From an uncultured Elusimicrobiales bacterium (GTDB lineage Bacteria; Elusimicrobiota; Elusimicrobia; Elusimicrobiales; Elusimicrobiaceae): a stretch of DNA of 64,000 bases. The notes below the pieces were generated by a model. The model was not told the origin of the DNA and ran no database searches. It was given only the letters and a program-made list of their open reading frames with translations. The stretch lies in the NCBI GenBank assembly GCA_944324115.1, contig CALUVB010000003.1, positions 1 through 64,000 of the forward strand. The letters run 5' to 3'. How positions within the stretch are numbered: the first letter of the stretch is position 1; each line of letters begins with the position of its first letter. The position numbers and the translations under genes are program-made. Positions 1 through 64,000 of this stretch are shown here, in pieces.

Positions 1-74
1 GCCATAGCGGCCAAAATGCCGATAATCAATACGACTACCAGCAATTCAACCAGGGTAAAACCCTTCTTATTCAT
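1..74 (-). CDS. Type IV prepilin, N-terminus only (cut by window edge)
   Basis: Only the first 24 codons are inside the window. They read as a short basic leader (MNKKG) followed by F-T-L-V-E and a hydrophobic helix, the prepilin peptidase/N-methylation signature of class IVa pilins and type II secretion pseudopilins. Cleavage would fall after the Gly, with Phe as the methylated first residue and Glu at +5. The start is fixed by an AGGAGG Shine-Dalgarno a few bases upstream. The gene has its own promoter (134-162, minus strand), separate from the pilin gene behind it, so it may be a more highly expressed, possibly major, pilin. The rest of the protein is unseen, so major versus minor pilin cannot be decided. 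Confidence 0.9.
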   Translation of the reverse strand, partial: MNKKGFTLVELLVVVLIIGILAAM

Positions 75-133
75 AAAACCTCCTACAGTTTTATTTTTAA
101 GATAGAATTGCGTAGCCTGGTGGCTACATTTTT

Positions 134-162
134 AGTTTAGCAATAATATTTCCTGAAAGCAA
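134..162 (-). promoter_or_regulatory. Extended -10 promoter for the left-edge pilin, with a 5'-terminal stem-loop
   Basis: On the minus strand, TTGCTT (157-162) is followed by a 17-nt spacer and TAAACT (134-139), and the -10 is preceded by TGC, an extended -10 element. Transcription should start near 127. There a perfect 6-bp hairpin (GTAGCC/GGCTAC, 112-127) would sit at the very 5' end of the mRNA, a position known to protect transcripts from 5'-end-dependent decay. The promoter call is from sequence; the stabilising role is inference. Confidence 0.65.
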
Positions 163-212
163 GCTCTTTTTATCAAAAGCTGTTTGCGGAAGAGGTCTGC
201 AAGAGGGCGCTA

Positions 213-791
213 TCAAGCTGCTGTGGTGTCTTCTGCGGCCGGTACCATAGGGTCTGCCGTTAGTTCTGCTGGCGTATCTACTCCCATATAGTCCATACAA
301 ATTGCCAAATCTTTCTCATTAGCCCAATCCGGTACGCAAGTGGTGTCTGTGCTGGCGAAGGGACGTACTAATCGGTAAGTATATCCGCCATGGCCGACTC
401 TTCTGGCTACGGCAAACCAATTGGCATTGGCGTCTGTCTCAAAAGAAATGGCAAAGCCGGCATTAGGTGTATCAGATAAGGCTCCTCCCCGAGTATAAAA
501 AATAGTATTTTCTGTTCCGTTGGCATAATCATTTTGAGCTTTAGGTTGGCGTACCATAACGGGGGCTGCATCTAATTTGTGCCATAACCGCGTATAGTGC
601 TGGGAACGTAGAAAAATATGTTCCTGTGAGGAAATAGCGGAACCTATGACGGTGTCTGCCTCTGCTATGCGCATGCGTTCCAAAAAACGACCATAATAAG
701 GTAATGAAATGGCTGCTAAAATGGCTATGATGAGCATGACCACCATCATTTCTATTAGAGAAAAACCTTTCTTAGTTGCATAGTATTTCAT
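213..791 (-). CDS. Type IV pilin-like protein
   Basis: A 192-residue prepilin: short leader MKYYATKKG, then F-S-L-I-E and a roughly 20-residue hydrophobic helix ending LPYYGRF, followed by a globular domain with two Cys near the C-terminus (a likely pilin disulphide loop) and an acidic tail. It should be processed by a prepilin peptidase and act in a type IV pilus, competence pilus or type II secretion pseudopilus. A longer reading from a TTG at 827 overlaps the upstream gene and adds residues unlike a prepilin leader, so I chose the ATG at 791, although its ribosome site is weak. It is probably co-transcribed with the thioredoxin-CcdA gene, whose stop is 20 bases upstream. Confidence 0.85.
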   Translation of the reverse strand: MKYYATKKGFSLIEMMVVMLIIAILAAISLPYYGRFLERMRIAEADTVIGSAISSQEHIFLRSQHYTRLWHKLDAAPVMVRQPKAQNDYANGTENTIFYTRGGALSDTPNAGFAISFETDANANWFAVARRVGHGGYTYRLVRPFASTDTTCVPDWANEKDLAICMDYMGVDTPAELTADPMVPAAEDTTAA

Positions 792-810
792 AACATTGAG
801 CTTACATAAT

Positions 811-1944
811 TTAAATGTTCCCTGCAAGTAGAATAAATAATCCCAAAAATACCACGCAGAGCAACAGCTTCGTCAACCCCAAATGTTTCTTTAAGAAATC
901 GTTAAATCCGCGTGATTCATATCCCGCCACTGCCAACGCAAACACAGCCAGCAGCGGTACAATGAACATAAAGTTATACAAAAGCAGGTAAATAATGGCT
1001 TTCACCCGATAAGCCGGGTCTTGCATAATAAGCACTACGGTGGGCAGATATACTTGCCCGGTACATACGGCTTCCACCAAAGATACGCAAAATCCTACCG
1101 CTAATGCGGCCAGCGTCAGCCGCCACATGCTTTCATGCTTGTCGCGCAGGAAGAAGCCCATAATTTTGTGAATGCGGACTTTTAGGTTTTGAGGCAGCTG
1201 GAGCAACATTTTGTCTGATTTTTGGGTTTTCTTATATATCCAAAAATCATAAATGCTCAAGGCAAAGAAAACAAGACAAACGAAAGCGGTGATAATATAG
1301 AAAGCTTTAATTACCCAGTAAAAGCCTTGCATGGCGTATAAAAACCGGAACAGGCCCAACCCTATCAGCACATAGGCGGCAAACACCGCCGCGCAGTAAG
1401 AAAGACCAACTACGATGATTTCCTTCCGGGTATATTTGTATACCGTTAAGAAAGAGATAAAAAATACAATAACCGCAAAAGCGCAGGGATTAATGCCGTC
1501 TACCAATCCCGCCCCGATAATGGCCCAAAAAGTGATTTGGCTGAAGGCGGTCTGTGTGTCCGGCGTCTTAGTCTGAATGCGGGTGTCTTGGCGCAGCAGG
1601 AGCGCTTTTTCTATGGCGTTTTCCGCATATGTTTTTATTTCATGCGGATATCCCATCATATATGTGTCTCCTACAATAGCCGTCGGATAAGCCGGGTTTT
1701 GCCCGTATGCTTGGGCAGTTTGCTGCAGGATAAGGTTGTTGCCGTCTTGGGAGACGTCGTAAATAATAAAATTGACGCTGTCTTTGTATTTCTGCTGCAA
1801 AACGGGGAGATATTCGTTTTCAAAATGTTTGCAGTGGACACAGGTGGGGCTGACAAAAATGGCAAAATCCACTTTATCGTTTGGTGCGGCAAGAACAGAT
1901 AGCGGCAGCGCACATAAAACAAATAGCAGCCACAGCTTCCTCAT
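811..1944 (-). CDS. Thioredoxin-CcdA fusion (DsbD-like thiol-disulphide transporter)
   Basis: A 377-residue protein with a signal peptide (to about residue 20), a thioredoxin-fold domain with the redox pair C35-V-H-C38, and then a six-helix CcdA/DsbD-type membrane domain from about residue 135. The membrane part keeps the two Cys that carry electrons in this family: N-P-C in its first helix and C-T-G-Q in the fourth. By family knowledge it moves reducing equivalents from the cytoplasm to the periplasm. Domain order differs from E. coli DsbD, as the thioredoxin domain is N-terminal and there is no alpha domain. It lies 2 nt after marC and just ahead of the pilin gene, so it may serve folding of exported Cys-containing proteins. 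Confidence 0.85.
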   Translation of the reverse strand: MRKLWLLFVLCALPLSVLAAPNDKVDFAIFVSPTCVHCKHFENEYLPVLQQKYKDSVNFIIYDVSQDGNNLILQQTAQAYGQNPAYPTAIVGDTYMMGYPHEIKTYAENAIEKALLLRQDTRIQTKTPDTQTAFSQITFWAIIGAGLVDGINPCAFAVIVFFISFLTVYKYTRKEIIVVGLSYCAAVFAAYVLIGLGLFRFLYAMQGFYWVIKAFYIITAFVCLVFFALSIYDFWIYKKTQKSDKMLLQLPQNLKVRIHKIMGFFLRDKHESMWRLTLAALAVGFCVSLVEAVCTGQVYLPTVVLIMQDPAYRVKAIIYLLLYNFMFIVPLLAVFALAVAGYESRGFNDFLKKHLGLTKLLLCVVFLGLFILLAGNI

Positions 1945-1946
1945 AG

Positions 1947-2540
1947 TTACAGGCTCCCTTTCATAAATTCAGATATGCCGCCCATGACCATGTCCACAGA
2001 CATCAGCACCAAAATCATACCGGTTAAACGTTCTATGGCAATTAATCCTTTTTTACCCAACAGATTGCTGATGGGAAAGGACAGCATCAAAACGGCTGAA
2101 TTAATGATGGAAGCTGCCAGCAGAGCCGCCAAGGTGAGCAGCTTGTTTGGTTGCTGGGCAGAAAGAATCATGACAATGGACAAAACCGCCGGTCCGGCCA
2201 CCAGCGGAATGGCCAGCGGTACGATAAAGGGTTCTTCTTCTTTGGGGTTGGTGTGGGGTTCTTCTTCATTATTAAATACCAGTTTCATGGAAATAATGAA
2301 CAGAATAATGCCTCCTGCAATGCTCATAGAAAAGGAATGAATGCCAAACATATGCAGGAACCATTTTCCCAAGTAGAGGAAAGCCACTGTAATAGCCAGT
2401 GCGATAGCCAACTCACGCACCAATACGGCTTTGCGTCGTTCCGGGGCTACTTTTTTCAGAGCGGAAATGAAAAGAGGGATATTGCCAAACGGGTCCATCA
2501 CTAGGCAAAGGGTAATGACTGAAGAAAAGAAAAAGTCCAT
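1947..2540 (-). CDS. marC: MarC family membrane protein
   Basis: A 197-residue polytopic protein with the MarC/UPF0056 signature near the N-terminus (V-M-D-P-F-G-N-I-P-L-F) and about six membrane helices, at the usual length for the family. MarC proteins are inner-membrane proteins of uncertain transport function; the old link to multiple antibiotic resistance is not well supported, so no substrate is assigned. The start is placed by an AAGGAG ribosome site. It heads a minus-strand operon with the thioredoxin-CcdA gene and the pilin gene, and its promoter region faces that of the ClC gene across a 143-nt divergent spacer. Confidence 0.9.
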   Translation of the reverse strand: MDFFFSSVITLCLVMDPFGNIPLFISALKKVAPERRKAVLVRELAIALAITVAFLYLGKWFLHMFGIHSFSMSIAGGIILFIISMKLVFNNEEEPHTNPKEEEPFIVPLAIPLVAGPAVLSIVMILSAQQPNKLLTLAALLAASIINSAVLMLSFPISNLLGKKGLIAIERLTGMILVLMSVDMVMGGISEFMKGSL

Positions 2541-2594
2541 AACAACTCCTTATTATACATAGCGAACTGTGGCTTAACGGCCACTATCTTTTAT

Positions 2595-2603
2595 AGTATA
2601 GCA
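2595..2603 (-). promoter_or_regulatory. Extended -10 promoter of the marC operon
   Basis: On the minus strand the sequence TGC-TATACT gives a good extended -10; the -35 region is poor, as is usual for this class. The roughly 45-nt leader contains a GTGGC/GCCAC hairpin (2570-2585) before the ribosome site. Confidence 0.55.
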
Positions 2604-2671
2604 TTTCCAAACCAGAATGTATGGGCGGCTTTATACTCCAAAATCAGCTATGCTCAAGTGAAGGGATTTAG

Positions 2672-2684
2672 TACAATACATTTA
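2672..2684 (+). promoter_or_regulatory. -10 element placing the ClC mRNA start at its ATG
   Basis: TACAAT (2672-2677) is followed by exactly 6 nt and then the ATG at 2684. A normal -10 to +1 distance puts the transcription start on the A of the start codon, and there is no Shine-Dalgarno. This predicts a leaderless transcript. The -35 is weak. Confidence 0.5.
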
Positions 2685-4051
2685 TGCCGGAAACAAGAAC
2701 TCATCATAATTTTTTGAATATCATTAAATGGTTTTTCCTCTCTACTCTGGTAGGCTTGGTAGTGGGGGTGGTAGATGCGGTGTTTTTGAAAACATTAGAC
2801 GCCGCTATCGGCTGGCGTTCCCGTTTTCCATTGTATTTTGTAGGGCTTCCTTTTTTTCTTTATATTATTTGGCTGTTGGCGCGCAAAACGGCTCCGAACG
2901 CGCAGGACTATTCTACAGATGCGGTGATTAATAAAATTAACACATACAGACCGGTCGGCATATTATCAGCTATAAAATCTTTGGTGTTAAGTATTTTTAC
3001 CATGACGGTGGGCGGCTCTGCCGGCAAGGAAGCCCCCTGCGCTGACGCGGGGGCCGGGTTGGGCTCGGTATTGGGGCGGTTGCTGCGCATGAATTTGGAG
3101 GATCAGCGCAAAATGATGATTTGCGGTGTAAGCGCGGGGTTTGCCGGGGTGTTTGGCGTGCCGATATCCGGGGCTTTGTTCGGTTTGGAAGTGCTGTGGG
3201 TGGGGCATATTTTTTATGATGTGATGTTCCCCGCATTTATCTCCGGGATTACTGCTTTCCAGGTAACCACCTGGCTGGGAGTGGATTATATTTATCACCC
3301 GCTTAATTTTGCTCCGGTGTTTGCGGAACAATTCTTTTTAAAAGTATTGATTGCGGGGTTGTTTTTCGGCGTAGTATCTATCATGTTTACGGAAGTAATG
3401 AAATTTATTAAAGTGCTTTTTCGTTATCTTTCTTTGCGTACTTCGCCTTTTTGGCGCTGTTTTATAGGCGGAGCGCTGTTGGTGGTGGTGGGGATTGTGA
3501 CTTCTCCCTTGTATTTAGGGTTGGGGCTAGACGGATTTAATGGGGTGTTGGCCGGCGGAGAACTGCAGTCTCCTTTTGGTTTTTTAATTAAGACTTTTAC
3601 TACTGCGGTCACTTTTGCTGCCGGCGGTGTGGGCGGGATTGTAACTCCTATTTTCTTTGTAGGAGCCCAAGCCGGGGCCACATTAGCTCCGTTGTTGGGC
3701 ACTGACGCTACCACTATGGCTGCGCTGGGGTTGGTGGCAGTGCTGGCTGGGGCTGCGAATACGCCGCTGTCTGCCAGTATTATGGCTATAGAGCTTTTCG
3801 GAGCCGAAATTGCCCCGTATGCGGCGGTAGCTTGTGTAATCAGTTTCTTGATGACGGGACATAAAAGTGTATTCGGCAGCCAACGCATTTCCTTTGATAA
3901 AGACCGGCAAGATGCTTCTTTGCCGCCGGATTATGACCGGCCCGACAAGGCGCGGCGCATGTCCGGGAGGAAAGGGTTGCTGTTGAAGACATTTAAAGAA
4001 ATGTCTAAACATTTAATTCCGAATCCGAAAGGATTTGACGACGATAAGTAA
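2684..4051 (+). CDS. ClC family chloride channel or antiporter
   Basis: A 455-residue membrane protein of ClC type. The selectivity/gating motif G-K-E-A-P-C (around residue 114) corresponds to the conserved GxExP with its gating glutamate. A second hallmark, G-G-V-G-G-I-V-T-P (around residue 313), corresponds to the GxFxP-like filter segment. About ten to twelve membrane helices are present and there is no C-terminal CBS pair; the last 60 residues are basic and hydrophilic. The family includes H+/Cl- antiporters and fluoride exporters; the sequence alone does not say which. It is monocistronic, divergent from marC, apparently leaderless, and ends at a bidirectional terminator. Confidence 0.9.
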   Translation: MPETRTHHNFLNIIKWFFLSTLVGLVVGVVDAVFLKTLDAAIGWRSRFPLYFVGLPFFLYIIWLLARKTAPNAQDYSTDAVINKINTYRPVGILSAIKSLVLSIFTMTVGGSAGKEAPCADAGAGLGSVLGRLLRMNLEDQRKMMICGVSAGFAGVFGVPISGALFGLEVLWVGHIFYDVMFPAFISGITAFQVTTWLGVDYIYHPLNFAPVFAEQFFLKVLIAGLFFGVVSIMFTEVMKFIKVLFRYLSLRTSPFWRCFIGGALLVVVGIVTSPLYLGLGLDGFNGVLAGGELQSPFGFLIKTFTTAVTFAAGGVGGIVTPIFFVGAQAGATLAPLLGTDATTMAALGLVAVLAGAANTPLSASIMAIELFGAEIAPYAAVACVISFLMTGHKSVFGSQRISFDKDRQDASLPPDYDRPDKARRMSGRKGLLLKTFKEMSKHLIPNPKGFDDDK

Positions 4052-4140
4052 GCGGACTTTAAATCAGCTCCGGCAGGACAGGCGGGCCAACGCGATGGAA
4101 GGCTTAAGCCCCAAAGCGTCTGATAGTTTTTATTTATAAA

Positions 4141-4166
4141 AAAGCCCCGGGTTTAACCGGGGTTTT
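4141..4166. terminator. Bidirectional intrinsic terminator
   Basis: The stem CCCCGG/CCGGGG with a 6-nt loop is flanked by A and T tracts on both sides, giving a U-run in either direction. It separates the convergent ClC gene (+) and the 162-residue gene (-). Confidence 0.8.
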
Positions 4167-4235
4167 GTGCTGTATAGTTTCATTTGAAGCAGGAATATCG
4201 GCGGGTGGAAAGTATCCCTGTGACAAGAAGGAGGG

Positions 4236-4724
4236 CTATTCTTCAAAGTCCGATTCTTCGGCTTCCAAATCCCGCGCAAATTGGCCCCATTGCTCCCGGG
4301 AAGCCTCCAGCTTTAAGGAGAGGCCCGTGTCGGAATATGCTGCATACGGCTTGTCGGATAAAATATTTTGGTCTAATTTGATTTCCATAAAAAAGGGAGT
4401 TTGTCCCGGCATTTCGCCGCGGCAGGCACAACCCAAAGCGGCTTTGGGCGCTAAAAATACAGACACCTTCGGTTCCAACATAATCCAATTATCGGCCTGT
4501 GCTGTTGCCAGTACATTTAAAATAAATGTGGAAAGATAAGGTGCTTGACTGTCTTTGAAGGCAATAAATTTCTCTGCAAATTCATCAGAAAAAAGCGGCG
4601 TATCTCTGTAATAGAGGCCAATTTCATACTCCAGACAAGGTTCTTGGCAGCCGTCATCATACCAACGGGAAATAGGGGTAATGTCCAGCTCCAATCCTTC
4701 TTTGCCATATCGAATGTGTGCCAT
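4236..4724 (-). CDS. Hypothetical acidic cytosolic protein
   Basis: A 162-residue protein with no signal peptide or membrane segment, acidic overall, ending in an Asp/Glu-rich tail. It has a Cys pair near residues 26-30 and a C-A-C in the second half, but no motif I recognise. The start is supported by a GAGGAG ribosome site 5-6 nt upstream and a plausible extended -10 (TGC-CATAAT, near 4753-4760) about 30 nt further up. It stands alone and ends before a strong bidirectional terminator. Codon use resembles neighbouring genes, so I take it as a real gene of unknown function. Confidence 0.7.
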   Translation of the reverse strand: MAHIRYGKEGLELDITPISRWYDDGCQEPCLEYEIGLYYRDTPLFSDEFAEKFIAFKDSQAPYLSTFILNVLATAQADNWIMLEPKVSVFLAPKAALGCACRGEMPGQTPFFMEIKLDQNILSDKPYAAYSDTGLSLKLEASREQWGQFARDLEAEESDFEE

Positions 4725-5210
4725 ATATGCTCCTCAACGTTTTGTTTTTTATATTATGGCAAATTTCATTCTAGTTAGCAGGAAAATAAACGGCATTTCG
4801 TTGAGACAAACGTGCCTGCGTTGAAGAAAACAGTGCAGGGGGGATTTGGCGGCTAGGAATAAAAGAGCTTGCTCCCAACAGGGCTAAAACGGGCAAGTGG
4901 GAGATAAGGCGCGTTGTTAAACAACAGATCATGAAATGCGCTTGCGCCTCTTTATCCTGCTGCGTTTAGATAAAGCGTATTTCTGACCAACAGATTTTAG
5001 AATGAAGAAGGAGCGGCGGACCGGAAAACAGCAGGGATATAAACGAAAAGGATATGAAACTTCTGCCTTATATATAGCGTTTTTGGTAGTTTTTTTATTA
5101 CAAAAAAAGTACAAATACGCAAAAAATGGAATATCAATTATAAAACAATACCGACGGAAGGGGGAATAAAAATATCCGTTCCCTTCTGAGAATGGAGCTG
5201 TATAGAGAAA
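4725..5210. other. Gene-free interval between a hypothetical gene and tRNA-Ser
   Basis: About 485 nt. Apart from the putative promoter for the minus-strand hypothetical gene near 4753, I see only short inverted repeats (CTCCCA/TGGGAG near 4873-4904, and GTTGTTAAACAAC near 4913-4925). No convincing coding frame or known RNA is visible. Confidence 0.5.
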
Positions 5211-5297
5211 CGGAAGGGGAGGGATTCGAACCCTCGGTAGAGTTGCCCCTACATCAGTTTTCAAGACTGACGCCTTAAACCGCTCGGCCACCCTTCC
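5211..5297 (-). tRNA. tRNA-Ser (anticodon UGA)
   Basis: Read on the minus strand this folds as a class II tRNA: 7-bp acceptor GGAAGGG/CCCTTCC, a long variable arm, T-arm GAGGG-TTCGAAT-CCCTC, and an anticodon loop CT-TGA-AA giving anticodon UGA. The discriminator base is G, as seryl-tRNA synthetase requires. The 3' CCA is not encoded. The gene stands alone and is transcribed opposite to the YkuD genes that follow. Confidence 0.95.
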
Positions 5298-5437
5298 TCT
5301 GTCTTTATTTTATTAATTTTAGCGTTTGGGGAAAAGTCGTTTTTTTCATTTTCCCGTTTTTCTGCCTTGGAAAACAGAAGCATCTTCCCGGTAAATATAT
5401 TTTCTGCCAGCGAAAATGCTCCCTTTAAACGGCAAAC

Positions 5438-5446
5438 TGCTATAAT
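5438..5446 (+). promoter_or_regulatory. Extended -10 promoter upstream of the YkuD pair
   Basis: TGC-TATAAT is a consensus extended -10 with no good -35. Transcription from about 5453 would give a leader of about 145 nt before the first L,D-transpeptidase gene. The leader holds a possible 13-codon ORF starting near 5477, which I do not call as a gene. Confidence 0.55.
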
Positions 5447-5597
5447 ATAGAAAGTAAAGTGTCTGCCGGAATGTATGGCTGAAAAAGACATGCTTTGCCG
5501 GATAGAAACAATATAAACAAAATATGCGGAGCAGGCCGTATAACAGCTGGTAACGGGGGGTGACAGCCTGTGCCGCAGTTCTAGTAAGGATAGAAAT

Positions 5598-6230
5598 ATG
5601 ATAAAGAAAATTTTTTTGTCGCTTTTTTTACTCTGTTTGGCTGTGCTGTGCAATAGCGGATTATGGGCCCAGCCGGAACAGACGCCACAGCGTAAAGTGG
5701 TAGTGCAGAGCTGGGGGAGCCGGGCTGTTGTAACCGCGTGGGAAAAACAGGCCGACCAATGGAAAGAAGTGTTCCGCAGTCAGGAAGGGTATGTGGGGCG
5801 TAATGGTGTGAGCAGTCAGAAGCAAGAAGGAGACGGAGCAACCCCGTTGGGAGAATTTGAAGTGCGGCGTGCTTTTGGCGTGGCGGCGGCTCCGGCTACT
5901 TTGCTGGAATATACACAGGTGCAGGCGGGAGACGTGTGGGTAGACGATTCTGCCTCTGCCTATTATAATCAATTTGTCCGTTCCGGCACCGCCGATAAAG
6001 ATTGGCTTTCTGCAGAGGATTTGCCCAGCCAGCCGGTGGCCTATAAATATGCCATTGTGGTGGAATATAATACCCAGCCGGCCGTACCGGGCAAAGGGTC
6101 CGCCATATTCTTTCATTGTTCCTTAGACCGGCCCACGGCGGGTTGTATCAGCGTACCGGAAGAAGATATGAAGAAATTTTTGGAATTTTTGCGCCCGGGC
6201 GATAAGATTATTATTGAAGAAGGCCATTAA
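5598..6230 (+). CDS. YkuD-type L,D-transpeptidase, exported
   Basis: A 210-residue protein with a signal peptide (cleavage near residue 24, WAQ) and a YkuD fold over the rest. The catalytic signature is intact: H173 in F-F-H-C, then R-P-T-A-G-C183-I-S-V, matching the family's H-x(n)-S/T-x-G-C motif with Cys as nucleophile. Such enzymes act on peptidoglycan stem peptides in the periplasm, making 3-3 cross-links or attaching proteins; some variants instead cleave. AAGGA precedes the start. It is followed 36 nt later by a clear paralogue that lacks the catalytic pair. Confidence 0.85.
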   Translation: MIKKIFLSLFLLCLAVLCNSGLWAQPEQTPQRKVVVQSWGSRAVVTAWEKQADQWKEVFRSQEGYVGRNGVSSQKQEGDGATPLGEFEVRRAFGVAAAPATLLEYTQVQAGDVWVDDSASAYYNQFVRSGTADKDWLSAEDLPSQPVAYKYAIVVEYNTQPAVPGKGSAIFFHCSLDRPTAGCISVPEEDMKKFLEFLRPGDKIIIEEGH

Positions 6231-6266
6231 TTTTTATCCGTTTTGCAATTGAGGAATGAATATCAA

Positions 6267-6917
6267 ATGAAAAAAACAGGTTGGGGAAAGAAAACGCTTT
6301 GGATTTGTTGTTTGCTTTTATGTGCAGGAGCGGCGGGAGTGTGCTTTTGGGCGTGTCGGGGGCCTGTAACAGAGCGTAAAGTGGTGGTAGAGGGACGCGG
6401 GGACCGCGCTTCTGTTTCCGCTTGGCAACGCCGGGGCGATAAATGGAGCGAAGTATTCCGCACAGATGAAGGATATATCGGCTGGAATGGCATTACGGAT
6501 AATAAACGGGAAGGAGATTTGGCTGTACCAGCCGGTGAATTTGAATTGCGCCGCGCATTTGGTACAGTGGAAAATCCGGAAACTAATTTGGCTTATACTC
6601 TTATTCATATAGATGATGTATGGGTAGACGATCCCAATTCCAAATATTATAACCAGTATGTGCCTGGAAAAGCTGGCATTAAGCGGGATTGGAAAACGGC
6701 GGAAGAACTTTCCCGCTTAGATATGGCTTATAAATATGCCATCGTGGTGGAATATAATACGGATCACGTTATACCGGGGAAAGGGTCTGCTATTTTCTTA
6801 AATATTTCCAATGACCACCCCACCGCCGGAGATATTGCCGTACCGGAAAAATACATGAAGCGGTTTTTTAAGTTTGTTCAGCCCGGGGATAAAATTGTGA
6901 TTAAGCGGGCTGAGTGA
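6267..6917 (+). CDS. YkuD-like paralogue lacking both catalytic residues
   Basis: A 216-residue protein with an N-terminal hydrophobic signal or anchor (residues 11-30) and a domain alignable throughout with the preceding YkuD protein (shared D-D-V-W-V-D-D, Y-K-Y-A-I-V-V-E-Y-N-T, P-G-K-G-S-A-I-F). At the active site, the His is Asn (N179) and the Cys nucleophile is Asp (D189 in T-A-G-D-I-A-V). The frame is intact and conserved elsewhere, so this is a pseudoenzyme rather than a decaying gene; it may bind peptidoglycan or regulate its neighbour. The ATG at 6267 is preferred to an upstream TTG because it follows a GAGGA site and gives a normal signal sequence. Confidence 0.8.
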   Translation: MKKTGWGKKTLWICCLLLCAGAAGVCFWACRGPVTERKVVVEGRGDRASVSAWQRRGDKWSEVFRTDEGYIGWNGITDNKREGDLAVPAGEFELRRAFGTVENPETNLAYTLIHIDDVWVDDPNSKYYNQYVPGKAGIKRDWKTAEELSRLDMAYKYAIVVEYNTDHVIPGKGSAIFLNISNDHPTAGDIAVPEKYMKRFFKFVQPGDKIVIKRAE

Positions 6918-6926
6918 TTTCTTTTT

Positions 6927-6953
6927 AATCCCCCGTCTATGGGGGATTTTTTA
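6927..6953 (+). terminator. Intrinsic terminator after the YkuD pair
   Basis: The stem AATCCCCC/GGGGGATT with a 6-nt loop runs directly into six T residues. It ends the two-gene YkuD transcript. Confidence 0.85.
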
Positions 6954-7170
6954 TTGGGTACTCCTCCGCGGCAGTGTGGCGGCTCTGTGGGCTCCCGCTT
7001 GTTGGGAAGATGTCTGAAGCGATCCTTTTGAGCTTGATAAAACAGCGGCAGCGCCTTGCTGTGGGGCCGTTCGGGAATTATAAAGAAAGGTGCGGGCTGT
7101 CTATTTCTTTTTATGGTGTATTTTGTTTTTCTGCAGATTTATATTGTGCGTGTTGGCGGATTTGGTTATA

Positions 7171-7198
7171 GCTGCGCTTAAAAGCGCAGCTTCTTTTT
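7171..7198 (+). terminator. Terminator-like hairpin
   Basis: An 8-bp GC-rich stem (GCTGCGCT/AGCGCAGC, 4-nt loop) is followed by TTCTTTTT. No gene lies between this and the terminator 220 nt upstream. Confidence 0.65.
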
Positions 7199-7285
7199 GG
7201 AGAAAGCGTTCTTTCTTTTGTTCTCACTAAGCGTAAAAAGTAGCCGCCGTCACCTTGGCGGAGGCCTTCCGGCCGCTGGTGAAAC

Positions 7286-7294
7286 TGGTATAAT
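7286..7294 (+). promoter_or_regulatory. Extended -10 promoter of the radical-SAM/tsaE/tsaB operon
   Basis: TGG-TATAAT is a consensus extended -10. It gives a leader of about 10-15 nt carrying an AGAGG ribosome site before the ATG at 7312. Confidence 0.65.
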
Positions 7295-7311
7295 AAATAA
7301 AGAGGTGTTGT

Positions 7312-7953
7312 ATGTCAGAACCGACTATCGTGTACCGTTTCAAAAACGGCTTATATATTAATTTAACTAACCGGTGCCCCAATTTATGCGTGTTTTGCAT
7401 AAAAACGAAATGGCATATGCAGTTTGACGGGCATAATTTGGATTTGCAGGGAAAAGAGCCTTCTGCGCAAGAAGTGCTTGCTTTATTGGATAAAGAATTG
7501 CATCGTGCACCTGTGCAGGAGGTGGTGTTCTGCGGTTATGGAGAGCCTACTATGCGTTTGGAGGTAGTGCTGGCCGTGGGGCGTGCGTTAAAAAAGGCCC
7601 AGGCCGCAGGGGAGTATCCTCCGTTTAGAATCCGCCTCAATACCAATGGACTGGGCAACTTGATTAATAAACGGGACATCGTGCCGGAATTGCGCAGCGC
7701 GGTAGATGTGGTCTATGTCAGCTTAAACGCCTCTGATGAAGAACAATGGCGCAAATTGCTCCGCCCCGCGCCGGGGTATGAGAACGGGTTTGCTTCTGTG
7801 TTGGATTTTCTGAAAAAATGCTCCGCCGCAGGGTTTGAGCGGGTGGCCGCCAGCTGCGTAGACCAAACCGGCGCAGATCCCGCCGCGGTGCGGGCGTTGG
7901 CCGCTTCTTGCGGGGCTTGTTTTAATGAAAGGGAATATTTAGATGAACAGTAA
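7312..7953 (+). CDS. Radical SAM protein (TatD-associated type)
   Basis: A 213-residue protein with a radical-SAM cluster motif C22-x3-C26-x2-C29 (in T-N-R-C-P-N-L-C-V-F-C), a glycine-rich SAM-binding segment (F-C-G-Y-G-E-P-T) and a conserved L-N-T-N-G strand. Length and motifs match the short radical-SAM family often linked to tatD genes; its reaction is unknown. No TatD gene is visible here; instead it begins an operon leading to t6A synthesis genes. Two extra Cys near the C-terminus (around 194-205) might bind metal. Its last codons overlap the start of the CBM48 gene by 11 nt, so translation is probably coupled. Confidence 0.8.
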   Translation: MSEPTIVYRFKNGLYINLTNRCPNLCVFCIKTKWHMQFDGHNLDLQGKEPSAQEVLALLDKELHRAPVQEVVFCGYGEPTMRLEVVLAVGRALKKAQAAGEYPPFRIRLNTNGLGNLINKRDIVPELRSAVDVVYVSLNASDEEQWRKLLRPAPGYENGFASVLDFLKKCSAAGFERVAASCVDQTGADPAAVRALAASCGACFNEREYLDEQ

Positions 7954-8398
7954 AAAACCGGGCGCATTGTTTGTGCTTTTCTTATTATTAATTTGTGCGG
8001 CTTTGACGGCCTTTTTTACCGCGGGGGAAGATTATTATGACTATGCTTCCGGCTCTGTGGAAGGCGCGGCGCAAACTGCTCCGCTGGAAAAAGATGATTT
8101 GGTTTCTTTGCGCAAAAAACCTAAAGAGAAATTTAATACCGAAATTAAATTTCGCAATTTCTTTTTGACTGCCCCGCAGGCCCAGCAAGTGGAGCTGCAG
8201 GCCGATTTCAACGGGTGGGGCAAAACGCCGATAAAATTGAAAAAATATGCCCGGGGATATTTTGAAACCTCGTTGGCGTTGCCGGCGGGGGAATACCGTT
8301 ATGTTTTTGTGGCTGACGGCCAAGATGTGTTAGATCCGACGAATATGGACCGTACTCAATATGACGGGCGTACGGTATGTATTAAAACAATCCGATGA
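7943..8398 (+). CDS. Membrane-anchored CBM48 (glycogen-binding-like) protein
   Basis: A 151-residue protein with one N-terminal membrane helix (about residues 7-25), a short linker, and a C-terminal AMPK-beta/isoamylase-N-like domain marked by V-E-L-Q-A-D-F-N-G-W and by E-Y-R-Y-V-F-V-A-D-G. In known families this domain binds alpha-glucans or positions an enzyme. Here it stands alone on a membrane anchor, facing outward if the positive-inside rule holds (N-terminal MNSKK). It overlaps its neighbours on both sides (11 nt and 4 nt). glgA lies 12 kb downstream, so a glycogen link is possible but unproved. Confidence 0.7.
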   Translation: MNSKKPGALFVLFLLLICAALTAFFTAGEDYYDYASGSVEGAAQTAPLEKDDLVSLRKKPKEKFNTEIKFRNFFLTAPQAQQVELQADFNGWGKTPIKLKKYARGYFETSLALPAGEYRYVFVADGQDVLDPTNMDRTQYDGRTVCIKTIR

Positions 8399-8874
8399 AT
8401 ACAGAATGGACCCTTTATACTTCTTCTGCCCAGCAAACGCGTCAACTGGCGCGGGAGTTTGCTGCATTGCTGCGGGGCGGAGAAATTATATTTCTGCGCG
8501 GGCCTATCGGAGCCGGAAAGACGGTATTTGTTAAAGGGGTGGCGGAAGCGTTGGGTATGAACGGTTCGCCCACCAGTGCCAGTTTCAGCTTAATGAAACG
8601 CTATCAGAAAGGGAAAAAGACATTATTCCATATAGACTTATTCCGTCTAAGTGAAGGAGAAGTGTTTAATTTGGGATTTGAGGAAATGCTGGAAGATGAA
8701 AAAGCCGTTATCTTGGCTGAATGGCCTGATCCATTGGCTGCTATGATGCCCCAAGACCGGCTGGAAATGGATTTTACCTTATGCGGCGCCGATAACAGAC
8801 GCATTACGCTGCGGGCAAATGGGCCTGTGTCGCGCGTCTTGGCGGAGGAATTATGGCAAAGCCAAAACAAATAA
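8395..8874 (+). CDS. tsaE: tRNA t6A biosynthesis ATPase TsaE
   Basis: A 159-residue P-loop protein with Walker A G36-P-I-G-A-G-K-T43 and the TsaE-typical following segment S-P-T-S-A-S-F, at the usual length. TsaE is the ATPase that cycles the TsaBD complex when threonylcarbamoyl is transferred to A37 of ANN-decoding tRNAs. The start overlaps the previous stop (ATGA), and its 3' end overlaps tsaB by 22 nt. The partners tsaB (next gene) and tsaD (27.05 kb) are both in this window. Confidence 0.92.
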   Translation: MNTEWTLYTSSAQQTRQLAREFAALLRGGEIIFLRGPIGAGKTVFVKGVAEALGMNGSPTSASFSLMKRYQKGKKTLFHIDLFRLSEGEVFNLGFEEMLEDEKAVILAEWPDPLAAMMPQDRLEMDFTLCGADNRRITLRANGPVSRVLAEELWQSQNK

Positions 8875-9542
8875 CTTTGGGAATGGACAGTTCTGGGCCG
8901 ACCTTGGCGGTGTGCGCTTTTGACGGCGAAAAAATCGTGGCGCTGCATCATACCGGCATTAAACAAGAGCAATTTGTGCTTCCATTGGTACAGCGCGCGC
9001 TGCAAAAAACCGGGGCTGATTTGGCTGATGTGAAAAAAATTTTTATCGTGCGCGGTCCGGGCCGTTTTACCGGGATACGCATTTCGCTGACGTTTGCTTC
9101 CATGCTTAAATATTTAAACGGAGCAGTGGTGTGCGGGGCTACCATATTTGATGTGTTGCGTTTTCAAGCGGGGCAGTCCCGCTCTTTTTCTATTTGGAAA
9201 AAAGCTAATCCGTCGGGCGTGCTGGCGGTGGTGTTGCACGCTTTTAGAGAAGAATATTTCCTGCAGTTTTTTGACGGCAGCGGAGAAGGACCAATGTGGC
9301 TGGGAAAAGAAGAATTAGTGACGCGTTTGGCCGCGCGGAAGGAGCCTCTTTATTGTGCTGGAACGGATAAAGACGGCGCTTCGTTGGCGGGGCTGTTGCC
9401 AACAGGGTATCGTTTGGCGCCATTGGCTGAGTGCCGGGTGCGCCCGCAAGCTCTTATAGCCATGAGCCATGACCCCGTTTATGAAAAAGACGCTCTGGAG
9501 CCGCTGTACTTAAAGCCTGCGCGTTTTGAGTTGGGCCGATGA
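8853..9542 (+). CDS. tsaB: tRNA t6A biosynthesis protein TsaB
   Basis: A 229-residue ASKHA-fold protein. The family markers are M-D-S-S-G-P near residues 11-16 and R-G-P-G-R-F-T-G-I-R near 66-75, the latter matching the GPGSFTGLR element of TsaB/YeaZ. It is a non-catalytic scaffold that heterodimerises with TsaD. It overlaps tsaE at its start and rimI at its end (ATGA), the classic tsaE-tsaB-rimI order. Confidence 0.9.
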   Translation: MAKPKQITLGMDSSGPTLAVCAFDGEKIVALHHTGIKQEQFVLPLVQRALQKTGADLADVKKIFIVRGPGRFTGIRISLTFASMLKYLNGAVVCGATIFDVLRFQAGQSRSFSIWKKANPSGVLAVVLHAFREEYFLQFFDGSGEGPMWLGKEELVTRLAARKEPLYCAGTDKDGASLAGLLPTGYRLAPLAECRVRPQALIAMSHDPVYEKDALEPLYLKPARFELGR

Positions 9543-9973
9543 AGCTGCGCCTTGCCCGGCAGACAGATGCTGCCTCTTTAGCCCGTGTGGAGCAGACGCG
9601 CCCGCAGGCGGCGGGCTGGGGAGAAAGCGGCTTTGCCGGAGAGCTGGGGCAACCTTGCGCTCGGATTTGGTGTGCATGTGAAGAAAATGAAATAATCGGT
9701 TTTGTGGCCTTGCGCGCGGCAGCCGGTTTTTGTGAAATATTGAATGTAGCTGTATTGCCTGCCTACGCCGGGAAAGGGGTGGGATATAGGTTGCTGGCGC
9801 ACAGTTTGGAAGAATTAAAAAAACAAGGAGCCTGCCGGGTGACGTTGGAAGTGGCGCAGGACAATAAGCCTGCTTGTGCCTTATATAAAAAGGCCGGTTT
9901 TGTACCGTTGGGGTTGCGTAAGGATTTTTATGGGGCGGGGAGGAATGCCTTAATTTTGGGGACAGACGTATGA
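9539..9973 (+). CDS. rimI: RimI-type N-acetyltransferase
   Basis: A 144-residue single-domain GNAT protein. The acetyl-CoA loop appears as A-G-K-G-V-G-Y-R-L-L (motif A), followed by V-T-L-E-V and N-K-P-A-C-A-L-Y-K-K-A-G-F, typical of RimI. In E. coli RimI acetylates the N-terminus of ribosomal protein S18; other RimI proteins have wider substrates. Position directly after tsaB, with a 4-nt overlap, is a widespread arrangement and supports the assignment. Confidence 0.85.
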   Translation: MKLRLARQTDAASLARVEQTRPQAAGWGESGFAGELGQPCARIWCACEENEIIGFVALRAAAGFCEILNVAVLPAYAGKGVGYRLLAHSLEELKKQGACRVTLEVAQDNKPACALYKKAGFVPLGLRKDFYGAGRNALILGTDV

Positions 9974-11538
9974 AAAAATGTATTTTGTTGGGATTATTGT
10001 TTTTCTGTGCGGGCAGTTTGGCATTGCCGGCCAAGAGCCTTCCTTTAAGCCCGCAGGGTAAAAAAGAGGCCGCCTTGTATTTGGATTTTATCCGTGCTGT
10101 CCAAGCGGAAGTGCGTCAAGACCCGGATTATTGTGATGATTATCGCCGGGTTTTTTCTCAAGCTCCTCAAAGCCGCTATTTGCGCCGTTTGTTGGCGGTC
10201 TGTGCCTTGACGCAAGACCAGTTGGAAGAAGCGGACCTTTATATCACTTATATAGATGAAGGGGAAAATGAAGCGGAAGACTGGGCCGTATATGCTTTTT
10301 ATAATTGGCGCAAGGGCCAGCTGAAAGAAGCACAGGAAAATTATGAAAAAGCGTTGGCGGCGGACCCTGATGACTTGCGCATACTCTATCAATATGTGTT
10401 GCTGCTGACTTATATAGATCCGGACCAGGCTGCCGAAAAACTGAAAGCCCATCAAGAGGATTACCCGGCCATTGCCCATGTAATTGATTACGAGATAGGC
10501 AATATTTATCTTCACCAGCGTCAGCCGGTGAAAGCATTGCAATATTATAATGCCGCCACCCGCCGGGATCCTACTTATGCGGAACCTTATTTGGCGCGCG
10601 CGCAGATTTATGAGAAGGCGGCCCAGTTTTTTCTAATGCTGCATGAATTGGAAGAATTGGAAAAGATCGGTTATGAAAGCGCCTCTATGTATTCACGCAT
10701 GGGCTCTGTGTATGTAATAGTGCATGATGATGAACGGGCGCAGAGTTATTTCTTGAAAGCCAAAAATTTAGACAAATCCGATGTGCCAGCCGGTTATTTT
10801 TTGGCTTTATATGCTGAAAGAAACGGAGATTTTGAAGCAGCGGCGCGCTATTTGCAGGAAACGGCTGACTTTTCCGAAGACGCGTCTAAATGGCTGCAGG
10901 TGGCGTTTTACCAGCAGCGCGCGGGACACCCCGAACAGGCGTTACGGCTGCTCAAAGAAGCATACGAGCGCTTTGAACAGAATGTGGAAATAGGGTATTT
11001 CTATGCTTTGGCGTTGCAAGACGATGGACAGAACCGGCGTTCTGCGCGCATCTTAAAGACTATTCTGCAAAGCAATTCTTCATATGAGCAGGCTCGGCTG
11101 GCGTATGCGTTTGCCTTGGAAAGTCTGCATAAGTATGAAGAAATGGAGGAACAGGTGCGCTTGGTGTTGGAACAAAACCCCCGCAATGCGGTCGCTTATA
11201 ATTTGTTGGGGTTTAGTTTGGCAGAACGCAAGGAGCGCCTGCCGCAAGCCCAAGAGCTTATTATCCGCGCTTTGGAATTAAGCCCCAAAGACCGGGCTTT
11301 TATGGATTCATTGGCCTGGGTGTATTATCAGCAGGGGGAATATGAGAAAGCGTTGGCTTTGTTGGAAAGCCTGGATAAGGAATTTGTCTATGCCAATGCA
11401 GAAGTGGCCTATCATATGGGGGCGGTATATGTGGCGCTGGGGCAGCCGGAGCAAGCCAGAGCTTATTTGGAGCAAGCGGCTCTGTCATCAAAAGAGGCCA
11501 AACGCCTGCTGAAAAAATTACCGCCGGCCCGGAAATAA
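9970..11538 (+). CDS. Exported TPR-repeat protein
   Basis: A 522-residue protein with a signal peptide (about residues 1-20) and tetratricopeptide repeats over nearly all the rest; clear units end in A-L-A-A-D-P-D-D, A-T-R-R-D-P-T-Y, L-E-Q-N-P-R-N-A and A-L-E-L-S-P-K-D. Two Cys near residues 50 and 75 could pair after export. Large periplasmic or outer-membrane TPR proteins usually act as scaffolds for secretion, envelope or pilus systems; no partner is evident here. It overlaps rimI by 4 nt, so it belongs to the same transcript, and a 40-nt gap separates it from the EIIA gene. Confidence 0.8.
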   Translation: MKKCILLGLLFFCAGSLALPAKSLPLSPQGKKEAALYLDFIRAVQAEVRQDPDYCDDYRRVFSQAPQSRYLRRLLAVCALTQDQLEEADLYITYIDEGENEAEDWAVYAFYNWRKGQLKEAQENYEKALAADPDDLRILYQYVLLLTYIDPDQAAEKLKAHQEDYPAIAHVIDYEIGNIYLHQRQPVKALQYYNAATRRDPTYAEPYLARAQIYEKAAQFFLMLHELEELEKIGYESASMYSRMGSVYVIVHDDERAQSYFLKAKNLDKSDVPAGYFLALYAERNGDFEAAARYLQETADFSEDASKWLQVAFYQQRAGHPEQALRLLKEAYERFEQNVEIGYFYALALQDDGQNRRSARILKTILQSNSSYEQARLAYAFALESLHKYEEMEEQVRLVLEQNPRNAVAYNLLGFSLAERKERLPQAQELIIRALELSPKDRAFMDSLAWVYYQQGEYEKALALLESLDKEFVYANAEVAYHMGAVYVALGQPEQARAYLEQAALSSKEAKRLLKKLPPARK

Positions 11539-11578
11539 GCGGGGGAAGCGGTTGCGGGAGCCTGACAGATTTGGTAAT

Positions 11579-12073
11579 ATGGAATTTCACGAAAATATGG
11601 ATTCAAAAACAACTGGTAAGTTTAAAATAAGCAGTTTATTGTCCCCTGAACGTATTTTTTTGGTGACAGACAAACCTGCTAAGGCAGAAGTAATCAGACG
11701 GCTGACGCAGGCTGTATGTTCGGGAGAGAACAATTTGGAAGCTTCCGACGTGTTGGCCCAAGTGTTAAAGCGTGAAGAGGGCATTAGCACCACGTTAGAT
11801 ACGGGGCTGAGCATTCCGCATGCGCGTTTGGAAGAATTGGACAGCTTTAAGGCCGCCTTGGCCGTGCTGCCCCAAGGGATAGAAGAACCTTCCGGGCCGC
11901 ATTTGGAAATTAAGGCGATGTTCTTGTTTCTATCTCCTGCCCGACAGGCGTTTTTCCAGCAGCATTTGCAAATTTTGTCTGCTTTGGCTGAAGTATTTAA
12001 GCCGGATTTTATTGCTGAGCTGTCCATGTGCAAAACTGTCCAAGAAATAGCTGCTAAACTGGCAGACGAATAA
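11579..12073 (+). CDS. PTS EIIA (fructose/nitrogen-type) domain protein
   Basis: A 164-residue protein whose core is a PTS EIIA type-2 domain. The phosphorylatable histidine is H81 in G-L-S-I-P-H-A-R, preceded by R-E-E-G-I-S-T-T as in PtsN and fructose EIIA proteins. No other PTS component is in the window. Such stand-alone EIIA proteins usually regulate rather than transport. The next gene, 7 nt away, is an amino-acid permease with a USP-like tail, so permease control is a reasonable guess. The start is uncertain: ATG 11579, ATG 11597 and a TTG at 11552 are all in frame without a strong ribosome site. Confidence 0.8.
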   Translation: MEFHENMDSKTTGKFKISSLLSPERIFLVTDKPAKAEVIRRLTQAVCSGENNLEASDVLAQVLKREEGISTTLDTGLSIPHARLEELDSFKAALAVLPQGIEEPSGPHLEIKAMFLFLSPARQAFFQQHLQILSALAEVFKPDFIAELSMCKTVQEIAAKLADE

Positions 12074-12080
12074 TTTTTCC

Positions 12081-14114
12081 ATGACACCTTCTCCTACTTC
12101 TTCAGATAACAAAAGCCCACTACGGGTAAAAAAAGTCATTGTGCTGACTACTGCTATGCTGACGTTTATTCCGTTTTGGAAAGCGGCGGCTATTGTACTG
12201 TGCGACTTTGGATCCAGCGCTTTTTACGCCGGGGGTATTGCCATGCGTGCTTTTGGCCCGGCATTTCCATGGTTTATTTTGGCGGTTATGCTTTTTGCCG
12301 GAGTATTGCTGGCGGTATATATAGAATCTTGTTCTCTGTTCGTGCGTGGCGGCGTATATAAAGTGGTGCGTGACGGTTTGGGGGATAACTCAGCCAAATT
12401 TGCAGCTTCCGCTATGGCCTTTGACTTTTTGCTTACCGGGCCTATTAGCGCGGTAACGGCGGGTCATTATCTGTCAGGATTAATCAATTCTTTTCTTGTG
12501 CAGTTTGGGGCTGGGTTTCTGATACCGGAAAAGGGTTTTTCTGTGTTGTTCGGATTGTTGGTAACGGCCTATTTTTGGCGTCAGAACGTTAAAGGAATAG
12601 AAGAATCCAGCGGCAAAAGCGCCAAGATTATCGCTTTTTCCTTGGCTGTATGTTTCCTGCTGGCGATTTGGGCTTTTATTACCATGGCCTTGCGTGGAGT
12701 GCAAATGCCGCCTATGACGTTGCAATTTACCCCGGAAGCCTTGGGCTGGCTGAAAGATTTGGACTGGCATAAAACGATTGGGGCGTTGGGCATGATGATA
12801 GCTTTTGGGCATAGCGTGTTGGCGTTGTCCGGCTTGGAGACTTTGTCTCAAGTATATCGTGAAATAGAATATCCTAAACCGCAGAATTTGAAAAAAGCCG
12901 CTATTTTAATATTTGTGTTTGCCATGGTGTTTACCGGGGGGCTGACTTTTTTGTCGGCTTTGATTATCCCGCAGGATTTGATAGCGGGCAAGTATAATGA
13001 AAATCTGCTTTCCGGTTTGGCCATGTCCATGGCGGGGCCGAATTTCTTGAAATTGATTATGCAGACATTGGTGGTGGTGGCGGGCGTGGTGATGCTTTCC
13101 GGCGCGGTCAATACGGCGTTGATTGGTTCCAATGCTCTCTTAAACCGCGTGGCGGAAGACGGGATTTTGACCGATTGGTTCCGCAAAATCCACCGCAAAT
13201 ATGGTACGACCTATCATATCATTAATATCGTGGCTTTTTGTCAGGCAGTGGTCATCATTTTATCCCGCGGGAATGTGTATTTGCTGGGCGAGGCGTATGC
13301 TTTTGGCGTGATATGGTGTTTTGTGTTGGAAACGGGTTCTATTATTATGCTGCGCTTTAAACGGGCGGCGGAAAAGCGGGATTTTATGTTTCCGCTTAAT
13401 ATAAAGTATGAAAATTATTACATACCGGTGGGTATGATGCTGGTGTTTCTGTTTCTGCTGGGGGTGGCGTTGGTTAATTTGTTTACCAAACAGATTTCCA
13501 CTGTGTCCGGTGTTTGTTTTACGATATTTTTGTTTACGGTGTTTAAGATTTCGGAGCGTTTGAACGCCAAAAAAGCCAACACGATGTTTGAGGAAGGCTA
13601 TCGGGAGCGTATGAATACGGCCGCCGCATCGGATTTGCAAGCAGTCGTGCAAGAGATAGAAAAACCCAACCGCGTATTGGTGGCGGTGAAAGACCCGGAC
13701 AACTTGTATCATTTGGAAGATGTACTCAGCACGGTCAATGTGGAGGATACGGAAGTGATCGTGCTATATGCCAAACCGGTGGAGAACGTGCTGCTCCGCC
13801 AAGACATGCGCAGCAACGCCGCCGATGAGCGGGAACTGTTCACGCAGGTTATTTTTCTGGCGGAAAAATATGGCGTACCCGTGGTGCCGGTGATGGTGCA
13901 GTCTAATGATGCTTTTTATGCCATGGTGCAGGTGTCTGCCGCCACAGACGCTAAAGAAATTGTAATGGGAGTCTCCGGCCGGCACGGCTCCAATGCACAA
14001 ATGGAACGGGTGGTTATGGCGTTTAGTGCGCTTAAAGACGCAGAACTCAAACACCCCGTAACGGCACGTATCCTATGGGAAGGGCGCGAAGTAAGCTATC
14101 GGTTTAACCGCTAA
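12081..14114 (+). CDS. APC-superfamily permease with C-terminal USP-like domain
   Basis: A 677-residue protein. Residues 1 to about 490 hold some twelve membrane helices of APC (amino acid-polyamine-organocation) type. The last 145 residues, starting near P-N-R-V-L-V-A-V-K, form a soluble alpha/beta domain like a universal stress protein: two beta-alpha halves and a V-M-G-V-S-G-R-H-G-S-N segment resembling the USP nucleotide-binding G-x2-G-x9-G-S/T loop. The substrate cannot be told. USP domains on transporters are thought to sense nucleotides or stress. It lies immediately behind the EIIA gene, suggesting a transporter with two separate regulatory inputs. Confidence 0.8.
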   Translation: MTPSPTSSDNKSPLRVKKVIVLTTAMLTFIPFWKAAAIVLCDFGSSAFYAGGIAMRAFGPAFPWFILAVMLFAGVLLAVYIESCSLFVRGGVYKVVRDGLGDNSAKFAASAMAFDFLLTGPISAVTAGHYLSGLINSFLVQFGAGFLIPEKGFSVLFGLLVTAYFWRQNVKGIEESSGKSAKIIAFSLAVCFLLAIWAFITMALRGVQMPPMTLQFTPEALGWLKDLDWHKTIGALGMMIAFGHSVLALSGLETLSQVYREIEYPKPQNLKKAAILIFVFAMVFTGGLTFLSALIIPQDLIAGKYNENLLSGLAMSMAGPNFLKLIMQTLVVVAGVVMLSGAVNTALIGSNALLNRVAEDGILTDWFRKIHRKYGTTYHIINIVAFCQAVVIILSRGNVYLLGEAYAFGVIWCFVLETGSIIMLRFKRAAEKRDFMFPLNIKYENYYIPVGMMLVFLFLLGVALVNLFTKQISTVSGVCFTIFLFTVFKISERLNAKKANTMFEEGYRERMNTAAASDLQAVVQEIEKPNRVLVAVKDPDNLYHLEDVLSTVNVEDTEVIVLYAKPVENVLLRQDMRSNAADERELFTQVIFLAEKYGVPVVPVMVQSNDAFYAMVQVSAATDAKEIVMGVSGRHGSNAQMERVVMAFSALKDAELKHPVTARILWEGREVSYRFNR

Positions 14115-14201
14115 TCTCTTTGCCGTTTTAACTCCCAGCCGTCTTGATGTGGGTTTCTTAGAAAGGAACCGGGACTGCGTTGGGGAGAAAACGGGAAATG
14201 A

Positions 14202-14214
14202 TATAATACCCTTA
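14202..14214 (+). promoter_or_regulatory. Consensus -10 giving a leaderless def mRNA
   Basis: TATAAT (14202-14207) is followed by exactly 6 nt and the ATG of def. A weak -35 (TTGGGG, 14180-14185) lies 16 nt upstream. There is no ribosome site between the -10 and the start codon, so transcription most likely begins at the ATG. Confidence 0.6.
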
Positions 14215-14738
14215 TGGCTATACATAAAATCGTAAAATATGGCGATCCAATTCTGCGCCAAAAACTAAAACCTACAGATTTTGAAAAACTGCGCCCGGTG
14301 TTGCCGCAGTTGCTGCAAGATATGGAAGAAACTTGTCTTTCCGTACGGGGGGTGGGGTTATCCGCCAACCAAATTGGTTTAGACTATCGTCTGGCGGTGA
14401 TTCTTATTCCGGAATCTGAAAAGAAGAACGCGCCGCTGAAACGAATTGTAATTATTAATCCGGAAATCTTGGAAACGCATGGGGAAGTGGTGGAAGAAGA
14501 AGGCTGTCTTTCCCTGCCAGGTTTGTGGGTGGAAATCCCGCGTGCGGCCGATGTAACCGTGCGCTTTTTAGATGAAAATGGGGAAGCGAAAAAGGTCCGC
14601 GCGCGCGGGCTTTTGGCTAAAGCTTTCCAGCACGAGATAGATCATTTAGACGGCAAATTATTTATTGACTATGCAGAGCCGGCTTTAAAGCCTGCCATTA
14701 AAAAAGAAATTAAAAAATTGCGTTCTAAATGGGATTAA
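14214..14738 (+). CDS. def: Peptide deformylase
   Basis: A 174-residue metalloenzyme that removes the formyl group from nascent proteins. All three family motifs are present: motif 1 G-V-G-L-S-A-N-Q-I-G (Ser in place of the usual Ala), motif 2 E-E-G-C-L-S-L-P-G with the metal-binding Cys, and motif 3 Q-H-E-I-D-H-L-D-G with the two metal-binding His and the catalytic Glu. Length is normal. The usual neighbour fmt is absent. The gene is monocistronic, apparently leaderless, and closed by a terminator at 14755-14783. Confidence 0.95.
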   Translation: MAIHKIVKYGDPILRQKLKPTDFEKLRPVLPQLLQDMEETCLSVRGVGLSANQIGLDYRLAVILIPESEKKNAPLKRIVIINPEILETHGEVVEEEGCLSLPGLWVEIPRAADVTVRFLDENGEAKKVRARGLLAKAFQHEIDHLDGKLFIDYAEPALKPAIKKEIKKLRSKWD

Positions 14739-14754
14739 CCCAATTGGTTTTTTT

Positions 14755-14783
14755 AAAGCCCGCTTGCCAAAGCGGGTTTTTTA
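14755..14783 (+). terminator. Intrinsic terminator after def
   Basis: The stem CCCGCTT/AAGCGGG with a GCCA loop is followed by six T residues. Confidence 0.85.
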
Positions 14784-14862
14784 TGTAAAGGACTGTCGGT
14801 GTTAAAAATCGTTCCTTTGGCGGATAATCCAACAGAAAGACAAAGGCGCTTGAAATATTTTC

Positions 14863-14897
14863 TTGCGCAGCTGCCGGATTTTTATTATACTAACTTC
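14863..14897 (+). promoter_or_regulatory. Promoter of the lysA-aspartokinase leader
   Basis: TTGCGC (14863-14868), a 17-nt spacer and TATACT (14886-14891) lie exactly 6 nt before an ATG at 14898. This is the only good promoter between the def terminator and lysA. As with clc, def and the M50 gene, the spacing implies that the RNA starts at the ATG. Confidence 0.6.
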
Positions 14898-14993
14898 ATG
14901 GCACTGATTTTTTCCGTCAAACGTGTAAGCAAACAAAACAAGAGCAAGAAATGCCCTTGTGTTTTTGCTTGCAATTTGGCGGAAACGGATTAG
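14898..14993 (+). CDS. Lysine-rich leader peptide of the lysA operon
   Basis: A 31-codon ORF that appears leaderless. Five of eleven consecutive codons (8 to 18) are Lys: K8, K12, K15, K17, K18. After the Lys cluster come three Cys codons (19, 21, 25). The peptide has no other recognisable feature. The Lys codons form the left arm of a long hairpin (14911-14985), and the stop codon lies 16 nt past a segment able to block the downstream terminator. Position, codon content and RNA layout match amino-acid attenuation leader peptides such as those of trp, his and thr operons. That the peptide is translated, and that Lys-tRNA is the signal, is inference; the Cys codons are an alternative. Confidence 0.65.
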   Translation: MALIFSVKRVSKQNKSKKCPCVFACNLAETD

Positions 14994-15052
14994 CCGTATT
15001 TTAATTGAGAGAACCGATTTGACCCCCGCTTTATTGCAAGCGGGGGTTTTTT
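14911..15052 (+). promoter_or_regulatory. Attenuator (hairpin, antiterminator match, terminator) before lysA
   Basis: Hairpin 1:2 pairs 14911-14921 with 14975-14985 (11 bp, one G-T), 14927-14933 with 14964-14970 (7 bp), 14938-14942 with 14956-14960 and 14944-14946 with 14952-14954. Segment 2, GCTTGCAAT (14967-14975), is a perfect 9-nt complement of ATTGCAAGC (15033-15041), which spans the loop and first four bases of the right arm of the terminator. The terminator is CCCCCGCTT (15023-15031)/AAGCGGGGG (15038-15046) plus six T. Only 16 nt separate it from the lysA ATG, mostly ribosome site, so lysA must be expressed by read-through from upstream. Confidence 0.65.
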
Positions 15053-15068
15053 ATCGGGAGGAGCGTAT

Positions 15069-16325
15069 ATGTGTTTCCATTATGAAAACGGAGAAATGTA
15101 TGCGGAGGGCGTGGCGTTGGAAAAAATAGCGCAGGAAGTGGGCACTCCTTTTTATTGCTATTCTTATGGCAAATTGGCTGCCAATATAGCAGGATACCGC
15201 CGTGCGCTGGAGCCATTCCACAGCACAGTATGTTATTCTGTCAAAGCTAATGCCAATTTGGCGGTGGTGTCTGCCGTGGCGGCTTTGGGCGGCGGGGCAG
15301 ATGTGGTGTCTGGAGGAGAGTTGTTCTTGGCGCTTAAAGCCGGCATAACACCCGACAAAATCGTATTTTCCGGTGTAGGCAAAACCGAAGAGGAACTGGA
15401 ACAAGCACTCCGGCACGGCATACGGCAGATTAATGTGGAATCGGCCGAAGAATTGCAGCTATTGGCGCGTGTGGCGCAGCGCATAGGGGCGCGCGCCAAT
15501 GTGGCGCTGCGCGTAAATCCAGACGTTGATGCGTTAACCCATGTTAAAATTACAACGGGGAAAAAAGAAAATAAATTCGGTGTGCCTTGGCCGGAAGCAC
15601 ATGAACTATACCACGCGGCAGCCCAGATGCCGTCGCTGCGGGTGTGTGGGATAGCCGTGCATATTGGGTCGCAACTGTTAGATTTGGAGCCGTTTCGTTT
15701 GGCATTTACGCGCATAGCGGCTATGGTACAGGCATTGGAAGCTGACGGAATTACTATTGAAAATATAGATTTGGGCGGCGGTTTGGGGATAAATTATAAT
15801 GTGGAACTTCCACCTACCTGTGAGGCGTATGCCCAGGTAGTGCGTGAAACGTTGGGAGGATTGGATAAACATATTATTGTGGAGCCGGGCCGTTCGGTAA
15901 TAGGCAATGCCGGTGTTTTGGTGACTCAAGTGCTCTATACAAAACAAACAGACCAGAAACGCTTTATTATTGTTGATGCGGGCATGAATGATTTAATACG
16001 TCCGGCTATGTATGATGCTTGGCACAGCATATTGCCGGTGCACCGCGCGGGTACGGCTCCGATTGTGGCTGATATTGTGGGGCCTATCTGTGAGTCGGGA
16101 GATGTGTTTGCCAAAGAGCGTATTATTGAGCCTGTGCAACCGGGCCGCCTATTAGCTATAATGTGTGCTGGAGCATATGGCGCGGCGATGGCTTCTCAAT
16201 ATAATTTCCGTCCGCTTCCGGCGGAAGTAATGGTGCGCGGAAATGAGTATGCCGTCGTGCGCCGTCGCAGCAGTTATGAAGAAATGCTGGAAGGCCAACA
16301 AGTGCCCTCCTGGATTGGAAAATGA
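15069..16325 (+). CDS. lysA: Diaminopimelate decarboxylase
   Basis: A 418-residue fold-III PLP enzyme that converts meso-diaminopimelate to lysine. Seen are the PLP lysine (K59 in Y-S-V-K-A-N), the phosphate-binding glycine loop (L-G-G-G-L-G), E-P-G-R-S, and the active-site segment I-C-E-S-G-D contributed across the dimer. Length is typical. A strong GGGAGGAG ribosome site 5 nt upstream fixes the ATG. It is the first structural gene after the attenuator and overlaps the aspartokinase start by 4 nt, so the first and last steps of lysine synthesis are translated together. Confidence 0.95.
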   Translation: MCFHYENGEMYAEGVALEKIAQEVGTPFYCYSYGKLAANIAGYRRALEPFHSTVCYSVKANANLAVVSAVAALGGGADVVSGGELFLALKAGITPDKIVFSGVGKTEEELEQALRHGIRQINVESAEELQLLARVAQRIGARANVALRVNPDVDALTHVKITTGKKENKFGVPWPEAHELYHAAAQMPSLRVCGIAVHIGSQLLDLEPFRLAFTRIAAMVQALEADGITIENIDLGGGLGINYNVELPPTCEAYAQVVRETLGGLDKHIIVEPGRSVIGNAGVLVTQVLYTKQTDQKRFIIVDAGMNDLIRPAMYDAWHSILPVHRAGTAPIVADIVGPICESGDVFAKERIIEPVQPGRLLAIMCAGAYGAAMASQYNFRPLPAEVMVRGNEYAVVRRRSSYEEMLEGQQVPSWIGK

Positions 16326-17059
16326 ATATGAGCAAACAGATTTGTATTATGAAATTTGGCGGCAATACGCTGGCTAATAAGCAGAAACTTTTGATGGCTG
16401 CCCAATTGATTAAAGCCCGTTATGATAAAGGGTTCTTGCCGGTGATTGTAGCTTCTGCCAACGGCAATTTGACCGACGTATTGTTGGACCATGCCTACAG
16501 CATTAGCCGCAACCCTGATAAGCGGGAGCTGGATATGCTTATCACGACTGGGGAACGGGTTAGCGTGGCGCTTTTGTCTATTGCTCTGCGTGATATTGGC
16601 GTACCATCGGTTTCCTTGACGGGAAGCCAAATCGGTCTTATTACCACGTGTGCGCATACCGGGGCGGATATTTTGACGCTCAAAGGAGACCGCTTGGTGC
16701 GTGAGCTGGAAGCGGGCCATGTGCCTGTGGTGGCTGGGTTCCAGGGAATAGGCGAGAATAAAGAAATTACGACGCTTAAACGCGGCGGATCTGATGTCTC
16801 TGCGGTATTTTTAGCCAGCCAGTTGGGAGCCACTCATGTGGAAATGATTAAAGATGTCGACGGTGTTTATAGCGCAGACCCCAACAAGGACCTGCAAGCG
16901 CAAAAGTATGAGGTGCTGGATTTTGATGAAATGTATAAGCTGGCTCTGAACGGGGCCAATGTGCTGCACCCCGATGCGGTGCGGCTGGCAAAAGAAAAAG
17001 GAATAGAAATACGCATTGTTCACTATCAGACTGGTCAGACCGGTACGGTTATTAAATAA
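16322..17059 (+). CDS. lysC: Aspartate kinase, catalytic domain only
   Basis: A 245-residue amino-acid kinase. Markers: K-F-G-G-N-T-L at the N-terminus, T-T-G-E-R-V-S, K-R-G-G-S-D-V-S-A-V near residue 155, D-V-D-G-V-Y-S-A-D-P, and the aspartokinase-type E-M-Y-K-L-A-L-N-G-A-N-V-L-H-P-D-A-V. It stops where usual aspartokinases (about 400-460 residues) continue into two ACT domains that bind lysine or threonine. A terminator follows, so this is not a split gene. Without ACT domains the enzyme should be insensitive to lysine feedback, which fits an operon regulated at transcription. Another amino-acid kinase function cannot be fully excluded, but fusion to lysA by overlap supports the call. Confidence 0.8.
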   Translation: MNMSKQICIMKFGGNTLANKQKLLMAAQLIKARYDKGFLPVIVASANGNLTDVLLDHAYSISRNPDKRELDMLITTGERVSVALLSIALRDIGVPSVSLTGSQIGLITTCAHTGADILTLKGDRLVRELEAGHVPVVAGFQGIGENKEITTLKRGGSDVSAVFLASQLGATHVEMIKDVDGVYSADPNKDLQAQKYEVLDFDEMYKLALNGANVLHPDAVRLAKEKGIEIRIVHYQTGQTGTVIK

Positions 17060-17068
17060 AAGCCTTCA

Positions 17069-17098
17069 AAAGACCCTGCCTTTTGGCGGGGTCTTTTT
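17069..17098 (+). terminator. Intrinsic terminator after the lysA-aspartokinase operon
   Basis: A 12-bp stem (AAAGACCCTGCC/GGCGGGGTCTTT, TTTT loop, one T-G pair) runs into a T tract. Confidence 0.88.
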
Positions 17099-17136
17099 AT
17101 TGGTGCGTGAAAATGCCCGAACGCGTAATATTTTAG

Positions 17137-17149
17137 TAAAATAGCAGTA
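17137..17149 (+). promoter_or_regulatory. -10 element placing the M50 protease mRNA start at its ATG
   Basis: TAAAAT (17137-17142) is followed by exactly 6 nt and the ATG at 17149. No ribosome site is present. The -35 region is weak. It is probably the promoter for the long downstream run starting with the M50 gene and trpS. Confidence 0.5.
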
Positions 17150-17784
17150 TGGATTTGTTTATCATTTTGCCGATATTGTTTTTTTCCATTGTGCTGCATG
17201 AGTTCGCACATGGATATGTGGCTTACCGTATGGGAGATGATACGGCGTATGTTATGGGCCGTTTAACGCTCAATCCCCTTAAACATGTAGATTGGGTGGG
17301 AACGTTTGCCGTGCCGGGATTGTGCTATTTGATGGGACTGCCGATGTTCGGCTGGGCCAAGCCGGTGCCGGTAAATGCAATGCGTTTGCCTTCTCCGCGT
17401 ATGAGTATGGGCAAGGTGGGGTTGGCGGGGCCGTCGGCCAATTTGCTGCTGGCAGTGGTGTGCGCGTTTTTGATTAAGCTTACGTTGGTGACGAATATAC
17501 TGTCTGCGCATGCGGCGGAGCAAACAATTCATTTTTTAGTGTATGGCCTTCAGATTAATGTGCTGCTGGCGGTATTTAATCTAATGCCTATTCCGCCTCT
17601 TGACGGAGGGCATATTGTGGCGGCTTTGTTGCCGCTCAATGCAGCGGTGGCCTATGCGCGCTTTTTTGGGCGGTGGGGCATGTATGTGGTGCTGGGACTG
17701 ATTATAACGGGAATGTTTCGTTTTATTTTATATCCGCCTATGTATTTGGTGGTTAGTTTGTTGGGAAAAATTTTTGGTATTTAA
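17149..17784 (+). CDS. Site-2 protease family (M50) membrane peptidase
   Basis: A 211-residue polytopic protein with the zinc site H17-E-F-A-H21 in the first helix and the second M50 motif N-L-M-P-I-P-P-L-D-G-G-H in the second half. Five or so membrane helices and no PDZ domain; it resembles the compact Rv/YwhC-like M50 group rather than RseP. It probably cuts substrates within the membrane, but no anti-sigma factor or other substrate is nearby. It begins a long + strand run and is followed 9 nt later by trpS, with an AAAGAGG ribosome site in between. Confidence 0.88.
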   Translation: MDLFIILPILFFSIVLHEFAHGYVAYRMGDDTAYVMGRLTLNPLKHVDWVGTFAVPGLCYLMGLPMFGWAKPVPVNAMRLPSPRMSMGKVGLAGPSANLLLAVVCAFLIKLTLVTNILSAHAAEQTIHFLVYGLQINVLLAVFNLMPIPPLDGGHIVAALLPLNAAVAYARFFGRWGMYVVLGLIITGMFRFILYPPMYLVVSLLGKIFGI

Positions 17785-17793
17785 AGAGGACAC

Positions 17794-18855
17794 ATGAGTA
17801 CAGAAATTATCGTATCCGGTATGCGCCCGACGGGCAAATTGCATTTGGGAAATTATCACGGGGCGCTGAAAAACTGGGTGGAGCTGCAGAATAAATACAG
17901 ATGCTTTTTCTTTGTAGCAGATTTGCATGCGCTGACCACTGCTTATGAACATACCGAAAACTTGGCCCAAAACAGCGAACAAATGCTGGTGGATTGGCTC
18001 TCTGCGGGATTGGATCCGCAGAAATGCACCATTTTTATCCAATCCGACGTGCCGCAGGTAAGCGAACTAAATACATTGCTGGGTATGATTACTCCGCTGG
18101 GCTGGCTGTTGCGCAACCCGACGTATAAAGAACAAATCCAAGAGCTGCTGGCCCGCAAATACGCCGGGCAATTGCAGGGAGATGAAAACGCCCCGTTGGC
18201 TGAGCGCGTCAAAGGATTGGCTGACGAAGATATTTCTGTTTATGGATTTTTGGGTTATCCAGTGCTGATGGCGACGGATATTTTAATTCATAAGGCCGCC
18301 TTGGTGCCTGTGGGACAAGACCAAACCGCCCATTTGGAAATCGCGCGGGATTTGGTGCGCCGCTTTAATGAAATTTATGGTGTGGATAATGTATTTGCAG
18401 AGCCCAAGCCGCTGTTTACCAAAATAGCCAAAGTGCCCGGATTAGACGGACACAAAATGTCCAAATCGTATAACAACACCATTGACTTGGGAGAAGATTT
18501 GGACAGTGTGCGCAAAAAAGTCATGTCCATGTATACCGATCCTAATAAAAAGAAAGCCAACGACCCTGCCGATCCGGAAGGGTGCGTCGTGTTTGCTTTC
18601 CACAAAATTTATAATCCGGAGTGGCAGAAACGCTGTGAAGAATGTAAAGCCGGCGCACTGGGTTGTGTGGCCTGCAAGAAACAGCTTTTTGCTTTGATGG
18701 AGCCGGAGTTGAAAGCGTTTTTAGACAGACGTAAAATTTTTGAGAATGACAAAGCCCAGCTGCAGGCTATTTTACATAGCGGTAAAGAAGCCGCGCGCGC
18801 TTCGGCGGAAGTGACGCTGCAAGAAGCCAAACGGGCTATGAAAGTGATTAAATGA
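17794..18855 (+). CDS. trpS: Tryptophanyl-tRNA synthetase
   Basis: A 353-residue class Ic synthetase. The HIGH-like segment is P-T-G-K-L-H-L-G-N-Y-H-G near residues 11-22 and the KMSKS loop is H-K-M-S-K-S-Y-N-N near 215. A small cluster with four Cys (C-E-E-C-K-A-G-A-L-G-C-V-A-C near 274-287) looks like a metal-binding knuckle, found in a subset of TrpRS enzymes. No attenuator or T-box is visible upstream. It overlaps scpA by 4 nt. Confidence 0.94.
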   Translation: MSTEIIVSGMRPTGKLHLGNYHGALKNWVELQNKYRCFFFVADLHALTTAYEHTENLAQNSEQMLVDWLSAGLDPQKCTIFIQSDVPQVSELNTLLGMITPLGWLLRNPTYKEQIQELLARKYAGQLQGDENAPLAERVKGLADEDISVYGFLGYPVLMATDILIHKAALVPVGQDQTAHLEIARDLVRRFNEIYGVDNVFAEPKPLFTKIAKVPGLDGHKMSKSYNNTIDLGEDLDSVRKKVMSMYTDPNKKKANDPADPEGCVVFAFHKIYNPEWQKRCEECKAGALGCVACKKQLFALMEPELKAFLDRRKIFENDKAQLQAILHSGKEAARASAEVTLQEAKRAMKVIK

Positions 18856-19613
18856 TAAGTACGGCGCCTATTAATGTTCACATTAATGTGTTTGAAGGTC
18901 CGATGGACCTTCTGCTGCATCTTATCAAAAAAGACAATTTAGACGTCACGGATATAACTATCTCCGAAATTACCAAACAATATTTGGATTATTTAAATGT
19001 AATGAAAGAGCTGAATTTGGAGATAGCCGGTGAATTCTTGGTCATGGCAAGCACGTTGATGCAAATTAAGGCGAAAAGTCTGCTTCCTTCTCAAGTGCCC
19101 ACCAGCGAAAATGAAGGACCGGATCCGGCCAAAGAGCTGATTGCCAAACTGCTTGAATACCAAAAATATAAAGAGGCGGGAAAATTTTTAGAAAGCAAAC
19201 TGGAAGAAAATAAAGATAACTTTTACAAATCCGCGCCGATTTTTGATAATGGCGAAAAGGTGCTTAATCTGCAGTTGTTTGATTTGCTTTCTGCTGTTAA
19301 ACGTGCTTTTGACCGCTTAGACGAAAGAAAACGCGTAGAACTGTTGAAAATAGAGGAGTTCCCCATTGAAAGCAAAATGGAAAAAGTAGTGCAAATGCTC
19401 AAGACGCGTCACTGGATTTTGCTTGATGATATTTTTGTGGGGGAAACGAAAAAGCGCGGCATTATCACCTGTTTTATGGCGGTGTTGGAATTGATGAAAA
19501 TCAAGAAGCTGTTGGCTCGTCAAGATGAACAAGACGGCCAAATACGTATTTATTTGAACCCTGATAACAAAGATACGGATTTCCGCGAGCTCATGCATGG
19601 AGACGCGGCTTGA
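18852..19613 (+). CDS. scpA: Segregation and condensation protein A (kleisin)
   Basis: A 253-residue kleisin. The N-terminus carries the ScpA signature V-F-E-G-P-M-D-L-L-L-H-L-I-K-K, followed by L-D-V-T-D-I-T-I-S-E-I-T. The C-terminal winged-helix part includes I-I-T-C-F-M-A-V-L-E-L-M-K. ScpA bridges the Smc heads and recruits ScpB in the bacterial condensin. The ATG overlaps the trpS stop and scpB follows 12 nt later; smc itself is not in the window. Confidence 0.93.
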   Translation: MISTAPINVHINVFEGPMDLLLHLIKKDNLDVTDITISEITKQYLDYLNVMKELNLEIAGEFLVMASTLMQIKAKSLLPSQVPTSENEGPDPAKELIAKLLEYQKYKEAGKFLESKLEENKDNFYKSAPIFDNGEKVLNLQLFDLLSAVKRAFDRLDERKRVELLKIEEFPIESKMEKVVQMLKTRHWILLDDIFVGETKKRGIITCFMAVLELMKIKKLLARQDEQDGQIRIYLNPDNKDTDFRELMHGDAA

Positions 19614-19625
19614 TACGGAGATTTT

Positions 19626-20750
19626 ATGGAAGAAAAGTGGCAAACGGCGCCCCATGCCGAACAAACCCTCTCTGAGAAGGAACAAGATTTAAACGCCGCG
19701 GCGGAAACTTTGCCGCAAGAGGCGAATGTACCAGTGCAGACTGTGCCGGCGCAGGAACAAGAAGTTTCTTCGGTTGGTGATATACCGCAGGCAGATTCAA
19801 GCGGCCCGCAGACGCAGCAAAGTGCCGCTGCGGAGCAAGGAGCGCCAACTGCAGATGTTTCTCCGTGTACGGCGGAAAATGAGGCGGAACTGCTTGCCAG
19901 TGACGAAGCGAAACAAATCATTGAAAATTTGCTTTTTATTACCGATCGGCCTTTAAAACCTTCCCGGATAGCGGAAGTGGTAGAAAGTGTCAATGCGAAA
20001 CGGGTGCTGGAAATTATTAATGAATTGGCCCGAGAATACGCCGACACGGGGCGCGCTATACGTATTTTAGAAATTGGCGGCGGATATCAGATGTGCACCA
20101 AACCCGAATATGGGCGTTGGGTGCGGCGGCTGTATAATGAGAAGATGACGACGCGTCTGTCCAATGCGGCGTTGGAAACATTGGCCATTATCGCCTATAA
20201 ACAGCCTGTTACGCGCGCCGAAATGGAAATGATACGCGGTGTTGATGTGGCAGCTCCGCTGGAGCGGCTGCTGGAGCGCGGTTTGGTGCGCGTGCTGGGT
20301 AAACGCGATACTATCGGCCGCCCGATGGTATATGGCACTACAGATGAATTTTTGCGTTTGTTTGGACTTAATAAAATTTCGGAGCTTCCGGATTTGCAGG
20401 TGTTTGCTGCCAAACAAGTGCAGGAAAAACAAGAAGACTTACCCTTTGAAGAAAAATTGCCGCCTTTGGGTGAGCCTGCCATTTTAGCGTTGGAAGAAGA
20501 AACGGGCGATGCGGCAGATGCCTTTTTTAAACGCCCCAAAAATATGTTTGATTCCGAAGATATGTCTGAAAACCCGGATAAAGCAGAAATGGCTGCCGAT
20601 GAGCCCAATGCCCAATCCGAGGGCAAAGAGGGAACGGAGTCTTTGGCTGTGCCGTCTTTGCAGCAGGCCTCTGAGCCGCATCAGGAGCCGCCAAATACAT
20701 CGGCCCAACAGCCGCTTGTACAAGATTTGAAAGAGGAGGAACAGGCATGA
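19626..20750 (+). CDS. scpB: Segregation and condensation protein B with long disordered tails
   Basis: The ScpB core (two winged-helix domains) covers roughly residues 90-260, with the family's L-E-T-L-A-I-I-A-Y-K-Q-P-V-T-R-A-E-M and R-D-T-I-G-R-P-M-V-Y-G-T-T-D-E-F-L. The full protein is 374 residues, near twice the usual 180-200: about 90 residues of Glu/Gln/Ala-rich sequence precede the core and about 115 follow it, both low-complexity and acidic. The early start is supported by a GGAGATTTT ribosome region. It partners ScpA in the Smc complex; the tails may be linkers or interaction arms. It overlaps glgA by 4 nt. Confidence 0.92.
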   Translation: MEEKWQTAPHAEQTLSEKEQDLNAAAETLPQEANVPVQTVPAQEQEVSSVGDIPQADSSGPQTQQSAAAEQGAPTADVSPCTAENEAELLASDEAKQIIENLLFITDRPLKPSRIAEVVESVNAKRVLEIINELAREYADTGRAIRILEIGGGYQMCTKPEYGRWVRRLYNEKMTTRLSNAALETLAIIAYKQPVTRAEMEMIRGVDVAAPLERLLERGLVRVLGKRDTIGRPMVYGTTDEFLRLFGLNKISELPDLQVFAAKQVQEKQEDLPFEEKLPPLGEPAILALEEETGDAADAFFKRPKNMFDSEDMSENPDKAEMAADEPNAQSEGKEGTESLAVPSLQQASEPHQEPPNTSAQQPLVQDLKEEEQA

Positions 20751-22198
20751 ATATCGTTTTAGCCGCCAGTGAGGCGTTTCCGTTTTGTAAAACTGGAGGA
20801 TTGGCAGATGTGGTGGGAGCGCTCGGACAGCAGTTGGCCGGGCAAAAAGGCAACAAAGTTCTTTTGTTTTTGCCCCATTACCGCAATATACGGCGGGTTT
20901 CCTCTTTAAAAGTAGTGCCGGGAGTATATTTAATCCCAGTGGGGGATAAGATAGAGCAGGTCTCTTTGTCTTATATCAATTGGGGAAATGTATTGGTGTT
21001 CTTTGTAGGGAACCGCAAATATTTTGACCGGCCGGAGCTTTACCGCACCAAGCTGGGCGATTATGTGGATAACGATGAACGTTTTATTTTATTTAGCCGG
21101 GCTGTGTTGGAAGGGTGCAAGTTCGTGGGCTTTCGCCCGGATTTGATTCATTGTCATGATTGGCAAACTGCGTTGATTCCGGCCTATCTCAAGACCGTAT
21201 ACAAATTAGACGCCTTCTATACGCGCACCCGTTGTTTGCTGACACTGCATAATATTGCTTACCAGGGGCATTTCCCTTATTCCACCTTTGAAAAAGCAGG
21301 CTTTCACCCGGTGGATTTCACTCCGGACAAGTTTGAGTATTATGGCGGGATTAGCTTTTTGAAAAGCGGTATCGTGTTTGCAGACAATGTCAGCACAGTC
21401 AGCCCCAACTATGCCAAAGAAGTACAAACCGACCCGGCAATGGGATTTGGCTTGGAAGGATTGCTGAAATACCGCAGTAAAAACTTTTGCGGTATTGTCA
21501 ACGGGATTGATACCGAGATTTGGGATCCGGAAATAGACCCGCTGCTGCCTGTGGGGTATGACGCGGTCACCTTCGCCAAGAATAAACCGGTTTCTAAACA
21601 GGCTTTACAGCAAGAGCTTAATTTAGAGGAAAATCCGCAAAAGCCGCTGGTGGGCATTGTGTCCCGGTTGGATTACCAAAAAGGCTTGGATATTGCCTCC
21701 GGCGTGATAGAGCGGCTGCATGAAAAGGCGCAGTTTGTCGTTTTGGGCTGCGGAGACCCCGTGCTGGAAAAACAATACCGGGAATTAGCCAAAAAATACC
21801 CCGCCCATGTGGCATATGCGGCGAAATTAGATGAAGAATTGGCCCATAAAATTTATGCCGGCGCGGATTTGTTTTTAATGCCGTCTCGTTTTGAACCGTG
21901 CGGCCTGTCGCAGATGATTTCCATGAAATACGGCACGCTGCCTGTGGTCAGCAAAGTGGGAGGCCTGGTGGATACGGTGACTGGTTATAAAGAAGGAACG
22001 GACAACGCTTCCGCTACGGGCTTTTTCATTAATACATTTAGCGAGAACGGTATTTATAATGCTTTGGATAAAGCGTTGACTGTTTTTGAAGATAAAAAAG
22101 TGTGGAATAAATTGGTAAAAAACGCTATGTCGCAGGATCATTCGTGGGACAAATCAGCCCGGGATTATATGGCGCTATATCAAAAGACATTGGCTTAA
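20747..22198 (+). CDS. glgA: Glycogen synthase (ADP-glucose type, GT5)
   Basis: A 483-residue GT-B glycosyltransferase. The N-terminal K-T-G-G-L-A-D-V (K15 region) binds the sugar nucleotide phosphate; the C-terminal half has R-L-D-Y-Q-K-G, S-R-F-E-P-C-G-L-S-Q and a G-G-L-V-D-T-V loop. It adds glucose to alpha-1,4-glucan chains. Other glg genes are absent here. The 4-nt overlap with scpB and 10-nt gap to the phosphatase place it in the same transcript. Confidence 0.93.
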   Translation: MNIVLAASEAFPFCKTGGLADVVGALGQQLAGQKGNKVLLFLPHYRNIRRVSSLKVVPGVYLIPVGDKIEQVSLSYINWGNVLVFFVGNRKYFDRPELYRTKLGDYVDNDERFILFSRAVLEGCKFVGFRPDLIHCHDWQTALIPAYLKTVYKLDAFYTRTRCLLTLHNIAYQGHFPYSTFEKAGFHPVDFTPDKFEYYGGISFLKSGIVFADNVSTVSPNYAKEVQTDPAMGFGLEGLLKYRSKNFCGIVNGIDTEIWDPEIDPLLPVGYDAVTFAKNKPVSKQALQQELNLEENPQKPLVGIVSRLDYQKGLDIASGVIERLHEKAQFVVLGCGDPVLEKQYRELAKKYPAHVAYAAKLDEELAHKIYAGADLFLMPSRFEPCGLSQMISMKYGTLPVVSKVGGLVDTVTGYKEGTDNASATGFFINTFSENGIYNALDKALTVFEDKKVWNKLVKNAMSQDHSWDKSARDYMALYQKTLA

Positions 22199-22208
22199 TG
22201 AGGGAAAT

Positions 22209-23603
22209 ATGAAAAGCAAAAAATACTTTTTGTTATTAATCGGCATTCTGGTATCCGCCGTTTGTACCGGTGCGGAACCGACTGTGGAGCTTGCAGCTTC
22301 CCCTAAAGCAAAAAATATCATTTGGATTATCGGCGATGGTATGGGGCCAGGCGCTATGGGTATGTTTATGCAGGGGGTGCGCTTGACGGATTTGCCGCAA
22401 TATCCGGATAAGCAATCCGTCTTGGAGCGGTTTATTGATGCTTCAGTAAGCGGATTTTATTTTAATCATACCTATAATACAATTGTTACTGATTCAGCCG
22501 GTTCCGCCACACAAATGGCTACAGGGGCCTTATCCCGGCCGGATTATGTGGGTATAGACTATCAAGGAGAAAAAAAAGTCAATCTGTTGGAAGAAGCCTT
22601 GTCCCGGGGTAAATCCGTCGGTGTTATTACGGATTCATATGTAGCAGATGCCACGCCGGCCGGTTTCTTGGCTCATACAAAGAGCCGCAAAGATAAATAT
22701 GAGATCGCCCGTCAAACTGTGCAGGGCGCAGCGCAGGTGGTATTGGGCGGCGGCAAAAAATATTTTGAGGGAAAAGAGAACAAAAAACTGCTTAAAACAG
22801 CCCGCAAAGAAGGTTGGACCGTGGTGGAAAACGCCAAAGAGCTGGCTAAAGTAAAAAAAGGCCGGGTGCTGGGGCTGTTTGCAGAAGAAGCCATGCCTTT
22901 TTATACGGAAATGGACCGCTATGAACAGACCCCTACGCTAAAAGAGATGACGCAGAAAGCGGTGGAGTTGCTGGCGCAAAATGAGAATGGATTCGTGTTG
23001 GTGATAGAAGCCGGCAAAATTGATTGGGCCCTGCATGATCAAGAAGCCGGGCCTGCTATGTGGGAAATGGTAAATCTAGATGAGACGCTGGCCTATGTGT
23101 GGGATTTTGCCCGGCAGCAAGGCAATACGCTGGTTTATTTGAATGCCGATCATGAAACCGGGGTGCCGGTGTTTCATTATCGGCATTTGGATTCAGAGAC
23201 AGTGAAACATAAATCGGCCCAAGGGGAAATGCTTTACAGCGGGAATATGGATTATGTCAATACTCCCTACTATCAGAAAATATTTGACTATAAAGATCTG
23301 CTGTATTATGTGTATCCCAAATTTAAGGCATTGCCTCCGCAGGAACAAACGGCGGAAAAATTGCAGCAAATGGCAGATGAGGCTTTTGGAGGACATATTG
23401 ACCTGCGGTTGGAAGGTCAAGTGCCGGATTATGCCGGTTTAATCGCTAAGCTCAATGAAGCGTTGGGAATGCGTTGGGCTACGGATACCCATTCGTCTGG
23501 TATGTTGCTGGGGGTGGCGTACGGCCCCGGGGCTGACGGGTTTTCCGGAGTGTATCATAATACGGATTTGAAAGGAAAATTTGAAAAAGCCTTGGGCTGG
23601 TAA
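22209..23603 (+). CDS. Exported alkaline phosphatase
   Basis: A 464-residue protein with a signal peptide (cleavage near residue 20) and an alkaline phosphatase core. Metal and catalytic motifs: I-G-D-G-M-G near residue 40, T-D-S-A-G-S-A-T-Q-M-A-T-G with the nucleophile Ser, E-A-G-K-I-D-W-A-L-H-D, N-A-D-H-E-T-G, and a late D-T-H-S-S-G. It hydrolyses phosphate monoesters in the periplasm using two Zn and one Mg. No Pho box or phosphate genes are nearby, and it sits inside a housekeeping run between glgA and ftsX. Confidence 0.9.
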   Translation: MKSKKYFLLLIGILVSAVCTGAEPTVELAASPKAKNIIWIIGDGMGPGAMGMFMQGVRLTDLPQYPDKQSVLERFIDASVSGFYFNHTYNTIVTDSAGSATQMATGALSRPDYVGIDYQGEKKVNLLEEALSRGKSVGVITDSYVADATPAGFLAHTKSRKDKYEIARQTVQGAAQVVLGGGKKYFEGKENKKLLKTARKEGWTVVENAKELAKVKKGRVLGLFAEEAMPFYTEMDRYEQTPTLKEMTQKAVELLAQNENGFVLVIEAGKIDWALHDQEAGPAMWEMVNLDETLAYVWDFARQQGNTLVYLNADHETGVPVFHYRHLDSETVKHKSAQGEMLYSGNMDYVNTPYYQKIFDYKDLLYYVYPKFKALPPQEQTAEKLQQMADEAFGGHIDLRLEGQVPDYAGLIAKLNEALGMRWATDTHSSGMLLGVAYGPGADGFSGVYHNTDLKGKFEKALGW

Positions 23604-23620
23604 GCTGGGCGGAGTCAGAT

Positions 23621-24406
23621 ATGGAAGATTTTTTGCAGGAAAAACCTAAGAAAAATAAAGCATCGGCTGTTGTTTTCCGCGGATACCGCCGTCTGTTTGC
23701 GTTGGTGTTTGCCGTGGCGGTGTTGTTGCAGTGCGTTAGCTTCTTGCAAATGCAGCTCAGCCGCTATCATCATGCGTTGGTCTCGGATTTTAAAGTGGTT
23801 CTGGCCGTTACACAGCCGACGGATAATCCAGCTTTGGCGGAACTGGGGGAAAGTTTAAGCAACAAAGAAGATGTTCTTGCGGTTAAACTTTTTTCACCAC
23901 AAGACGCAATGACTGCGCTGAAAGCCAAAAATGAACGTTTGACGCAAGCCTTGGTGGCGTTGGGATATGAACAGATGCCGGCTTATTTTGAGTTGACTCT
24001 TTCTGACCGGGCCCTCAATAATATCCGCCCATTTGCCCAAAATTTGGAAGCGGAATATCCACAATTGTCCTTAAAATATTCCCCGGAGCAAGCGCGGCTG
24101 GCTTTTTATAGCGGGCTTTGTTTGCGTGTGTTAAATCTGGCCATCGTGTTTGCGTTCGTGTTGTTTTTTATATTTATGTTTATGGTGGAGGCTTATCCCG
24201 TGCGCGGCAAAGCACGCGTGGCGGGGGGAGTGTGGTCGGCGTTGTTGGCGGGCGTGTTGTCTTTAGTCTTTTTTATGTTGCTGACGTATCCGACGGGATT
24301 TTTGATGCCCGCCCTGCAGCATTTTACGTCTATAGAAAGACAGATAGTAATTTGGGTGTTTTGCGGCCTGTTTGGGTGGACTTTGGGTAAATGGCAGAAA
24401 TTTTAA
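23621..24406 (+). CDS. ftsX: FtsX-like cell division permease subunit
   Basis: A 261-residue protein with four membrane helices in the FtsX layout: one after a short basic N-terminus (about residues 24-44), an extracytoplasmic domain of about 120 residues, and three near the C-terminus. Sequence identity to FtsX is weak but topology and the following envC gene support it. FtsEX transmits ATP hydrolysis to EnvC to switch on septal amidases. The ATPase gene ftsE, normally just upstream, is missing here and the phosphatase gene occupies its place. The 3' end runs into the leader region of envC. Confidence 0.75.
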   Translation: MEDFLQEKPKKNKASAVVFRGYRRLFALVFAVAVLLQCVSFLQMQLSRYHHALVSDFKVVLAVTQPTDNPALAELGESLSNKEDVLAVKLFSPQDAMTALKAKNERLTQALVALGYEQMPAYFELTLSDRALNNIRPFAQNLEAEYPQLSLKYSPEQARLAFYSGLCLRVLNLAIVFAFVLFFIFMFMVEAYPVRGKARVAGGVWSALLAGVLSLVFFMLLTYPTGFLMPALQHFTSIERQIVIWVFCGLFGWTLGKWQKF

Positions 24407-24420
24407 GGTGTCGGCATTAC

Positions 24421-25620
24421 ATGAAGAAAATAATGTTTATCGGGAGTTTGTGCTTGTGCCTCATTCCGGCGGTATATGCGGCCGGAAGTGAAGCCGAACA
24501 AAAAAGAGAATTAGAACGGCTGAAAAAGCAAGCTGCCCAAAAACAAGAAGAATTAAAAAAATATCGTGCTCAAGAAGCCGCTATTTCTAAGGAAATTTCC
24601 GCCTTAGAGAGCCGCAAAGCGGCTGCGTTGCGCCAGAAAAACAAATTACAGTCTGACATTAATTATGTAGAACAGACTATTTTATCTACGGAAGATAAAC
24701 GTACTGCCTTAGAGCGCAGTATGCCGATGTGGCGCGGGGTGGTGGCCGATGAATTGGTTCAGTTTTATTTGACGCCGCGTTGCGCCTGGTGCCCTGGGGA
24801 AAATTCCCCTCAGGAGGAATTGTTCTTGGAGCGTGTGCTGACTCATAAGGCGGAGTTTGCCGTTGCCTTGCAGGAAGAAAACAAAGCGGCTAAACAAAAA
24901 ATATACGATTTTGAAAAACGAAATAGAAAATTGTTGGCCCAAAGCTCTCAAATTGAAAAGACGCAGAAAGTAATCACGACAAACTTTTTGAAAAAACAGC
25001 AAGATTTGAAATTGACCAAGAAAAAAACGGCCCAAATCAGAGATGAAATCAATGAATTAAATAAATCCGCCCGTGCCTTAGATGATTTGTTGGCCAAGTT
25101 TGAGCGCCAACGTAAAGCGGCCGCCGCTAAACAACAGGCACAAGCAGACGCTGCCGCCAAAAAAGCGGGTACTACCGCCAAAAAACAGTCTTCTATTGCT
25201 AAGATTGACGTGCCGCGCAACTCGCTTCCGTGGCCGGTGCAGGGACAAGTAATCAGTAAATTTGGAAAAGAATACCGCCGGGATTTGAATACCTGGATTT
25301 TCCGTGACGGCATTAAAATATCGGCCAAAGCCGGAGAAGATGTGCACAGCGTGGCGGCCGGAGATGTAATTTATGCGGGACCTTTCCGCTCCTATGGAAA
25401 TGTGGTAATTGTGGACCATGGGAAGGGATTCTTCAGTATTTATGGATTTTTAAGCCGTATTACGGCTGTAGTGGGGGAAAAATTGACTGCTGGCGGCGTG
25501 TTGGGGGCGGCCGGGTTGGATACACAGCAAAGTTCCGGCACCGGGCGTTATGCCGTTTATTTTGAAACGCGCCAAGGTACCACGGCGGTGGATCCGATGG
25601 ATTGGCTGCGGCCGCGGTAG
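24421..25620 (+). CDS. envC: EnvC-like murein hydrolase activator
   Basis: A 399-residue exported protein: signal peptide (to about residue 20), a long coiled coil rich in Lys, Glu and Gln (residues 25-245), an Ala/Lys linker, and a C-terminal LytM/M23 domain from about P-W-P-V-Q-G. The M23 zinc ligands are absent: the usual H-x-G-x-D segment reads R-D-G-I-K-I and the H-x-H segment reads Y-A-V-Y-F-E. That is the pattern of EnvC and NlpD, which activate amidases and do not cut peptidoglycan themselves. The ATG at 24421 is chosen over 24391 because it follows an AAGGTG site and gives a clean signal peptide. Confidence 0.88.
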   Translation: MKKIMFIGSLCLCLIPAVYAAGSEAEQKRELERLKKQAAQKQEELKKYRAQEAAISKEISALESRKAAALRQKNKLQSDINYVEQTILSTEDKRTALERSMPMWRGVVADELVQFYLTPRCAWCPGENSPQEELFLERVLTHKAEFAVALQEENKAAKQKIYDFEKRNRKLLAQSSQIEKTQKVITTNFLKKQQDLKLTKKKTAQIRDEINELNKSARALDDLLAKFERQRKAAAAKQQAQADAAAKKAGTTAKKQSSIAKIDVPRNSLPWPVQGQVISKFGKEYRRDLNTWIFRDGIKISAKAGEDVHSVAAGDVIYAGPFRSYGNVVIVDHGKGFFSIYGFLSRITAVVGEKLTAGGVLGAAGLDTQQSSGTGRYAVYFETRQGTTAVDPMDWLRPR

Positions 25621-25649
25621 TCTGTAAAAGATTTGAGTCGGAGGAAAAG

Positions 25650-27038
25650 ATGAAAAGAAAGAAATCAACCAAAATCGCCGCTTGGGCGGCTGTTATTTTC
25701 TTTATAGGTACGTTATTTCCATACGCATACAGTGCGGTAGACGGCGGACTGAAACAGCTGCGCACGTTTGTTAATGTGGTGGAGTATGTGAAAGAAAATT
25801 ATGTAGAGCCTACCGATACTGATACGCTGATTACCGGCGCGATACGCGGGGTGGTGGGGGAACTTGACGATTTTTCCCAGTATTTGGAGCCCAAAGATTA
25901 TCAGACGCTTAAAAATGATACGCGGGGCGATTTCGGCGGCTTAGGGATTCGTTTGTCCAAGGTAGATGGTTTTATTACTGTCATGAGCCCTATGCCCAAT
26001 ACGCCGGCTTTTAAAGCGGGAGTTATGCCGGGAGATCGTATTTTGTTTGTAGACGACCGCGATGTTACTTCCATGGATTTAGATGAAGCGGTGGAGCTGA
26101 TGCGCGGACCGGTAGGCACTAAAGTAAAAATTACCATGAGCCGCAAAAATGAAAAGAGCGGAGAATACGAAACTTTGCCCGACTATAATTTTAAACGCCA
26201 AAAAATCGTGCCGGACGTGGTGTATTACCGCATGTTGGATAAAGATACGGGATATATTTATTTGGTGGATTTCTCCGGCCATAGCACCGAAGAAATGGAG
26301 AAAGCTCTTGCGGCATTGAGTCAACAGGGCATGAAATCGTTAGTGCTGGATTTGCGTTTTAACCCCGGCGGTTTGCTGACCGGCGCGGTGGAAGTGGCGG
26401 AATTATTTATGGGAGAGCGTCAGCTGATTGTCTATACTCAAGGGCGCAAGCCGGAGTTTTATCAAGAATTTAGGACCGGCTCCCGGGCTGATTACCCGGA
26501 CTTGCCTTTAGTGGTGCTGATAAACCAAGGTTCTGCCAGCGCCAGCGAAATTGTATCCGGCGCTCTGCAGGACAATGACCGGGCGGTTATTGTGGGGCAG
26601 CGCAGCTTCGGCAAAGCCAGTGTGCAGCAAGTGCTTCCGCTAAACGATGGGGCGGGATTACGTCTGACAGTGGCTAAATATTATACCCCAAAAGGTCGTT
26701 TGATTCAGCGGGATTACCGCGATAAAAGCAAAGCCGAGGAAGGCGGCATTTTCCCAGATGTGGAAGTGAAAATGAAGCCAGAAGATGAAGTGAAGATATT
26801 TATGCAATATAATGATATGGTGTATACACCGGGCAAAGAAATGCCTAAATTTGAGTTTAAAGAGAAAGACCCCGTGCTGGATAAAGCAGTGGAAATTCTG
26901 AAAGAAGGCCCGGAAAAAATAATTGCCCAAAAAGCGCAAATGGCAAAAGCGGAACAGGAAAAGGCAGAACAGCAAGCCGGCGCGCAAGCGCAGAATGCCG
27001 CCCAGTCTGCCCCGGCCGCTGCTTCTAATAAAAAATAA
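25650..27038 (+). CDS. ctpA: Carboxy-terminal processing protease (S41)
   Basis: A 462-residue protein with an N-terminal signal anchor, a PDZ domain (F-G-G-L-G-I-R-L-S through about residue 180), and an S41 peptidase domain with the catalytic Ser in N-Q-G-S-A-S-A-S-E-I and the Lys in R-S-F-G-K-A-S-V-Q. It trims periplasmic proteins from the C-terminus. The last 50 residues are Ala/Gln-rich. A GGAGG site precedes this ATG; upstream in-frame codons would overlap envC. Order ftsX-envC-ctpA is common in diderms. Confidence 0.92.
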   Translation: MKRKKSTKIAAWAAVIFFIGTLFPYAYSAVDGGLKQLRTFVNVVEYVKENYVEPTDTDTLITGAIRGVVGELDDFSQYLEPKDYQTLKNDTRGDFGGLGIRLSKVDGFITVMSPMPNTPAFKAGVMPGDRILFVDDRDVTSMDLDEAVELMRGPVGTKVKITMSRKNEKSGEYETLPDYNFKRQKIVPDVVYYRMLDKDTGYIYLVDFSGHSTEEMEKALAALSQQGMKSLVLDLRFNPGGLLTGAVEVAELFMGERQLIVYTQGRKPEFYQEFRTGSRADYPDLPLVVLINQGSASASEIVSGALQDNDRAVIVGQRSFGKASVQQVLPLNDGAGLRLTVAKYYTPKGRLIQRDYRDKSKAEEGGIFPDVEVKMKPEDEVKIFMQYNDMVYTPGKEMPKFEFKEKDPVLDKAVEILKEGPEKIIAQKAQMAKAEQEKAEQQAGAQAQNAAQSAPAAASNKK

Positions 27039-27049
27039 CAGCGTGTTTT

Positions 27050-28072
27050 ATGAAGAAAAATTTTACTATTTTAGGGATAGAAAGCACTTGCGACGAAACA
27101 TCGGCCGCTTTATTGGTTGATGGGAAAAAATTAGTCAGCAATGTCATTTATTCGCAAATAGAAGAACATAAAAAATATCATGGGGTCGTGCCGGAATTGG
27201 CCAGCCGCGCCCATGCGGCCAAAATAGCCACCGTGATAGATGAGGCATTGGGCGGAAGGGATATAGATTGTGTCGCTTTTGCCCGCGGACCCGGGTTGCC
27301 GGGCGGGCTGATGGTAGGGCGGGTGGCGGCGCAAACCCTTGCAAATTTCAAAAAAGTGCCTATACTAGGGGTGAATCACCTAGAAGGGCATCTGTTTGCC
27401 TGTGAATTTGAAGACGGAGAAGTGAAAAATCCATTAACATTTCCGCTGGTGGCATTGGTGGTGTCGGGGGGACACACGGAGCTTTGGCGGGTAAAAAATT
27501 ATGGAGAATATAAAGTGTTAGGCCGCACGCGTGACGATGCCGCCGGAGAAGCATTTGATAAAGTGGCCAAATTGCTGGGGCTTGCTTATCCCGGCGGGCC
27601 GCAAGTATCAGCCCAAGCGCTCCAAGGGCGGCGCGATGCGGTGGATTTTCCGCGTCCTTTATTGCCGGGAACGTGGGATTTTTCGTTTAGTGGAATTAAG
27701 ACGGCAGTGAGTTATTATTTGCGGGATCATCAGACGGTCAGTGTGCCGGATATATGCGCTTCTTTTGAACAGGCCGTGTGTGAAACGCTAGTCAAGAAAA
27801 CGATGCTTGCCGCAGAAAAATATAAGGTAAGACAAGTGGCCGTGGGCGGCGGTGTAGCGGCGAACAGTTTGTTGCGTGAACTGATGACGGAGGAAGGCCG
27901 CAAGCGCGGTATAGAAGTGCGTTTTGTGCCGCGGAAGATGTCTTCTGATAATGCCGCCATGATTGCGCTGGCCGCTTACAAACAGCTGCAGCATGCCGGG
28001 CCGGCGGCTTGGCAAAAAAAGTGGAATATCAATATTAATCCGAATTTGCGGGTGAAAAACTGGGGGAAATAG
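27050..28072 (+). CDS. tsaD: tRNA t6A biosynthesis catalytic subunit TsaD
   Basis: A 340-residue Kae1/TsaD family protein. Seen: G-I-E-S-T-C-D-E-T-S-A at the N-terminus, the metal-binding H-L-E-G-H near residue 110, V-S-G-G-H-T-E, the F-S-F-S-G-I-K-T segment and V-G-G-G-V-A-A-N-S. It transfers the threonylcarbamoyl group to tRNA A37 with TsaB and TsaE, whose genes lie 18 kb upstream. It ends directly against the next gene. Confidence 0.95.
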   Translation: MKKNFTILGIESTCDETSAALLVDGKKLVSNVIYSQIEEHKKYHGVVPELASRAHAAKIATVIDEALGGRDIDCVAFARGPGLPGGLMVGRVAAQTLANFKKVPILGVNHLEGHLFACEFEDGEVKNPLTFPLVALVVSGGHTELWRVKNYGEYKVLGRTRDDAAGEAFDKVAKLLGLAYPGGPQVSAQALQGRRDAVDFPRPLLPGTWDFSFSGIKTAVSYYLRDHQTVSVPDICASFEQAVCETLVKKTMLAAEKYKVRQVAVGGGVAANSLLRELMTEEGRKRGIEVRFVPRKMSSDNAAMIALAAYKQLQHAGPAAWQKKWNININPNLRVKNWGK

Positions 28073-29278
28073 ATGATTTTATGGGTCATGCCGGACTCCG
28101 GTGCGCGTACGAAAGAAGATTACCGGCAGCTGGTGCAACGGTTTAAAGAAGAGAATCCGAAAGCAGACGTAACCGTATATGTGTTTACGCGCAATATTTT
28201 GTGGAAAAAAATCTTTACGCTCAAAAATCCGGCCGCCGGAGAAATTGTGCCGGATTTGATCCAGATTCCGCATTACTGGACTGCACTTTTGACCCGGGCC
28301 GGTGTGGCGGAAAATTTGTCCAAAATGGATCCGGGGCTGTCCCTTTCTTCCGCGCTTTATCCGCTGCGGCCACATTGTTATAAACCAGGAACAAAAGATA
28401 TTTATTCTTATCCGTGGTGGTTTGATATGAGCGCCTTGCATTTGCGCGCAGACCACTTAAAGGCGGTTACCTCAGACCCGGAAAAAGAACTGGCCCAATG
28501 GGAAGGTTTGCTAGACGTGTGTGCCCGGCTTAAAGCGCATTTCAGAGAGGTAGACGGATATTTCCCTATGCAAAACAGCGACTGGCGCGGTTCCCTTTCC
28601 ACCCGCAGCGCCTTTATGGAGATATGGGGCCGCGGCGCGGCGATGTTTACGCCGGATTTGCGCGGCACGCTGATAGGTACTGCGCAGTTTAAAGAAGGGG
28701 TAAAAGATTATATTACTTTAGCGTTGAAAGAATATATGCCTATTTTGCGCGAACGCGGCAGCTTGGGTACAATGCTTTCCGGCAAAGCCAGTATGCTGAT
28801 TTCCCGCAAACAAGGGGTGGCCAGCTTTGAGGGGAAAATGGGGGTGCGCGTCAAAACATTGCCTGTGCCGCGTACCGGGGCGCAGCCGCAGGCCTATTTG
28901 TCTGGTATGAATTTGATGATAAACACTGCGGGCTCGGACAAAGAAACTGCCTTGCGTTTTATCAAATGGTGTGCCCGTACGGATAATCAAATGCAATATG
29001 CCGCCACAATGGAAGTGTTCCCGGCGTTTGAAGAAAGTTTTGAGCAGCTTATTTTTTCATCTTCCCAGCGTTTGCGCACTTATTCGGGCATTTTGGCCTC
29101 GGCGCGTACGCTGCCTAATATGACTATTACCGGTACTGTGGTGGAAATCTTAAATAAAATCCTGGCTGTGAGTGCCACGCAGATTGTAGAAGGGCGTTTT
29201 ACGCAAGCCAGCTTGGATATTGAACTGGATAAGGCGGCCAAAGAAGTGCAGTATTTGCTGTCGCTTTATGAGGGGTAA
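28073..29278 (+). CDS. Solute-binding-protein fold without signal peptide
   Basis: A 401-residue protein resembling ABC sugar-binding proteins (family 1 type): an early strand I-L-W-V-M-P-D-S-G, a lobe with D-L-I-Q-I-P-H-Y-W, aromatic-rich ligand-cleft segments (Y-S-Y-P-W-W-F-D), and a late helix pattern E-T-A-L-R-F-I-K-W typical of these proteins. It has no signal peptide, and none can be added: the codon immediately before the ATG is the in-frame tsaD stop. So the protein should be cytosolic, where a transport role is impossible. It is followed 2 nt later by a GAF-GAF-GGDEF gene, suggesting a ligand-sensing role. No ABC permease is nearby. Confidence 0.75.
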   Translation: MILWVMPDSGARTKEDYRQLVQRFKEENPKADVTVYVFTRNILWKKIFTLKNPAAGEIVPDLIQIPHYWTALLTRAGVAENLSKMDPGLSLSSALYPLRPHCYKPGTKDIYSYPWWFDMSALHLRADHLKAVTSDPEKELAQWEGLLDVCARLKAHFREVDGYFPMQNSDWRGSLSTRSAFMEIWGRGAAMFTPDLRGTLIGTAQFKEGVKDYITLALKEYMPILRERGSLGTMLSGKASMLISRKQGVASFEGKMGVRVKTLPVPRTGAQPQAYLSGMNLMINTAGSDKETALRFIKWCARTDNQMQYAATMEVFPAFEESFEQLIFSSSQRLRTYSGILASARTLPNMTITGTVVEILNKILAVSATQIVEGRFTQASLDIELDKAAKEVQYLLSLYEG

Positions 29279-29280
29279 TT

Positions 29281-30780
29281 ATGTTTGACAGAGAAGCGTT
29301 TACTCTTTTTAAATTTGGCAAAAAATTAAACCAGTCTTTCCAAAACCGCCGCGAATTGCTGGATTGTGCGTTGCCGGCCCTGCGGGATTTGTTTAAGCTG
29401 GACCGGGTGTATTTTTTTGACTGGCAGCAGGAACGGGCATTGCTTTCGCTGAAGATGATGTGCAAAAAAGAATATTGCATGGATATGCAGGAAGATATAT
29501 CCGTGCTTAATGAGCCCGAATTTTTGAAGAAGCTGCTGCAAGACGGAATTGCCGATTCTACGGATTTAAATTATCCGGCCGTATATGTACTGCTCAAATG
29601 GAAACGCCCCGCCATGACATTAGAAGGGGAAGACGTTCATACGGTGATTAAAGAAAGTGTGGGCGTGCTGCGTTTGGAGCGCTTCCGCAAGAACCGTGTG
29701 TTTCATGACGCGGAAAAGCGAATGATTAAATCGGTGGCGGAGGAAATTTCACATAATTTAACTAATACGGAAATTGACCAAGCCAAAAATCAGCGCCTTA
29801 ATATTGCTACGGCTCTTAATGATTTGGCCACTATTTTTGCATCTTCTTTGCGCTTGTCAGACGGATTGGAATTGATTTTGCAAGGCGTGCAGAAATATTT
29901 TCGCTTTGACCGGGTGCGTTTGTATCAAACCACTTATGACGGCGGAAGAATAAAAACCATTTTGGGGGTGGATATTTCCGGGGAAGTAACCCGGCAGAAC
30001 GGAGACGATCTGCCGGAAGATGAACGTACCCTTCTGCGGGATATTTTTGATTCGGGCGCCACTTACCGCACCATACACAATGTAGTCTATATTCCGCTGA
30101 AAGTGCAACGCAACAAGGTGGGATTTTTGACCTTTGACAATTTGCTTTCGCGCCGGCGTATTAATTATTTGGATTTCGTTTCTTTGAAACAGTTTTCCAC
30201 TCAAATTGCTCTGGCTATAGATAATGCCGCCTTGTTTGAAAGAGTGCAGGAATTGTCTAATTATGATGAGTTGACTAAGCTGCCGGTGCGGCGTTTCTTC
30301 AATGAGAAATTTTCCGACGAGATTTATCGTTCCAAACGTTTTGACTTGGTGATGTCGGTAATTTTGTTGGATATTGATTTGTTTAAGCAAATAAACGATA
30401 CCTACGGCCACCAAATAGGAGATTGGGCTTTGAAAGAAGTCAGCCGGGTGATTCGCACCAGCTTGCGCCAGACGGATTTTCCATGCCGTTATGGCGGAGA
30501 CGAAATGGTAATTATGCTGCCGCGTACAAACGGAGAAGAAGCTAAAATTATCGCCAAACGTCTTAAAGACCGTATTGGCGCTATTGCCATACCGGACCGT
30601 TACACCGATGGGGAACGCGTCACGCTGAGCATCAGCCAGGGAATTTCCGTTTTTCCGCAAGACGGCCAAACGGCGGCGGAACTTTTTGAAAAAGCCGATA
30701 AAGCGCTTTATTGGGTTAAAGACGGGCGCCGCGGTACATTTGCGGTGTACCGGGAAGTGGCGGACCAATTGCCTCAGTGA
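29281..30780 (+). CDS. Double-GAF diguanylate cyclase
   Basis: A 499-residue soluble protein: GAF-like domain 1 (about residues 15-160), GAF-like domain 2 (about 170-315) and a GGDEF domain (about 330-495). The active loop is G405-G-D-E-M409, with Met in the last position rather than the usual Phe. The inhibitory I-site R396-Q-T-D399 is intact, five residues before the loop, so product feedback is likely. Other core features (D-I-D-L-F-K-Q-I-N-D-T-Y-G-H) are normal, so cyclic di-GMP synthesis is expected. It is coupled to the solute-binding-like gene. It lies just upstream of the surface-protein and Tad pilus loci. Confidence 0.88.
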   Translation: MFDREAFTLFKFGKKLNQSFQNRRELLDCALPALRDLFKLDRVYFFDWQQERALLSLKMMCKKEYCMDMQEDISVLNEPEFLKKLLQDGIADSTDLNYPAVYVLLKWKRPAMTLEGEDVHTVIKESVGVLRLERFRKNRVFHDAEKRMIKSVAEEISHNLTNTEIDQAKNQRLNIATALNDLATIFASSLRLSDGLELILQGVQKYFRFDRVRLYQTTYDGGRIKTILGVDISGEVTRQNGDDLPEDERTLLRDIFDSGATYRTIHNVVYIPLKVQRNKVGFLTFDNLLSRRRINYLDFVSLKQFSTQIALAIDNAALFERVQELSNYDELTKLPVRRFFNEKFSDEIYRSKRFDLVMSVILLDIDLFKQINDTYGHQIGDWALKEVSRVIRTSLRQTDFPCRYGGDEMVIMLPRTNGEEAKIIAKRLKDRIGAIAIPDRYTDGERVTLSISQGISVFPQDGQTAAELFEKADKALYWVKDGRRGTFAVYREVADQLPQ

Positions 30781-30802
30781 TGAGCTGTTTTAATTTCTTG
30801 TA

Positions 30803-30833
30803 AATACCAGCTGTTAACAGCCGGTATTTTTAT
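30803..30833 (+). terminator. Intrinsic terminator ending the long housekeeping run
   Basis: The stem AATACC-A-GCTG/CAGC-C-GGTATT (one A-C mismatch, TTAA loop) is followed by a T tract. Confidence 0.8.
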
Positions 30834-31138
30834 GTGTAATTGCCGGCCGAGAGCAGGGCCGGGGGCGCTTGGGCTGGCGCTGCGAAGCATTTATATGCTA
30901 TAAGAGTTGAAAGAGCCGCTGCGGAAGCGGGGAAAAAATGAGTTGTTTGTTGTCGGTCTGAATGGAAAAATACAACCGATTAGAAATGTTAATTAAAAAT
31001 ACAAAACATGCGGCAGGTCGGTCGGAGTAAATATTTTCTCCGTCGGGAATGAGAAAGAGTCTCCGCTTTTTTTCTGTTTCAGATACAGACTGCACGGAGG
31101 AAAAAGCCGTGCCGGATAGACAAAATAGTATAAAACAG
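30834..31138 (+). other. Gene-free spacer upstream of the giant surface-protein gene
   Basis: About 300 nt between a terminator and the next promoter. It contains scattered short inverted repeats and purine-rich tracts, including GGTCGGTCGG near 31016-31025. I see no credible ORF or known RNA. Confidence 0.4.
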
Positions 31139-31167
31139 TTGACAAGCGAGCCAAAAGTTGCAAGAAT
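31139..31167 (+). promoter_or_regulatory. Promoter of the giant surface-protein gene
   Basis: A consensus -35 TTGACA (31139-31144) with a 17-nt spacer precedes AAGAAT (31162-31167, 4 of 6 matches). It predicts a leader of about 100 nt. Confidence 0.5.
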
Positions 31168-31181
31168 TTAAGAGTAAGTTT

Positions 31182-31229
31182 CCGTCGCGCGCTTTTTATA
31201 TTAAATATAAAAGGCCGGCGGTTTTTATT
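31182..31229 (+). terminator. Leader hairpin with T tract (possible attenuator)
   Basis: A hairpin with an 11-bp AT-rich upper stem (31191-31201/31205-31215, TAA loop) is closed at its base by CCG (31182-31184)/CGG (31219-31221) and followed by TTTTTATT. It lies between the predicted promoter and the ATG at 31276, so it could act as a conditional terminator for the 1660-codon gene. Confidence 0.45.
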
Positions 31230-31275
31230 CATGGAAAGATTTTTTAGTTTAAACAACGGGATACGATAAAAACAT

Positions 31276-34200
31276 ATGACATGTAAAAATTTCTGGAAAA
31301 AGTTTGCTGGCAAAATGGCCGTAGCGGCTGTTTTGCCTCTGTTGTGTTTAGCTGCGGCTGTGCCTGCTTTTGCTCAGACGGCCGAAATCCGCTCTACCGG
31401 CGTGTATTATATTGACGGCCAATATCTGCCTGCTGTCACTGCGGCGACCGGTTCTACATTGCAAGCGACGGATATTAACAGCATTTATTGTAACTGGGGC
31501 GCAGATAATATTAAAGCTGCGGAGAATTATTATGCCTACAAAGGCGGAACGGTAAACGTTGATGGCATGAATACCAGTGATCCGTGGCAAACTTCGGCGC
31601 TGATTGAATATGATCAGCCGTATCCTAGCCCGAATATAGACAACAGTTATCCCAACCATTGTTTGGCTTTGTGTATGGACGTATACTGCACCAATAAACC
31701 CAATGGCGCCACCACCTATTCTATAGCTTTCCCAATACAGAGCATTATGTTTGAAATTGCGAAATATCGCAACGGGGCGGATATTTCCAATGCGGAGACA
31801 AACCCTGCCATACGTACAATTTTTCAGAGTATATTGGACAATAATATTGAAGACGAAGGCAGCGCTTCCACAGGGTCGTCTTCTCAGGATTTGGCCAAAT
31901 ATATGTGCGCTTCTTACAGCTGTTTGGGCGCTACCAGCAATCCGGAAAACTCTTGTACCTGCCCTAACCCGGAATATGAGTGTATATATGCGAAAGACTT
32001 GGATACTAAACCTTGTGAATATCTCGAAGACAACTATTGCTGTCGTTCTTTGACGAACCCACAGGGGAATGGGAGCGTTTCTTCCGGGATTGAAACCTAT
32101 ACTTTTACCACTTCTGTATGTAACGGCGCATATGAGGCGGGAAAAGGCAACTGCGGCAGCAACTCCGATGGTGTGAATTTTGGCGGTGAGACGAATTGTA
32201 TCGTGCGGGCAGAGGGCACCGGCCGCGGGTATAATGACCCAATCCGTTTTTGCACGTCTTGGGACGGATCATATGAAATCTTGGGTGAATTTGGCAAAAC
32301 GAACGGCCAATTCGGTTTCCGTGCTACCATTAAGACGGAATATCCCGGAGACGGCATTGCCATAGAAAATATTTCCATTGACCAAACTTATCCTTACCCG
32401 GGCAATAACCAATATCCTATTCAAGTAGACGTGAGCAATGTGCATACTGTGCGCAGTACGCCTTCTGTGGTGGGATCTATTACCTCGGTGCAGGCCCTGC
32501 CTTATTCACTGGCATATCGCTTGAGCAAAGATTCTGATGTGTTAATTCAACTTTTTGATGCCTCGGCCCAAGTGCCCGTGACTAATCAAGGTTCCGGTAA
32601 TATGACCAACAGTGACGCGGAACTTGTATTGGAACAGAATGCCGTTGTCCGTACGCTGGTCAATTGGGAGGGACGTTTAGGAGAAGGCTTGCAAGGTTCC
32701 ACCTCCGATAAGGCAGTTGTGGAGTCCGACTCTTGGGACGGCCGCGACGATTCCGGCCGCTTGTTGCCTGCCAATAACTATTTAGTATCCATTCAAGCCA
32801 AAAGCCAAGATGAGTGGCCAGGAACAGACTTCTCCCGTGCGGTTACGCGCCAGCTGTCTGTAGACCCGTTGAAATTGACGGATATTGAAGTACAGGGATT
32901 AAATAAACAGTCCACTGCCTATGCCACGGTCCGTTATGTTCCTACGGAATCTTCCACTGTTTATTTTGAAGTTTATTCGCCGGGAACTACCTTTGAAGGT
33001 TTGGAACCGTTGGGATACCAGCCGACGGGTACTTCCCCTGTGATCTCCAACAACAGCGGCACTTTGGTGTATCGGAGCCAGCAGCAGCGCGGCCGCAGCC
33101 AGAGCTATCCGGATAAATGGGACGGCTTGTGCCATAATGACAACAACTGCGCTGTTCCGTATGCCGTGGGTTCTAAGCTTCCTATTTCCGGAGATATACT
33201 GACGGCGGATAATGGCGCCACCGTTTGTACCACGGCCAATCAAAACGGCGCCGCCGCAGCTTGGGACGCCGCCACAAACGTATGTACCATTACCTACGCC
33301 AATGGTTCTCCTTTGCCTGACGGGGATTATATTTACGTGCTGTGGGCGGAAGTGCCTTATACGGATTTGTATTTTAATGGAGCTGCCTGCTACCAGTGCG
33401 AACTCAATGGCCAACATATGCCTGCCGGCTGCGGTATTACTTGGAATAATGACTTTAGCATATTCACTTGTGAAACAGGGACTGCAAGTCTTTCTTCTTC
33501 TTCTGTAGCCGCTGTGTTAAGCGGTACATTTACCGGCGTAAAAACTCAAAAATACTATACGGGTATTTTGCCGGTGGAACGCGGCGTGGTGGATATTACC
33601 ATACAGCCCGTCAGCTATTCCACTATCGGTTCCAGTCCGACGGCGTATGGCTTGGACCCGTTTATTTTCAAATATTCCGTCGCGCGTGAAGCTACAGTAG
33701 AGGCGGAAGTACAGAATACGGCCGGCGTAACCGTAAAGACCTTGACAGATGAAGGCGGCAATACCAATGTGGCCCAGCAGATGAATACGTTGAGCTGGGA
33801 CGGCCGCGACGATCAAGGCCGCATCGTTGGCCCTGGTACATATATGTTTGTGGTCAAGACGAAAGACCCCATGTTCCCGGAAAGCATACAGACTACAGCT
33901 TCTGCCATCTTCCCGGTGGACTTGTACCGCGTGGTTGACGTAAGCACGACAGATGTGTATGGCGATAGCGGAGCCAAAGCTACTATTAACTATACGCTTT
34001 CTAAAGCCATGAACGTGCAAATCAATATATATAATAAAGATGTGGTAATCCCGCTTTATACTGATACCGGAGAATCTACGGTTGAGACGTTTACCACTGT
34101 CCCCGCCGGTTTAATAACGGCACTGGGTGTCATGTCTACTAATCCTCTGCCTAATTTGGTGGCGGGCAGTGCGGTGCCTGTAGCAGTAGCCGGAGCCCCG

Positions 34201-36258
34201 TTAGTAGAGGGAGATGTGGTCGGATATTCCTATATATATACGGAACCGGTATTGGCGGGAGGAAATACTTCTTATACCTATTATCGCGTCAAAAAACAAG
34301 TGACCGCGCTCACCGCTACGACTGAAGATTACACTGTGCTTGAAGTGTTGCAATATACAGTACCGGTGACCTCTTGGCCGCCGCGCGTGTGCGACCAAGA
34401 TACCGATGCGGCTGTCTTTACCAACGGATATGTGGATCCGGCAAAGAATCCGCAGTGTATCTATGTCAATGACACCACCTTTACCAACTATCCGGCCAAT
34501 GCGGAAACGGCCAAATATAATTACGCCGAAGGCGCTACACAAACTTTAGATGTGCGCCTGCAGCCGGTCAAAACATTTAATCGTTCTTCCCTTAAAGCCG
34601 GAGAAGGCGTATCTCAGACAGAAGAATGGGACGCGCAGTATTTCTATAATCCGACCCCGGTCTCTACGCTTGACGGCGGGAAGAATACGCCTGAAGCGGT
34701 AGAGGCGTGCGCCGGTCAGACGGATAAAACGGCCTGCCCGTATGAAATGATACCTGACGGCACATATCCGTTCTATATCTCGGCCCAAACGGAAGAACCG
34801 GTGAACCTGTATTATGATTCCGCTACGGCCCAGCCGGTGCGTACTGCGGCAGACGTGACGGCGCAAACGGGTTTGTATGCTACGGACAAGGCCACCTATC
34901 GCGTCAATATTACGCGCGGCCCGGTGTATTTCTTAGACGGCTCTGTGGCGGTGTATCCCAATGCGCCGCAGCTGTTTAATACTTCTTCCGGCCCGGTGTT
35001 TGTGCCGCCGTATGAGATTAACTTTGCCATATCCCGCGCCGCGACAGTAGAAGTGGCCATTGTAGCCTTGGAAGACGGATTATGCACTTCTACGGATACG
35101 CCGGCTGTAACAGGCGATCCAAATGTGCAGATGGCCCGCGCCGGCGACGTGTGCAAATATTTAAGCACGATGACTATTGTCAATACGCCGAATTTTGATC
35201 CCAATGTAATCCGCAAATTGTATTGGGACGGTACGGATAACAACGGCTATTATGTGCGCAACGGAAACTATGAAATCCGCTTGACCGCCAAGAATTATCC
35301 CGATGAAGGTCTGTATGAGCCGACAGTCAAACAACTGACGCAAAATGTGGATCTGCTCAAAGTGTTTGACTTGCCGGAAACGGAGGCCTATGCGCTTAAT
35401 AAACGCGGTACGAATATGAGCATTTCGTATCAGATTTCCGTGCCGATGAAAGTGGCCATACAAATCTTCAAACCGGGCACTACGATTTACGATTATCAAA
35501 AAGGTACCTTGCGTGATCCGGCTACGGGCAAAGAAGTGACCGACATACATGACGTGTTAGTCAGAGCGATTGTGGGCATCCGCCCGGCTACGACGTTGAT
35601 TGAAGAAATTTGGGACGGTACCGACTATGCCCAGCAAGATGTACCTGACGGCACCTATCCGTTCCGTTTTGTGACGGCATTGCAGTCAGCCAATATTGAC
35701 TCTATTACGGGTGAAATATTGAATTCTGACGACCAAAGCGCCGATCCGACGCAGTGGAGCATTGAAAAGGTGGCCGATACCAACCAGTATGTCAACCTGC
35801 ACCGTGCCACAGTGGCTATCGGTGACGGAGAATTTGTCTGCGAAGATTGGGAGAAGACGGTGTTCTTCTATCCGAACCCGTTCAAAACGCCTACAGGCAC
35901 GATGGAAATTACCAAACTGCCTGTTCCGGGAAAGATGTCGTTTAAACTCTATAACTTGGCGGGCGATTTGGTGCGCGAAAGCGGTTATACCTGCGTAGAT
36001 GCCAATAATATGAGTGTGGTGATGGGCAGCTCTATTGACTTGAGTCCGGACAACAATGTCAGCACGACAGTGTATGACCCCACTGTGCCGGGTAATATGC
36101 CCAATGTGCGCAATGCGGCCCTGCGCTGCTTCTGGGACCGCACCAACCAGCACGGCAAAAAAGTCGCCCGCGGCGTGTATTTCGGCCTGGTGGATTTCCG
36201 GGCCCAAAACGGCAGACAGCATTGCCAAAAAGTAGTCAAAATCTTAATACCCAGGTAA
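31276..36258 (+). CDS. Giant Cys-rich surface protein with FlgD-Ig modules and sorting-like C-terminus
   Basis: A 1660-residue exported protein: signal peptide to about residue 34 (P-A-F-A), then a Cys-dense region (residues 60-320; for example C-T-C-P near 235), then repeated FlgD-type Ig modules. The module hallmark W-D-G-x-D followed by G-x-Y recurs near residues 487, 840, 1315 and 1444, with looser copies near 613, 1116 and 1618. The C-terminal 110 residues start with F-F-Y-P-N-P-F and end with a G-V-Y-F strand and K-V-V-K-I-L-I-P-R, as in FlgD_Ig and type IX secretion type-A sorting domains. The next gene encodes a PorV/PorQ-like barrel. It is probably a cell-surface adhesin or appendage protein; the export route is inference. 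Confidence 0.8.
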   Translation: MTCKNFWKKFAGKMAVAAVLPLLCLAAAVPAFAQTAEIRSTGVYYIDGQYLPAVTAATGSTLQATDINSIYCNWGADNIKAAENYYAYKGGTVNVDGMNTSDPWQTSALIEYDQPYPSPNIDNSYPNHCLALCMDVYCTNKPNGATTYSIAFPIQSIMFEIAKYRNGADISNAETNPAIRTIFQSILDNNIEDEGSASTGSSSQDLAKYMCASYSCLGATSNPENSCTCPNPEYECIYAKDLDTKPCEYLEDNYCCRSLTNPQGNGSVSSGIETYTFTTSVCNGAYEAGKGNCGSNSDGVNFGGETNCIVRAEGTGRGYNDPIRFCTSWDGSYEILGEFGKTNGQFGFRATIKTEYPGDGIAIENISIDQTYPYPGNNQYPIQVDVSNVHTVRSTPSVVGSITSVQALPYSLAYRLSKDSDVLIQLFDASAQVPVTNQGSGNMTNSDAELVLEQNAVVRTLVNWEGRLGEGLQGSTSDKAVVESDSWDGRDDSGRLLPANNYLVSIQAKSQDEWPGTDFSRAVTRQLSVDPLKLTDIEVQGLNKQSTAYATVRYVPTESSTVYFEVYSPGTTFEGLEPLGYQPTGTSPVISNNSGTLVYRSQQQRGRSQSYPDKWDGLCHNDNNCAVPYAVGSKLPISGDILTADNGATVCTTANQNGAAAAWDAATNVCTITYANGSPLPDGDYIYVLWAEVPYTDLYFNGAACYQCELNGQHMPAGCGITWNNDFSIFTCETGTASLSSSSVAAVLSGTFTGVKTQKYYTGILPVERGVVDITIQPVSYSTIGSSPTAYGLDPFIFKYSVAREATVEAEVQNTAGVTVKTLTDEGGNTNVAQQMNTLSWDGRDDQGRIVGPGTYMFVVKTKDPMFPESIQTTASAIFPVDLYRVVDVSTTDVYGDSGAKATINYTLSKAMNVQINIYNKDVVIPLYTDTGESTVETFTTVPAGLITALGVMSTNPLPNLVAGSAVPVAVAGAPLVEGDVVGYSYIYTEPVLAGGNTSYTYYRVKKQVTALTATTEDYTVLEVLQYTVPVTSWPPRVCDQDTDAAVFTNGYVDPAKNPQCIYVNDTTFTNYPANAETAKYNYAEGATQTLDVRLQPVKTFNRSSLKAGEGVSQTEEWDAQYFYNPTPVSTLDGGKNTPEAVEACAGQTDKTACPYEMIPDGTYPFYISAQTEEPVNLYYDSATAQPVRTAADVTAQTGLYATDKATYRVNITRGPVYFLDGSVAVYPNAPQLFNTSSGPVFVPPYEINFAISRAATVEVAIVALEDGLCTSTDTPAVTGDPNVQMARAGDVCKYLSTMTIVNTPNFDPNVIRKLYWDGTDNNGYYVRNGNYEIRLTAKNYPDEGLYEPTVKQLTQNVDLLKVFDLPETEAYALNKRGTNMSISYQISVPMKVAIQIFKPGTTIYDYQKGTLRDPATGKEVTDIHDVLVRAIVGIRPATTLIEEIWDGTDYAQQDVPDGTYPFRFVTALQSANIDSITGEILNSDDQSADPTQWSIEKVADTNQYVNLHRATVAIGDGEFVCEDWEKTVFFYPNPFKTPTGTMEITKLPVPGKMSFKLYNLAGDLVRESGYTCVDANNMSVVMGSSIDLSPDNNVSTTVYDPTVPGNMPNVRNAALRCFWDRTNQHGKKVARGVYFGLVDFRAQNGRQHCQKVVKILIPR

Positions 36259-36268
36259 TTAGGAATTT

Positions 36269-37234
36269 ATGAAGATAAAAAATACAATTCTGTTTGCTTG
36301 TTTAACTGTGTTGTTAGCGGCGCCGTCTGCGCATGCTATTAATGCCGACGCCGGTACCAGCGCGAGTGCATTTTTGAAGATTGACGCCGGCTCCCCGCGG
36401 GCACAGGCCTTGGGCAATGCTTATGTATCTATTGCGGAAGGACCGGAAGCTTTGTTCTGGAACCCGGCGGGGGCGGCTTCCGCCACGACCAAGGAAATCC
36501 AGTTTGCTTACCAGGATTACTTGCAAGGGTATGCTTCGCGCACATTGGCGTATTTGCACCCGATGGGAAAAACCATTATCGGCGTGACGCTCAATTATAT
36601 GGATATGGACGGCTTTGATTTCCGCGGTCCGAACGGGGAATTGCAGCCGACTATTACCACCCCGGTGCAGAACTTTGTGGGCAGCTTGTCTTTGGCGCGT
36701 GGTTTCTTTGACCAGAAATTGCAGCTGGGTGCGACGGCTAAGTATATCAATGAAAAATTAGATACTTACCGCTACACGAACGTGGGGTTTGACATAGGCG
36801 CCAAAGCCCGCCCGTGGCAGTGGCTGGGGCTGGGTGGCGCATTTGTCAATATCGGTGACAGAGATGAAATGCCCCGCGGCTGGCGTTTGGGGGCGGATAT
36901 CAATACGAAATATTGGACCCTGTCCGGCGAATATATGAAATATGTAGATGACGATGGCCGCTACGGCATCGGTTTAGAAATTCATATTCCGGAAGACTTG
37001 CTGCAAGTGGCCCGGTTTGACTTGCGCGTAGGATATTATGACCGCGAAAGCACCGGTTACAGCGAAAGTGAAAACTTGAAGAGTCTGGGATTGGATTCTA
37101 CATCTAAAATCTCTTTCGGTTTTGGTATTTATAGTTCTGAGTTGTTCGGCTATGGAGCCAGCATAGATTACGCGGTTACGCCGTTTGGGGCGCTGGGTAC
37201 TTCGCAGCAGATTGCGATAGGTATTCAGTTCTAA
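36269..37234 (+). CDS. PorV/PorQ family outer-membrane protein
   Basis: A 321-residue protein with a signal peptide (to about residue 23) and a FadL-like beta-barrel. The start of the mature part, A-S-A-F-L-K-I-D-A-G-S-P-R-A-Q-A-L-G-N-A-Y, and the E-A-L-F-W-N-P-A-G motif are hallmarks of PorV/PorQ and related UPF0164 proteins; the last residue is an aromatic Phe (I-G-I-Q-F), as expected for a barrel. In Bacteroidota PorV shuttles type IX cargo to the surface attachment complex. It follows the giant protein by 10 nt, so the two probably function together. Other T9SS genes (porK-N, sov) are not in the window. Confidence 0.85.
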   Translation: MKIKNTILFACLTVLLAAPSAHAINADAGTSASAFLKIDAGSPRAQALGNAYVSIAEGPEALFWNPAGAASATTKEIQFAYQDYLQGYASRTLAYLHPMGKTIIGVTLNYMDMDGFDFRGPNGELQPTITTPVQNFVGSLSLARGFFDQKLQLGATAKYINEKLDTYRYTNVGFDIGAKARPWQWLGLGGAFVNIGDRDEMPRGWRLGADINTKYWTLSGEYMKYVDDDGRYGIGLEIHIPEDLLQVARFDLRVGYYDRESTGYSESENLKSLGLDSTSKISFGFGIYSSELFGYGASIDYAVTPFGALGTSQQIAIGIQF

Positions 37235-37273
37235 GTAAACCGCGCCGGGCGCAAGGTGCCCCGGAGGGGCAGT

Positions 37274-37468
37274 ATGAAGCGATTAAGCAAAGCAGCAGGC
37301 CGCTGCCTGCGTGAACGGAAAGGACAAACGGCCGTGGAGTATGTGTTGACAGCCGGGTTTTTGTTTGGGGCGTTCTTGGCGTTTTATGCTTTATACTCCA
37401 ACTTGGTGCCGCAACAGTTTGACCAGGGGGCCAAGCTTATTTTGACGACGTATGATGTGAGTAATTAA
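37274..37468 (+). CDS. Flp-type prepilin-like protein (small)
   Basis: A 64-residue protein with a basic leader ending R-K-G, then Q-T-A-V-E-Y and a hydrophobic helix. This matches the class IVb Flp cleavage rule (G followed by x4-E-Y). GGAGG precedes the ATG; an earlier in-frame ATG at 37256 is less well placed. It differs clearly from the next gene, so the locus has two non-identical Flp-like pilins at its head. Confidence 0.8.
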   Translation: MKRLSKAAGRCLRERKGQTAVEYVLTAGFLFGAFLAFYALYSNLVPQQFDQGAKLILTTYDVSN

Positions 37469-37492
37469 TTTTAAAAAAATCAGGAGGAAGTT

Positions 37493-37717
37493 ATGAAGTT
37501 TATTATTGCCATGCAGAACAAATTGAACGCCGTTAAACAAGCTGCGTTCAACTGTGTGAAAAAACAAGAAGGGCAGAACACCATTGAATACATCATCATG
37601 CTCGGCGTGGTGGTGGGTATCGCTCTGTTGGTGGGTACCTTGGTGAAGAACATGATGCCGGAATTGTTTGAAAACATCAAGAACAAAATCGTGGGCGGCA
37701 TCAACTCTGCTGACTAA
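37493..37717 (+). CDS. flp: Flp-type major pilin candidate
   Basis: A 74-residue prepilin: a 27-residue leader ending K-K-Q-E-G, cleavage before Q-N-T-I-E-Y, a hydrophobic segment (I-I-M-L-G-V-V-V-G-I-A) and a short amphipathic tail. Size and motif fit Flp major pilins of Tad systems. A strong AGGAGG site suggests high expression. It lies directly ahead of tadE, cpaB and the rest of the Tad operon. No prepilin peptidase (tadV/cpaA) is visible in the window. Confidence 0.88.
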   Translation: MKFIIAMQNKLNAVKQAAFNCVKKQEGQNTIEYIIMLGVVVGIALLVGTLVKNMMPELFENIKNKIVGGINSAD

Positions 37718-37743
37718 AGTAGAGCACAGAAAGCCGGATACTT

Positions 37744-38232
37744 ATGAAACTCTTTCGTAGGAAGCGTGAGGGGCAGGTAACGGTAGAATTGATGCTTATT
37801 CTGCCGGTGCTGATGTTAATGATATTCTTTGTGCTGGAATATGGGAATATTGCCTATCACACGATTATTGCCAACCATGCTTCCTATGAATTTGCCCGTA
37901 TTGGGGCGCTGGTAGGTGCGAATAAGCCCAGCGGCCGCGCCAATACAGGCACGATGAGAAACAAAATAAACATAGCCAAACAGAAAGTGTTTGGCGCCAA
38001 TGCGCAGTTTATTAATGTGGCCGTAAAAGTACAGGCCACCGGTACGGATCCTATGTACCAACGCCATCGCCATGAAGATGTGATTGTGACGGTGACTTAT
38101 CCTATACGCTTGGCTTTTCCGGGAACGAGCTGGTTACTGGCAGATGAGCCTAAGCGTAATGGTATACGGCGTATTAAAGCTGTAACCCGTATGCCGATAG
38201 AAAAGACATACGCCAGCTCGGATACGAAATAA
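37744..38232 (+). CDS. tadE: TadE-like pseudopilin
   Basis: A 162-residue protein with the leader R-K-R-E-G, cleavage before Q-V-T-V-E-L and one membrane helix, then F-V-L-E-Y-G-N typical of TadE. The remaining 120 residues form a basic extracytoplasmic domain. TadE-type minor pilins are processed by the Flp prepilin peptidase and help assemble the pilus. It follows flp by 26 nt. Confidence 0.85.
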   Translation: MKLFRRKREGQVTVELMLILPVLMLMIFFVLEYGNIAYHTIIANHASYEFARIGALVGANKPSGRANTGTMRNKINIAKQKVFGANAQFINVAVKVQATGTDPMYQRHRHEDVIVTVTYPIRLAFPGTSWLLADEPKRNGIRRIKAVTRMPIEKTYASSDTK

Positions 38233-38289
38233 GAGCGGCTGAAAAATTTTGGTTTTTAATTTACCGGGATGTAAAATTGAGGAGAAACA

Positions 38290-39048
38290 ATGAAAAAAGG
38301 AATAATGCTTCCATTGGTATTGGCGGTATTGGCAGCGCTGGTATATGCGATGATTGTCAATAGTGCCCAAAAAAAACTGACTGCTTCCCAAAGCATGAAA
38401 ACGGTGCTCGTGCCTATTCGTGACATCAAAGAGCGCGAGGTAATAAAACGTGATTATTTGAAAAAAGTGAATGTGCCCGCCGCGTATGTGCAGAAAGATG
38501 CTTTTACCTGGACAACCGATGCGGACTTTGCCAATATTGAAAATTCCATTGCGCGTATTCAGATAGCCAAAGGAAACCAAATTTCTAAGTATGCCGTTAC
38601 CTCTCTTTCTCCGGAGGCCGGCCTCTCCAGCAAAATCCCGGTGCAGATGAGAGGCTATGTTATTGATGTGCCGACTAATGTGGCCAGCTTGATAAAGCCT
38701 GACGATAATATTGATATTTTGGTTACTTTTGAAGCGATTATGAAAAATGGCTCTCGCCAGAAAGTAACCATCACCTTGCTGCAGAATGTTAAAGTGTTGG
38801 GCGTGGGGTCCAATTTGGGACAAGGCTTAGACGCCAAAACGGCCGCCGCGATGCGTAATGAAGAAGAAGATGCCAACGCCTATACAGATACTGGCTCTTT
38901 GAGCTTGGCGCTTCCTCCGCGTGATGCGCAGTATTTGGCGCTGGCGCAGAATCAAGACGGCAGCGAAATCTCCGTTGTCTTGCGCTCACAGGGCGATGTG
39001 AACCAATACGTTATGGAAATTGCCACTTTTGATAAATTATTTCAATAA
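38290..39048 (+). CDS. cpaB: Flp pilus assembly protein CpaB/RcpC
   Basis: A 252-residue protein with an N-terminal membrane helix (about residues 5-23) and an SAF-like domain (T-V-L-V-P-I-R-D-I-K-E-R-E-V-I, then A-Y-V-Q-K-D-A-F), followed by an RcpC-type domain with V-P-T-N-V-A-S-L-I-K-P-D-D-N-I-D-I-L-V-T-F. CpaB lies in the periplasm with the secretin. GAGGAG precedes the ATG. Length is typical. Confidence 0.88.
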   Translation: MKKGIMLPLVLAVLAALVYAMIVNSAQKKLTASQSMKTVLVPIRDIKEREVIKRDYLKKVNVPAAYVQKDAFTWTTDADFANIENSIARIQIAKGNQISKYAVTSLSPEAGLSSKIPVQMRGYVIDVPTNVASLIKPDDNIDILVTFEAIMKNGSRQKVTITLLQNVKVLGVGSNLGQGLDAKTAAAMRNEEEDANAYTDTGSLSLALPPRDAQYLALAQNQDGSEISVVLRSQGDVNQYVMEIATFDKLFQ

Positions 39049-39066
39049 ACAGGAACGATAAAACTT

Positions 39067-39801
39067 ATGAAATTTACTTCTAAAATTACACTGTTTGTTT
39101 TGCTGTTGGCTTTGGCTGCGCCGGCTGCGTTTGCCAAGAAAACGCGTTTGGTGGCGGTCAGCGCTGATGTGGTGGAAATCAGCGGTTCTATGAACTCTGC
39201 AAAAGGGTTTGAGTGGAACCAAATTTTTGACTTTGAGGAAGCCAATATCCCCGGTATTTTATCGTTAGGGGAATTTGAGCGTAAAACGGCTGTTATTACG
39301 CGTTTGCGTCTGTCTGAAACAGAAGGGCGCGCTCAAGTGCTTTCCAACCCAAAAATTGTTACCAGTTCCGGCAACAGCGCTAAAATCACCGTCGGCGGTA
39401 AGGTGCCTATACCGGTGGTAAACAACCAGGGGGTTGGCTCCCAACTGGAAGAATATGGTATTTTGCTCAATGTGTTGCCCACCATTATTCCGGAAAGAGG
39501 CAATATTATTGACTTGCAGGTGCAGTTGTCCATGTCATCGGTGGACTATTCCCGCACCGTATCGGTGGGTACGTCTACGGCGCCTTCTTTTACTAACCGC
39601 GAAGTAGAAACCCATGTGGAACTCAACAGCGGGGAAACTTTGGTAATCGGCGGTTTAAAAAGCAGCTCCCGCAACGTGAGCGAAACGCGCGTGCCTTTCT
39701 TGGGCCGTATTCCGCTGATTGGTCTTTTGTTCAAATATAAAGATGTGTCCGAAGAGCAACGCTCGCTCTTCTTGTTTATTACTGTAGAAGTGGTGGAATA
39801 A
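39067..39801 (+). CDS. Short secretin (CpaC/RcpA-like), secretin core only
   Basis: A 244-residue exported protein (signal peptide to about residue 23). Nearly the whole mature part is the secretin beta-domain: V-L-S-N-P-K-I-V-T near residue 93, V-G-G-K-V-P-I-P-V-V, G-I-L-L-N-V-L-P-T-I, E-V-E-T-H-V-E-L-N-S-G-E-T-L-V-I-G-G-L and P-F-L-G-R-I-P-L-I-G-L-L-F. The periplasmic N0/BON domains that make CpaC about 450-500 residues are missing. It should form the outer-membrane channel of the pilus, but how it contacts inner-membrane parts is unclear; the extended TadB or CpaB might fill that role. Confidence 0.85.
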   Translation: MKFTSKITLFVLLLALAAPAAFAKKTRLVAVSADVVEISGSMNSAKGFEWNQIFDFEEANIPGILSLGEFERKTAVITRLRLSETEGRAQVLSNPKIVTSSGNSAKITVGGKVPIPVVNNQGVGSQLEEYGILLNVLPTIIPERGNIIDLQVQLSMSSVDYSRTVSVGTSTAPSFTNREVETHVELNSGETLVIGGLKSSSRNVSETRVPFLGRIPLIGLLFKYKDVSEEQRSLFLFITVEVVE

Positions 39802-39807
39802 TAACTT

Positions 39808-42090
39808 ATGGCAGAAATGCAATCTCCTAAGAATGAAGCCAAGATTATCGCTTTAAACAGCCCCAAAGAAGGCGCTGGAAAAACAACGCTGACGCTGAAT
39901 TTGGCTTTAGGCTGGGCAGGTATACAAAAGCGGCCCGTGTTAATTGTGCCGCTGGATCCGCTGGCCCGCCAAGAACACAGCTTTTATTTGGATATTAAAA
40001 AACCAGTCAGTGTGGCGGATATTTTACGCACGCTGGGCAACGCCAATATAGCAGTGGTGGGGGGATTGCTGCGCGGGAAAGTGTCTATGTCTCAGTGGGG
40101 GGTAGGTGTGCTGCCGCTGGGTAATACGCGTGCGCAGGTGGCTTCTATCAGCCCTAAAATTTTGATTCCTATTTTATCCCGTTTATCTCAGACGTTTGAT
40201 ATCTTTTTAGATGTGGATTCTTCTTTTCCGATGCAGGCATTTTCATTTGATATCGCCGATAAGATTTTCTGGGTATCCAATGCCACGCGCACTCATTTAA
40301 ATTCCACAGTGCAGCTTTTTAATGATTACAAAGAACAACGTTACCCGATGGAACGGGTAAGCGTTATTTGCAATCAATATGATATGCCCGGCTCCATTCC
40401 TTATGAAGAGGTGGAACGGTTCTATAACTCTTTAGGGCGTGATATAGACGTGTTCCTGCCGTGGGACGAAGGCATTATGGCGGCGTCTAACCGCAAAGAA
40501 GTGGAAATTATTTCCAATCCGCAATCAGAGTGGATTAAAGGGTTGCGTTTGGTGTTGGCTAAAATACGTGATTTAACCCCGGCGCCAAAGGATTGGACCG
40601 CTTCTGTCACAGATGAGGAGTTTACCCAAGCAGCCAAAGAAATATGGAGTCCCATCATGGCAGCCCCCGGAGCCGGCGGGCCGGTGGAGAGCCATGTGGC
40701 TATAGAGGAGGAAGGAGAAGGCAGCAAAACCAAGCTTTCCTTTTGGGACGATTTGAAACAAAAAATCCACAAAGAAGTGGTGCGCACGCTGGAAATAGAA
40801 CGCATTGTAATTAGTGATGAAAGCACCGCCAGCGCCCAAACGCGCAAGCGGGTGTCTGCCATTGTAGACGATATTCTGCAGAAACAGCCTAATTTGCAGT
40901 TTTCGCGTGATCAGCGTACCCGGTTTGCTTCCGAATTATTAGATGAAATTTTAGGTTTGGGGCCGCTGGAAACGTTGATGAGAGATCCCAGCGTAACAGA
41001 AATCATGGTCAATGCCTTTGATAAGATTTTTATTGAGCAAAAAGGTAAATTGACCTTGACCAAATATAAATTTAGAAATAATGAACAGGTGGTGCAGGTA
41101 ATTAAACGCATTGTGTCTCCGCTTGGGCGCCGTATTGACGAATCGGTGCCGTTGGTTGACGCGCGTTTGAAAGACGGTTCCCGTGTGAACGCCATTATTG
41201 CGCCGCTGGCCGTTTCGGGGCCGACGTTGACTATACGCCGTTTCTCACAGAAACCGTTCGGCCCGGAAGATTATTTCCGCTTTGGCACGATTAGCCCGGA
41301 ATGTATGGAATTTCTGGAGAAATGTGTGCGTATCCGGAAAAATATTATTGTCTGCGGCGGTACCGGTACTGGTAAAACTACATTTTTAAACGCATTGTCC
41401 GGATATATTGCCGATGACGAACGCATCATTACTGTAGAAGATACGGCTGAGCTTCGCTTGCAGCAGCCGCACTGGGTGTCTTTGGAAAGCCGCCCGCCCA
41501 ACGTGGAAGGAAAAGGGCAAATTTCTATTCAAGACTTGGTAAAAAACTGCTTGCGTATGCGTCCGGACCGCATTGTGGTGGGGGAATGCCGCGGCGCCGA
41601 AGCGTTAGACATGTTGCAGGCTATGAATACCGGTCATGAAGGATCTTTGACTACTATTCACGCCAATACGCCACGTGACGGGCTGTCCCGTCTGGAAGCT
41701 ATGTGTATGCAGGCCAGCGCGGACTTGCCCATTTTCGCTATTCGTGAAATGATTTCATCGGCTGTAAACATGATTGTGCAGCTGTCGCGTTTTTCCGACG
41801 GGTCCAGAAAAGTAACCTATATTACGGAAATGCACGGCCAAAAAAATAACGAGATACAATCTACCGACCTTTTCCGCTATGTCCAAACGGGCGTAGATGA
41901 AAACGGGAAGGTGAAAGGCATTTTCGCACCGACGGGGAATTTGCCCACGTTTTTTAGAGATTTCCAAGCGAAAGGGGTGCCAGTTTCAGAAGAAATCTTT
42001 ACGAAAGGAGCCGTTCGGTTAGATGAAAATGGCGAGCCGGATTTGTCTTCTATGATTCAGCCGCCGCAGCCACCGGCTAAACCGCAATAA
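39808..42090 (+). CDS. TadZ-TadA fusion: ParA-like ATPase joined to CpaF-type secretion ATPase
   Basis: A 760-residue cytosolic protein. Residues 1 to about 270 are a ParA/MinD-type domain (CpaE/TadZ), with Walker A K20-E-G-A-G-K25-T. Residues from about 310 are a CpaF/TadA ATPase, with L-G-L-G-P-L-E-T-L, Walker A G517-G-T-G-T-G-K523-T, a Walker B-like D-R-I-V-V-G-E-C-R-G and the His-box T-T-I-H-A-N-T. In classical Tad loci these are separate proteins that localise (TadZ) and power (TadA) the pilus. A continuous frame with no internal stop shows a true fusion. The linker (about 275-310) is Glu/Lys-rich. Confidence 0.9.
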   Translation: MAEMQSPKNEAKIIALNSPKEGAGKTTLTLNLALGWAGIQKRPVLIVPLDPLARQEHSFYLDIKKPVSVADILRTLGNANIAVVGGLLRGKVSMSQWGVGVLPLGNTRAQVASISPKILIPILSRLSQTFDIFLDVDSSFPMQAFSFDIADKIFWVSNATRTHLNSTVQLFNDYKEQRYPMERVSVICNQYDMPGSIPYEEVERFYNSLGRDIDVFLPWDEGIMAASNRKEVEIISNPQSEWIKGLRLVLAKIRDLTPAPKDWTASVTDEEFTQAAKEIWSPIMAAPGAGGPVESHVAIEEEGEGSKTKLSFWDDLKQKIHKEVVRTLEIERIVISDESTASAQTRKRVSAIVDDILQKQPNLQFSRDQRTRFASELLDEILGLGPLETLMRDPSVTEIMVNAFDKIFIEQKGKLTLTKYKFRNNEQVVQVIKRIVSPLGRRIDESVPLVDARLKDGSRVNAIIAPLAVSGPTLTIRRFSQKPFGPEDYFRFGTISPECMEFLEKCVRIRKNIIVCGGTGTGKTTFLNALSGYIADDERIITVEDTAELRLQQPHWVSLESRPPNVEGKGQISIQDLVKNCLRMRPDRIVVGECRGAEALDMLQAMNTGHEGSLTTIHANTPRDGLSRLEAMCMQASADLPIFAIREMISSAVNMIVQLSRFSDGSRKVTYITEMHGQKNNEIQSTDLFRYVQTGVDENGKVKGIFAPTGNLPTFFRDFQAKGVPVSEEIFTKGAVRLDENGEPDLSSMIQPPQPPAKPQ

Positions 42091-42101
42091 AACGGTAAAT
42101 T

Positions 42102-43730
42102 ATGATGAAGAAAACTGCATGGTTCGTTTTATTAGTTACGTTGTTGCTCGGGGTGGTGACGCCGCGGGGACTTTTGGCGCGCGCCTTAGATAATAAAGAC
42201 CGACAAAAAATTCGTTGTGCCATGTTCAAGATGGAAGTGTTGGGAAATTATTTTAATGTCAATAGACCCGACTCCCAGAAAGAGTTCGAATATCCCGCCG
42301 CTTGTGGAGAATCGTTGGCAGGCAAGAAAGTCACAATGCCTAAATGGTTCCCGGAAGAATTGAAACGCATGGACTCCGTCAAAGTCGTATATATTGAAGG
42401 GGAAGGCACATTAAGCGAAGCGACATTATGGTATCGTACATTTTCCAACGTGTATTCTTTCTTAGCCCGGGCGAATGATTCTTTGGATCGGAGCAAACCT
42501 GTTGTGTTGGAACAGCTTTCCCGCGGATATGTGGGCAACCGCATTAGTTTTGTGGCTAATTTAGACCGCTTAAATAAAGAGTTGGTACGTGGGCGGGAAG
42601 TAATCAGCTTAAAGGACAGTATGGAAGGGCGTGCGCGGGCTTTGTTAGCCACGATGGAAGTTATCAACCGGGAGTTTTACAGTACCATAGAATCGTTTAC
42701 CAGCCCAGCCGCTCAAAAGGAAAACAAATACCGCCAGTCTGTTATGGCGGTGGTGACGTTGGCCAATCAGCTGTGGAGTGAGTTCCGTTCTTCTCCTATT
42801 CCTATGGATCCGCCCGACCCCAAGACCTTTTTGGTGACGGAAGGGGAAAGACTGTTTAATGCATTGCTGCTGGTGATAGGTTCTTTATTGGTGGCGTATG
42901 CGGTGTATTTGCTGTTAGAAAACAAAAAAGAATTTATTTTAGAGAAATGGGACGATTATCGGGCCAAAAGTGTCGCCTGGGCCGAAGATTTTAACCGCCA
43001 GTTTTTGACCATTGATGTTCGCTATATTGTGTTTGGTACGGTGGGCGTTTTTGCCTTATTTGGCCTATTGATGGGGATTTCCAGCGGCGGGTTTGGCGGG
43101 GTATTTGTCTTTTTGCTGTTTGTGGCGTTGGGCGCGGTGGTGTCGGTGCGTATACCGCCTATTGTGCTGGATAAACTCAAAAAGAGCCGGGGGCGCAAGA
43201 TTAATGCCCAGCTGATGGATTCGCTGATTTTGCTTTCTAACTCGCTCCGTTCCGGCATGGATATTGTGCAGGGGTTTGAGTTGGTTGCGCATGATATGCA
43301 GCCGCCGATTGCCGATGAATTTGGCTTGGTAATTAAAAATTACCGTTTAGGCACTCCGTTTGAAAAAGCCTTGGAAGGATTAGATGACCGGGTGGAAAGC
43401 CGCATGCTTTCCTATACGATTAAAGCGATTATAATCCAGCGTCAGGTGGGTGGTAATTTGACGGTTATTTTCTCGCGCTTGGTAGAAAATATCCGCGAGG
43501 AGAGTAAACTGGAAGAAAAATTAGACGCGATGACCGCCCAGCAGAAAATACAAGCAATGGTAGTGGGGATAATGCCTGTTATCATGTTGGGAGTTATGTT
43601 TATGTTCCGCCCCGATGAAATGATTGCTTTCTATACTACATTAGTAGGATTGATAGTACTGTTTGGTTGTTTCTGCTGGATTATGATTGGTATGATGCTG
43701 ATACAAAAATTGGGAGAAGTCAAGGTATAA
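42102..43730 (+). CDS. tadB: TadB-like inner-membrane protein with large periplasmic extension
   Basis: A 542-residue protein. A signal peptide or anchor (about residues 5-25) is followed by a roughly 230-residue mainly helical region without membrane segments, then a helix near 262-280, two more near 315-360, and the T2SF/GspF domain (S-L-R-S-G-M-D-I-V-Q-G-F, R-Q-V-G-G-N-L, and two C-terminal helices). Ordinary TadB proteins are about 300 residues and lack the exported N-terminal part. TadB and TadC form the platform that couples the ATPase to pilin extrusion. The ATGATG start has a weak ribosome site. Confidence 0.85.
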   Translation: MMKKTAWFVLLVTLLLGVVTPRGLLARALDNKDRQKIRCAMFKMEVLGNYFNVNRPDSQKEFEYPAACGESLAGKKVTMPKWFPEELKRMDSVKVVYIEGEGTLSEATLWYRTFSNVYSFLARANDSLDRSKPVVLEQLSRGYVGNRISFVANLDRLNKELVRGREVISLKDSMEGRARALLATMEVINREFYSTIESFTSPAAQKENKYRQSVMAVVTLANQLWSEFRSSPIPMDPPDPKTFLVTEGERLFNALLLVIGSLLVAYAVYLLLENKKEFILEKWDDYRAKSVAWAEDFNRQFLTIDVRYIVFGTVGVFALFGLLMGISSGGFGGVFVFLLFVALGAVVSVRIPPIVLDKLKKSRGRKINAQLMDSLILLSNSLRSGMDIVQGFELVAHDMQPPIADEFGLVIKNYRLGTPFEKALEGLDDRVESRMLSYTIKAIIIQRQVGGNLTVIFSRLVENIREESKLEEKLDAMTAQQKIQAMVVGIMPVIMLGVMFMFRPDEMIAFYTTLVGLIVLFGCFCWIMIGMMLIQKLGEVKV

Positions 43731-43734
43731 GCCT

Positions 43735-44625
43735 ATGAATGATGTGGTGTTTTCCTTACTGCTTAATTTTATTTTAGTCATCGGCGCGTTTTCTTTGTTC
43801 GTGGCGGTGTTTGCGTTGCTTTCGCCTAAACAGGAAAAAACGCAAATCGTTGACGTCGCCGCCCGGCGGTTTAAATCTTCTTCCAGTTTTGCCAGTTTAC
43901 AGCCGGAAACAAAATGGCTGGACCGCTTGGCTGTGTTTTGCTTGAATACATTTCATTTAGAGAAGCCGCTGGAGCAAATGCACATGCAGCTGGGCAGCCC
44001 GGAAAAGCCGCAGCCGGTGGATATCCTGTATTACAAGATTATCTGCGCCCTGCTGTTGCCGGTGGCAATTATGCTGATATTCCAGACGGTGTGGGGCGTA
44101 TTGTTCGTGCCTTTAGGCTTTTATTTGCCGGATTTTATTTTAAAAAGCCGCATTCAAAAAAGACAAGCTGAAATTTTGGGCAATTTCTCCACGACGGTGG
44201 ACTTGGCGGCGTTGATTATTGAGTCTGGGTTGGATTACCTGACTGCTTTTGAGAGAATTATTAATATTGCCAAGAAGAAAACAATTTTGGAAGAAGAACT
44301 GGAAAAAACACTGAATGAAATTAAACTGGGGTATTCACGCCGTGAAGCGTTGGAACGTTTTGCCAACCGTACCGACGTGCAGGAAGTCCGTTCTTTGGTG
44401 GGGCTGATTATCCAGTCTGACGAATTAGGTACCAGTTTAGTGGATTTGCTGCGTAACTTTTCTTCTGATTTGCGCAGCCGCCGTATGAGCCGTGCGGAAA
44501 AATTGGCGGCACAAGCGTCTACCAAGATGCTGTTCCCGCTTTTTGTGTTTATTTTCCCGACGATTTTTATTTTGATATTGTCTCCAATGATTAAGGGCTT
44601 GCTTTCGCAGGGGCTCAGTTTTTAA
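43735..44625 (+). CDS. tadC: TadC-like inner-membrane platform protein
   Basis: A 296-residue protein with a T2SF/GspF-type domain: an N-terminal helix (residues 5-28), a pair near 95-130, a cytoplasmic part containing L-A-A-L-I-I-E-S-G-L-D and S-D-E-L-G-T-S-L, and a C-terminal helix. Size and order after tadB fit TadC. Only 4 nt separate it from tadB, so the two are translationally coupled. Confidence 0.88.
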   Translation: MNDVVFSLLLNFILVIGAFSLFVAVFALLSPKQEKTQIVDVAARRFKSSSSFASLQPETKWLDRLAVFCLNTFHLEKPLEQMHMQLGSPEKPQPVDILYYKIICALLLPVAIMLIFQTVWGVLFVPLGFYLPDFILKSRIQKRQAEILGNFSTTVDLAALIIESGLDYLTAFERIINIAKKKTILEEELEKTLNEIKLGYSRREALERFANRTDVQEVRSLVGLIIQSDELGTSLVDLLRNFSSDLRSRRMSRAEKLAAQASTKMLFPLFVFIFPTIFILILSPMIKGLLSQGLSF

Positions 44626-44638
44626 GAGGATAAAATTT

Positions 44639-46006
44639 ATGAAAAAATATCTTTTACTTGTTTTTGCCGTTTCCATGGCAGCCGCTGTATCGGCCGCGCC
44701 TTTGCGTCAGCCCAACCCTATCCGCCAGCATGGAAAAGAAGAAGGCATGCTGCTGGATTTGAATAAGATTACCTTGGGTACATTGAATGATGTGGAGGAG
44801 AAAAAACAGTATCTCTCCACAGTTCAGCTGGAAAAACAACGCATACAGAATTATATGCTGCGCCAAGTGTATGAGAACGCCTATACGCTCTACCGCCGCG
44901 GGGATTACCAGCGCGCCCAAGAACTGGCACAAACCATTTTAAGTATTGATCCTAACTTTACCCAAGCTTCCACCTTAGCCAAACAAGCCGGACACATGGG
45001 GGCGTATGGCACGACATCTGAAGCTGAAGTGATAGAAGCCAAATTCCAAGAAGCCAGCAGAATGTATGATTCGGGCCGTTTGGTGGAAGCAAATGAAAAA
45101 TTAGATGAAATTTTGACCATACAGCCCACTAATTCTAAGGCGTTGGCTTGGAGAAAACGGATTGACAAGGATATCGCCCAGGAATACAACCGCCGCGGCA
45201 ATGTGGCCTATAATCAGCAGGATTACCAGCAGGCGCTGGACAATTGGTATAACGCTTTGTTGATTCGCAAAGACGATCCGGCTTTGGTAAACCGTATTGC
45301 CCAGACGGAAAACTTGTTGCGTAAACAGCAGGTGAAAGAATCTATGGAAGAAGCCATGAATTATTATAATCAGGGGCGCTTTTTAGAATCTTATACTGTG
45401 TTTGAACGGATTACTAAAATACAGCCGGGTGATACGCGGGTGCAAAAATATATGACCCAGCTGAAAGATGAAATTGCCAACAGTTACTTTACAGCGGGGA
45501 ACAAATCGTTTGGCCTGCAAAAATATGACAGCGCCATCAACTACTGGACTAATGCGAAGAAGTGGGGGGCTGATTCGGCCTATATGGACCGCTTGATTAA
45601 AAAAGCCCGCAACGCCAAAGAAGATGCTTTAAGACGCAAACAGGAAGCTGCCCGCAAAGCGGCTGAGGCGGCAGAGAAAAAGGCGGAAGAAGCAAGCAAG
45701 GTAGAAGAACCGATAGAAACCGTGACTGTGGAAGACAATGTTCTTTCTCCTTTGACGCAGGGAGGAACGGCATTCGGCCCAGACGGCAATACAGTTACAC
45801 AAGGTATTGGCGCAGGAGCCACCCGTGTTTCTGCGGAAGCCAGTGCGGCCTCCCGCCAGAAATATATTGAAGGTCTTGATGCATTTAACCAAGATGACTA
45901 TGAACGCGCAAGAGAAGCCTGGATTGTGGCTAAACAGCTGGACCCGGGCAATACCGATGCAGATTTGGGCTTGCGCAAAGTGGAGGAGCTGACCGGTATT
46001 CGGTAA
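44639..46006 (+). CDS. Exported TPR protein of the Tad locus (TadD-like)
   Basis: A 455-residue protein with a signal peptide (A-V-S-A-A, residues 1-20) and several TPR-like units: L-Y-R-R-G-D-Y-Q-R-A-Q-E-L-A, N-Q-Q-D-Y-Q-Q-A-L-D-N-W, Y-N-Q-G-R-F-L-E-S-Y, and a last one at the C-terminus, N-Q-D-D-Y-E-R-A-R-E-A-W. An Ala/Lys/Glu-rich coil (about 335-365) separates the last unit. TadD in classical loci is a TPR lipoprotein needed for secretin assembly. There is no lipobox Cys here, so this would be soluble or otherwise held. Gap to tadC is 13 nt. Confidence 0.8.
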   Translation: MKKYLLLVFAVSMAAAVSAAPLRQPNPIRQHGKEEGMLLDLNKITLGTLNDVEEKKQYLSTVQLEKQRIQNYMLRQVYENAYTLYRRGDYQRAQELAQTILSIDPNFTQASTLAKQAGHMGAYGTTSEAEVIEAKFQEASRMYDSGRLVEANEKLDEILTIQPTNSKALAWRKRIDKDIAQEYNRRGNVAYNQQDYQQALDNWYNALLIRKDDPALVNRIAQTENLLRKQQVKESMEEAMNYYNQGRFLESYTVFERITKIQPGDTRVQKYMTQLKDEIANSYFTAGNKSFGLQKYDSAINYWTNAKKWGADSAYMDRLIKKARNAKEDALRRKQEAARKAAEAAEKKAEEASKVEEPIETVTVEDNVLSPLTQGGTAFGPDGNTVTQGIGAGATRVSAEASAASRQKYIEGLDAFNQDDYERAREAWIVAKQLDPGNTDADLGLRKVEELTGIR

Positions 46007-46018
46007 GCGGAAACGAAT

Positions 46019-47131
46019 ATGAAACTGACATCTAAGTGGACTTTGTGGTTTGTATTAGTATCGCTGTATGCGGCGATTGTAGGCGGCGTGTTCTATTATA
46101 AAATGTTCGTCTATGTGTTTGATAAAAAACTGCAAAATGAAATGGTAGAGATGGTGCGGTTTCGTGCGCCGTTGCTGGTGTCCAGCTTGTCCGCCCGGCC
46201 CAGAAGCGACGCTTCTTTCCCGGAAGCGGAAGTGATGAAGGCGTGGCAGAAAAATGATGACCGTATTAAAAGCTTGGTTTATCTCAATGATGACGGCTCT
46301 ATCCGTTGGCATGAAAACACGCAGTTTTTGAAAATGTCTTATCCGGAATATAATAATGCCGTTGGCGTGCCCACTTCCGTGGTGGCCTTGGCCTTGCGGG
46401 ACCGGCAAGTCAAGGCTATTATGTTTGATGACGGAAACTATTATGATATGGCGGTGCCTATTTTGGCTAAAGATACGGTAGCCGGGGTGGTAAATATTAC
46501 GGTTTCTAGACAAGAAGCGAAAGCGCTTATCCGCCAGTCCATGATACGTTATACTGTAGGCGCATTTATCATGATCTTGCTTATAGGCGGAGTGTTGTAT
46601 GTGTTTTTGCTTTTAAAGATTATCCGCCCGTTGGAAGGCTTGAGAGATGGGGTAGATGCCGTTTCCTTAAACCGGCTGGAGCTTCCTTATTCGCCGCGGC
46701 CAGATGAGATAGGAGAGGTGGCTTCTTCCATTACGGCGTTATTGGGGCGTATAAAAGAGGATATTAAAGGACTGGAAAATGTAGAAATAATGTCCTTGGA
46801 AAAAGAGCAAAAATGGTGGAAAACAATTTTGGCTGTTACCGTACCGCGTGGCGCGCGCGCTCTGGTAATTGATGAAAACAATAATATTCTCTATACCAAT
46901 TTTGAGATGAATATTAAAAAGCAGGGTCCGGTGCATTTGCTTGATATTTTTGACGGCAGACAACAAAGTATTATCCAGGTGGTGGGAGAAGCTTTGGAAA
47001 ATCCTACCAAAGTGCTGCGCGGCAGCGTGATTAATAAAGATGTTAAATGTACTGTTAAGGCGGTCCAGCTGCCAGATGACGCGGGCAAAAACCGCATGAT
47101 ACTTGTGCTGGAACCCGAAAAATCTTTATAA
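46019..47131 (+). CDS. Cache-HAMP membrane sensor without output kinase
   Basis: A 370-residue protein: helix near residues 8-28, an extracytoplasmic domain of about 145 residues like a single Cache sensor (V-Y-L-N-D-D-G-S-I-R-W), a second helix (about 178-200), a HAMP segment (I-I-R-P-L-E-G-L-R-D-G through D-E-I-G-E-V-A-S-S-I), a coiled linker, and a C-terminal PAS-like domain (A-L-V-I-D-E-N-N-N-I-L-Y-T-N). No kinase, cyclase or methyl-accepting domain follows. It may pass a signal by protein contact. It is 12 nt after the TPR gene, hence probably part of the Tad operon. Confidence 0.72.
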   Translation: MKLTSKWTLWFVLVSLYAAIVGGVFYYKMFVYVFDKKLQNEMVEMVRFRAPLLVSSLSARPRSDASFPEAEVMKAWQKNDDRIKSLVYLNDDGSIRWHENTQFLKMSYPEYNNAVGVPTSVVALALRDRQVKAIMFDDGNYYDMAVPILAKDTVAGVVNITVSRQEAKALIRQSMIRYTVGAFIMILLIGGVLYVFLLLKIIRPLEGLRDGVDAVSLNRLELPYSPRPDEIGEVASSITALLGRIKEDIKGLENVEIMSLEKEQKWWKTILAVTVPRGARALVIDENNNILYTNFEMNIKKQGPVHLLDIFDGRQQSIIQVVGEALENPTKVLRGSVINKDVKCTVKAVQLPDDAGKNRMILVLEPEKSL

Positions 47132-47162
47132 TGAATAAGGGGGGTGCCCCCTGGGAGAGCGT

Positions 47163-47435
47163 ATGAAAGTAGAAATCAAAAAAATAGGTGTTTTGAATGT
47201 GATTTTTTCTGTATTTCCTGTAGCTATTTTTATCATCATGCTCATCAGCGGTATTATGGGTATGTTTAGTCCAGATGTGCCTTTTAATCTTTCGTTCCTA
47301 ATGAATATGATTATGTCGGCCATCACCAATACTATATTGTTTTTGGTGTTTACGATTTTCTTTTTGTGGACCTACAACATTCTCTGTGGAATTGGTGTCC
47401 GCGGGGTCTGTGTAGAATTGGAAGATAAAGAATAA
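47163..47435 (+). CDS. Small two-helix membrane protein
   Basis: A 90-residue protein with two membrane helices (about 10-38 and 50-75) and a short tail ending G-V-C-V-E-L-E-D-K-E. The end pattern (small residues, then V-E-L-E) resembles DUF3566-like small membrane proteins, but this is only an impression. A GGGAG site precedes the ATG, and a G5/C5 hairpin (47138-47150) lies before it. Function is unknown. Confidence 0.65.
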   Translation: MKVEIKKIGVLNVIFSVFPVAIFIIMLISGIMGMFSPDVPFNLSFLMNMIMSAITNTILFLVFTIFFLWTYNILCGIGVRGVCVELEDKE

Positions 47436-47456
47436 TTTGGGTAAGGAGAAATGGGG

Positions 47457-48419
47457 ATGAAAAAAACAATTATTTTTGCTGCATTTTTTCTATTAGCCGT
47501 GGGCGCGTTCGCCGCGGCCAAAACGGCTGCAAAAACAACAGCGAAAACAGCGGCTAAAGAAGCTGCTAAACCTACGATAGAATTCGTAGTGGTGGAATCG
47601 GAGCAGTATGACGCCGGGAAACAGGATCCGCAGTTGGCCCCCGGTTTGGCCGGATTTTTGGGAGGGGAAGCGCAAGTGACTGCCTTGACTTATGAACAGG
47701 CCCAGCAGGATCCGCAATTGGCCAATTTAGACTACAGCTTTTTGCCTTTATATTTGATTAAGAAAACGCCGCAATTGCGTACCAAATTGGAACAGCAAAT
47801 TGCCGCCGGTTATGTACAGGAGAATGATGATTATTTGATTTTCCCTCATTTAACCCGCACCGGCGTATACCGCGAAAAAACGGCCCAACCGGGTGTGCTG
47901 GAAGTGTTTGTCATGTCTCAGTGCCCGTATGGCGCCATGGCGGAGAATTTGATTATTCAGGGCCAAAAAGCCGGGAAAGTGCCGGCTGACAAGACGATTA
48001 AGCTGCGCTATGTCGTCTCATATGATCCGCAGAGCGGATTTCAAAGCTTGCACGGTTCTGCCGAGTGGGAAGAAAACATTCGTCAGCTGTTAATTGCCAA
48101 ATATTATCCTACAAAGCTGTGGAAATATTTGGAAATCCGCAACAAAGACTATCGTTCCAGCCGCTGGGATAAAGCGATGGAAGAAGCCGGCATCAACCCC
48201 AAAAAGATTATGAAAAAATTTGATACGGAAGGAGTTGAATTGCTTAAAGCGGAAGCTGCGTACGGAGACGAATATGGCATAGGCGCTTCGCCCACTTTCT
48301 TATGGGAAGGCAAAGAAGTGCTGGATTTTGGCGGTGTATCGCAGAAACCGGGTTTTGAATTTTTAAATCCTGCCCACAATCGGCAGCCGGGAGCAGCTGC
48401 GGTGGCAGGCTCCTGCTAA
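47457..48419 (+). CDS. Exported DsbA/GILT-like thioredoxin-fold protein
   Basis: A 320-residue protein with a signal peptide and an Ala/Lys-rich linker (to about residue 40), then a thioredoxin-like fold from about 145. The active-site segment is F-V-M-S-Q-C-P-Y-G, with a single Cys in place of CxxC, as in GILT-like and some SCO-type proteins; the cis-Pro loop A-S-P-T-F is present. A second Cys is the very last residue (G-S-C). With one active-site Cys it may act by mixed disulphides or as an isomerase. ATG 47457 is 8 nt from AAGGAG, whereas ATG 47451 is too close. Confidence 0.75.
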   Translation: MKKTIIFAAFFLLAVGAFAAAKTAAKTTAKTAAKEAAKPTIEFVVVESEQYDAGKQDPQLAPGLAGFLGGEAQVTALTYEQAQQDPQLANLDYSFLPLYLIKKTPQLRTKLEQQIAAGYVQENDDYLIFPHLTRTGVYREKTAQPGVLEVFVMSQCPYGAMAENLIIQGQKAGKVPADKTIKLRYVVSYDPQSGFQSLHGSAEWEENIRQLLIAKYYPTKLWKYLEIRNKDYRSSRWDKAMEEAGINPKKIMKKFDTEGVELLKAEAAYGDEYGIGASPTFLWEGKEVLDFGGVSQKPGFEFLNPAHNRQPGAAAVAGSC

Positions 48420-48442
48420 ATACACTTGTCTTTATATGACCG

Positions 48443-48474
48443 GCGGGGGCTTGGAGTTTCCGGGCCCCCGCTTT
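48443..48474 (+). terminator. Hairpin at end of the Tad operon
   Basis: A perfect 8-bp GC stem (GCGGGGGC/GCCCCCGC, 13-nt loop) is followed by only three T, so termination may be partial. Confidence 0.55.
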
Positions 48475-48511
48475 AAGGTAAAGAGCTTAACAAAAGTCGG
48501 TAACGCAAGAA

Positions 48512-50398
48512 ATGAAACATAAAACGAGCAGTCTTTTTTCAAAAGCCATTTTAGTATTGAGTCTGGTGTCGGTGGTGCCGGTTTTCTTAATCGGGTGGCA
48601 TGTGCTGCGCGTGGATAGCCGTGTATTGCAGAAGGAAATATTAGACAAACAGCGCACGGTGGTTTCTCAGATTGCTTCTGTATTGGCGGAAGAAGTCAGC
48701 CGGAAGGCACAGTTTTTTGATGTATTTACCGATTTGCATACGGATTTTGGCGGACATCCCTTTATTAATAAAGAAGACATTGATTATTTGCGCCAAAAAA
48801 ATCCTGAAATTACGCATATTACGGTATTGAATCCGCATGGGCGTTTGCTTTTTTATTCCAGCGATGATGACGCGCGCTTCAGCTATGCGTCAGAATTGGG
48901 CAATATTTTGCGTTCCTGTGTGGAAGAAGGAAAGGCCTATGTCGGGTCTATTAACCGTAGCAACGGGCGTTTGTATGCGCTGATGGCTTTTCCGCTGCGG
49001 GAACATTTGCAAGATGCGGAGACGGTGGGAGTCTTGGTGGCGGAAATGGACTTGGCCGATTTAGGGCAGGTGTTGCGGGAGTTGTATCCGAAAGATATGT
49101 TTGTGGCGGTAGTAAGTGCCGATGGAAATTTGATTTCTTATTCCGGAGCAAAAGACGGCTTGGCGCTGGAAGCGGATAATCCGCTGCGTTATGAGGTGCG
49201 TTCTTGGGGAGTGAAGTTAAAAGGCAATTCCGGCGGGGAAATCCGGTTGGATAATGGGGAATCTATTTTGCTGAGCCGGGCCAATGTGCCGGTGTTGAAT
49301 TGGACTGTTTATGTGGAACAGCCTGAAAATACTATTGGCAAATTGTTTTTAGAAAGCACTTTTCATTCTGTGTGGGATATATTGCTTATCTTTTTGGCAA
49401 TGGCCGTGTTTTTGGTATTGGTGGCTTATTTGGTTATTATCCCTATCGTGCGCCCGGTGCGCCGCCTGCAGGAAGCCGCCGTCAAGTTGGAAGAACAAGA
49501 CGATTATATGCCCACAGAAAAAGATGTATTGATTCCGGATAATGAAATTGGTCAGTTGGCCCGGGTATTTCTGCATATGGCTACTGTGCTGCGGGAGAGA
49601 AAGAATGCTATTTTGGCTGCCCAGCAAGAGCTGTCAGCTATGAACCGGGATCTGGAAGTGCGCGTACAAGAGCGGACTGCGGAGCTGAAAGCGGCCACTG
49701 ATGAACTGGTAAAATCCGAGCGGTTGGCGGCGATTGGGCAGATGGCTTCTATCATCAGTCATGAAATCAGGAATCCGCTGGCGGTAATCAGTAATGCCAC
49801 CCGTTTAATTAAGACCATAGAACCGCCTTCCAATCCGAAACTGATTAAGCAATTCTCTATTATTGAAGCGGAAATTAAACAAGCAAATAGTATTATCAGT
49901 GAGGTGCTCGGCTTTGCGCGCAGTCGGGAGATGATGTTGAGCGTGATAGATTTGAACAGTTATCTGCATGATATTGTGGCCTCGTTCCCGGTGCAGTGTG
50001 AGGTGCGCTTGCGTGAAGAATTAGATACGGAAAGCGTGCGCTTGAAAGTAGATGCCGAAGAAATTAAACAAGCCATTCGCAACCTAATTGCCAATGCGTG
50101 CGAAGCTTCCCCTGCCAAAGGAACCGTTGCAGTGGGGAGTAAAGTGGGCAAAAAGGCTGTTTGCATTTATATTGCCGACGAAGGCCCGGGTGTGGCTGAA
50201 GAGCTGAAAGAAAAAATATTTTCTCCTTTCTTTACTACGAAAGCCCGTGGTACGGGATTGGGTCTGGCGGTGGTGCGTAAAGCGGTCAGCCGGCACAAAG
50301 GCAAGTTGTTCATACATAATAACCCGGGAGGGAAAGGAGCCGTTTTTGAAGTTTATCTGCGGATTTACCGCAAAACCGGAGATACAAAATATGGATAA
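48512..50398 (+). CDS. Membrane sensor histidine kinase (Cache-HAMP-HisKA)
   Basis: A 628-residue protein: helix 1 (about 10-30), a Cache-type extracytoplasmic domain (about 31-285), helix 2 (about 290-312), HAMP (R-P-V-R-R-L-Q-E-A), a long coiled coil (about 355-400), HisKA with phospho-acceptor H417 in S-H-E-I-R-N-P-L, and an HATPase domain with N-L-I-A-N-A-C-E-A, D-E-G-P-G-V and G-T-G-L-G-L-A-V. The design is NtrB/ZraS-like. Its last codons overlap the next gene, a receiver-kinase hybrid. Confidence 0.9.
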   Translation: MKHKTSSLFSKAILVLSLVSVVPVFLIGWHVLRVDSRVLQKEILDKQRTVVSQIASVLAEEVSRKAQFFDVFTDLHTDFGGHPFINKEDIDYLRQKNPEITHITVLNPHGRLLFYSSDDDARFSYASELGNILRSCVEEGKAYVGSINRSNGRLYALMAFPLREHLQDAETVGVLVAEMDLADLGQVLRELYPKDMFVAVVSADGNLISYSGAKDGLALEADNPLRYEVRSWGVKLKGNSGGEIRLDNGESILLSRANVPVLNWTVYVEQPENTIGKLFLESTFHSVWDILLIFLAMAVFLVLVAYLVIIPIVRPVRRLQEAAVKLEEQDDYMPTEKDVLIPDNEIGQLARVFLHMATVLRERKNAILAAQQELSAMNRDLEVRVQERTAELKAATDELVKSERLAAIGQMASIISHEIRNPLAVISNATRLIKTIEPPSNPKLIKQFSIIEAEIKQANSIISEVLGFARSREMMLSVIDLNSYLHDIVASFPVQCEVRLREELDTESVRLKVDAEEIKQAIRNLIANACEASPAKGTVAVGSKVGKKAVCIYIADEGPGVAEELKEKIFSPFFTTKARGTGLGLAVVRKAVSRHKGKLFIHNNPGGKGAVFEVYLRIYRKTGDTKYG

Positions 50399-51512
50399 AC
50401 AAGTAAAGATTTTGGTGGTAGATGATGACAACAACCTGCGGGAAACGCTGGCGGATTTGTTGGAAATTGAAGGGTATAAAGTGTATCAGGCCGGAGATGG
50501 AAAAGAATGCTTGGATTTGGTATCTACCGAATTTTTTAATGTGATTTTGATGGATTATAATTTGCCTGATGAAACCGGGTTGGATTTAATTCGCAAAATC
50601 CGTTCTTTCAACCAAGACAGCCAAATCTTGATGATTACCGCTTACGCTTCTTTGAATTCTATTATGGAAGCTATGAAAGAATCTGTCTATGATTTTTTGA
50701 TTAAACCGGTGGATTTTGATTATTTGAAGCGTACGATTAACAGAGCGTTGGATAAATATTTCTTGGAACGAAGCAACAGAGAATTATTAGCTCAGTTGAA
50801 ATTGCGCAACGCCGATTTGGACCGGTTAAACAATATGAAGTCCAAGTTCTTTTCCATTGTATCGCATGATTTGTCCAACTCATTAATGACGCTGAAAATG
50901 AGTTTTGATATGTTGAAAAAGAAAATGACTCCTGACCCAGACCAAGCCAAGAAGATGTCTTATATGGACGAAAGTATTGGACAGATTGAGCATTTGATTA
51001 AAGATTTGGTGGATTGGGCGGCAATAGAAAAAGGCAAACTGCGTATAGAAAAAGGGAACTTTGAACTGACGGCCAGTATGAAGAAAACCGCCGAAATCTT
51101 TAAGGATAAAGCCAGTAAACGCGGTATTTCCGTAACGTTTGAAAGCGTAGGGGAAATACCGGTGTTTGCCGATGAAAAACGCATTCGTCAGGTTATTTCC
51201 AACATCTTAGAAAACGCCGTACGCCATACGCCTGATAACGGCAGTATAAAAGTAACTGTAAGCAAACTAGACGAAAAAAATGCTAAAGTGTCGGTAATGG
51301 ATTCTGGCGACGGGATTGACCCGGCGCAAGCTCCGGCTTTGTTTACCAGCTTTACACAAGTGGGGGACAAAAGCCGTGTGGGCCGGCTGGGATTGGGGTT
51401 GTCTATCGCCAAAGATATTGTAACCAATCATGGCGGTCGTATTTGGGCCCAAAGCCCCGGGCTTGGCAAAGGGGCGTCTTTTAATTTTACTCTGCCGGTA
51501 AGCGGCAATTAA
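50391..51512 (+). CDS. Receiver-histidine kinase hybrid (soluble)
   Basis: A 373-residue soluble protein: an N-terminal receiver with acidic pocket D11-D-D, phospho-acceptor D55 and K105-P; a short coil; HisKA with H159 in S-I-V-S-H-D-L; and an HATPase domain (N-I-L-E-N-A-V-R-H-T, D-S-G-D-G-I, L-G-L-G-L-S-I-A). The receiver could be phosphorylated by the upstream kinase and then tune this kinase, making a relay. The ATG lies inside the end of the upstream gene; a longer frame upstream is only a shadow of that gene. Confidence 0.9.
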   Translation: MDKQVKILVVDDDNNLRETLADLLEIEGYKVYQAGDGKECLDLVSTEFFNVILMDYNLPDETGLDLIRKIRSFNQDSQILMITAYASLNSIMEAMKESVYDFLIKPVDFDYLKRTINRALDKYFLERSNRELLAQLKLRNADLDRLNNMKSKFFSIVSHDLSNSLMTLKMSFDMLKKKMTPDPDQAKKMSYMDESIGQIEHLIKDLVDWAAIEKGKLRIEKGNFELTASMKKTAEIFKDKASKRGISVTFESVGEIPVFADEKRIRQVISNILENAVRHTPDNGSIKVTVSKLDEKNAKVSVMDSGDGIDPAQAPALFTSFTQVGDKSRVGRLGLGLSIAKDIVTNHGGRIWAQSPGLGKGASFNFTLPVSGN

Positions 51513-51539
51513 TTTCACGCAGTACGGGAGCGAAAACAC

Positions 51540-52223
51540 ATGAATAAGAAGAAAAAAGTCAAAGTACTGATTGCAGATGACCAGACTCTTTTCCGAGAAG
51601 GCATTAAAGACGTGCTGACCGGTGAAAAATGGATAGAAGTGGTGGGTGAAGCCGCCGATGGAGTGGAGGCGGTGGCGCTGGCCAAAAAGCTTAAACCCGA
51701 TGTGGTGCTGATGGATATTAAGCTGCCTAAGTTAGACGGTATTTCCGCCACCCGGCAGATTCGCGCCTCTGCGCCGGAAGTAAATGTGCTGATGCTCTCG
51801 TCTTTTGAAGATGAAGCGCATGTATTAGACGCCATTCAGGCGGGCGCTAATGGTTATTTGTCTAAAATGCTGCCGGCGGTGGAGCTTGTCAACTCCATCA
51901 AAACGTTTACCGCGGAAGGATTGATGATTCCCCAGCAGCTGATGGGGAAACTGCTGCACGGATTGCGCCGCATGGGTGAAGGCGGAATGCCTAGCCAAGC
52001 CACTTTAACTAAGACGGAAATTAAAGTGATGGATTTGCTGGGGAAAGGCATGAGCAATAAAGAACTGGCCAAAGAATTGGGCTGCAGCGTAAAAACGATT
52101 AAGAATCATTTAAACAGCGCTTTTCATAAACTGGGAGTAAGCAGCCGTACGGAAGCGGTGGTCAAAGCAATTGAAAAAGGGCTCATTTCTTCCGAGGGGA
52201 CCCGGTTTGAAGACGAAGAATAG
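51540..52223 (+). CDS. NarL/LuxR-type response regulator
   Basis: A 227-residue protein with a receiver (acidic pair D13-D14, phospho-acceptor D59, S-S-F-E-D and Y-L-S-K) and a C-terminal LuxR-type helix-turn-helix (L-T-K-T-E-I-K-V-M-D-L-L through T-I-K-N-H-L-N-S-A-F-H-K-L-G). It is the natural DNA-binding output of the kinase pair before it. Targets probably include the pilin and surface-protein genes next to it, such as the consensus promoter at 54071, but no operator is identifiable. Confidence 0.92.
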   Translation: MNKKKKVKVLIADDQTLFREGIKDVLTGEKWIEVVGEAADGVEAVALAKKLKPDVVLMDIKLPKLDGISATRQIRASAPEVNVLMLSSFEDEAHVLDAIQAGANGYLSKMLPAVELVNSIKTFTAEGLMIPQQLMGKLLHGLRRMGEGGMPSQATLTKTEIKVMDLLGKGMSNKELAKELGCSVKTIKNHLNSAFHKLGVSSRTEAVVKAIEKGLISSEGTRFEDEE

Positions 52224-52229
52224 GGATTT

Positions 52230-52406
52230 ATGCGGCGGATAAAAGCAGCGTGGCGTGCAGTAAGGCAACGCAAAGGACAGGCTTCCATTGAGTATGTGCT
52301 GATGTTGGGCAGCATATTGGTCATTCTGTCTGCTTTTATTACGGCATTCCACCAAGATATTGTCCGTTGGTTTTTTATGTTTATCGGACAATTGCTGACT
52401 GGCTGA
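52230..52406 (+). CDS. Third Flp-type prepilin-like protein (58 residues)
   Basis: A short ORF with an Arg/Lys leader ending R-K-G, then Q-A-S-I-E-Y and a hydrophobic helix (V-L-M-L-G-S-I-L-V-I-L). It fits the Flp cleavage rule (G followed by x4-E-Y) and strongly resembles the leader and helix of the pilin at 37274. The mature tail is only about 15 residues beyond the helix. It starts 6 nt after the response regulator with a TAGGGA site and is followed 2 nt later by a TadG-like gene, so it heads a second, smaller pilin-type gene set. Confidence 0.75.
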   Translation: MRRIKAAWRAVRQRKGQASIEYVLMLGSILVILSAFITAFHQDIVRWFFMFIGQLLTG

Positions 52407-52408
52407 AT

Positions 52409-53524
52409 ATGGGCGCATATGGTGTGTTTTTTCAGACAATTCGCAGCCGGCGGGCGCAAATATTGCTGCCGGCAGTGATGCTTGCGCCTATTTTTATGCT
52501 ATTGATTTATTTGCTGTTTGAGACGACTAAATTGTCTATGAGCAAAGTGCAGGAACAGTTTGCCTTGGACAATGGAGCCTATTCCCAAATGTCCGCCACC
52601 AGCACCTATTTGAATGCGGTCGCTTATGTGAACGGCCCGGCCCCTTATCGTGTTATGCAGACGATGACCTACCAGCTGACCCCTAAACAAACATCAGAAG
52701 ATGACGGTGAATACACCATTTTTGATATCTTTTATAAAGCGGGGGCCTTTCCTTCGGTAGGCCCTACCTATTCGCTGGGGCCTAATGGGGCCGTGCGCAA
52801 TCCGCGGCCGTCTGCTGAATCTACGGATTGGGGGTTCCGCTATTATGGGGACAAGCGCTCCTCCTGGGCCAAGGAAGATCCCAAAGATTCTTATGATGAA
52901 GATGAGCTGTATGTGCTGACAGACAAGAGTATAGCGGACAATTATTTCTTCAGTTCCACCGGTATGGCCACATCTTCTTTTACGGAATATGCGACGATAT
53001 TTATCCGCACGGGGATTGTATATAACTCCCAAACATATGTGTATGATGATATTTCCAAAGATTCCCGTATGTTTAGGCAGAGCTATTATTTAAATACGCG
53101 CAGTTGCCGCAAATCGGAATGCGGTACCCAGGCGGCGCAGACCTTGGACCGGTATGTTTTGAAAATGAATCCTTTTGAAGTGCCGTACGGAAAATTGCGT
53201 TTTTATGTAACGGGAGACTTTGCTGGATCTACCATGTCATCTGGAGCGTACGCCATTGATTTCAAAGATACTTCTATTGCGGATCAAAAATTATTTCAGT
53301 TTGCTTATTTGGATTCCGCCAGCCGCTCCAAATTGCGCCAGCTGGCCCGCGGAGTTACGTTGAAACAGAAATATAAATTGCCGGCCAATCGCTTTAATAT
53401 AGATGTTACACAGCGTTACCAACCATATGTGCGTAACACGATTACGGTAAGCTGTCCGCGGTCCAGCAATAACTGCGTGTGGCCTAATCCGTTGCCAAAA
53501 TACAGTATAAAGGTGGGGCCATGA
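52409..53524 (+). CDS. TadG-like membrane-anchored protein
   Basis: A 371-residue protein with a short basic N-terminus (R-S-R-R-A-Q), one long hydrophobic helix (L-L-P-A-V-M-L-A-P-I-F-M-L-L-I-Y), and a large extracytoplasmic domain. The A-Q then hydrophobic-E pattern after the basic residues recalls TadE/TadG, although the +5 Glu is displaced to the end of the helix (L-L-F-E). Two nearby Cys pairs (around 230-235 and 348-356) may form disulphides. It sits between the small Flp-like gene and a TadE-like gene and overlaps the latter by 4 nt. Confidence 0.7.
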   Translation: MGAYGVFFQTIRSRRAQILLPAVMLAPIFMLLIYLLFETTKLSMSKVQEQFALDNGAYSQMSATSTYLNAVAYVNGPAPYRVMQTMTYQLTPKQTSEDDGEYTIFDIFYKAGAFPSVGPTYSLGPNGAVRNPRPSAESTDWGFRYYGDKRSSWAKEDPKDSYDEDELYVLTDKSIADNYFFSSTGMATSSFTEYATIFIRTGIVYNSQTYVYDDISKDSRMFRQSYYLNTRSCRKSECGTQAAQTLDRYVLKMNPFEVPYGKLRFYVTGDFAGSTMSSGAYAIDFKDTSIADQKLFQFAYLDSASRSKLRQLARGVTLKQKYKLPANRFNIDVTQRYQPYVRNTITVSCPRSSNNCVWPNPLPKYSIKVGP

Positions 53525-54054
53525 GATATCCTGTTTTTTCTAAGAAAGGCCAGGCTACCACGGAGACGGTATTGTTGTTTCCGGTGTTGGTGATTTTTAT
53601 ATTGTTTATCATTAAAATTTTTGGCCTTTTGGTGCTGAGCCAGAAAATGAATATCGCCGCTTTTTATGCTGCGCGGCGTTTTCAGTTGCAGAGTCACACC
53701 ACCTCTTATCTGCAAAGATGGGACCAGCGCTTTCTGATTAAAGATATCACGAATAAAGTGGAAGATTATTTGGGCGTGAATAATCCGGGAACGAAGCGTT
53801 TGCTGAGCGTCAGAGACGTGAAGCTGAATTTTGACCGTTCCGGCACATGGACCGTAATGACGCTGACGGTGAATACGCGCCCGCCGCGTATTAAATTTTT
53901 GTGTGATTATGATAAATTACAGCTTTGTCAAAATGACATGAAGTGTTTAAAAGGGTTTGATTTTTTGTGTGAGACAGGCGGCCAATTGCAAGTTATTAAA
54001 TATATCGGTCCTAATGAACGCGTGCTGCCTTATACCCGGCCCGAGGGACAGTAA
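53521..54054 (+). CDS. TadE-like pseudopilin (second set)
   Basis: A 177-residue protein with the leader S-K-K-G, cleavage site before Q-A-T-T-E-T, a hydrophobic helix and an extracytoplasmic domain of about 140 residues with four Cys clustered near the C-terminus (C-D-Y-D-K-L-Q-L-C and C-L-K-G-F-D-F-L-C), probably two disulphides. The Glu at +5 follows the prepilin peptidase rule. It ends the second pilin-type set. A terminator is not obvious after it; a strong new promoter begins 17 nt later. Confidence 0.8.
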   Translation: MRYPVFSKKGQATTETVLLFPVLVIFILFIIKIFGLLVLSQKMNIAAFYAARRFQLQSHTTSYLQRWDQRFLIKDITNKVEDYLGVNNPGTKRLLSVRDVKLNFDRSGTWTVMTLTVNTRPPRIKFLCDYDKLQLCQNDMKCLKGFDFLCETGGQLQVIKYIGPNERVLPYTRPEGQ

Positions 54055-54070
54055 GGGATCAAAAAGCCTC

Positions 54071-54099
54071 TTGACAAAATTCCAAAAAGGCTTTATACT
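54071..54099 (+). promoter_or_regulatory. Consensus promoter of the exported-protein cluster
   Basis: TTGACA (54071-54076), a 17-nt spacer and TATACT (54094-54099) make the best sigma-70-type promoter in the window. The predicted leader of about 100 nt contains two hairpins: GCGC/GCGC near 54107-54119 and a perfect 8-bp stem CGTAAGCT/AGCTTACG (54144-54162) without a T tract. A GGGGTG site lies just before the ATG at 54208. Confidence 0.75.
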
Positions 54100-54207
54100 G
54101 ATAGTAGCGCCGGGTGCGCTTAAAATGAAACTCTGTGTTTGAGCGTAAGCTAAGAGCTTACGGGTCAGCAAGAGTGAATTTTTATATATATGTAAAAGGG
54201 GTGACTT

Positions 54208-55800
54208 ATGTTCAACCTGTTTAATAAGAACAAAGTCCGAGCCGGTAAACAAAATAATAATGAAGATAAAAAACCAGCCGGCGCGGCCGCAGCAAATGCG
54301 GCAGCTTCCAAAGCTAAGCAGCAAGCTCCTTTTGCTGCTTTAGGCAAAACATGGGCCAAGTTGAATAATATGGACCGCAAGCAAGCCTATACTTGGGGGG
54401 CGATAGCCGTAGTGGTGCTTGTGGTCTTGCTGACACTGGGCTCCGCCATGGGCTCCGGCGACAGTGAAGATTTTTATGAGTTTGAAACCCGCGGGTATGA
54501 CTTGGCCAATATGCCTTTCTCCAGTGATGAAGCGGAGCAGTATCTGCTTGCTTCCAAATATCCAGATATGCAAAACACTCAAGCGCCCGGATTGTACTCC
54601 TCTAAAGATAAAGAAGAACGTCAAGCCGAAGACGCCGCCGATGAGGCTGCCCAGCTGGAAAGTGTTTCTTCTTCCGCATCAGAATATGTGCCTGGGCGGT
54701 ATTATGGCGGGGGTGGGTCCTCTGGCCCGCGCGGCACTACTAAAGTGGGCAGTTTAAATAGCGCCAGCTTAAAGAGTGCCAGTGGTTCCGGCGTGAGCGG
54801 TACGTTCGGCCCCAGCGGAGATTTTTCTAATTTTAAACGTCAGAATCAAGCTACAGAACAAGGAACAGCCACCGGTCCGGGCGACGGCAACGCACGTAAA
54901 GCTTTGTTTCAAATGGCGGTGGGAAGCCGTACGGCGGCGGGTGTAAAAGATGACCGTTTGCTCAATGCTAAAAAAGCGTTAATGGGCGGTAATATTAAAG
55001 GCAGTGATGCCTTCTTGAGCGACAGCGGCGCAGTGGATTTGAGCAAAGCGGGCGGATTGAACTTAGATGAAAATGCCCCTATCAGCAGTATGGATCCTAA
55101 GGATTTTAATGACGCATTAGAAGATGCTAAGGAAGAAGCGGAAGACGACGCCCTTGAAGACGAAGAAGATACTTGGTTTAGAGATCTCATGCGGGACCTG
55201 GCCCAGCAGGCAGTAAAAGATTTGCTCAGTTGGGGTCTGAATTCCGTGAAAGATTCGTATCAAGAAGCCCGCGCAGATAGAAAGATGGAGCAGCAAATCG
55301 CTGCTCAAGTGGCTGATAAACAAATGAACGATTATAACGAATGGCTAAAGAATGGCCAGGTGGGGGATCCTCCTTGTGATCCGCCGTATGAACAGATAAC
55401 CGGCGATATGCAGGTGTCCGTGGACAGCTTGAAAGGAAACAATCAGGCGCAGAGACGGGCGGGGGTTAAGTATAACGCTGATACAAACACGTTTGTAAAC
55501 CGAAAGACAAACGCTGAAATACCTGTGACGGAAGATGGAATGGTTACTCTGAGCGATATGGGGTATCCTGAGAAGAAGATAAATAGAATTAACCGATCAT
55601 TGAGAAGCATCGGTATAGAAGAAAGTATGAACAATAACCCGGCTTTCCGTGCGGAAGTTGCAGCACAGAAAATGGCAATAAAAGGAAGCTATGGGACAAG
55701 TTCCTCTTTTACCCAAAGTGGACAGTCGGGAGAGAGAAGAATGATGAATGGCTTTCTCTATGAATATCAAAATAACCGATGGGTAAAAGTAGAAAAATAA
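54208..55800 (+). CDS. Membrane-anchored exported protein, unknown family (cluster gene 1)
   Basis: A 530-residue protein: a basic, Ala/Lys-rich cytosolic N-terminus (residues 1-62), one membrane helix (about 65-85), then about 445 extracytoplasmic residues. These include a Ser/Gly-rich stretch (about 150-220), an acidic coil (about 300-335) and a soluble end with few Cys. There is no cleavable signal peptide. I recognise no domain. The layout (short basic cytosolic tail, one helix, low-complexity then folded part) is shared with the last gene of the window (60582). It is the first gene behind the consensus promoter and is followed 15 nt later by the next cluster gene. Confidence 0.7.
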   Translation: MFNLFNKNKVRAGKQNNNEDKKPAGAAAANAAASKAKQQAPFAALGKTWAKLNNMDRKQAYTWGAIAVVVLVVLLTLGSAMGSGDSEDFYEFETRGYDLANMPFSSDEAEQYLLASKYPDMQNTQAPGLYSSKDKEERQAEDAADEAAQLESVSSSASEYVPGRYYGGGGSSGPRGTTKVGSLNSASLKSASGSGVSGTFGPSGDFSNFKRQNQATEQGTATGPGDGNARKALFQMAVGSRTAAGVKDDRLLNAKKALMGGNIKGSDAFLSDSGAVDLSKAGGLNLDENAPISSMDPKDFNDALEDAKEEAEDDALEDEEDTWFRDLMRDLAQQAVKDLLSWGLNSVKDSYQEARADRKMEQQIAAQVADKQMNDYNEWLKNGQVGDPPCDPPYEQITGDMQVSVDSLKGNNQAQRRAGVKYNADTNTFVNRKTNAEIPVTEDGMVTLSDMGYPEKKINRINRSLRSIGIEESMNNNPAFRAEVAAQKMAIKGSYGTSSSFTQSGQSGERRMMNGFLYEYQNNRWVKVEK

Positions 55801-55815
55801 GTGAGGGAGGTCTTT

Positions 55816-57168
55816 ATGAAATGGATTTGTTTTGTTAAGAATAAAGCGGGCAAATTTGCTCTCTCTGCTATGCAGGCGGTAGGCCTTTCCGCCGCGGTGG
55901 GAGTGGCCGGTATCGCAGCTTGGCAAATGATGGGCTCTTCTGCTGAGCCTTCCCTCAATACCGTTTTTTCCTCCAATGACCAAGAAGTGGTATTTGTGGC
56001 CAGCGGAAGCGGCGCGGGGAATTATGGCGGCAATTATGGTACGGGCGGGGAATTGCAGTCCGGCATACGGACCACCTTGTCCAAAGATATGCAGCTAATG
56101 CAGGCGGATGCGGCCCGGCTGGAGCGTGAACAATCCGCTTTGGAACAGCAAGAATCCAAAATTGCCGCTTATAAAATGGACGGGGCGGCTGATGGATTGG
56201 GTATGACCGGCGGCAACGCAGCCAAAGAGTTGACAATGAATGCCGGCGGTGCGGATATGGGTGCTTTACAACAACAAATTGCCAACTTAAAAGCCGCGGC
56301 TCTTTCACAACAGCAGGCCGCAGTCCAACAAGCGGCTGCCGGCAGCGCAGCCTCAGCGGCCAGTGCGGCTATGCAAACGCCGGGTGCGGCTATCGCGCGG
56401 GCGTCTGGCAGTAATTTGAATTCCACCCCTTTACAGGCGGCCCAGGGGGCTCAAGGGGAAAATGGCGTAAGCGCTGGCGGTGTTTTGGGTGGGGCGCAAG
56501 TGGCAGATGCGGCGGCCATGACAGGTTCGTCTGGTTTGATGGGAAGCAGACAGGGCAGCAGCAGCGGTTTTGGGCGTGCGTTGGAATGGCAAGGCGGAGA
56601 CCGGAAGATGGAATTGGCTTCTTTGCAGAAACAGTCTGCAGAATTAACCCGCAACAAAAACCGCGCCGCCAACGAAGGCTCCAAAATTTTCTTGGCGGGG
56701 GAACGTCTTTCTTCCGGGATTCGCTTGGAAGGCGATACGATAACTACAGGCGGTGCCAGCTCGGCTGATTTTTCCGGGGATAATGAGCTCGGCGGGTTGG
56801 GCTCTGCGGCCAGTTCAACGCAGGAATTATTAGAGATGTATGAGAAGTCTAAAGAAAATTTGCAAGATGAAATTAAGAAATACAAAAATACGGTGGGTGC
56901 TACATGTGCTGCTGCCATTATCCCTGGCTTGTGCTATGCCTGGATTTGGAGCTCCCACAATAAAATACGCGATAAAGTAGATAATTTCCGGGATCAGTGG
57001 AAAGACAGCTCGTTTGAATTGACCAGTACGCCGGCCCCTTATGCCGACAGCGCCGATACGGTGGTAGATGCTATTTATCATTATGCGTGGGCTGGAGTGA
57101 TTGGTTCTCCGTGGTGGGCTGGCAAAGCGGATAATAAAAAACGTTGGAATCAAGTATTTGGTTCTTAA
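55816..57168 (+). CDS. Ala/Ser/Gly-rich exported protein, unknown family (cluster gene 2)
   Basis: A 450-residue protein. N-terminus: K-A-G motif, then a hydrophobic segment (about residues 15-40) that may be an uncleaved anchor. Then come a Gly-rich loop, a long Ala/Gln-rich helical region (about 85-200), a block N-R-A-A-N-E-G-S-K-I-F-L-A-G-E near 285-300, and a C-terminal part with a coil, a C-A-A-A-I-I-P-G-L-C segment and many Trp. The N-terminus and the N-R-A-A-N-E block are repeated in the next gene, so the two are paralogues. ATG 55816 follows GAGGGAGG; a GTG at 55801 is less likely. Confidence 0.7.
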   Translation: MKWICFVKNKAGKFALSAMQAVGLSAAVGVAGIAAWQMMGSSAEPSLNTVFSSNDQEVVFVASGSGAGNYGGNYGTGGELQSGIRTTLSKDMQLMQADAARLEREQSALEQQESKIAAYKMDGAADGLGMTGGNAAKELTMNAGGADMGALQQQIANLKAAALSQQQAAVQQAAAGSAASAASAAMQTPGAAIARASGSNLNSTPLQAAQGAQGENGVSAGGVLGGAQVADAAAMTGSSGLMGSRQGSSSGFGRALEWQGGDRKMELASLQKQSAELTRNKNRAANEGSKIFLAGERLSSGIRLEGDTITTGGASSADFSGDNELGGLGSAASSTQELLEMYEKSKENLQDEIKKYKNTVGATCAAAIIPGLCYAWIWSSHNKIRDKVDNFRDQWKDSSFELTSTPAPYADSADTVVDAIYHYAWAGVIGSPWWAGKADNKKRWNQVFGS

Positions 57169-57216
57169 TATTACGGAATAAATAGCAGTCATTTTATGTT
57201 TTAATGAGGAGGCTTT

Positions 57217-58731
57217 ATGACATGGTTTACTATTTTGCGCAGCCGTGCCGGCGCCGTTAGTTTAAGTCTTGGCAAAGCGGCAGGCTTGGCGTTGACGATG
57301 GGGGTAGTGGGCTGGAATGTGTATAACTATGCTACAGACCGGCCAGCCGCCAGCGAAGAACGTGTCCGTTCTTTCAGCGAAGTTTTGGCTTCCGGTGGGA
57401 CTTTGCCATATGATACCAGCATGAATATTTCGGCCGGAAATACCCAGTTCGCTTCTGCCGAAGACATCGCTGCCCAAGAGGGGTTTTCTTTAGACGGGGG
57501 CGATTCCGAGGTGGCTGATTTGACGGGCGCTTTGAGCGGCATTTCCGTCAAAGGCAGTGCGTTAGGCGTCGGGGAAGATGGCTTGGGTATGGGAAATCAA
57601 GCGGCTGTGGAAGTAGGGCCCGATGGCAAACCGTTGCAACCTGCCGGAAATGAGGCAAATATGACTGCGGCCGTAGGAGAGGCCGCCGCCCAAGCAGCCG
57701 GGAAAACAGTTATTCATAAGTTAGGCGAGGCAAAAGAAGGCGATTTACAGAGAGCTTCTATGGCGCGTGTTTCCGGTGGCAGTTCGGCAAGCGGCGGCAG
57801 CTTTGGACCTTCTGCTTCTTCTGCCGCTTCCAGACCCGCTTCCCAAGCGGCGCGGACAGAGGCCGCCGCGCGTATGGACCCTTATGTGTTAAGCGGATCT
57901 ATGCCTAAAGGCAGTATGATGGTGGCTTCCGGCAATAGCCCTATAGCCAGACAGACAGAGCAGACCGAGTTTATGGAAGGCAGCCGCAAAGGCAGATCTT
58001 TTGGCGGCGGAGCATCTAAAGAAGCCCGGAGTTTGCGTGACATTGCCGTGCGTTCTTCTAAAGTGGCCGCCAATGCCAACCGCTCCGCCAACGAAGCTTC
58101 CAGCTATACTTTCTTGGCCCAAGAAACACAGGCCGGCGGTTTGGCGGTAATCCCTGAGGAAATGCGTTTGAATTCCTCCAGCAGTTCTTCTCTTGATTTT
58201 GAAGATGATTTGAATAGAAGAGAGGCCGGCCTGCAAGCGGCCACTGATGACGTTGACAATACGGAACAGGAACGCAAAGCGCACAGAACCCGCTTGAAAA
58301 AAACTCTCTTTGGAGTACTGGCGATGACTATTCTGGGTGTGCTGTCCATCGCTACTATTTTACAAGCTGAAACCGTGACACCTTGGAGCTGGGTGGCTGC
58401 GGGGGCTATAGCTGCTATTTTGGTGGCGGCTATCGGTTTGTTCATGATAGATGCAGGCAACTATATGAGCAAGTATGGTTCGGACAGCTGGTCTATTGCC
58501 TCTATGGCCGCTGGTGTATTGATGTTAATTGGCGTTGGACTGGCTTTCGTGAAGAAAGTACAGATGTTTTATAAGAAAATAGCCTCATGGTTGACTAAAC
58601 ATATGGGTATAGATAAGGGAGTGAATGCAATACTTGGATCTGGTGCCAGCACTGGTATGACCTCCACGGCGGAGTCTTTTAAAGAGAATTTCGTTGGCGG
58701 AAATGATGATACAAGCCTGAAAAATGATTGA
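57217..58731 (+). CDS. Ala/Ser/Gly-rich membrane protein, unknown family (cluster gene 3)
   Basis: A 504-residue protein paralogous in part to cluster gene 2. Shared are the N-terminal pattern (M-x-W then R/K-A-G, L-S, A/V-G-L and G-V-x-G in a hydrophobic segment) and the block N-R-S-A-N-E-A-S-S-Y-T-F-L-A-Q-E near 290-305. The middle is Ser/Ala/Gly-rich. Unlike its neighbour it ends with about three more membrane helices (roughly 365-455) and a short tail. The C-terminal helices make it a candidate membrane base for the cluster. A GAGGAGG site lies 7 nt before the ATG. Confidence 0.7.
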   Translation: MTWFTILRSRAGAVSLSLGKAAGLALTMGVVGWNVYNYATDRPAASEERVRSFSEVLASGGTLPYDTSMNISAGNTQFASAEDIAAQEGFSLDGGDSEVADLTGALSGISVKGSALGVGEDGLGMGNQAAVEVGPDGKPLQPAGNEANMTAAVGEAAAQAAGKTVIHKLGEAKEGDLQRASMARVSGGSSASGGSFGPSASSAASRPASQAARTEAAARMDPYVLSGSMPKGSMMVASGNSPIARQTEQTEFMEGSRKGRSFGGGASKEARSLRDIAVRSSKVAANANRSANEASSYTFLAQETQAGGLAVIPEEMRLNSSSSSSLDFEDDLNRREAGLQAATDDVDNTEQERKAHRTRLKKTLFGVLAMTILGVLSIATILQAETVTPWSWVAAGAIAAILVAAIGLFMIDAGNYMSKYGSDSWSIASMAAGVLMLIGVGLAFVKKVQMFYKKIASWLTKHMGIDKGVNAILGSGASTGMTSTAESFKENFVGGNDDTSLKND

Positions 58732-58739
58732 GAGGGCCT

Positions 58740-59003
58740 ATGTCTAATATAGATAAAAAACTGAAGGCTATTTTCATTGGCGGGGTTTTGTGGCTGTTGC
58801 TCATATCTTTTTGCGTATTGCTGTTTCAATTCTATGTGGAGAATAAACAAGCCCAGCGGGAACTGGAATATTTGAAGGCTCATCAGCGGGTGGAAGCAGC
58901 TAAAAAAGAGCGTTTCCAAGAATGGGAACGAAGACTCAAGCAAAACCAAATGCAGCAAGAATATCGCCAAAACTATATAAATGGACAAACCGCCAATCAG
59001 TAA
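58740..59003 (+). CDS. Small membrane-anchored coiled-coil protein (cluster gene 4)
   Basis: An 87-residue protein: basic N-terminus, one membrane helix (about 11-33) and a Glu/Gln/Lys/Arg-rich coiled coil to the end (A-Q-R-E-L-E-Y-L-K and on). It resembles in layout small bitopic assembly factors, but has no recognisable family. The ATG at 58740 is chosen over a TTG inside the previous gene. It follows the previous stop by 8 nt, and 11 nt separate it from the next gene. Confidence 0.7.
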   Translation: MSNIDKKLKAIFIGGVLWLLLISFCVLLFQFYVENKQAQRELEYLKAHQRVEAAKKERFQEWERRLKQNQMQQEYRQNYINGQTANQ

Positions 59004-59014
59004 GCGGGGCTGTT

Positions 59015-60484
59015 ATGAAAGCAGAAGAGAACAAACCATTTATGCCCGATGTGACAGCCGCGGGGGAGAGAAAAACAGCTCTCCCCGCCGCTGCATCACC
59101 TCAAACGCAAAAACGTTATAACTGGAAACGCATTTTGCTTGGGTTGGTCCTTGTTTTTTTCTTGTTTTCTATTATATTTATAATACCGGTGGGTCGTATA
59201 CCGGTGCTTCGTAATTTAACGTGGTTAATGGGGTTTAGTACGCAGGACACCCAGTCAATGAGCTTTGGTCGTGCGCTCTTGACGTGGGCTGGCGACAGTG
59301 AACGCCGTGCCCGGCCAGGCAGCTGGTCCGGGAACGATGAAATATCGCTCTTTGACAGAAATCAAATGCCCGGATTTAATGAGGGCGGCCCGCAATCAGG
59401 TTTGTTTGATTTGGACCAAGTGAACGCTGCCCGCTGGGCCCAGGGATTGCCGCCGGAAGGTTTGATGAGTGCTTGGGTGGGAAATGAAAACGATCCAAAC
59501 AGAGCGGCTGTAAATAAACCGATTAATGATTGGAGCGAAGATGCCAAGCGCAATGAAGCCAATAAAAACGCCCAAGAGGTGTATTTCGGCACAGATGCGG
59601 AGTTAGCCTCCCGAGCTGCCGCCCAGAAGACTGTCGGGTTTGCGGACTTTGCAGATCGCTTATCCAATAACAATGTAGTAGGGGCGGCTTCAGTGGATTG
59701 GCTGGGATTGGCGGTAGACAAAGCTTCTGCTTTGGTGAGTGTTCCGGTGGCGGAGGGTGTTAAGGAAATAAGCAAAACTTCCGTTCCTTTGAGCAATTTG
59801 GGAGGAAATTTGAAGGCAGGGCAAAAACCGCAGCGGGATTTGGCGATGATTTGGCTGATGTCTTTGGCTGCCAATAAGGCTCCGCAGCTTATGCTGAAGA
59901 AAAACTTGGCTATAGCCGGTCATATGGCCATGGATATGCCCAAGAAAGTGTATGACTCTGCCGGACAAACGACAGGGGTATACATATCCGGAGATGAAGT
60001 AATGGCCAATTTTGAAACGGCTAACCAGATGTTGCTTGCGGAAGAAAAATGCCGCGATATTTCCAGTACGGCCAATGAGGTGGTAAAAGCCCGTTTTGAG
60101 CAGGCTACGGTATTGGTGTCGTCTCTGCGTAATGTGCCGAAACATTGCGGAGACGATATGCAGAGCTGGAGCGCCAATTTGAGAAGCGTAAAAACAAATT
60201 GCAAAGAAGTACAAGATGTTTTTTCCGGTATGAAAACTTTTTGTGGGGCTAAATTTAAAGAAGGGCGCTGCGAAACGGCACGCTTAGACAGCTATGAAAG
60301 TTCGTATAATGAAATATGTGAGGGGTATGAAAATCTTTCCGATGAGGAAAAAGCACTTAGAGACCAACAGCTTGCGCAGGCTGCCAGTGATATTGATTAT
60401 GAAGTGCGTGACAGTTTTAATTTGTCTGTAGACGGAGAAAAAGCCGGAGGAAATGATTTCTTTCCGGAAAGCACATTTGAGTAG
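59015..60484 (+). CDS. Membrane-anchored exported protein, unknown family (cluster gene 5)
   Basis: A 489-residue protein: cytosolic N-terminus of about 40 residues, one membrane helix (about 42-66, L-V-L-V-F-F-L-F-S-I-I-F), then an extracytoplasmic part that looks folded and mainly helical. Six to seven Cys lie in the last third (near 345, 385, 399, 410, 416 and 430), likely in disulphides. It has less Gly/Ser-rich sequence than its neighbours. No domain is recognised. A longer frame starting at 58922 overlaps the preceding gene and is rejected. It is followed by a 97-nt gap with hairpins before the last gene. Confidence 0.7.
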   Translation: MKAEENKPFMPDVTAAGERKTALPAAASPQTQKRYNWKRILLGLVLVFFLFSIIFIIPVGRIPVLRNLTWLMGFSTQDTQSMSFGRALLTWAGDSERRARPGSWSGNDEISLFDRNQMPGFNEGGPQSGLFDLDQVNAARWAQGLPPEGLMSAWVGNENDPNRAAVNKPINDWSEDAKRNEANKNAQEVYFGTDAELASRAAAQKTVGFADFADRLSNNNVVGAASVDWLGLAVDKASALVSVPVAEGVKEISKTSVPLSNLGGNLKAGQKPQRDLAMIWLMSLAANKAPQLMLKKNLAIAGHMAMDMPKKVYDSAGQTTGVYISGDEVMANFETANQMLLAEEKCRDISSTANEVVKARFEQATVLVSSLRNVPKHCGDDMQSWSANLRSVKTNCKEVQDVFSGMKTFCGAKFKEGRCETARLDSYESSYNEICEGYENLSDEEKALRDQQLAQAASDIDYEVRDSFNLSVDGEKAGGNDFFPESTFE

Positions 60485-60581
60485 TTGGCAGTATTCGGTC
60501 TTGATGTGCCCGGGCGGCCATTAAGACCCAAGCAGTAACCGGTAAGTCCGGTATAGAAGTGTATCTTAATAGGAGACTGTT

Positions 60582-63500
60582 ATGGCTGAGAATAAGAAGG
60601 ATTCCTTCACGTTCAGCGATAAGATTAAGAACAGCAAGCCTGCTTTTAATCCATTCTCTAAACGTGTGGCCTCCAAAATCGGCAGCAACGGCAAACCGAA
60701 AAAGACGCTGTTTGAACGTACTAAACGTGACGCGCCCTTTTTCATAGCCGCATTGGCTGCGTTGCTTATGTTGCCGTTTCTGTATAAATACAGCGGCAGC
60801 GTGGGGGAGGGAGCTGCAATTATTCCTCCCGGTTCGGAGAGCTCTGTTTTTGATCCGGAGCGTTTTGGCTTTGAGCCTAGCGCAGAGGATCCCAACGGGC
60901 AAATCGCCCAGCTTACCGGGCGCGACCCGTTAAGCATGATTAAAGGCTGGGGAAGTGATGAGGCGGAGGCTGAGGATTCTTATGAAGACTTCAGAATCCA
61001 AGACGGATTAGATGACAATTATAATGTGCCTCCGGCTGCTTCATCTCCGCGCAGTTATGCCCCTGCGGCTACCCGTGCGGCATTCCAGCGTCAAGCGACT
61101 AAAATCAATGAATTGGGTTCTGCCTCCATGGCTACGCGTGGTGGCGGCGGCGGTGGTTTTGGCCGTTTCGGCGGAGCCAATTTAAAGAATGCGGCCCAGC
61201 AAGATTCTGCCGGCGCCCCCAAAGAGGGTATTAAACCGGTGGCGTTGCAGCCGTTGCGTGCGGCGGATAACCCGGCCCGGTCTTATTTTGGACAGACCGG
61301 CGCTAGCCAAGCGCGCGCTTCCCGCGATGCGCTGACTAAAGCAAATGCGGCCCAGGGCTTAAAAGACGCGTTGTTTACCCCGGCAAAAAGCGGTGCTTTC
61401 GGCGGGTTGGGCAGCGGCGAATTTGCTCCCGGCGGCGGCGGTGGTGAAATTAGACATACTTTGGATTATAAAGGCATCACCCCGTGGTGGTGGGACATGA
61501 TGAAAGAACGCTCCCAGGAAGCTTGGAGATGGAAATATTTCCTGTGGAGAAAGAACTTGGTAGAGCCCTTGGTTAAAGCGTTGGCTGAGGTGTTGGCTAC
61601 TTTTGGCAAAGGCTTGGCCTGCTGTGTGCTGACCGGGGAAGACGACTGTTCTATGGGCTCCATGTGGGGTACCTCCGAAGCGAGCTTCCAGCCCGGAGAG
61701 TGCGACTGCGGCAAAGCCGGTTCTGGTTCTTTCTCTGATGTCCAAAAGCTTCATGCCTTCCTTTATGGTGATGCACCGATGGGAGACAAGCCGAAATTGG
61801 ACAAACTGTGCAAATCTAAGGAAGCGCAGGACAGAGGTTGTACTTATAAAGAGCCCAAAGGCGGCGGCGGCAATTTAGGCTTCTTTGCTAAACGGGCCTA
61901 TTGTCTGGGAGCCACAGTGGGCGGCAATAACAAATCCGGCGTTTCTATGATGCAGGACCGCTATAATTGTGAAGCCCTTGACACTTCGCATAACTTTTCG
62001 TTCCAAACGCAAGGTGATGCAAACAAGTGGTACAAATATCATGCCGTCATCGCGAAAAACTATGTGCCTTTTGACAATGATGGCTCTCACTACCTCTGCG
62101 GCGGCGGAGACCGTAATATAAATCGCCAAATTGCAGTGGGTGTGAACAGCATTCCGTTGGGGCAAACCTCCAGAGCTGCCCAAGCGACGGAGCAAAATTG
62201 GCAAGGCGTAAGAGACAAAGGCCAATATAATGAAGGTCTGGTCCGCGATGATGTGAACGACGCCTGTGTAATTTATGTGGCGGAAGGCCCCACCTTGGAT
62301 TGGGACGCTTTCAAGAGCCATACGATGACCTTGTTGGAACAGATGAAACTGAGAAATGAATCCGGATATGTTTCCGGAGAAGATGCATTTAATGCCTTAC
62401 ATTTGTATTTTGTGGAAGGCTATGCCTTTAAGCATCAAATGGCGAAAGGTTCCAACAAAGTAGATAACCAAAACAAAACGGTAAAAGTGCGCGGTATGCC
62501 GGTTGATGAGCTGCCGTTGAAATATGCGGACTTTGAGGAGTATTATGTCTTGCATAGAGGCAATACGGTAAAAGATAAAGAAAGCTACAGCAGCACGGAG
62601 CGTCACTTCGGCGTAAGTAATCAGACTGATCCAACTGGCGCTTATATCGGAGCTGATGGCAAACATCGCACAACGATGACCGGCAACGGCAAAGTCGATG
62701 CGGTGCGCGGATTCTGTGCTTTCTCTACGTTCCGTATTACCGCTGATGCCATAGATTCGTTGGAATCCATCTCCTCTGTGCTGGCGTTTAATCCTCAAAT
62801 CCACGGGAAAACCGCCGGTAACATAGTGGTGACGCTGGAAATTCCGGAAATGGGCTGGAGCGGCTTGCCGTTGGTGGCGGGCGAAGTCAGCGGGACCAAT
62901 GATGCGGCCCGCAGACCGTATGTATTCAAACCCACGCCGGAACAACAACAAGAAATGCTCAGAAAGGGCATGATTACTGCTAAATGGAAAGCGCAATTCC
63001 AGCATAAACTTTCCACTGACGACGCTACCTACGGAATAGGAGAAGTGATAGTTAAACAGCTGGAAGTGCCTATCGGCTGCGAACCGGGTACGGTAGATGT
63101 CTTTAAGAGCGGAGAGTGCGTATGGCAGCGGACTTGCCAGCAACAGCGTATTTGGAGTGTATATGAATTGATGACTCCGGATTGTATAAAAGCCGCTACA
63201 CCCAACTTTAATTTTGCCGAGGAATCAGATGTCATTATCCCGGTGGTGGTAGGGTTCTTTGATGAAATCGGCGATATTCCTGACAACCGAGATGACTTGC
63301 TTAATCCGAATATTCGCTCTAAACGACAACAACCTACGACCAGAGCTTTCGGGCCGTGCGAAACGATGGGCGGTATAGCAGATGTTTATCTGAAATATAT
63401 GGACCCGGAAACGGAAGCGCTGTTGGCGCAAGCCAAGAGTATTTATGATGCGGCCAACGAGGGAAGAAGCGTGCTGGCCTATTCCTTGGACAAGATTTCA

Positions 63501-64000
63501 GTGGGCAACTTAGTAGATGCCATTACTATTGTGCAAGGTGACGTACAGCTCAATACGGCCTGTATGTTGGGTAAGACCATAGGGGCAGCTTCTCAAGACG
63601 GAAAGAATGGCAATAATATGTTCGGCGCATTTGCGGCGTACATGGGTGAGGATTCGTCTTTCTTCCCGGCTTTGTATAAAAAAGTAAATGGCGAAGAAAA
63701 ACCCGATCTCCGTTTCCTTGGTTGTTCAGGTGGCTCGGAGGTGAACAATAATAAGGCGTATCATTATGGCCATTATAACTGGAACCATATTAAACTGGGT
63801 GACCAAAAATCCGCCAGCAACCAATATGACCGGGAATATTTTGAACAAGAGCTGGAGAAGGGGCCCTGGAAAGGCGCTCCATTGAAGGATATTGCCCAGG
63901 CAGTTGGTTTCAAACGTGCTGAAGCGTGGCAAAGCAGCTGGGGCAAATATGGGCCTACGGATTCTATGGATCTCCATAACCGCAAGGCATACCATAGCGC
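60582..64000 (+). CDS. Very large membrane-anchored exported protein, unknown family, 3' end outside window (cluster gene 6)
   Basis: An open frame of more than 1139 codons. It has a basic cytosolic N-terminus (about residues 1-52), one membrane helix (about 53-68, F-F-I-A-A-L-A-A-L-L-M-L-P-F-L), an acidic then Ala/Gly-rich stretch with a G6 run (about 187-192), a Trp-rich segment (P-W-W-W-D near 307), and long Cys-containing domains, including C-C and C-x-C pairs near 346-372. The overall layout copies cluster gene 1. GGAG sits 7 nt before the ATG. No known domain is recognised; it is probably the main extracellular component of the cluster. Confidence 0.8.
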   Translation, partial: MAENKKDSFTFSDKIKNSKPAFNPFSKRVASKIGSNGKPKKTLFERTKRDAPFFIAALAALLMLPFLYKYSGSVGEGAAIIPPGSESSVFDPERFGFEPSAEDPNGQIAQLTGRDPLSMIKGWGSDEAEAEDSYEDFRIQDGLDDNYNVPPAASSPRSYAPAATRAAFQRQATKINELGSASMATRGGGGGGFGRFGGANLKNAAQQDSAGAPKEGIKPVALQPLRAADNPARSYFGQTGASQARASRDALTKANAAQGLKDALFTPAKSGAFGGLGSGEFAPGGGGGEIRHTLDYKGITPWWWDMMKERSQEAWRWKYFLWRKNLVEPLVKALAEVLATFGKGLACCVLTGEDDCSMGSMWGTSEASFQPGECDCGKAGSGSFSDVQKLHAFLYGDAPMGDKPKLDKLCKSKEAQDRGCTYKEPKGGGGNLGFFAKRAYCLGATVGGNNKSGVSMMQDRYNCEALDTSHNFSFQTQGDANKWYKYHAVIAKNYVPFDNDGSHYLCGGGDRNINRQIAVGVNSIPLGQTSRAAQATEQNWQGVRDKGQYNEGLVRDDVNDACVIYVAEGPTLDWDAFKSHTMTLLEQMKLRNESGYVSGEDAFNALHLYFVEGYAFKHQMAKGSNKVDNQNKTVKVRGMPVDELPLKYADFEEYYVLHRGNTVKDKESYSSTERHFGVSNQTDPTGAYIGADGKHRTTMTGNGKVDAVRGFCAFSTFRITADAIDSLESISSVLAFNPQIHGKTAGNIVVTLEIPEMGWSGLPLVAGEVSGTNDAARRPYVFKPTPEQQQEMLRKGMITAKWKAQFQHKLSTDDATYGIGEVIVKQLEVPIGCEPGTVDVFKSGECVWQRTCQQQRIWSVYELMTPDCIKAATPNFNFAEESDVIIPVVVGFFDEIGDIPDNRDDLLNPNIRSKRQQPTTRAFGPCETMGGIADVYLKYMDPETEALLAQAKSIYDAANEGRSVLAYSLDKISVGNLVDAITIVQGDVQLNTACMLGKTIGAASQDGKNGNNMFGAFAAYMGEDSSFFPALYKKVNGEEKPDLRFLGCSGGSEVNNNKAYHYGHYNWNHIKLGDQKSASNQYDREYFEQELEKGPWKGAPLKDIAQAVGFKRAEAWQSSWGKYGPTDSMDLHNRKAYHS

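What the first reader, a model, noticed from the sequence alone, without database searches (positions are those of the whole stretch)
14863..15071. Lysine-codon leader peptide and attenuator upstream of lysA-aspartokinase
Seen directly: a 31-codon ORF (14898-14993) with Lys at codons 8, 12, 15, 17 and 18; these codons form the left arm of a hairpin (14911-14985). A right-arm segment (14967-14975) is a perfect 9-nt complement to 15033-15041 in the terminator loop and arm. A strong terminator ends 16 nt before the lysA ATG, leaving no room for another promoter. The geometry works for classical attenuation: a ribosome stalled on the Lys codons leaves 14967-14975 free to form the antiterminator, while one at the stop codon (14991-14993) covers it, so the terminator forms. 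Lysine genes are usually known to be controlled by the L-box riboswitch or by LysR-type regulators, so a leader-peptide attenuator would be unusual. Three Cys codons after the Lys cluster make a cysteine signal an alternative.
Basis: partly seen in the sequence, partly recalled or inferred. Interest (0 to 1): 0.88.

Follow-up and report, generated by a model that had tools for sequence, protein, structure and literature searches.

The report
Lysine-sensing leader-peptide switch before lysA
In a genus of gut bacteria, the gene for the last step of lysine synthesis sits behind a tiny lysine-rich peptide gene whose translation appears to decide whether the gene is transcribed; the mechanism is a textbook one for other amino acids, but I found no report of it for a lysine operon.

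Summary
Upstream of lysA (diaminopimelate decarboxylase) in this Elusimicrobiota genome (Candidatus Avelusimicrobium group) lies a promoter, a 31-codon ORF with five Lys codons, a 1:2 hairpin, an antiterminator segment and a terminator. Comparative tests I ran strongly support ribosome-mediated (leader-peptide) transcription attenuation. All 34 genus genomes with lysA carry the leader; none of the 32 without lysA do. All five Lys codons are invariant in 29 aligned leaders, with 13 silent AAA/AAG changes and no replacement. The 9-bp antiterminator is paired in 99% of cells through compensatory changes (slid controls 35-40%). A sister genus and an Elusimicrobium minutum-like genome have different peptides (5-7 Lys, one without any Cys) but the same switch. 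That argues for lysine and against cysteine. Two additions: the ORF's ATG lies 6 nt after the -10 box in all 29, so the leader mRNA is probably leaderless; and the lysine riboswitch (L-box) reaches its cut-off in 0 of 336 genomes of the phylum. The only aspartokinase lacks ACT domains. The lysine response itself is untested. New variant of a known kind.

The parts
14863..14868 (+). -35 element TTGCGC of the leader promoter (17-nt spacer)
   Evidence: Sequence; TTGC at 17 or 18 nt from the -10 in all 29 aligned leaders
14886..14891 (+). -10 element TATACT, exactly 6 nt before the leader ATG
   Evidence: the 6-nt distance is fixed in 29 of 29 genus leaders
14898..14993 (+). leader peptide ORF, 31 codons, Lys codons 8, 12, 15, 17, 18; probably leaderless
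14919..14951 (+). Lys codon cluster (segment 1, left arm; proposed lysine sensor)
   Evidence: Five Lys invariant in 29 of 29; 13 silent and 0 replacement changes
14898..14997 (+). 1:2 hairpin (segment 1 with segment 2)
   Evidence: MFE fold; 77% of cells paired against 37-49% slid
14967..14975 (+). antiterminator strand in segment 2 (GCTTGCAAT), pairs with 15033-15041
   Evidence: 99.2% of cells paired with compensatory changes
14979..14983 (+). second antiterminator strand (GCGGA), pairs with 15025-15029
   Evidence: 84.4% of cells paired; fold
15021..15052 (+). intrinsic terminator (segments 3 and 4, loop, T-run)
15033..15041 (+). loop and right-arm stretch of the terminator that is captured by the antiterminator
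15069..16325 (+). lysA, diaminopimelate decarboxylase (regulated gene)
   Evidence: TIGR01048, 496.5 bits
16322..17059 (+). aspartokinase catalytic domain only (245 aa, no ACT), overlaps the lysA stop
   Evidence: PF00696 only; only aspartokinase found in the genome

Best explanation
A lysine-responsive, ribosome-mediated transcription attenuator in the leader of lysA(-aspartokinase). Transcription starts at or next to the leader ATG, so ribosomes load on a leaderless mRNA end. If Lys-tRNA is scarce, the ribosome stalls on the Lys cluster (14919-14951) and holds segment 1. Segment 2 (14967-14983) is then free to pair with the terminator's left arm, loop and right arm (15025-15041), so RNA polymerase reads into lysA. 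If Lys-tRNA is plentiful, the ribosome runs to the stop codon, covers the 3' part of segment 2 and lets the inner hairpin re-form, so the terminator forms. Shown here: ORF, promoter spacing, alternative pairings, their covariation, Lys-codon conservation and co-occurrence with lysA. Inferred: translation, stalling, and lysine as the effector.
For: (1) Antiterminator covariation: the 9-bp helix is 99.2% paired, 5 of 14 antiterminator pairs have changes on both sides, 20 such cells (shuffled mean 5.4, 0 of 500 reach it), slid controls 35-40% paired. Examples: GCTTGCAA/TTGCAAGC, GCTTACAA/TTGTAAGC, GCTTGTGCT/AGTACAAGC. (2) Lys codons 8, 12, 15, 17, 18 invariant in 29 of 29 with 13 third-position changes and none at positions 1 or 2; other codons change at all positions; one-codon deletions keep frame. 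(3) Leader present in 34 of 34 lysA+ and 0 of 32 lysA- genus genomes; in four lysA- genomes def and aspartokinase are directly adjacent, so leader and lysA are present or absent as one unit. (4) Sister genus leaders MVNLISLKKAGIKIMGIKKSPYLSACDFVGK and MLTATVLKKAGKMTMGLKKAPYTFACDFADR, and E. minutum-like MLKNAKKTDSVKKGSKKTLGA, keep lysine and the antiterminator but not the peptide sequence. (5) The antiterminator duplex is predicted stronger than the terminator in all six leaders examined. (6) A frameshift in G023 and an early stop in L018 change the C-terminal peptide but keep the RNA arm. (7) No L-box over cut-off in 336 genomes of the phylum.
Against: No expression, ribosome-profiling or lysine-response data. 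K12, K15, Q13 and C21 lie in paired or nearby segments, so part of the conservation could be RNA-level. Segment 1:2 pairing covaries more weakly than the antiterminator. Leaderless initiation is inferred from spacing only. Five Lys in 31 codons is not an extreme run such as the seven His of hisL (own knowledge).
Confidence: 0.88

Rival explanations
1. Leader-peptide attenuation that senses cysteine (or a mix) instead of lysine, through Cys codons 19, 21 and 25.
For: Cys21 is invariant in 29 of 29 aligned genus leaders.
Against: The E. minutum-like leader has no Cys and seven Lys. Cys19 is R, S or H in 11 of 29 and Cys25 is Tyr in 12 of 28. The G023 frameshift moves the Cys codons. A ribosome stalled there would mask rather than free segment 2. 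The gene controlled is lysA.
Confidence: 0.03
2. The leader RNA is a metabolite- or protein-binding element (novel riboswitch-like RNA) and the ORF is incidental.
For: Very stable 100-nt hairpin (z -7.25); nucleotide conservation of the Lys segment.
Against: No Rfam family at gathering score. Substitution pattern is codon-like: 13 silent and 0 replacement changes in Lys codons, in-frame deletions. No shared aptamer core: sister-genus and E. minutum-like leaders keep only Lys codons and antiterminator/terminator pairing.
Confidence: 0.05
3. The leader makes a functional small basic peptide or an arrest peptide; the terminator only tunes expression.
For: Q13 and C21 are also invariant in the genus alignment; leaderless leader peptides can act in trans (peTrpL of Sinorhizobium, PMC7298713, abstract).
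Against: C-terminal third replaced by frameshift (G023) or truncation (L018) while the RNA arm stays. The peptide is unrecognisable in the sister genus and in the E. minutum-like genome apart from Lys. Precise antiterminator covariation would be unexplained.
Confidence: 0.03
4. Constitutive partial terminator separating a def-side transcript from lysA, with no regulation.
For: A terminator precedes many genes; def has its own terminator at about 14757-14780.
Against: The leader has its own promoter downstream of the def terminator. A simple terminator does not need a conserved, covarying antiterminator or conserved Lys codons.
Confidence: 0.01

Closest known systems
Classical amino-acid attenuators (thrL, hisL, trpL, ilv/leu leaders of Proteobacteria and Actinobacteria)
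   Same: Short ORF rich in codons for the pathway's product, terminator before the first gene, mutually exclusive antiterminator, 1:2 hairpin
   Different: Lysine specificity, phylum Elusimicrobiota, ORF start on the expected transcription start; strand 2 captures left arm, loop and right arm of the terminator together
rnTrpL/trpL of Sinorhizobium meliloti
   Same: Leader peptide read from a leaderless mRNA beginning with the AUG of trpL (PMC10117765)
   Different: Tryptophan, not lysine; different phylum; measured there, inferred here
SEP5 sORF of Sinorhizobium meliloti
   Same: Candidate leader peptide with Lys codons (three Lys, six Thr) upstream of an aspartate-pathway gene (PMC10117765)
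   Different: Mixed Thr/Lys, before an aspartate dehydrogenase gene; in the text I read it is proposed from codon content and position, not from an antiterminator analysis
Lysine riboswitch (L-box, RF00168)
   Same: Controls lysine genes in cis at RNA level in other bacteria
   Different: Binds lysine directly and needs no translation; absent from the window and not over its cut-off in 336 Elusimicrobiota genomes

Membership tests
Ribosome-mediated (leader-peptide) transcription attenuator | Short leader ORF with codons of the amino acid made by the operon | tested here: met
   Five Lys codons before lysA, invariant in 29 leaders; 5-7 Lys in divergent leaders
Ribosome-mediated (leader-peptide) transcription attenuator | Intrinsic terminator between the ORF and the first gene | tested here: met
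   15021-15052; 90.9% of terminator cells paired
Ribosome-mediated (leader-peptide) transcription attenuator | Antiterminator that excludes the terminator | tested here: met
   Covariation; duplex stronger than the terminator
Ribosome-mediated (leader-peptide) transcription attenuator | 1:2 hairpin overlapping the regulatory codons | tested here: met
   (weaker covariation than the antiterminator)
Ribosome-mediated (leader-peptide) transcription attenuator | Amino-acid-dependent read-through that requires leader translation | not testable with these tools
   Needs reporters or term-seq
Leaderless mRNA | Promoter placing the start on the AUG, no room for a Shine-Dalgarno | tested here: met
   -10 to ATG is 6 nt in 29 of 29; genome-wide TATAAT-ATG spacing peaks at 6-7
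Leaderless mRNA | Mapped 5' end at the AUG | not testable with these tools
   No 5'-end data
Lysine riboswitch (L-box, RF00168) | Match to the covariance model | tested here: not met
   No match in the window or leader; 0 of 336 phylum genomes over cut-off, controls positive
T-box | Match to the T-box covariance model | tested here: not met
   No T-box match even at E up to 5

The most novel reading that the evidence does not exclude
A lysine-specific leader-peptide attenuator on leaderless leader mRNAs is the lysine control of Elusimicrobiaceae. It does the job of the L-box, which was not found in this phylum, and of allosteric control of aspartokinase, whose only copy has lost its ACT domains.
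Probability: 0.6. Interest if true: 0.75.

Novelty: new variant of a known kind. Interest (0 to 1): 0.7.

Why it matters
Lysine is usually described as controlled by the L-box riboswitch or by protein regulators (PMC1262725, PMC12925634), not by a leader peptide. A conserved Lys-codon attenuator adds lysine to the amino acids sensed by ribosome stalling, shows the mechanism in a poorly studied phylum, and offers a natural series of divergent leaders for asking how few and how spaced the regulatory codons may be. It can be tested in an E. coli reporter strain, and probably in a cultured gut bacterium.

Tried and rejected
Rfam at gathering and permissive thresholds: no family. Repeat-element origin: the leader occurs once in its genome (other matches are short, mostly terminator-like stretches). 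Origin with an alphaproteobacterial lysA: LysA is closer to alphaproteobacterial proteins, but model R1 found no leader in 20 such loci apart from one weak hit of 23 bits more than 2.5 kb downstream of the lysA match, on the opposite strand. Weak R1 hits (38 bits or less) in other genus genomes look like terminator-type noise and were not followed. The generic promoter scan found no promoter because TTGCGC misses its consensus. No second promoter + small ORF + terminator arrangement of this kind was found in the window. Literature: five searches for lysine leader-peptide attenuation found only SEP5; the library lacks most subscription papers, and the key 2003 lysine-regulation paper was not held.

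Full report
What is there. Between def (14214-14738) and lysA (15069-16325; TIGR01048, 496.5 bits) lie the def terminator, a promoter TTGCGC-17-TATACT (14863-14891), a 31-codon ORF (14898-14993) and a strong terminator (15021-15052). The leader folds into one 100-nt hairpin plus the terminator, z = -7.25 against dinucleotide shuffles. The segment 14967-14975 complements 15033-15041 perfectly, and 14979-14983 complements 15025-15029. With the Lys segment removed and the T-tract not yet made, the predicted fold is the antiterminator.

Conservation. In same-genus genomes (named relatives are Candidatus Avelusimicrobium and uncultured Elusimicrobiales), 29 of the 30 lysA loci first fetched carry the same architecture; the thirtieth is a contig cut inside the leader. 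The five Lys residues are invariant. By parsimony on a LysA tree, Lys codons show 0, 0 and 13 changes at codon positions 1, 2 and 3, while the whole ORF shows 51, 69 and 101. This indicates selection for lysine, not only for RNA. Conversely, the C-terminal part is conserved as RNA: G023 has a frameshift after the Lys cluster and L018 an early stop, and both keep the right arm.

Antiterminator. Counting pairs on the 27 distinct leaders, the 14-bp antiterminator has 93.9% standard pairs (9-bp helix 99.2%), five pairs with changes on both sides and 20 doubly changed cells (shuffled mean 5.4); slid versions give 35-40% pairing. The terminator is 90.9% paired. The 1:2 hairpin is 77.4% paired against 37-49% slid. 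Even leaders with a differently built terminator (L017-L019) largely keep the antiterminator.

Distribution. A covariance model found the leader at 74 bits or more in 34 of 66 genus genomes, exactly those with lysA (G102 and G104 checked). The other 32 have neither. In four lysA-less genomes def and aspartokinase are directly adjacent (G059, G055, G011, G030), so leader and lysA are present or absent as a unit. Across 341 phylum genomes the model finds it elsewhere only in two genomes of a sister genus, whose peptides differ but keep five Lys and the antiterminator. Reading upstream of other family lysA genes, an E. minutum-like genome (single contig of 1,643,562 bases; identification from its length is from my own knowledge) has MLKNAKKTDSVKKGSKKTLGA, seven Lys in 21 residues, -10-like TATTAT 6 nt before the ATG, and a 13-bp antiterminator. 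G129 has a possible further type. Several sister-genus genomes with a more distant lysA placed directly behind another gene have no leader.

Mechanism. The anatomy fits classical attenuation. Stalling on codons 8-18 occupies segment 1 and leaves segment 2 to capture the terminator. Completing translation masks the 3' part of segment 2 and lets the inner 1:2 hairpin re-form. Without translation the 1:2 hairpin forms and the terminator wins. In six leaders the antiterminator duplex is predicted more stable than the terminator (for example -27.5 against -16.7 kcal/mol; 0-1 of 500 shuffles as good). Translation, stalling and the lysine response are inferred.

Leaderless start. The -10 to ATG distance is 6 nt in 29 of 29 leaders, with TTGC 17-18 nt upstream of the -10. 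In the window's genome, TATAAT-to-ATG spacing peaks at 6 and 7 nt (27 and 22 of the 100 listed, against about 7 per other spacing), so leaderless mRNAs are probably common here. Leaderless leader peptides are known (trpL of S. meliloti, PMC10117765).

Context. The only aspartokinase found in the genome (245 aa) has just the catalytic domain; close relatives of it are in 64 of 66 genus genomes with similarly short frames, so ACT-based feedback is not expected. The L-box reaches its cut-off in 0 of 336 phylum genomes, with positive controls. Lysine genes are described as L-box- or ArgP-controlled elsewhere (PMC1262725; PMC12925634).

Cysteine alternative. Rejected: no Cys in the E. minutum-like leader, variable Cys19 and Cys25, and Cys21 explained by RNA pairing (columns 59-62).

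Verdict. A real, conserved, very probably lysine-responsive leader-peptide attenuator: known mechanism, new amino-acid specificity as far as the held literature shows, and likely leaderless.

Noticed in passing
window 16322-17059: Aspartokinase of 245 aa with only the AA_kinase domain, no ACT, and the only aspartokinase found in the genome; the short form is found in 64 of 66 genus genomes and an E. minutum-like genome has a 256-aa frame.
   Followed up: partly
window 15069-16325: LysA is more similar to alphaproteobacterial LysA (about 50-56%) than to LysA of another family of its own order (38-47%), which hints at horizontal transfer; no tree was made.
   Followed up: no
L175, L178, L179, L180: In lysA-less genomes of the genus def and the short aspartokinase are directly adjacent; the leader-lysA unit is missing cleanly.
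   Followed up: yes
window 2684, 14214, 17149 and genome-wide: Several genes have TANNNT exactly 6 nt before ATG; genome-wide TATAAT-to-ATG spacing peaks at 6-7 nt, suggesting widespread leaderless mRNAs in this genus.
   Followed up: partly
L149:1480-1616 (G038:C23:12279-12415): Orphan copy of the leader (MVSLFFVKRVSKQSKSKKRFCVPACGN) without lysA, facing a PHP-domain-like gene across an unrelated terminator; possibly a relic or a contaminant contig.
   Followed up: partly
L165 upstream of position 570 (G129:C109): Possible further lysine leader, MNTNIKPFAKQLKDKSSIKRLDFLRS, before a distant lysA, with antiterminator pairing but not leaderless.
   Followed up: partly

Follow-up and report, generated by a model that had tools for sequence, protein, structure and literature searches.

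The window that we analysed is a stretch of 64,000 nucleotides from an uncultured Elusimicrobiales bacterium. It carries two adjacent genes that encode a solute-binding protein (SBP) and a diguanylate cyclase (DGC), together with the following neighbours.

27050-28072, + strand: context gene for a t6A enzyme, presumably tsaD (the name also used in the initial annotation); its TAG stop (28070-28072) lies directly before the SBP ATG and in the same frame
28073-29278, + strand: predicted leaderless cytosolic SBP, 401 aa, with an SBP_bac_8/1, beta-glucoside/cellodextrin-binding fold
29281-30780, + strand: soluble GAF-GAF-GGDEF DGC, 499 aa, from reading frame, Pfam and alignment
31276-36258, + strand: FlgD_ig protein, 1660 aa, a possible regulated surface gene (context), with homologues 3' of the pair in many related loci
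37744-43727: Tad pilus genes, downstream of the pair

The SBP gene has no leader

The SBP ATG at 28073 and the tsaD start, 1023 nt apart, share a frame. Because the tsaD TAG immediately precedes the SBP gene in this frame, an upstream in-frame start is impossible without stop read-through. The first beta strand of the SBP follows that stop with no leader sequence in between, so the protein is without a signal peptide. Inspection of the reading frames, by which "leaderless" is judged throughout, showed that a signal peptide or lipobox, the hallmark of importer SBPs, is absent from the window SBP and likewise from its relatives. In structure alignments, residue 1 of the SBP model corresponds to residue 4 of the mature Thermus thermophilus beta-glycoside-binding protein (7c69) and to residue 52 of Clostridium thermocellum CbpB. 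As modelled, the window SBP begins where the mature forms of exported proteins begin.

The SBP stop, TAA, is followed by TT and then by the DGC ATG at 29281. Coordinates and frames thus agree with the initial annotation, which had placed the SBP start at the first beta strand behind the in-frame tsaD stop without a signal peptide, the cyclase gene 2 nt after the SBP, and surface and pilus genes (here FlgD_ig and Tad) downstream of the pair. A scan of positions 24000-31500 returned 10 promoter-like sites (10.9 in shuffles) and 13 terminator-like sites (10.4 in shuffles).

Leaderless SBPs are found in many lineages

Across the window and its close relatives, the SBP was found in 98 of 101 genomes. 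SBPs of these close relatives have Met directly at the first strand (x-W at positions 3-4), usually with an upstream gap of a few codons, and most Elusimicrobiota loci have tsaD homologues upstream of the pair. The leaderless start is also found in other families, classes and named metagenome-assembled genomes (MAGs). Several loci have an open frame of up to 70 codons upstream of the SBP start, without a hydrophobic start. Leader status is ambiguous in L066, where two TTG codons (12 and 6 codons before the ATG) and a short hydrophobic run are present; in L209 an in-frame hydrophobic stretch lies upstream, but no start codon precedes it, the first being a GTG beyond the stretch.

Among named genomes, a scan yielded 19 loci. 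Fifteen of these (L167-L181) are leaderless; a DGC accompanies 14 of them, the exception being L170 at a contig edge. The record labels of these 15 include Elusimicrobia/Endomicrobiales/Ca. Obscuribacterium, Ca. Auribacterota, UBP3, Ca. Omnitrophota and Caldiserica; judging from group sizes, the record with the Omnitrophota label would fall in a small separate phylum in current GTDB. The leaderless type was also present, again with a DGC, in 2/7, 5/44 and 2/16 genomes of three further groups. The pair spans Elusimicrobiota and, by MAG label, Auribacterota, UBP3, Omnitrophota and Caldiserica, a range far wider than the window.

Leaderless SBPs are paired with the cyclase

We searched 145 loci with a single profile each for SBP and DGC. 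L091-L126 (repeats or family-search loci), L069, L070, L145 and L166 are not in this set, and at least five loci entered it twice (L134/L169, L136/L167, L137/L172, L139/L179, L141/L170). We found that a same-strand DGC adjoins a leaderless SBP in 135 of the 145 loci, with a spacing of 2 to 4 nt within the window's genus. Five more have a leaderless SBP at a contig edge (L038, L044, L141, L144, L170). The last five carry a signal-peptide SBP without DGC (L146, L182, L184, L185, and L183 at a contig edge), and no DGC was found in the flanks scanned beside twelve secreted SBPs or longer secreted chains (L200-L203, L216-L221, L224, L225; L226 repeats L202), the secreted control set being small, with four having full flanks, plus SBP-permease chains. 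Later finds (L199, L207, L208, L209, L223) are all leaderless, with a DGC present. Neither the predicted leaderless start nor the pairing is a chance feature, as both are seen again in all testable leaderless loci.

We saw no natural SBP-GGDEF fusion. Long ORFs (728-838 aa; L202, L069, L070, L145, L216-L221, L224, L225; 577 aa for L218) were considered as such fusions and rejected; L202, over its full length, proved to be a secreted SBP fused to a permease, and the other long ORFs look similar at the N-terminus.

A phylum profile of 294 genomes gave the SBP in 138, the GAF-GAF part in 142 and both in 137, as counted by hand from listings at cut-offs of E<=2e-20 for the SBP and E<=1e-25 for GAF-GAF; the 778-aa chains of G176 and G265 (SBP-permease fusions) and SBP matches with E above 2e-20 are excluded from these numbers. 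In the sole SBP-only genome (G014, locus L027), the contig ends after the first 47 residues of the DGC. DGC-only genomes comprise G287, whose contig ends 25 bases beyond the DGC match, where the SBP would start; G147, G214 and G229 (family f5), with a very divergent leaderless SBP directly upstream; and G151, with a partial, unrelated match. Since the f5 genomes carry this divergent SBP upstream of the DGC, the cyclase-based search anticipated SBPs that had escaped the SBP search or received weak scores in it. The co-occurrence that the initial annotation had proposed as a check is very tight by these locus and genome counts, and no orthologue with a signal peptide was found; the signal-peptide homologues form a separate branch without DGC.

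SBP and DGC are inherited together

To follow the two proteins relative to TsaD, 101 loci with full TsaD, SBP and DGC were thinned to 61. SBP and DGC distances correlated with r 0.92, and the partial correlation given TsaD was 0.78, a value reached in 0 of 2000 permutations. With DGC as the control, SBP-TsaD gave a partial r of 0.52; with SBP as the control, DGC-TsaD gave 0.02. The apparent covariation of SBP and DGC beyond TsaD is supportive of a joint history, not decisive, because the distances are simple corrected identities.

These values bear on the idea that SBP and DGC are two unrelated housekeeping-like genes, held adjacent with tsaD through frozen gene order. Such an arrangement would suit the presence of tsaD upstream in most Elusimicrobiota loci and the conservation that extends past the pair. 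However, the pair persists where tsaD is not a neighbour (e.g. L171, L173, L177, L180) and is intact beside chorismate synthase, ScpA, MnmE or sugar importer genes; SBP and DGC are lost jointly, and their distances covary after TsaD control. We therefore regard frozen order as quite improbable. The neighbours of the pair elsewhere are mixed, with an MFS sugar transporter and carbohydrate-binding proteins in addition to those just named, and represent no single pathway; deducing the ligand from them was rejected.

A 53-row tree places the 12 secreted SBPs on one side of a 100/100 branch. Taken as unrooted, it is compatible with a single change of location but is no proof of one. An origin of the pair's SBP as a local duplicate of the adjacent importer SBP in L172 and L179 was also considered and rejected, the importer SBP being distant and on a very long branch.

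The SBP keeps a sugar-binding fold and a pocket core

The window SBP matches SBP_bac_8 (E=5.5e-18) and SBP_bac_1 (1e-8, residues 14-323) in Pfam, and no NCBIfam equivalog scored over its cut-off. The nearest solved sequences are 7c6f, the T. thermophilus beta-glycoside-binding protein (E=1.5e-26), and 7x0i, CbpB (4e-17). An AlphaFold model from an alignment of 14 sequences (pLDDT 90.2, pTM 0.88) superposes on CbpB 7x0l (Z 42.5, rmsd 2.9, 383 aligned) and on 7c69 (Z 41.9, rmsd 2.8, 384 aligned). The importer-SBP hallmark of SBP_bac_1/8 sequence together with a two-lobe fold is thus present. Three pocket positions, compared with the T. thermophilus protein in 7c63 numbering, and a C-terminal motif are located as follows.

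28190-28192, + strand: R40, at the W41 position
28277-28279, + strand: W69, at the W67 position; W67 was mutated by the depositors of 7c6z
28424-28426, + strand: D118, at the E117 position; E117 was mutated in 7c71
29243-29269, + strand: C-terminal motif E391-V-Q-Y-L-L-S-L-Y399 in the last helix, picked out by conservation and proposed as a docking tail

Pocket residues were counted in 132 leaderless SBPs (128 full-length sequences plus L199 and L207-L209). Trp at W69 is kept in 131 of them, and position 118 is acidic in 124 (D in 81, E in 43); P114 (131), R125 (129) and W115 (127) are likewise conserved. Position 40 is Arg in 102 and Lys in 4, with Trp in 14 that belong to lineages outside the window's order and its closest families. 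Of the four pocket positions mutated by the depositors, two are kept (W67, and E117 as D/E), W41 is mostly Arg/Lys, and the alignment at W177 is of low confidence. The predicted pocket core of the leaderless SBPs is kept, and the ligand may differ, or be lost, given Arg/Lys at the W41 position in 106 of the 132.

At the C-terminus, the strict pattern E-x-x-Y-[LI]-[LM]-S-[LI]-Y falls within the last 16 residues of 94 of the 128 full-length SBPs, and E391 is kept in 92% of the 132. As a rough control, the strict motif ends 98 of 1010 ORFs longer than 250 aa, a count that includes the SBPs themselves.

The partner is a soluble cyclase with an intact active site

Three domains were placed on the DGC.

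29308-29730, + strand: first GAF, approximate limits, from the secondary structure of an orthologue AlphaFold model mapped through the DGC alignment; no Pfam match
29863-30219, + strand: second GAF (PF01590), residues 195-313, Pfam 1.2e-5
30259-30732, + strand: GGDEF domain, motif reading GGDEM, Pfam 1e-42

The double GAF of the initial annotation stands by the orthologue model and the alignment; Pfam, in contrast, finds the second GAF alone. In the orthologue model the order is SBP, GAF, a 46-residue helix, GAF, helix, GGDEF, each mostly well predicted. Inspection of the translation by eye showed no hydrophobic span in the DGC. Residues D364, D366, F368, K369, N372, D373, G405, G406, E408, R396 and D399 are invariant in 14 aligned DGCs (the window and named MAGs). 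We take these to form the active site, the metal and GTP contacts and, at R396/D399, the RxxD I-site, following their usual motif meanings. The cyclase active site and the RxxD I-site appear intact, and synthesis of cyclic di-GMP is predicted.

The window's own genome, a 96%-complete assembly, has three more GGDEF matches; by eye, two read ADIF/ADVF at the motif and one reads GGDDF. By motif reading, the window DGC is the sole GGDEF protein with the full motif in this assembly. Candidate cyclic di-GMP outputs in the same genome are one PilZ protein and one MshEN protein. The FlgD_ig surface protein and the downstream Tad pilus cluster are other candidate outputs, by a presumed link.

The two GAF domains of the DGC could be true sensors. 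It is conceivable, then, that the SBP is a ligand-free structural partner that stabilises, places or locks the cyclase while the GAF domains sense. The loss of the W41 position in most members would agree with this, as would the f5 SBPs, whose divergence is such that it took the DGC to recognise them. Set against it, the two-lobe fold and the residues W69, P114, R125 and D/E118 are kept over large distances at the frequencies given above, and the model matches ligand-bound sugar SBPs along almost its entire length. On balance, we hold a ligand-free SBP to be unlikely.

No sugar importer for the SBP was found at home

In the 96%-complete home assembly, the only PF00528 permease genes are two adjacent ones beside an upstream ATPase gene. 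We take the permease pair to be Opp/Dpp-like and the ATPase to be of the oligopeptide type. The PF00528 search of this assembly found no sugar-type permease pair, and the main rival named in the initial annotation, service to an ABC importer, is therefore removed for the window. In L172 and L179, from two other families, a sugar-type ABC importer with a lipoprotein SBP of its own precedes the pair. This importer upstream of the pair fits a sensor of incoming sugar. No ABC permease partner of the leaderless SBP emerged, either at home or in these two loci, in agreement with the initial annotation.

The same observations bear on export of the SBP by a signal-independent route to feed an importer. 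The importer genes ahead of the pair in L172 and L179 would suit this, but that importer is provided with its own lipoprotein SBP, the home genome has only the Opp/Dpp-like permease pair, the partner cyclase is soluble, and ordinary secreted relatives of the same fold retain signal peptides. We give export hardly any credence.

A proposed cytosolic input to cyclic di-GMP synthesis

At the sequence level, the module combines the absence of a leader, a two-lobe fold with its pocket core kept, an intact cyclase site, obligate adjacency and co-inheritance. Probably, the SBP is a cytosolic Venus-flytrap protein that acts as the ligand-binding subunit of the soluble GAF-GAF-GGDEF cyclase and senses an internal sugar. 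A sugar-type SBP would have lost its signal peptide and then worked in the cytosol. Its lobes would close on an intracellular sugar-like ligand, and the SBP, probably by its conserved C-terminal helix, would alter the GAF/long-helix region at the N-terminal end of the cyclase dimer, so that cyclic di-GMP is raised or lowered. The initial annotation had suggested that a binding protein that stays inside could be a metabolite sensor controlling the cyclase, and this is supported as far as sequence tells. Comparative genomics gives the pairing good support, while we infer direct contact, the ligand (a sugar by family), the sign of control and the outputs, including the pilus and surface link.

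An AlphaFold model of a read-through SBP-DGC fusion of the orthologue reached pTM 0.51, with the SBP-DGC interface not fixed. For this fused model, the VIA list spans residues 1-410, and the Foldseek list has GAF-type cyclases (5llw) lower down.

The direction of control is not readable from sequence, which leaves room for the reverse arrow, in which the SBP would bind or buffer a sugar inside the cell and be acted on by the cyclase or cyclic di-GMP. The intact GGDEF active site and I-site, however, fit the cyclase as the output, and the absence of any enzymatic output of an SBP known to us also counts against this direction, which we judge very unlikely.

If the favoured reading of the SBP as the cyclase's sugar-sensing subunit is true, a transport part has been turned into a metabolite sensor, and a whole SBP lineage serves as a free intracellular sensory subunit of a second-messenger enzyme. 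Many uncultured phyla would thereby gain a sensor, and two soluble proteins would allow a direct test of which internal sugar governs cyclic di-GMP. A broader scenario is put forward tentatively, as a possibility rather than an expectation: the pair may be an ancient, phylum-spanning class of cyclic di-GMP input, in which a flytrap sugar sensor moved into the cytosol once and became an obligate separate cyclase subunit. The Elusimicrobiota pocket, with Trp replaced by Arg/Lys at the W41 position, might then read a charged, perhaps phosphorylated, internal sugar. Because the pair's DGC is the sole cyclase with a full canonical motif in reduced gut-type genomes, carbon status would set the main cyclic di-GMP supply in them and thereby pilus and surface functions.

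Comparison with known systems

In the open-licence PMC literature we found no paper on a leaderless SBP paired with a cyclase, which is weak evidence. LacI-family regulators are cytosolic PBP-like sensors fused to a DNA-binding domain in one chain. Like the window SBP, they hold a flytrap sensor inside the cell; their DNA-binding output lies in the same chain, whereas here a sugar SBP and a nucleotide cyclase are separate. They are mentioned in PMC8846402, whose section 10 presents PBP-clan domains as periplasmic and SBP_bac_3 as the only one studied in cyclic di-GMP networks. SBPs are described in a passage of PMC9602780 as located in the extracytosolic space.

CbpB, whose binding of cellodextrins is reported in PMC9601137 to involve a hinge movement of about 17 degrees, and the T. 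thermophilus beta-glycoside-binding protein (7x0i-n and 7c63-7c71, respectively) are exported importer SBPs that share fold, sequence and the W67 and E117 equivalents with the window SBP. Unlike them, the window SBP is without a signal peptide, has a cyclase partner and has no sugar importer found at home; most leaderless SBPs also differ from the T. thermophilus protein in having Arg/Lys at the W41 position. The window SBP is an SBP by fold that lacks two defining features of importer SBPs, the signal peptide and the cognate sugar permease.

RmcA (SBP_bac_3) and CdgH (PBPb; PMC5431781) couple a Venus-flytrap input to a GGDEF output, as proposed here. Their flytrap is a periplasmic domain of one membrane protein, whereas here it is a separate cytosolic chain.

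The NspS-MbaA system has a separate SBP-type protein as the ligand-binding partner of a cyclic di-GMP enzyme, as does the module proposed here. MbaA is a membrane GGDEF-EAL protein. For Vibrio cholerae and Sinorhizobium meliloti, PMC8967002, PMC8079147, PMC5646818 and PMC9993111 describe NspS as a free SBP-like protein that controls a cyclic di-GMP enzyme. It resides in the periplasm and detects external polyamines, whereas the window SBP is leaderless, cytosolic and of the sugar type. Similarly, partners of the NspS-MbaA type span the membrane and have a periplasmic loop, whereas the window DGC is a soluble GAF-GAF-GGDEF protein. With export and a membrane partner absent, the pair is not a member of this system; it resembles NspS-MbaA in principle.

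Genes surrounding the pair

In the window, the leaderless solute-binding protein (SBP) and its adjoining GAF-GAF-GGDEF cyclase are preceded, a few genes upstream, by an alkaline phosphatase and followed by a FlgD_ig protein, homologues of which are also found downstream of the pair in many relatives. At another locus, L180, a receiver-plus-FlgD_ig protein is located upstream of the pair.

Window 22209-23600, alkaline phosphatase (PF00245, 1.2e-64)
Window 31276-36258, FlgD_ig protein, 1660 aa
Window 39808-42087, 760-aa ORF, MinD/ParA-like domain (CbiA, 5.6e-8) N-terminal to a T2SSE ATPase (8.9e-62)
L180 362-1687, receiver-plus-FlgD_ig protein

The 760-aa ORF is enclosed by a Tad pilus cluster (37744-43727) and, from its domain order, looks like CpaE and TadA joined as one chain. 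The remaining GGDEF proteins of the same genome (L192, L193, and L194, on contigs C22 and C13) have motifs that, on visual inspection, are degenerate; two of these proteins resemble membrane GGDEF-EAL proteins and the third a receiver-GGDEF protein.

Divergence among the SBPs

Extremely divergent leaderless SBPs, identified via the neighboring cyclase, adjoin it in family f5.

L207 1957-3297, f5 SBP
L208 1110-2423, f5 SBP
L209 1175-2467, f5 SBP

Several secreted SBPs run on into a longer chain (L202, 2038-4221; L069, L070, L145, L216-L221, L224, and L225), and a full-length reading of the L202 chain identified its C-terminal part as a permease. These long chains could possibly be single-chain binding-protein/permease importers, present in several phyla.

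At the position of W41, a sugar-contact residue in the beta-glycoside-binding protein of T. thermophilus (equivalent to R40 of the window SBP, 28190-28192), 106 of the 132 leaderless SBPs carry Arg or Lys and 14 carry Trp; this substitution hints at an altered, perhaps charged, ligand.

What the first reader, a model, noticed from the sequence alone, without database searches (positions are those of the whole stretch)
54071..64000. Undescribed cluster of at least six membrane-anchored exported proteins behind a consensus promoter
Six genes in a row (54208 to beyond 64000) encode proteins with one or more membrane anchors and large Gly/Ser/Ala-rich or Cys-bearing extracytoplasmic parts, none of which I can assign to a family. 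Genes 1 and 6 share a layout (basic cytosolic tail, one helix, low-complexity then folded region). Genes 2 and 3 are paralogous at the N-terminus and at an internal block. A three-helix membrane protein and a small coiled-coil protein complete a plausible machine: base, assembly factor, shaft and large external component. It follows Tad-type pilins and a two-component system, and it has the strongest promoter in the window, so high expression under regulation is expected. It could be a Tad-linked appendage, a secretion system or a surface coat.
Basis: partly seen in the sequence, partly recalled or inferred. Interest (0 to 1): 0.8.

Follow-up and report, generated by a model that had tools for sequence, protein, structure and literature searches.

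The report
Tad-linked envelope genes with leader RNA
In gut bacteria of the family Elusimicrobiaceae, six neighbouring genes of unknown type encode membrane-anchored envelope proteins, usually sit right behind a Tad pilus locus, and carry the same strong promoter and the same newly recognised RNA hairpin even where evolution has moved them apart, so they are very probably one jointly controlled system, probably a variable surface or envelope complex.

Summary
Six genes (54208-64202; the last ends 202 bases past the window and closes the cluster) encode membrane-anchored proteins with no usable family match. They follow a complete Tad locus, an Flp pilin and a two-component system. In relatives, 45 of 48 loci keep the TadE-like gene directly upstream and 34 of 35 keep the order g1-g2/3-g5-g6. 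g1 and g6 profiles find only this family; the sister family has the same Tad locus but a different one-helix Gly/Ser-rich protein in that place. New here: the promoter is followed by a 56-nt hairpin with strong covariation and no Rfam match. It occurs once or twice per genome in 73 of 294 genomes, all of this family. Copies sit before g1 and, in a genome that looks like Elusimicrobium minutum, also before its detached g6, each with its own promoter. That makes the genes one regulon. g1 and g6 combine a constant membrane/linker part with a hypervariable C-terminus (up to 94% against 25% identity); g6 carries an immunoglobulin-like domain. Best reading: a family-specific, Tad-associated envelope complex with variable exposed domains. 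The biochemical role is inferred. Tad, type II and type IX components are not supported by sequence.

The parts
52230..52406 (+). Flp-type major pilin (58 aa, ..RKGQASIEYVLML..), upstream Tad context
   Evidence: translation; G/XXXXE motif read directly
52412..53524 (+). Tad_a: exported pilin-like protein of the Tad locus, conserved at this place through the order
53521..54054 (+). Tad_b: TadE-like minor pilin directly upstream of the cluster
   Evidence: Pfam TadE E 1.4e-5; immediately upstream of g1 in 45 of 48 loci
54071..54099 (+). promoter TTGACA-N17-TATACT, near-invariant in relatives
54129..54184 (+). conserved 5' leader RNA hairpin followed by a U-run
   Evidence: covariation; one copy in this genome; family-wide distribution
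54208..55800 (+). g1: basic tail, one membrane helix, conserved Gly/Ser-rich linker block, hypervariable C-terminus
   Evidence: alignment A3, distribution, N/C contrast
55816..57168 (+). g2: N-terminal hydrophobic helix, Gly/Ser/Ala-rich extracytoplasmic part, block shared with g3
   Evidence: alignment A2
57217..58731 (+). g3: g2 paralogue with three further membrane helices at the C-terminus
   Evidence: alignment A2, helices in relatives
58740..59003 (+). g4: small one-helix membrane protein with a charged, probably coiled-coil tail
59015..60484 (+). g5: one membrane helix, then an extracytoplasmic part ending in a Cys-bearing helical bundle
   Evidence: alignment A8, AlphaFold2 model
60582..64000 (+). 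g6 (to 64202 in the contig): near-invariant cytosolic tail SFTFSDKIK, one helix, linker, Cys-rich variable part with an immunoglobulin-like domain (residues about 707-819)

Best explanation
The cluster is a family-specific regulon of inner-membrane-anchored envelope proteins associated with the Tad pilus locus. SHOWN: six linked genes, conserved order, one promoter plus one covarying leader hairpin that stays with g1, and with g6 where g6 has moved away, and a constant N-terminal part with a hypervariable C-terminus in g1 and g6. INFERRED: the proteins insert N-in, contact something in the cytoplasm through the near-invariant g6 tail, cross the periplasm with their long flexible linkers, and present variable Cys-rich/Ig-like domains (g6, g1) on a shared membrane complex (g2/g3 polytopic base, g4 and g5 accessory). 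This complex works with or beside the Tad pilus in attachment to host, food particles or other cells. The leader hairpin, which is followed by a U-run and ends about 30-35 nt before the start codon, tunes the output of the operon by attenuation, mRNA stability or translation.
For: Synteny: TadE-like gene within 600 bp upstream in 45/48 loci, order g1-g2/3-g5-g6 in 34/35; same arrangement in genus g11, and positional counterparts in the basal genus g15, where g5 still matches. Tad ATPase orthologue in 13/13 family genomes tested. Regulon: RNA model R1 finds one copy in this genome; in G048 it finds two, before g1 and before g6, which lie 65 kb apart, each behind TTGACA-16/17-TATAAT/TATACT; G109 likewise has copies upstream of both. 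Hairpin: 97.7% of cells paired against 86.4% shuffled, 105 double changes against 25, covariation 0.373 against at most 0.104 for slid controls. Variable domains: g6 N 94% / C 25% (L026-L027), 93/18, 90/15; g1 92/23, 85/14, with g5 at 65-74% in three such g6 pairs. g6 Ig-like sandwich Z about 10, rmsd 2.6, 92 aligned residues.
Against: No direct evidence of surface location, of a complex, or of physical contact with Tad. In G048 the genes lie hundreds of kb from the Tad ATPase and in three same-genus loci the block sits elsewhere, so the Tad link may be only neighbourhood. No outer-membrane route for N-in anchored proteins was found in the cluster. Hypervariable C-termini could also arise from relaxed constraint in low-complexity proteins. 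The role of the hairpin is untested; the attenuator reading rests on the U-run and its position only.
Confidence: 0.45

Rival explanations
1. Periplasmic scaffold or assembly factors of the Tad pilus: the proteins stay between the membranes and brace or gate the Tad secretin and motor, with no surface exposure.
For: Adjacency to Tad, N-in anchors and Gly/Ser-rich linkers; the sister family with the same Tad locus has one such protein at that place in the loci read and in 51 of its genomes.
Against: Hypervariable C-termini of g1 and g6 are unusual for machinery parts; genes dispersed away from Tad in G048.
Confidence: 0.25
2. Tad-independent surface coat or adhesin set that merely neighbours Tad and is co-inherited.
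For: Own promoter and leader; block moved away from Tad in three loci and fully dispersed in G048; variable C-terminal domains.
Against: The neighbourhood has held through several genera, including the basal g15, which needs selection or slow rearrangement.
Confidence: 0.2
3. Additional Tad minor pilins (pilus tip proteins, as in the Myxococcus Kil system).
For: Position right after TadE-like genes; large modular C-termini resemble the adaptable tips described in PMC12075869.
Against: No prepilin-peptidase site (G/XXXXE) seen in g1, g4, g5 or g6; g2/g3 lack the +5 Glu and the Gly is not kept outside the genus; no TadE match.
Confidence: 0.05
4. A new secretion system.
For: Several co-regulated membrane proteins.
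Against: No ATPase, channel or energy-coupling domain in the cluster.
Confidence: 0.05

Closest known systems
Tad (Flp, type IVc) pilus loci
   Same: The genes upstream are a full Tad locus: TadE-like pilins, RcpC/CpaB, secretin, TadZ-TadA fusion, TadB, TadC, TPR protein, Flp pilin.
   Different: None of g1-g6 matches a Tad component and none has a prepilin site; they have their own promoter and leader.
Myxococcus Kil system tip pilins (PMC12075869)
   Same: Tad-linked set of proteins with large, variable C-terminal modules.
   Different: Kil tips are pilins with an N-terminal processing site; g1-g6 are not.
Cis-regulatory leader RNAs of Rfam
   Same: Covarying hairpin in a 5' leader, followed by a U-run.
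   Different: No Rfam 15 family reaches its gathering score; best chance-level match E 0.099 at 19.2 bits against a cut-off of 39.8.
One-helix Gly/Ser/Ala-rich protein after TadE in the sister family (alignment A6)
   Same: Same place after Tad_b in the loci read, same layout, found in 51 genomes of that family.
   Different: No profile similarity to g1; weak similarity to the N-terminal part of g5, mostly over the membrane helix. Followed by a PDZ/S41 protease instead of g2-g6.

Membership tests
Tad minor pilins (TadE/F/G, tip pilins) | prepilin-peptidase site G/XXXXE before a hydrophobic helix | tested here: not met
   read from alignments of g1, g5, g6 and g2/g3 and from genera g11, g12, g13, g15
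Tad minor pilins (TadE/F/G, tip pilins) | match to the TadE profile | tested here: not met
   Pfam scan: among the eight proteins scanned only 53521-54054 matches
Tad pilus locus (the neighbourhood, not g1-g6) | TadA ATPase, TadB/C, secretin, RcpC, TadE, Flp pilin | tested here: met
Type II, IV or IX secretion components | sequence match of g1-g6 to a known component | tested here: inconclusive
   no credible Pfam or NCBIfam match, but distant relatives could be missed
Known Rfam RNA families | score at or above the gathering threshold | tested here: not met
NusG-paralogue antitermination elements (RfaH/ops, LoaP) | a second, specialised NusG paralogue in the genome | tested here: not met
   one PF02357 protein per genome in six genomes, five of them of this family
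Immunoglobulin-like fold (g6 domain) | beta-sandwich superposable on Ig domains | tested here: met
   predicted model only: Z about 10, rmsd 2.6, 92 aligned

The most novel reading that the evidence does not exclude
An Elusimicrobiaceae-specific trans-envelope display system: several partly related inner-membrane-anchored proteins with flexible linkers carry exchangeable outer domains, possibly through the Tad secretin, and are jointly controlled by a dedicated leader RNA that follows the genes around the genome.
Probability: 0.2. Interest if true: 0.8.

Novelty: new variant of a known kind. Interest (0 to 1): 0.55.

Why it matters
It gives a well-defined, testable surface or envelope system to a group of gut bacteria of livestock, chickens and insects whose contact with host and neighbours is poorly known. 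It adds a structured leader RNA tied to a single set of genes, and a case in which a promoter-leader cassette marks functional partners after an operon has broken up. The sharp split between constant and variable protein parts suggests selection by host, prey or phage.

Tried and rejected
Pfam, NCBIfam and PHROGs scans: only weak coiled-coil or membrane-helix matches (Spc7, DUF6063), judged spurious. PDB sequence search with the profiles of g6, g5 and g2/g3: nothing credible. g5 fold search: no Foldseek match with E below 0.2; helical-bundle matches at Z 8-10, below the level that means much for bundles. In the g6 fold search only the Ig-like part was effectively tested; its well-predicted C-terminal domain (model residues about 645-880) was not searched alone, so its fold is open. 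Shared ancestry of all six proteins: supported for g1-g6 and for a short motif in g1-g2/3, not for the rest. Common ancestry of g1 with the sister family's protein: no signal. Antitermination by a NusG paralogue: no paralogue. A DNA-binding site instead of an RNA hairpin: unlikely, because the distal stem changes sequence freely while pairing is kept. C-terminal modules shared between distant N-terminal clades: only about 27-29% identity, so recent exchange is not shown. Literature searches found no description of the cluster or the RNA (library of open-licence papers only; the search was badly posed and says nothing).

Full report
What is there. The window is the first 64 kb of a 223-kb contig of a 1.53-Mb genome. 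Upstream lie a complete Tad locus (37744-46006: TadE, RcpC, secretin, a TadZ-TadA fusion, TadB, TadC, TPR protein), a Cache-HAMP histidine kinase, a receiver-kinase hybrid and a LuxR-type response regulator, an Flp pilin of 58 aa at 52230-52406 that carries RKGQASIEY, and two further pilin-like proteins, the second a TadE match.

Who has it. Named records found with the g1 profile are mostly metagenome genomes labelled Elusimicrobiaceae, Elusimicrobiales, Elusimicrobium sp. or Candidatus Avelusimicrobium, where the host is named from buffalo, sheep, roe deer, yak, reindeer and horse. A g6 profile searched in 247 genomes of the phylum found 60, all in this family. A g1 profile searched in 101 genomes of the order found 48, all in this family. 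Sister-family genomes have an orthologous Tad ATPase (56-59% identity, 11 of 11) and the same kinase and regulator order, but after the TadE gene they carry one different Gly/Ser/Ala-rich one-helix protein and a PDZ/S41 protease.

Synteny. In 48 loci with enough upstream sequence the TadE-like gene directly precedes g1 in 45; in 35 loci with enough downstream sequence the order g1-g2/3-g5-g6 holds in 34. Genus g11 keeps the arrangement with g1 doubled in several species. In the basal genus g15 the place is filled by eight Gly/Ser-rich membrane proteins, of which the seventh still matches g5 (E 6e-6) and the last matches g6 only weakly (E 6e-4). In G048, a single contig of 1,643,562 bases, which by my own knowledge is the length of the E. 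minutum Pei191 chromosome, g1-g2/3-g4, g5 and g6 lie in three places and Tad in a fourth.

The leader RNA. Comparing the DNA before g1 in 57 distinct loci showed a TTGACA-N17-TATACT promoter in nearly all and a conserved leader. Aligned, 53 leaders form one hairpin of 17 pairs: ACUCU/AGAGU, UGU/RCA, UGA/UCA and a distal stem of free sequence. 97.7% of cells pair; 105 cells carry changes on both sides against 25 after shuffling; sliding the partners lowers the covariation score from 0.373 to at most 0.104. The basal stem changes in concert as well: A-U and U-A at its two ends in the window's genus, G-C and C-G in genera g11 and g13. A covariance model finds one copy in this genome (E 9e-16) and, in 294 genomes of the phylum, 73 genomes with one or two copies, all in four genera of this family. 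In G048 the two copies lie directly before g1 and before the detached g6, each behind its own promoter; in G109 they lie upstream of both genes too, with an inserted ORF between leader and g1. In g11 species with two g1 copies there is one before each. No Rfam family fits. The hairpin (median -17 kcal/mol) is followed within about three bases by UUUUU and lies some 30-35 nt before the start codon in the window's genus. This fits an attenuator, a stabilising 5' hairpin or a translation element; the data do not choose between them. It is the strongest evidence that these genes, wherever they sit, are one functional set.

The proteins. All have a short N-terminal tail, mostly basic, and one hydrophobic N-terminal helix; g2/g3 types often add three helices at the C-terminus. 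g1 and g6 share a linker block (HHalign 47.7 against controls of at most 24.7) with a motif of the form LgsASmxxaSGsG that also recurs in g2/g3. The g6 cytosolic tail (SFTFSDKIK) is almost invariant through the family. The C-termini are another matter: some species pairs with 90-94% identical N-terminal parts share 15-25% in the C-terminal part, while other pairs with similar N-terminal identity share 92-98%. Such a bimodal pattern suggests replacement of the segment rather than steady drift, though donors were not found. The g6 extracytoplasmic part was predicted at mean pLDDT 72.9, with an immunoglobulin-like domain (Z about 10) and a well-predicted C-terminal domain whose fold was not tested alone. 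g5 ends in a Cys-bearing helical bundle (pLDDT above 90) without an informative match.

Reading. What is shown: a family-specific, Tad-adjacent, jointly regulated set of anchored envelope proteins, two of them with variable outer parts. What is inferred: that they form one complex, that the variable parts are exposed, and that the complex serves attachment together with or beside Tad pili. The pilin and secretion-system readings are disfavoured by the missing prepilin sites and the missing energy-coupling parts; the periplasmic-scaffold and the Tad-independent adhesin readings remain open.

Noticed in passing
window 54129-54184 +: Conserved covarying leader hairpin with no Rfam match, specific to this gene set; only one or two copies per genome.
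   Followed up: yes
window 52230-52406 +: Short Flp pilin gene (58 aa) between the response regulator and the pilin-like genes, easily missed because of its size.
   Followed up: partly
window 31276-36258 +: 1660-aa protein with FlgD-Ig and CHU_C (type IX secretion signal) matches, though not at its C-terminus.
   Followed up: no
window 29281-30780 +: GAF-GGDEF diguanylate cyclase within 10 kb of the Tad locus; a possible c-di-GMP link to pilus control.
   Followed up: no
L135:2693-3940 - and relatives (alignment A6): Sister-family protein after TadE: one-helix Gly/Ser/Ala-rich protein, found in 51 genomes of that family, no family name.
   Followed up: partly
L071 7349-19150 and L128 (G092:C10 about 7300-23100): Eight consecutive Gly/Ser-rich membrane proteins behind Tad in a basal genus, a diverged version of the cluster.
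   Followed up: partly
L068 1608-2015: ORF inserted between leader RNA and g1 in G109; by eye it resembles a small DUF559-type endonuclease-like ORF, family not tested.
   Followed up: no
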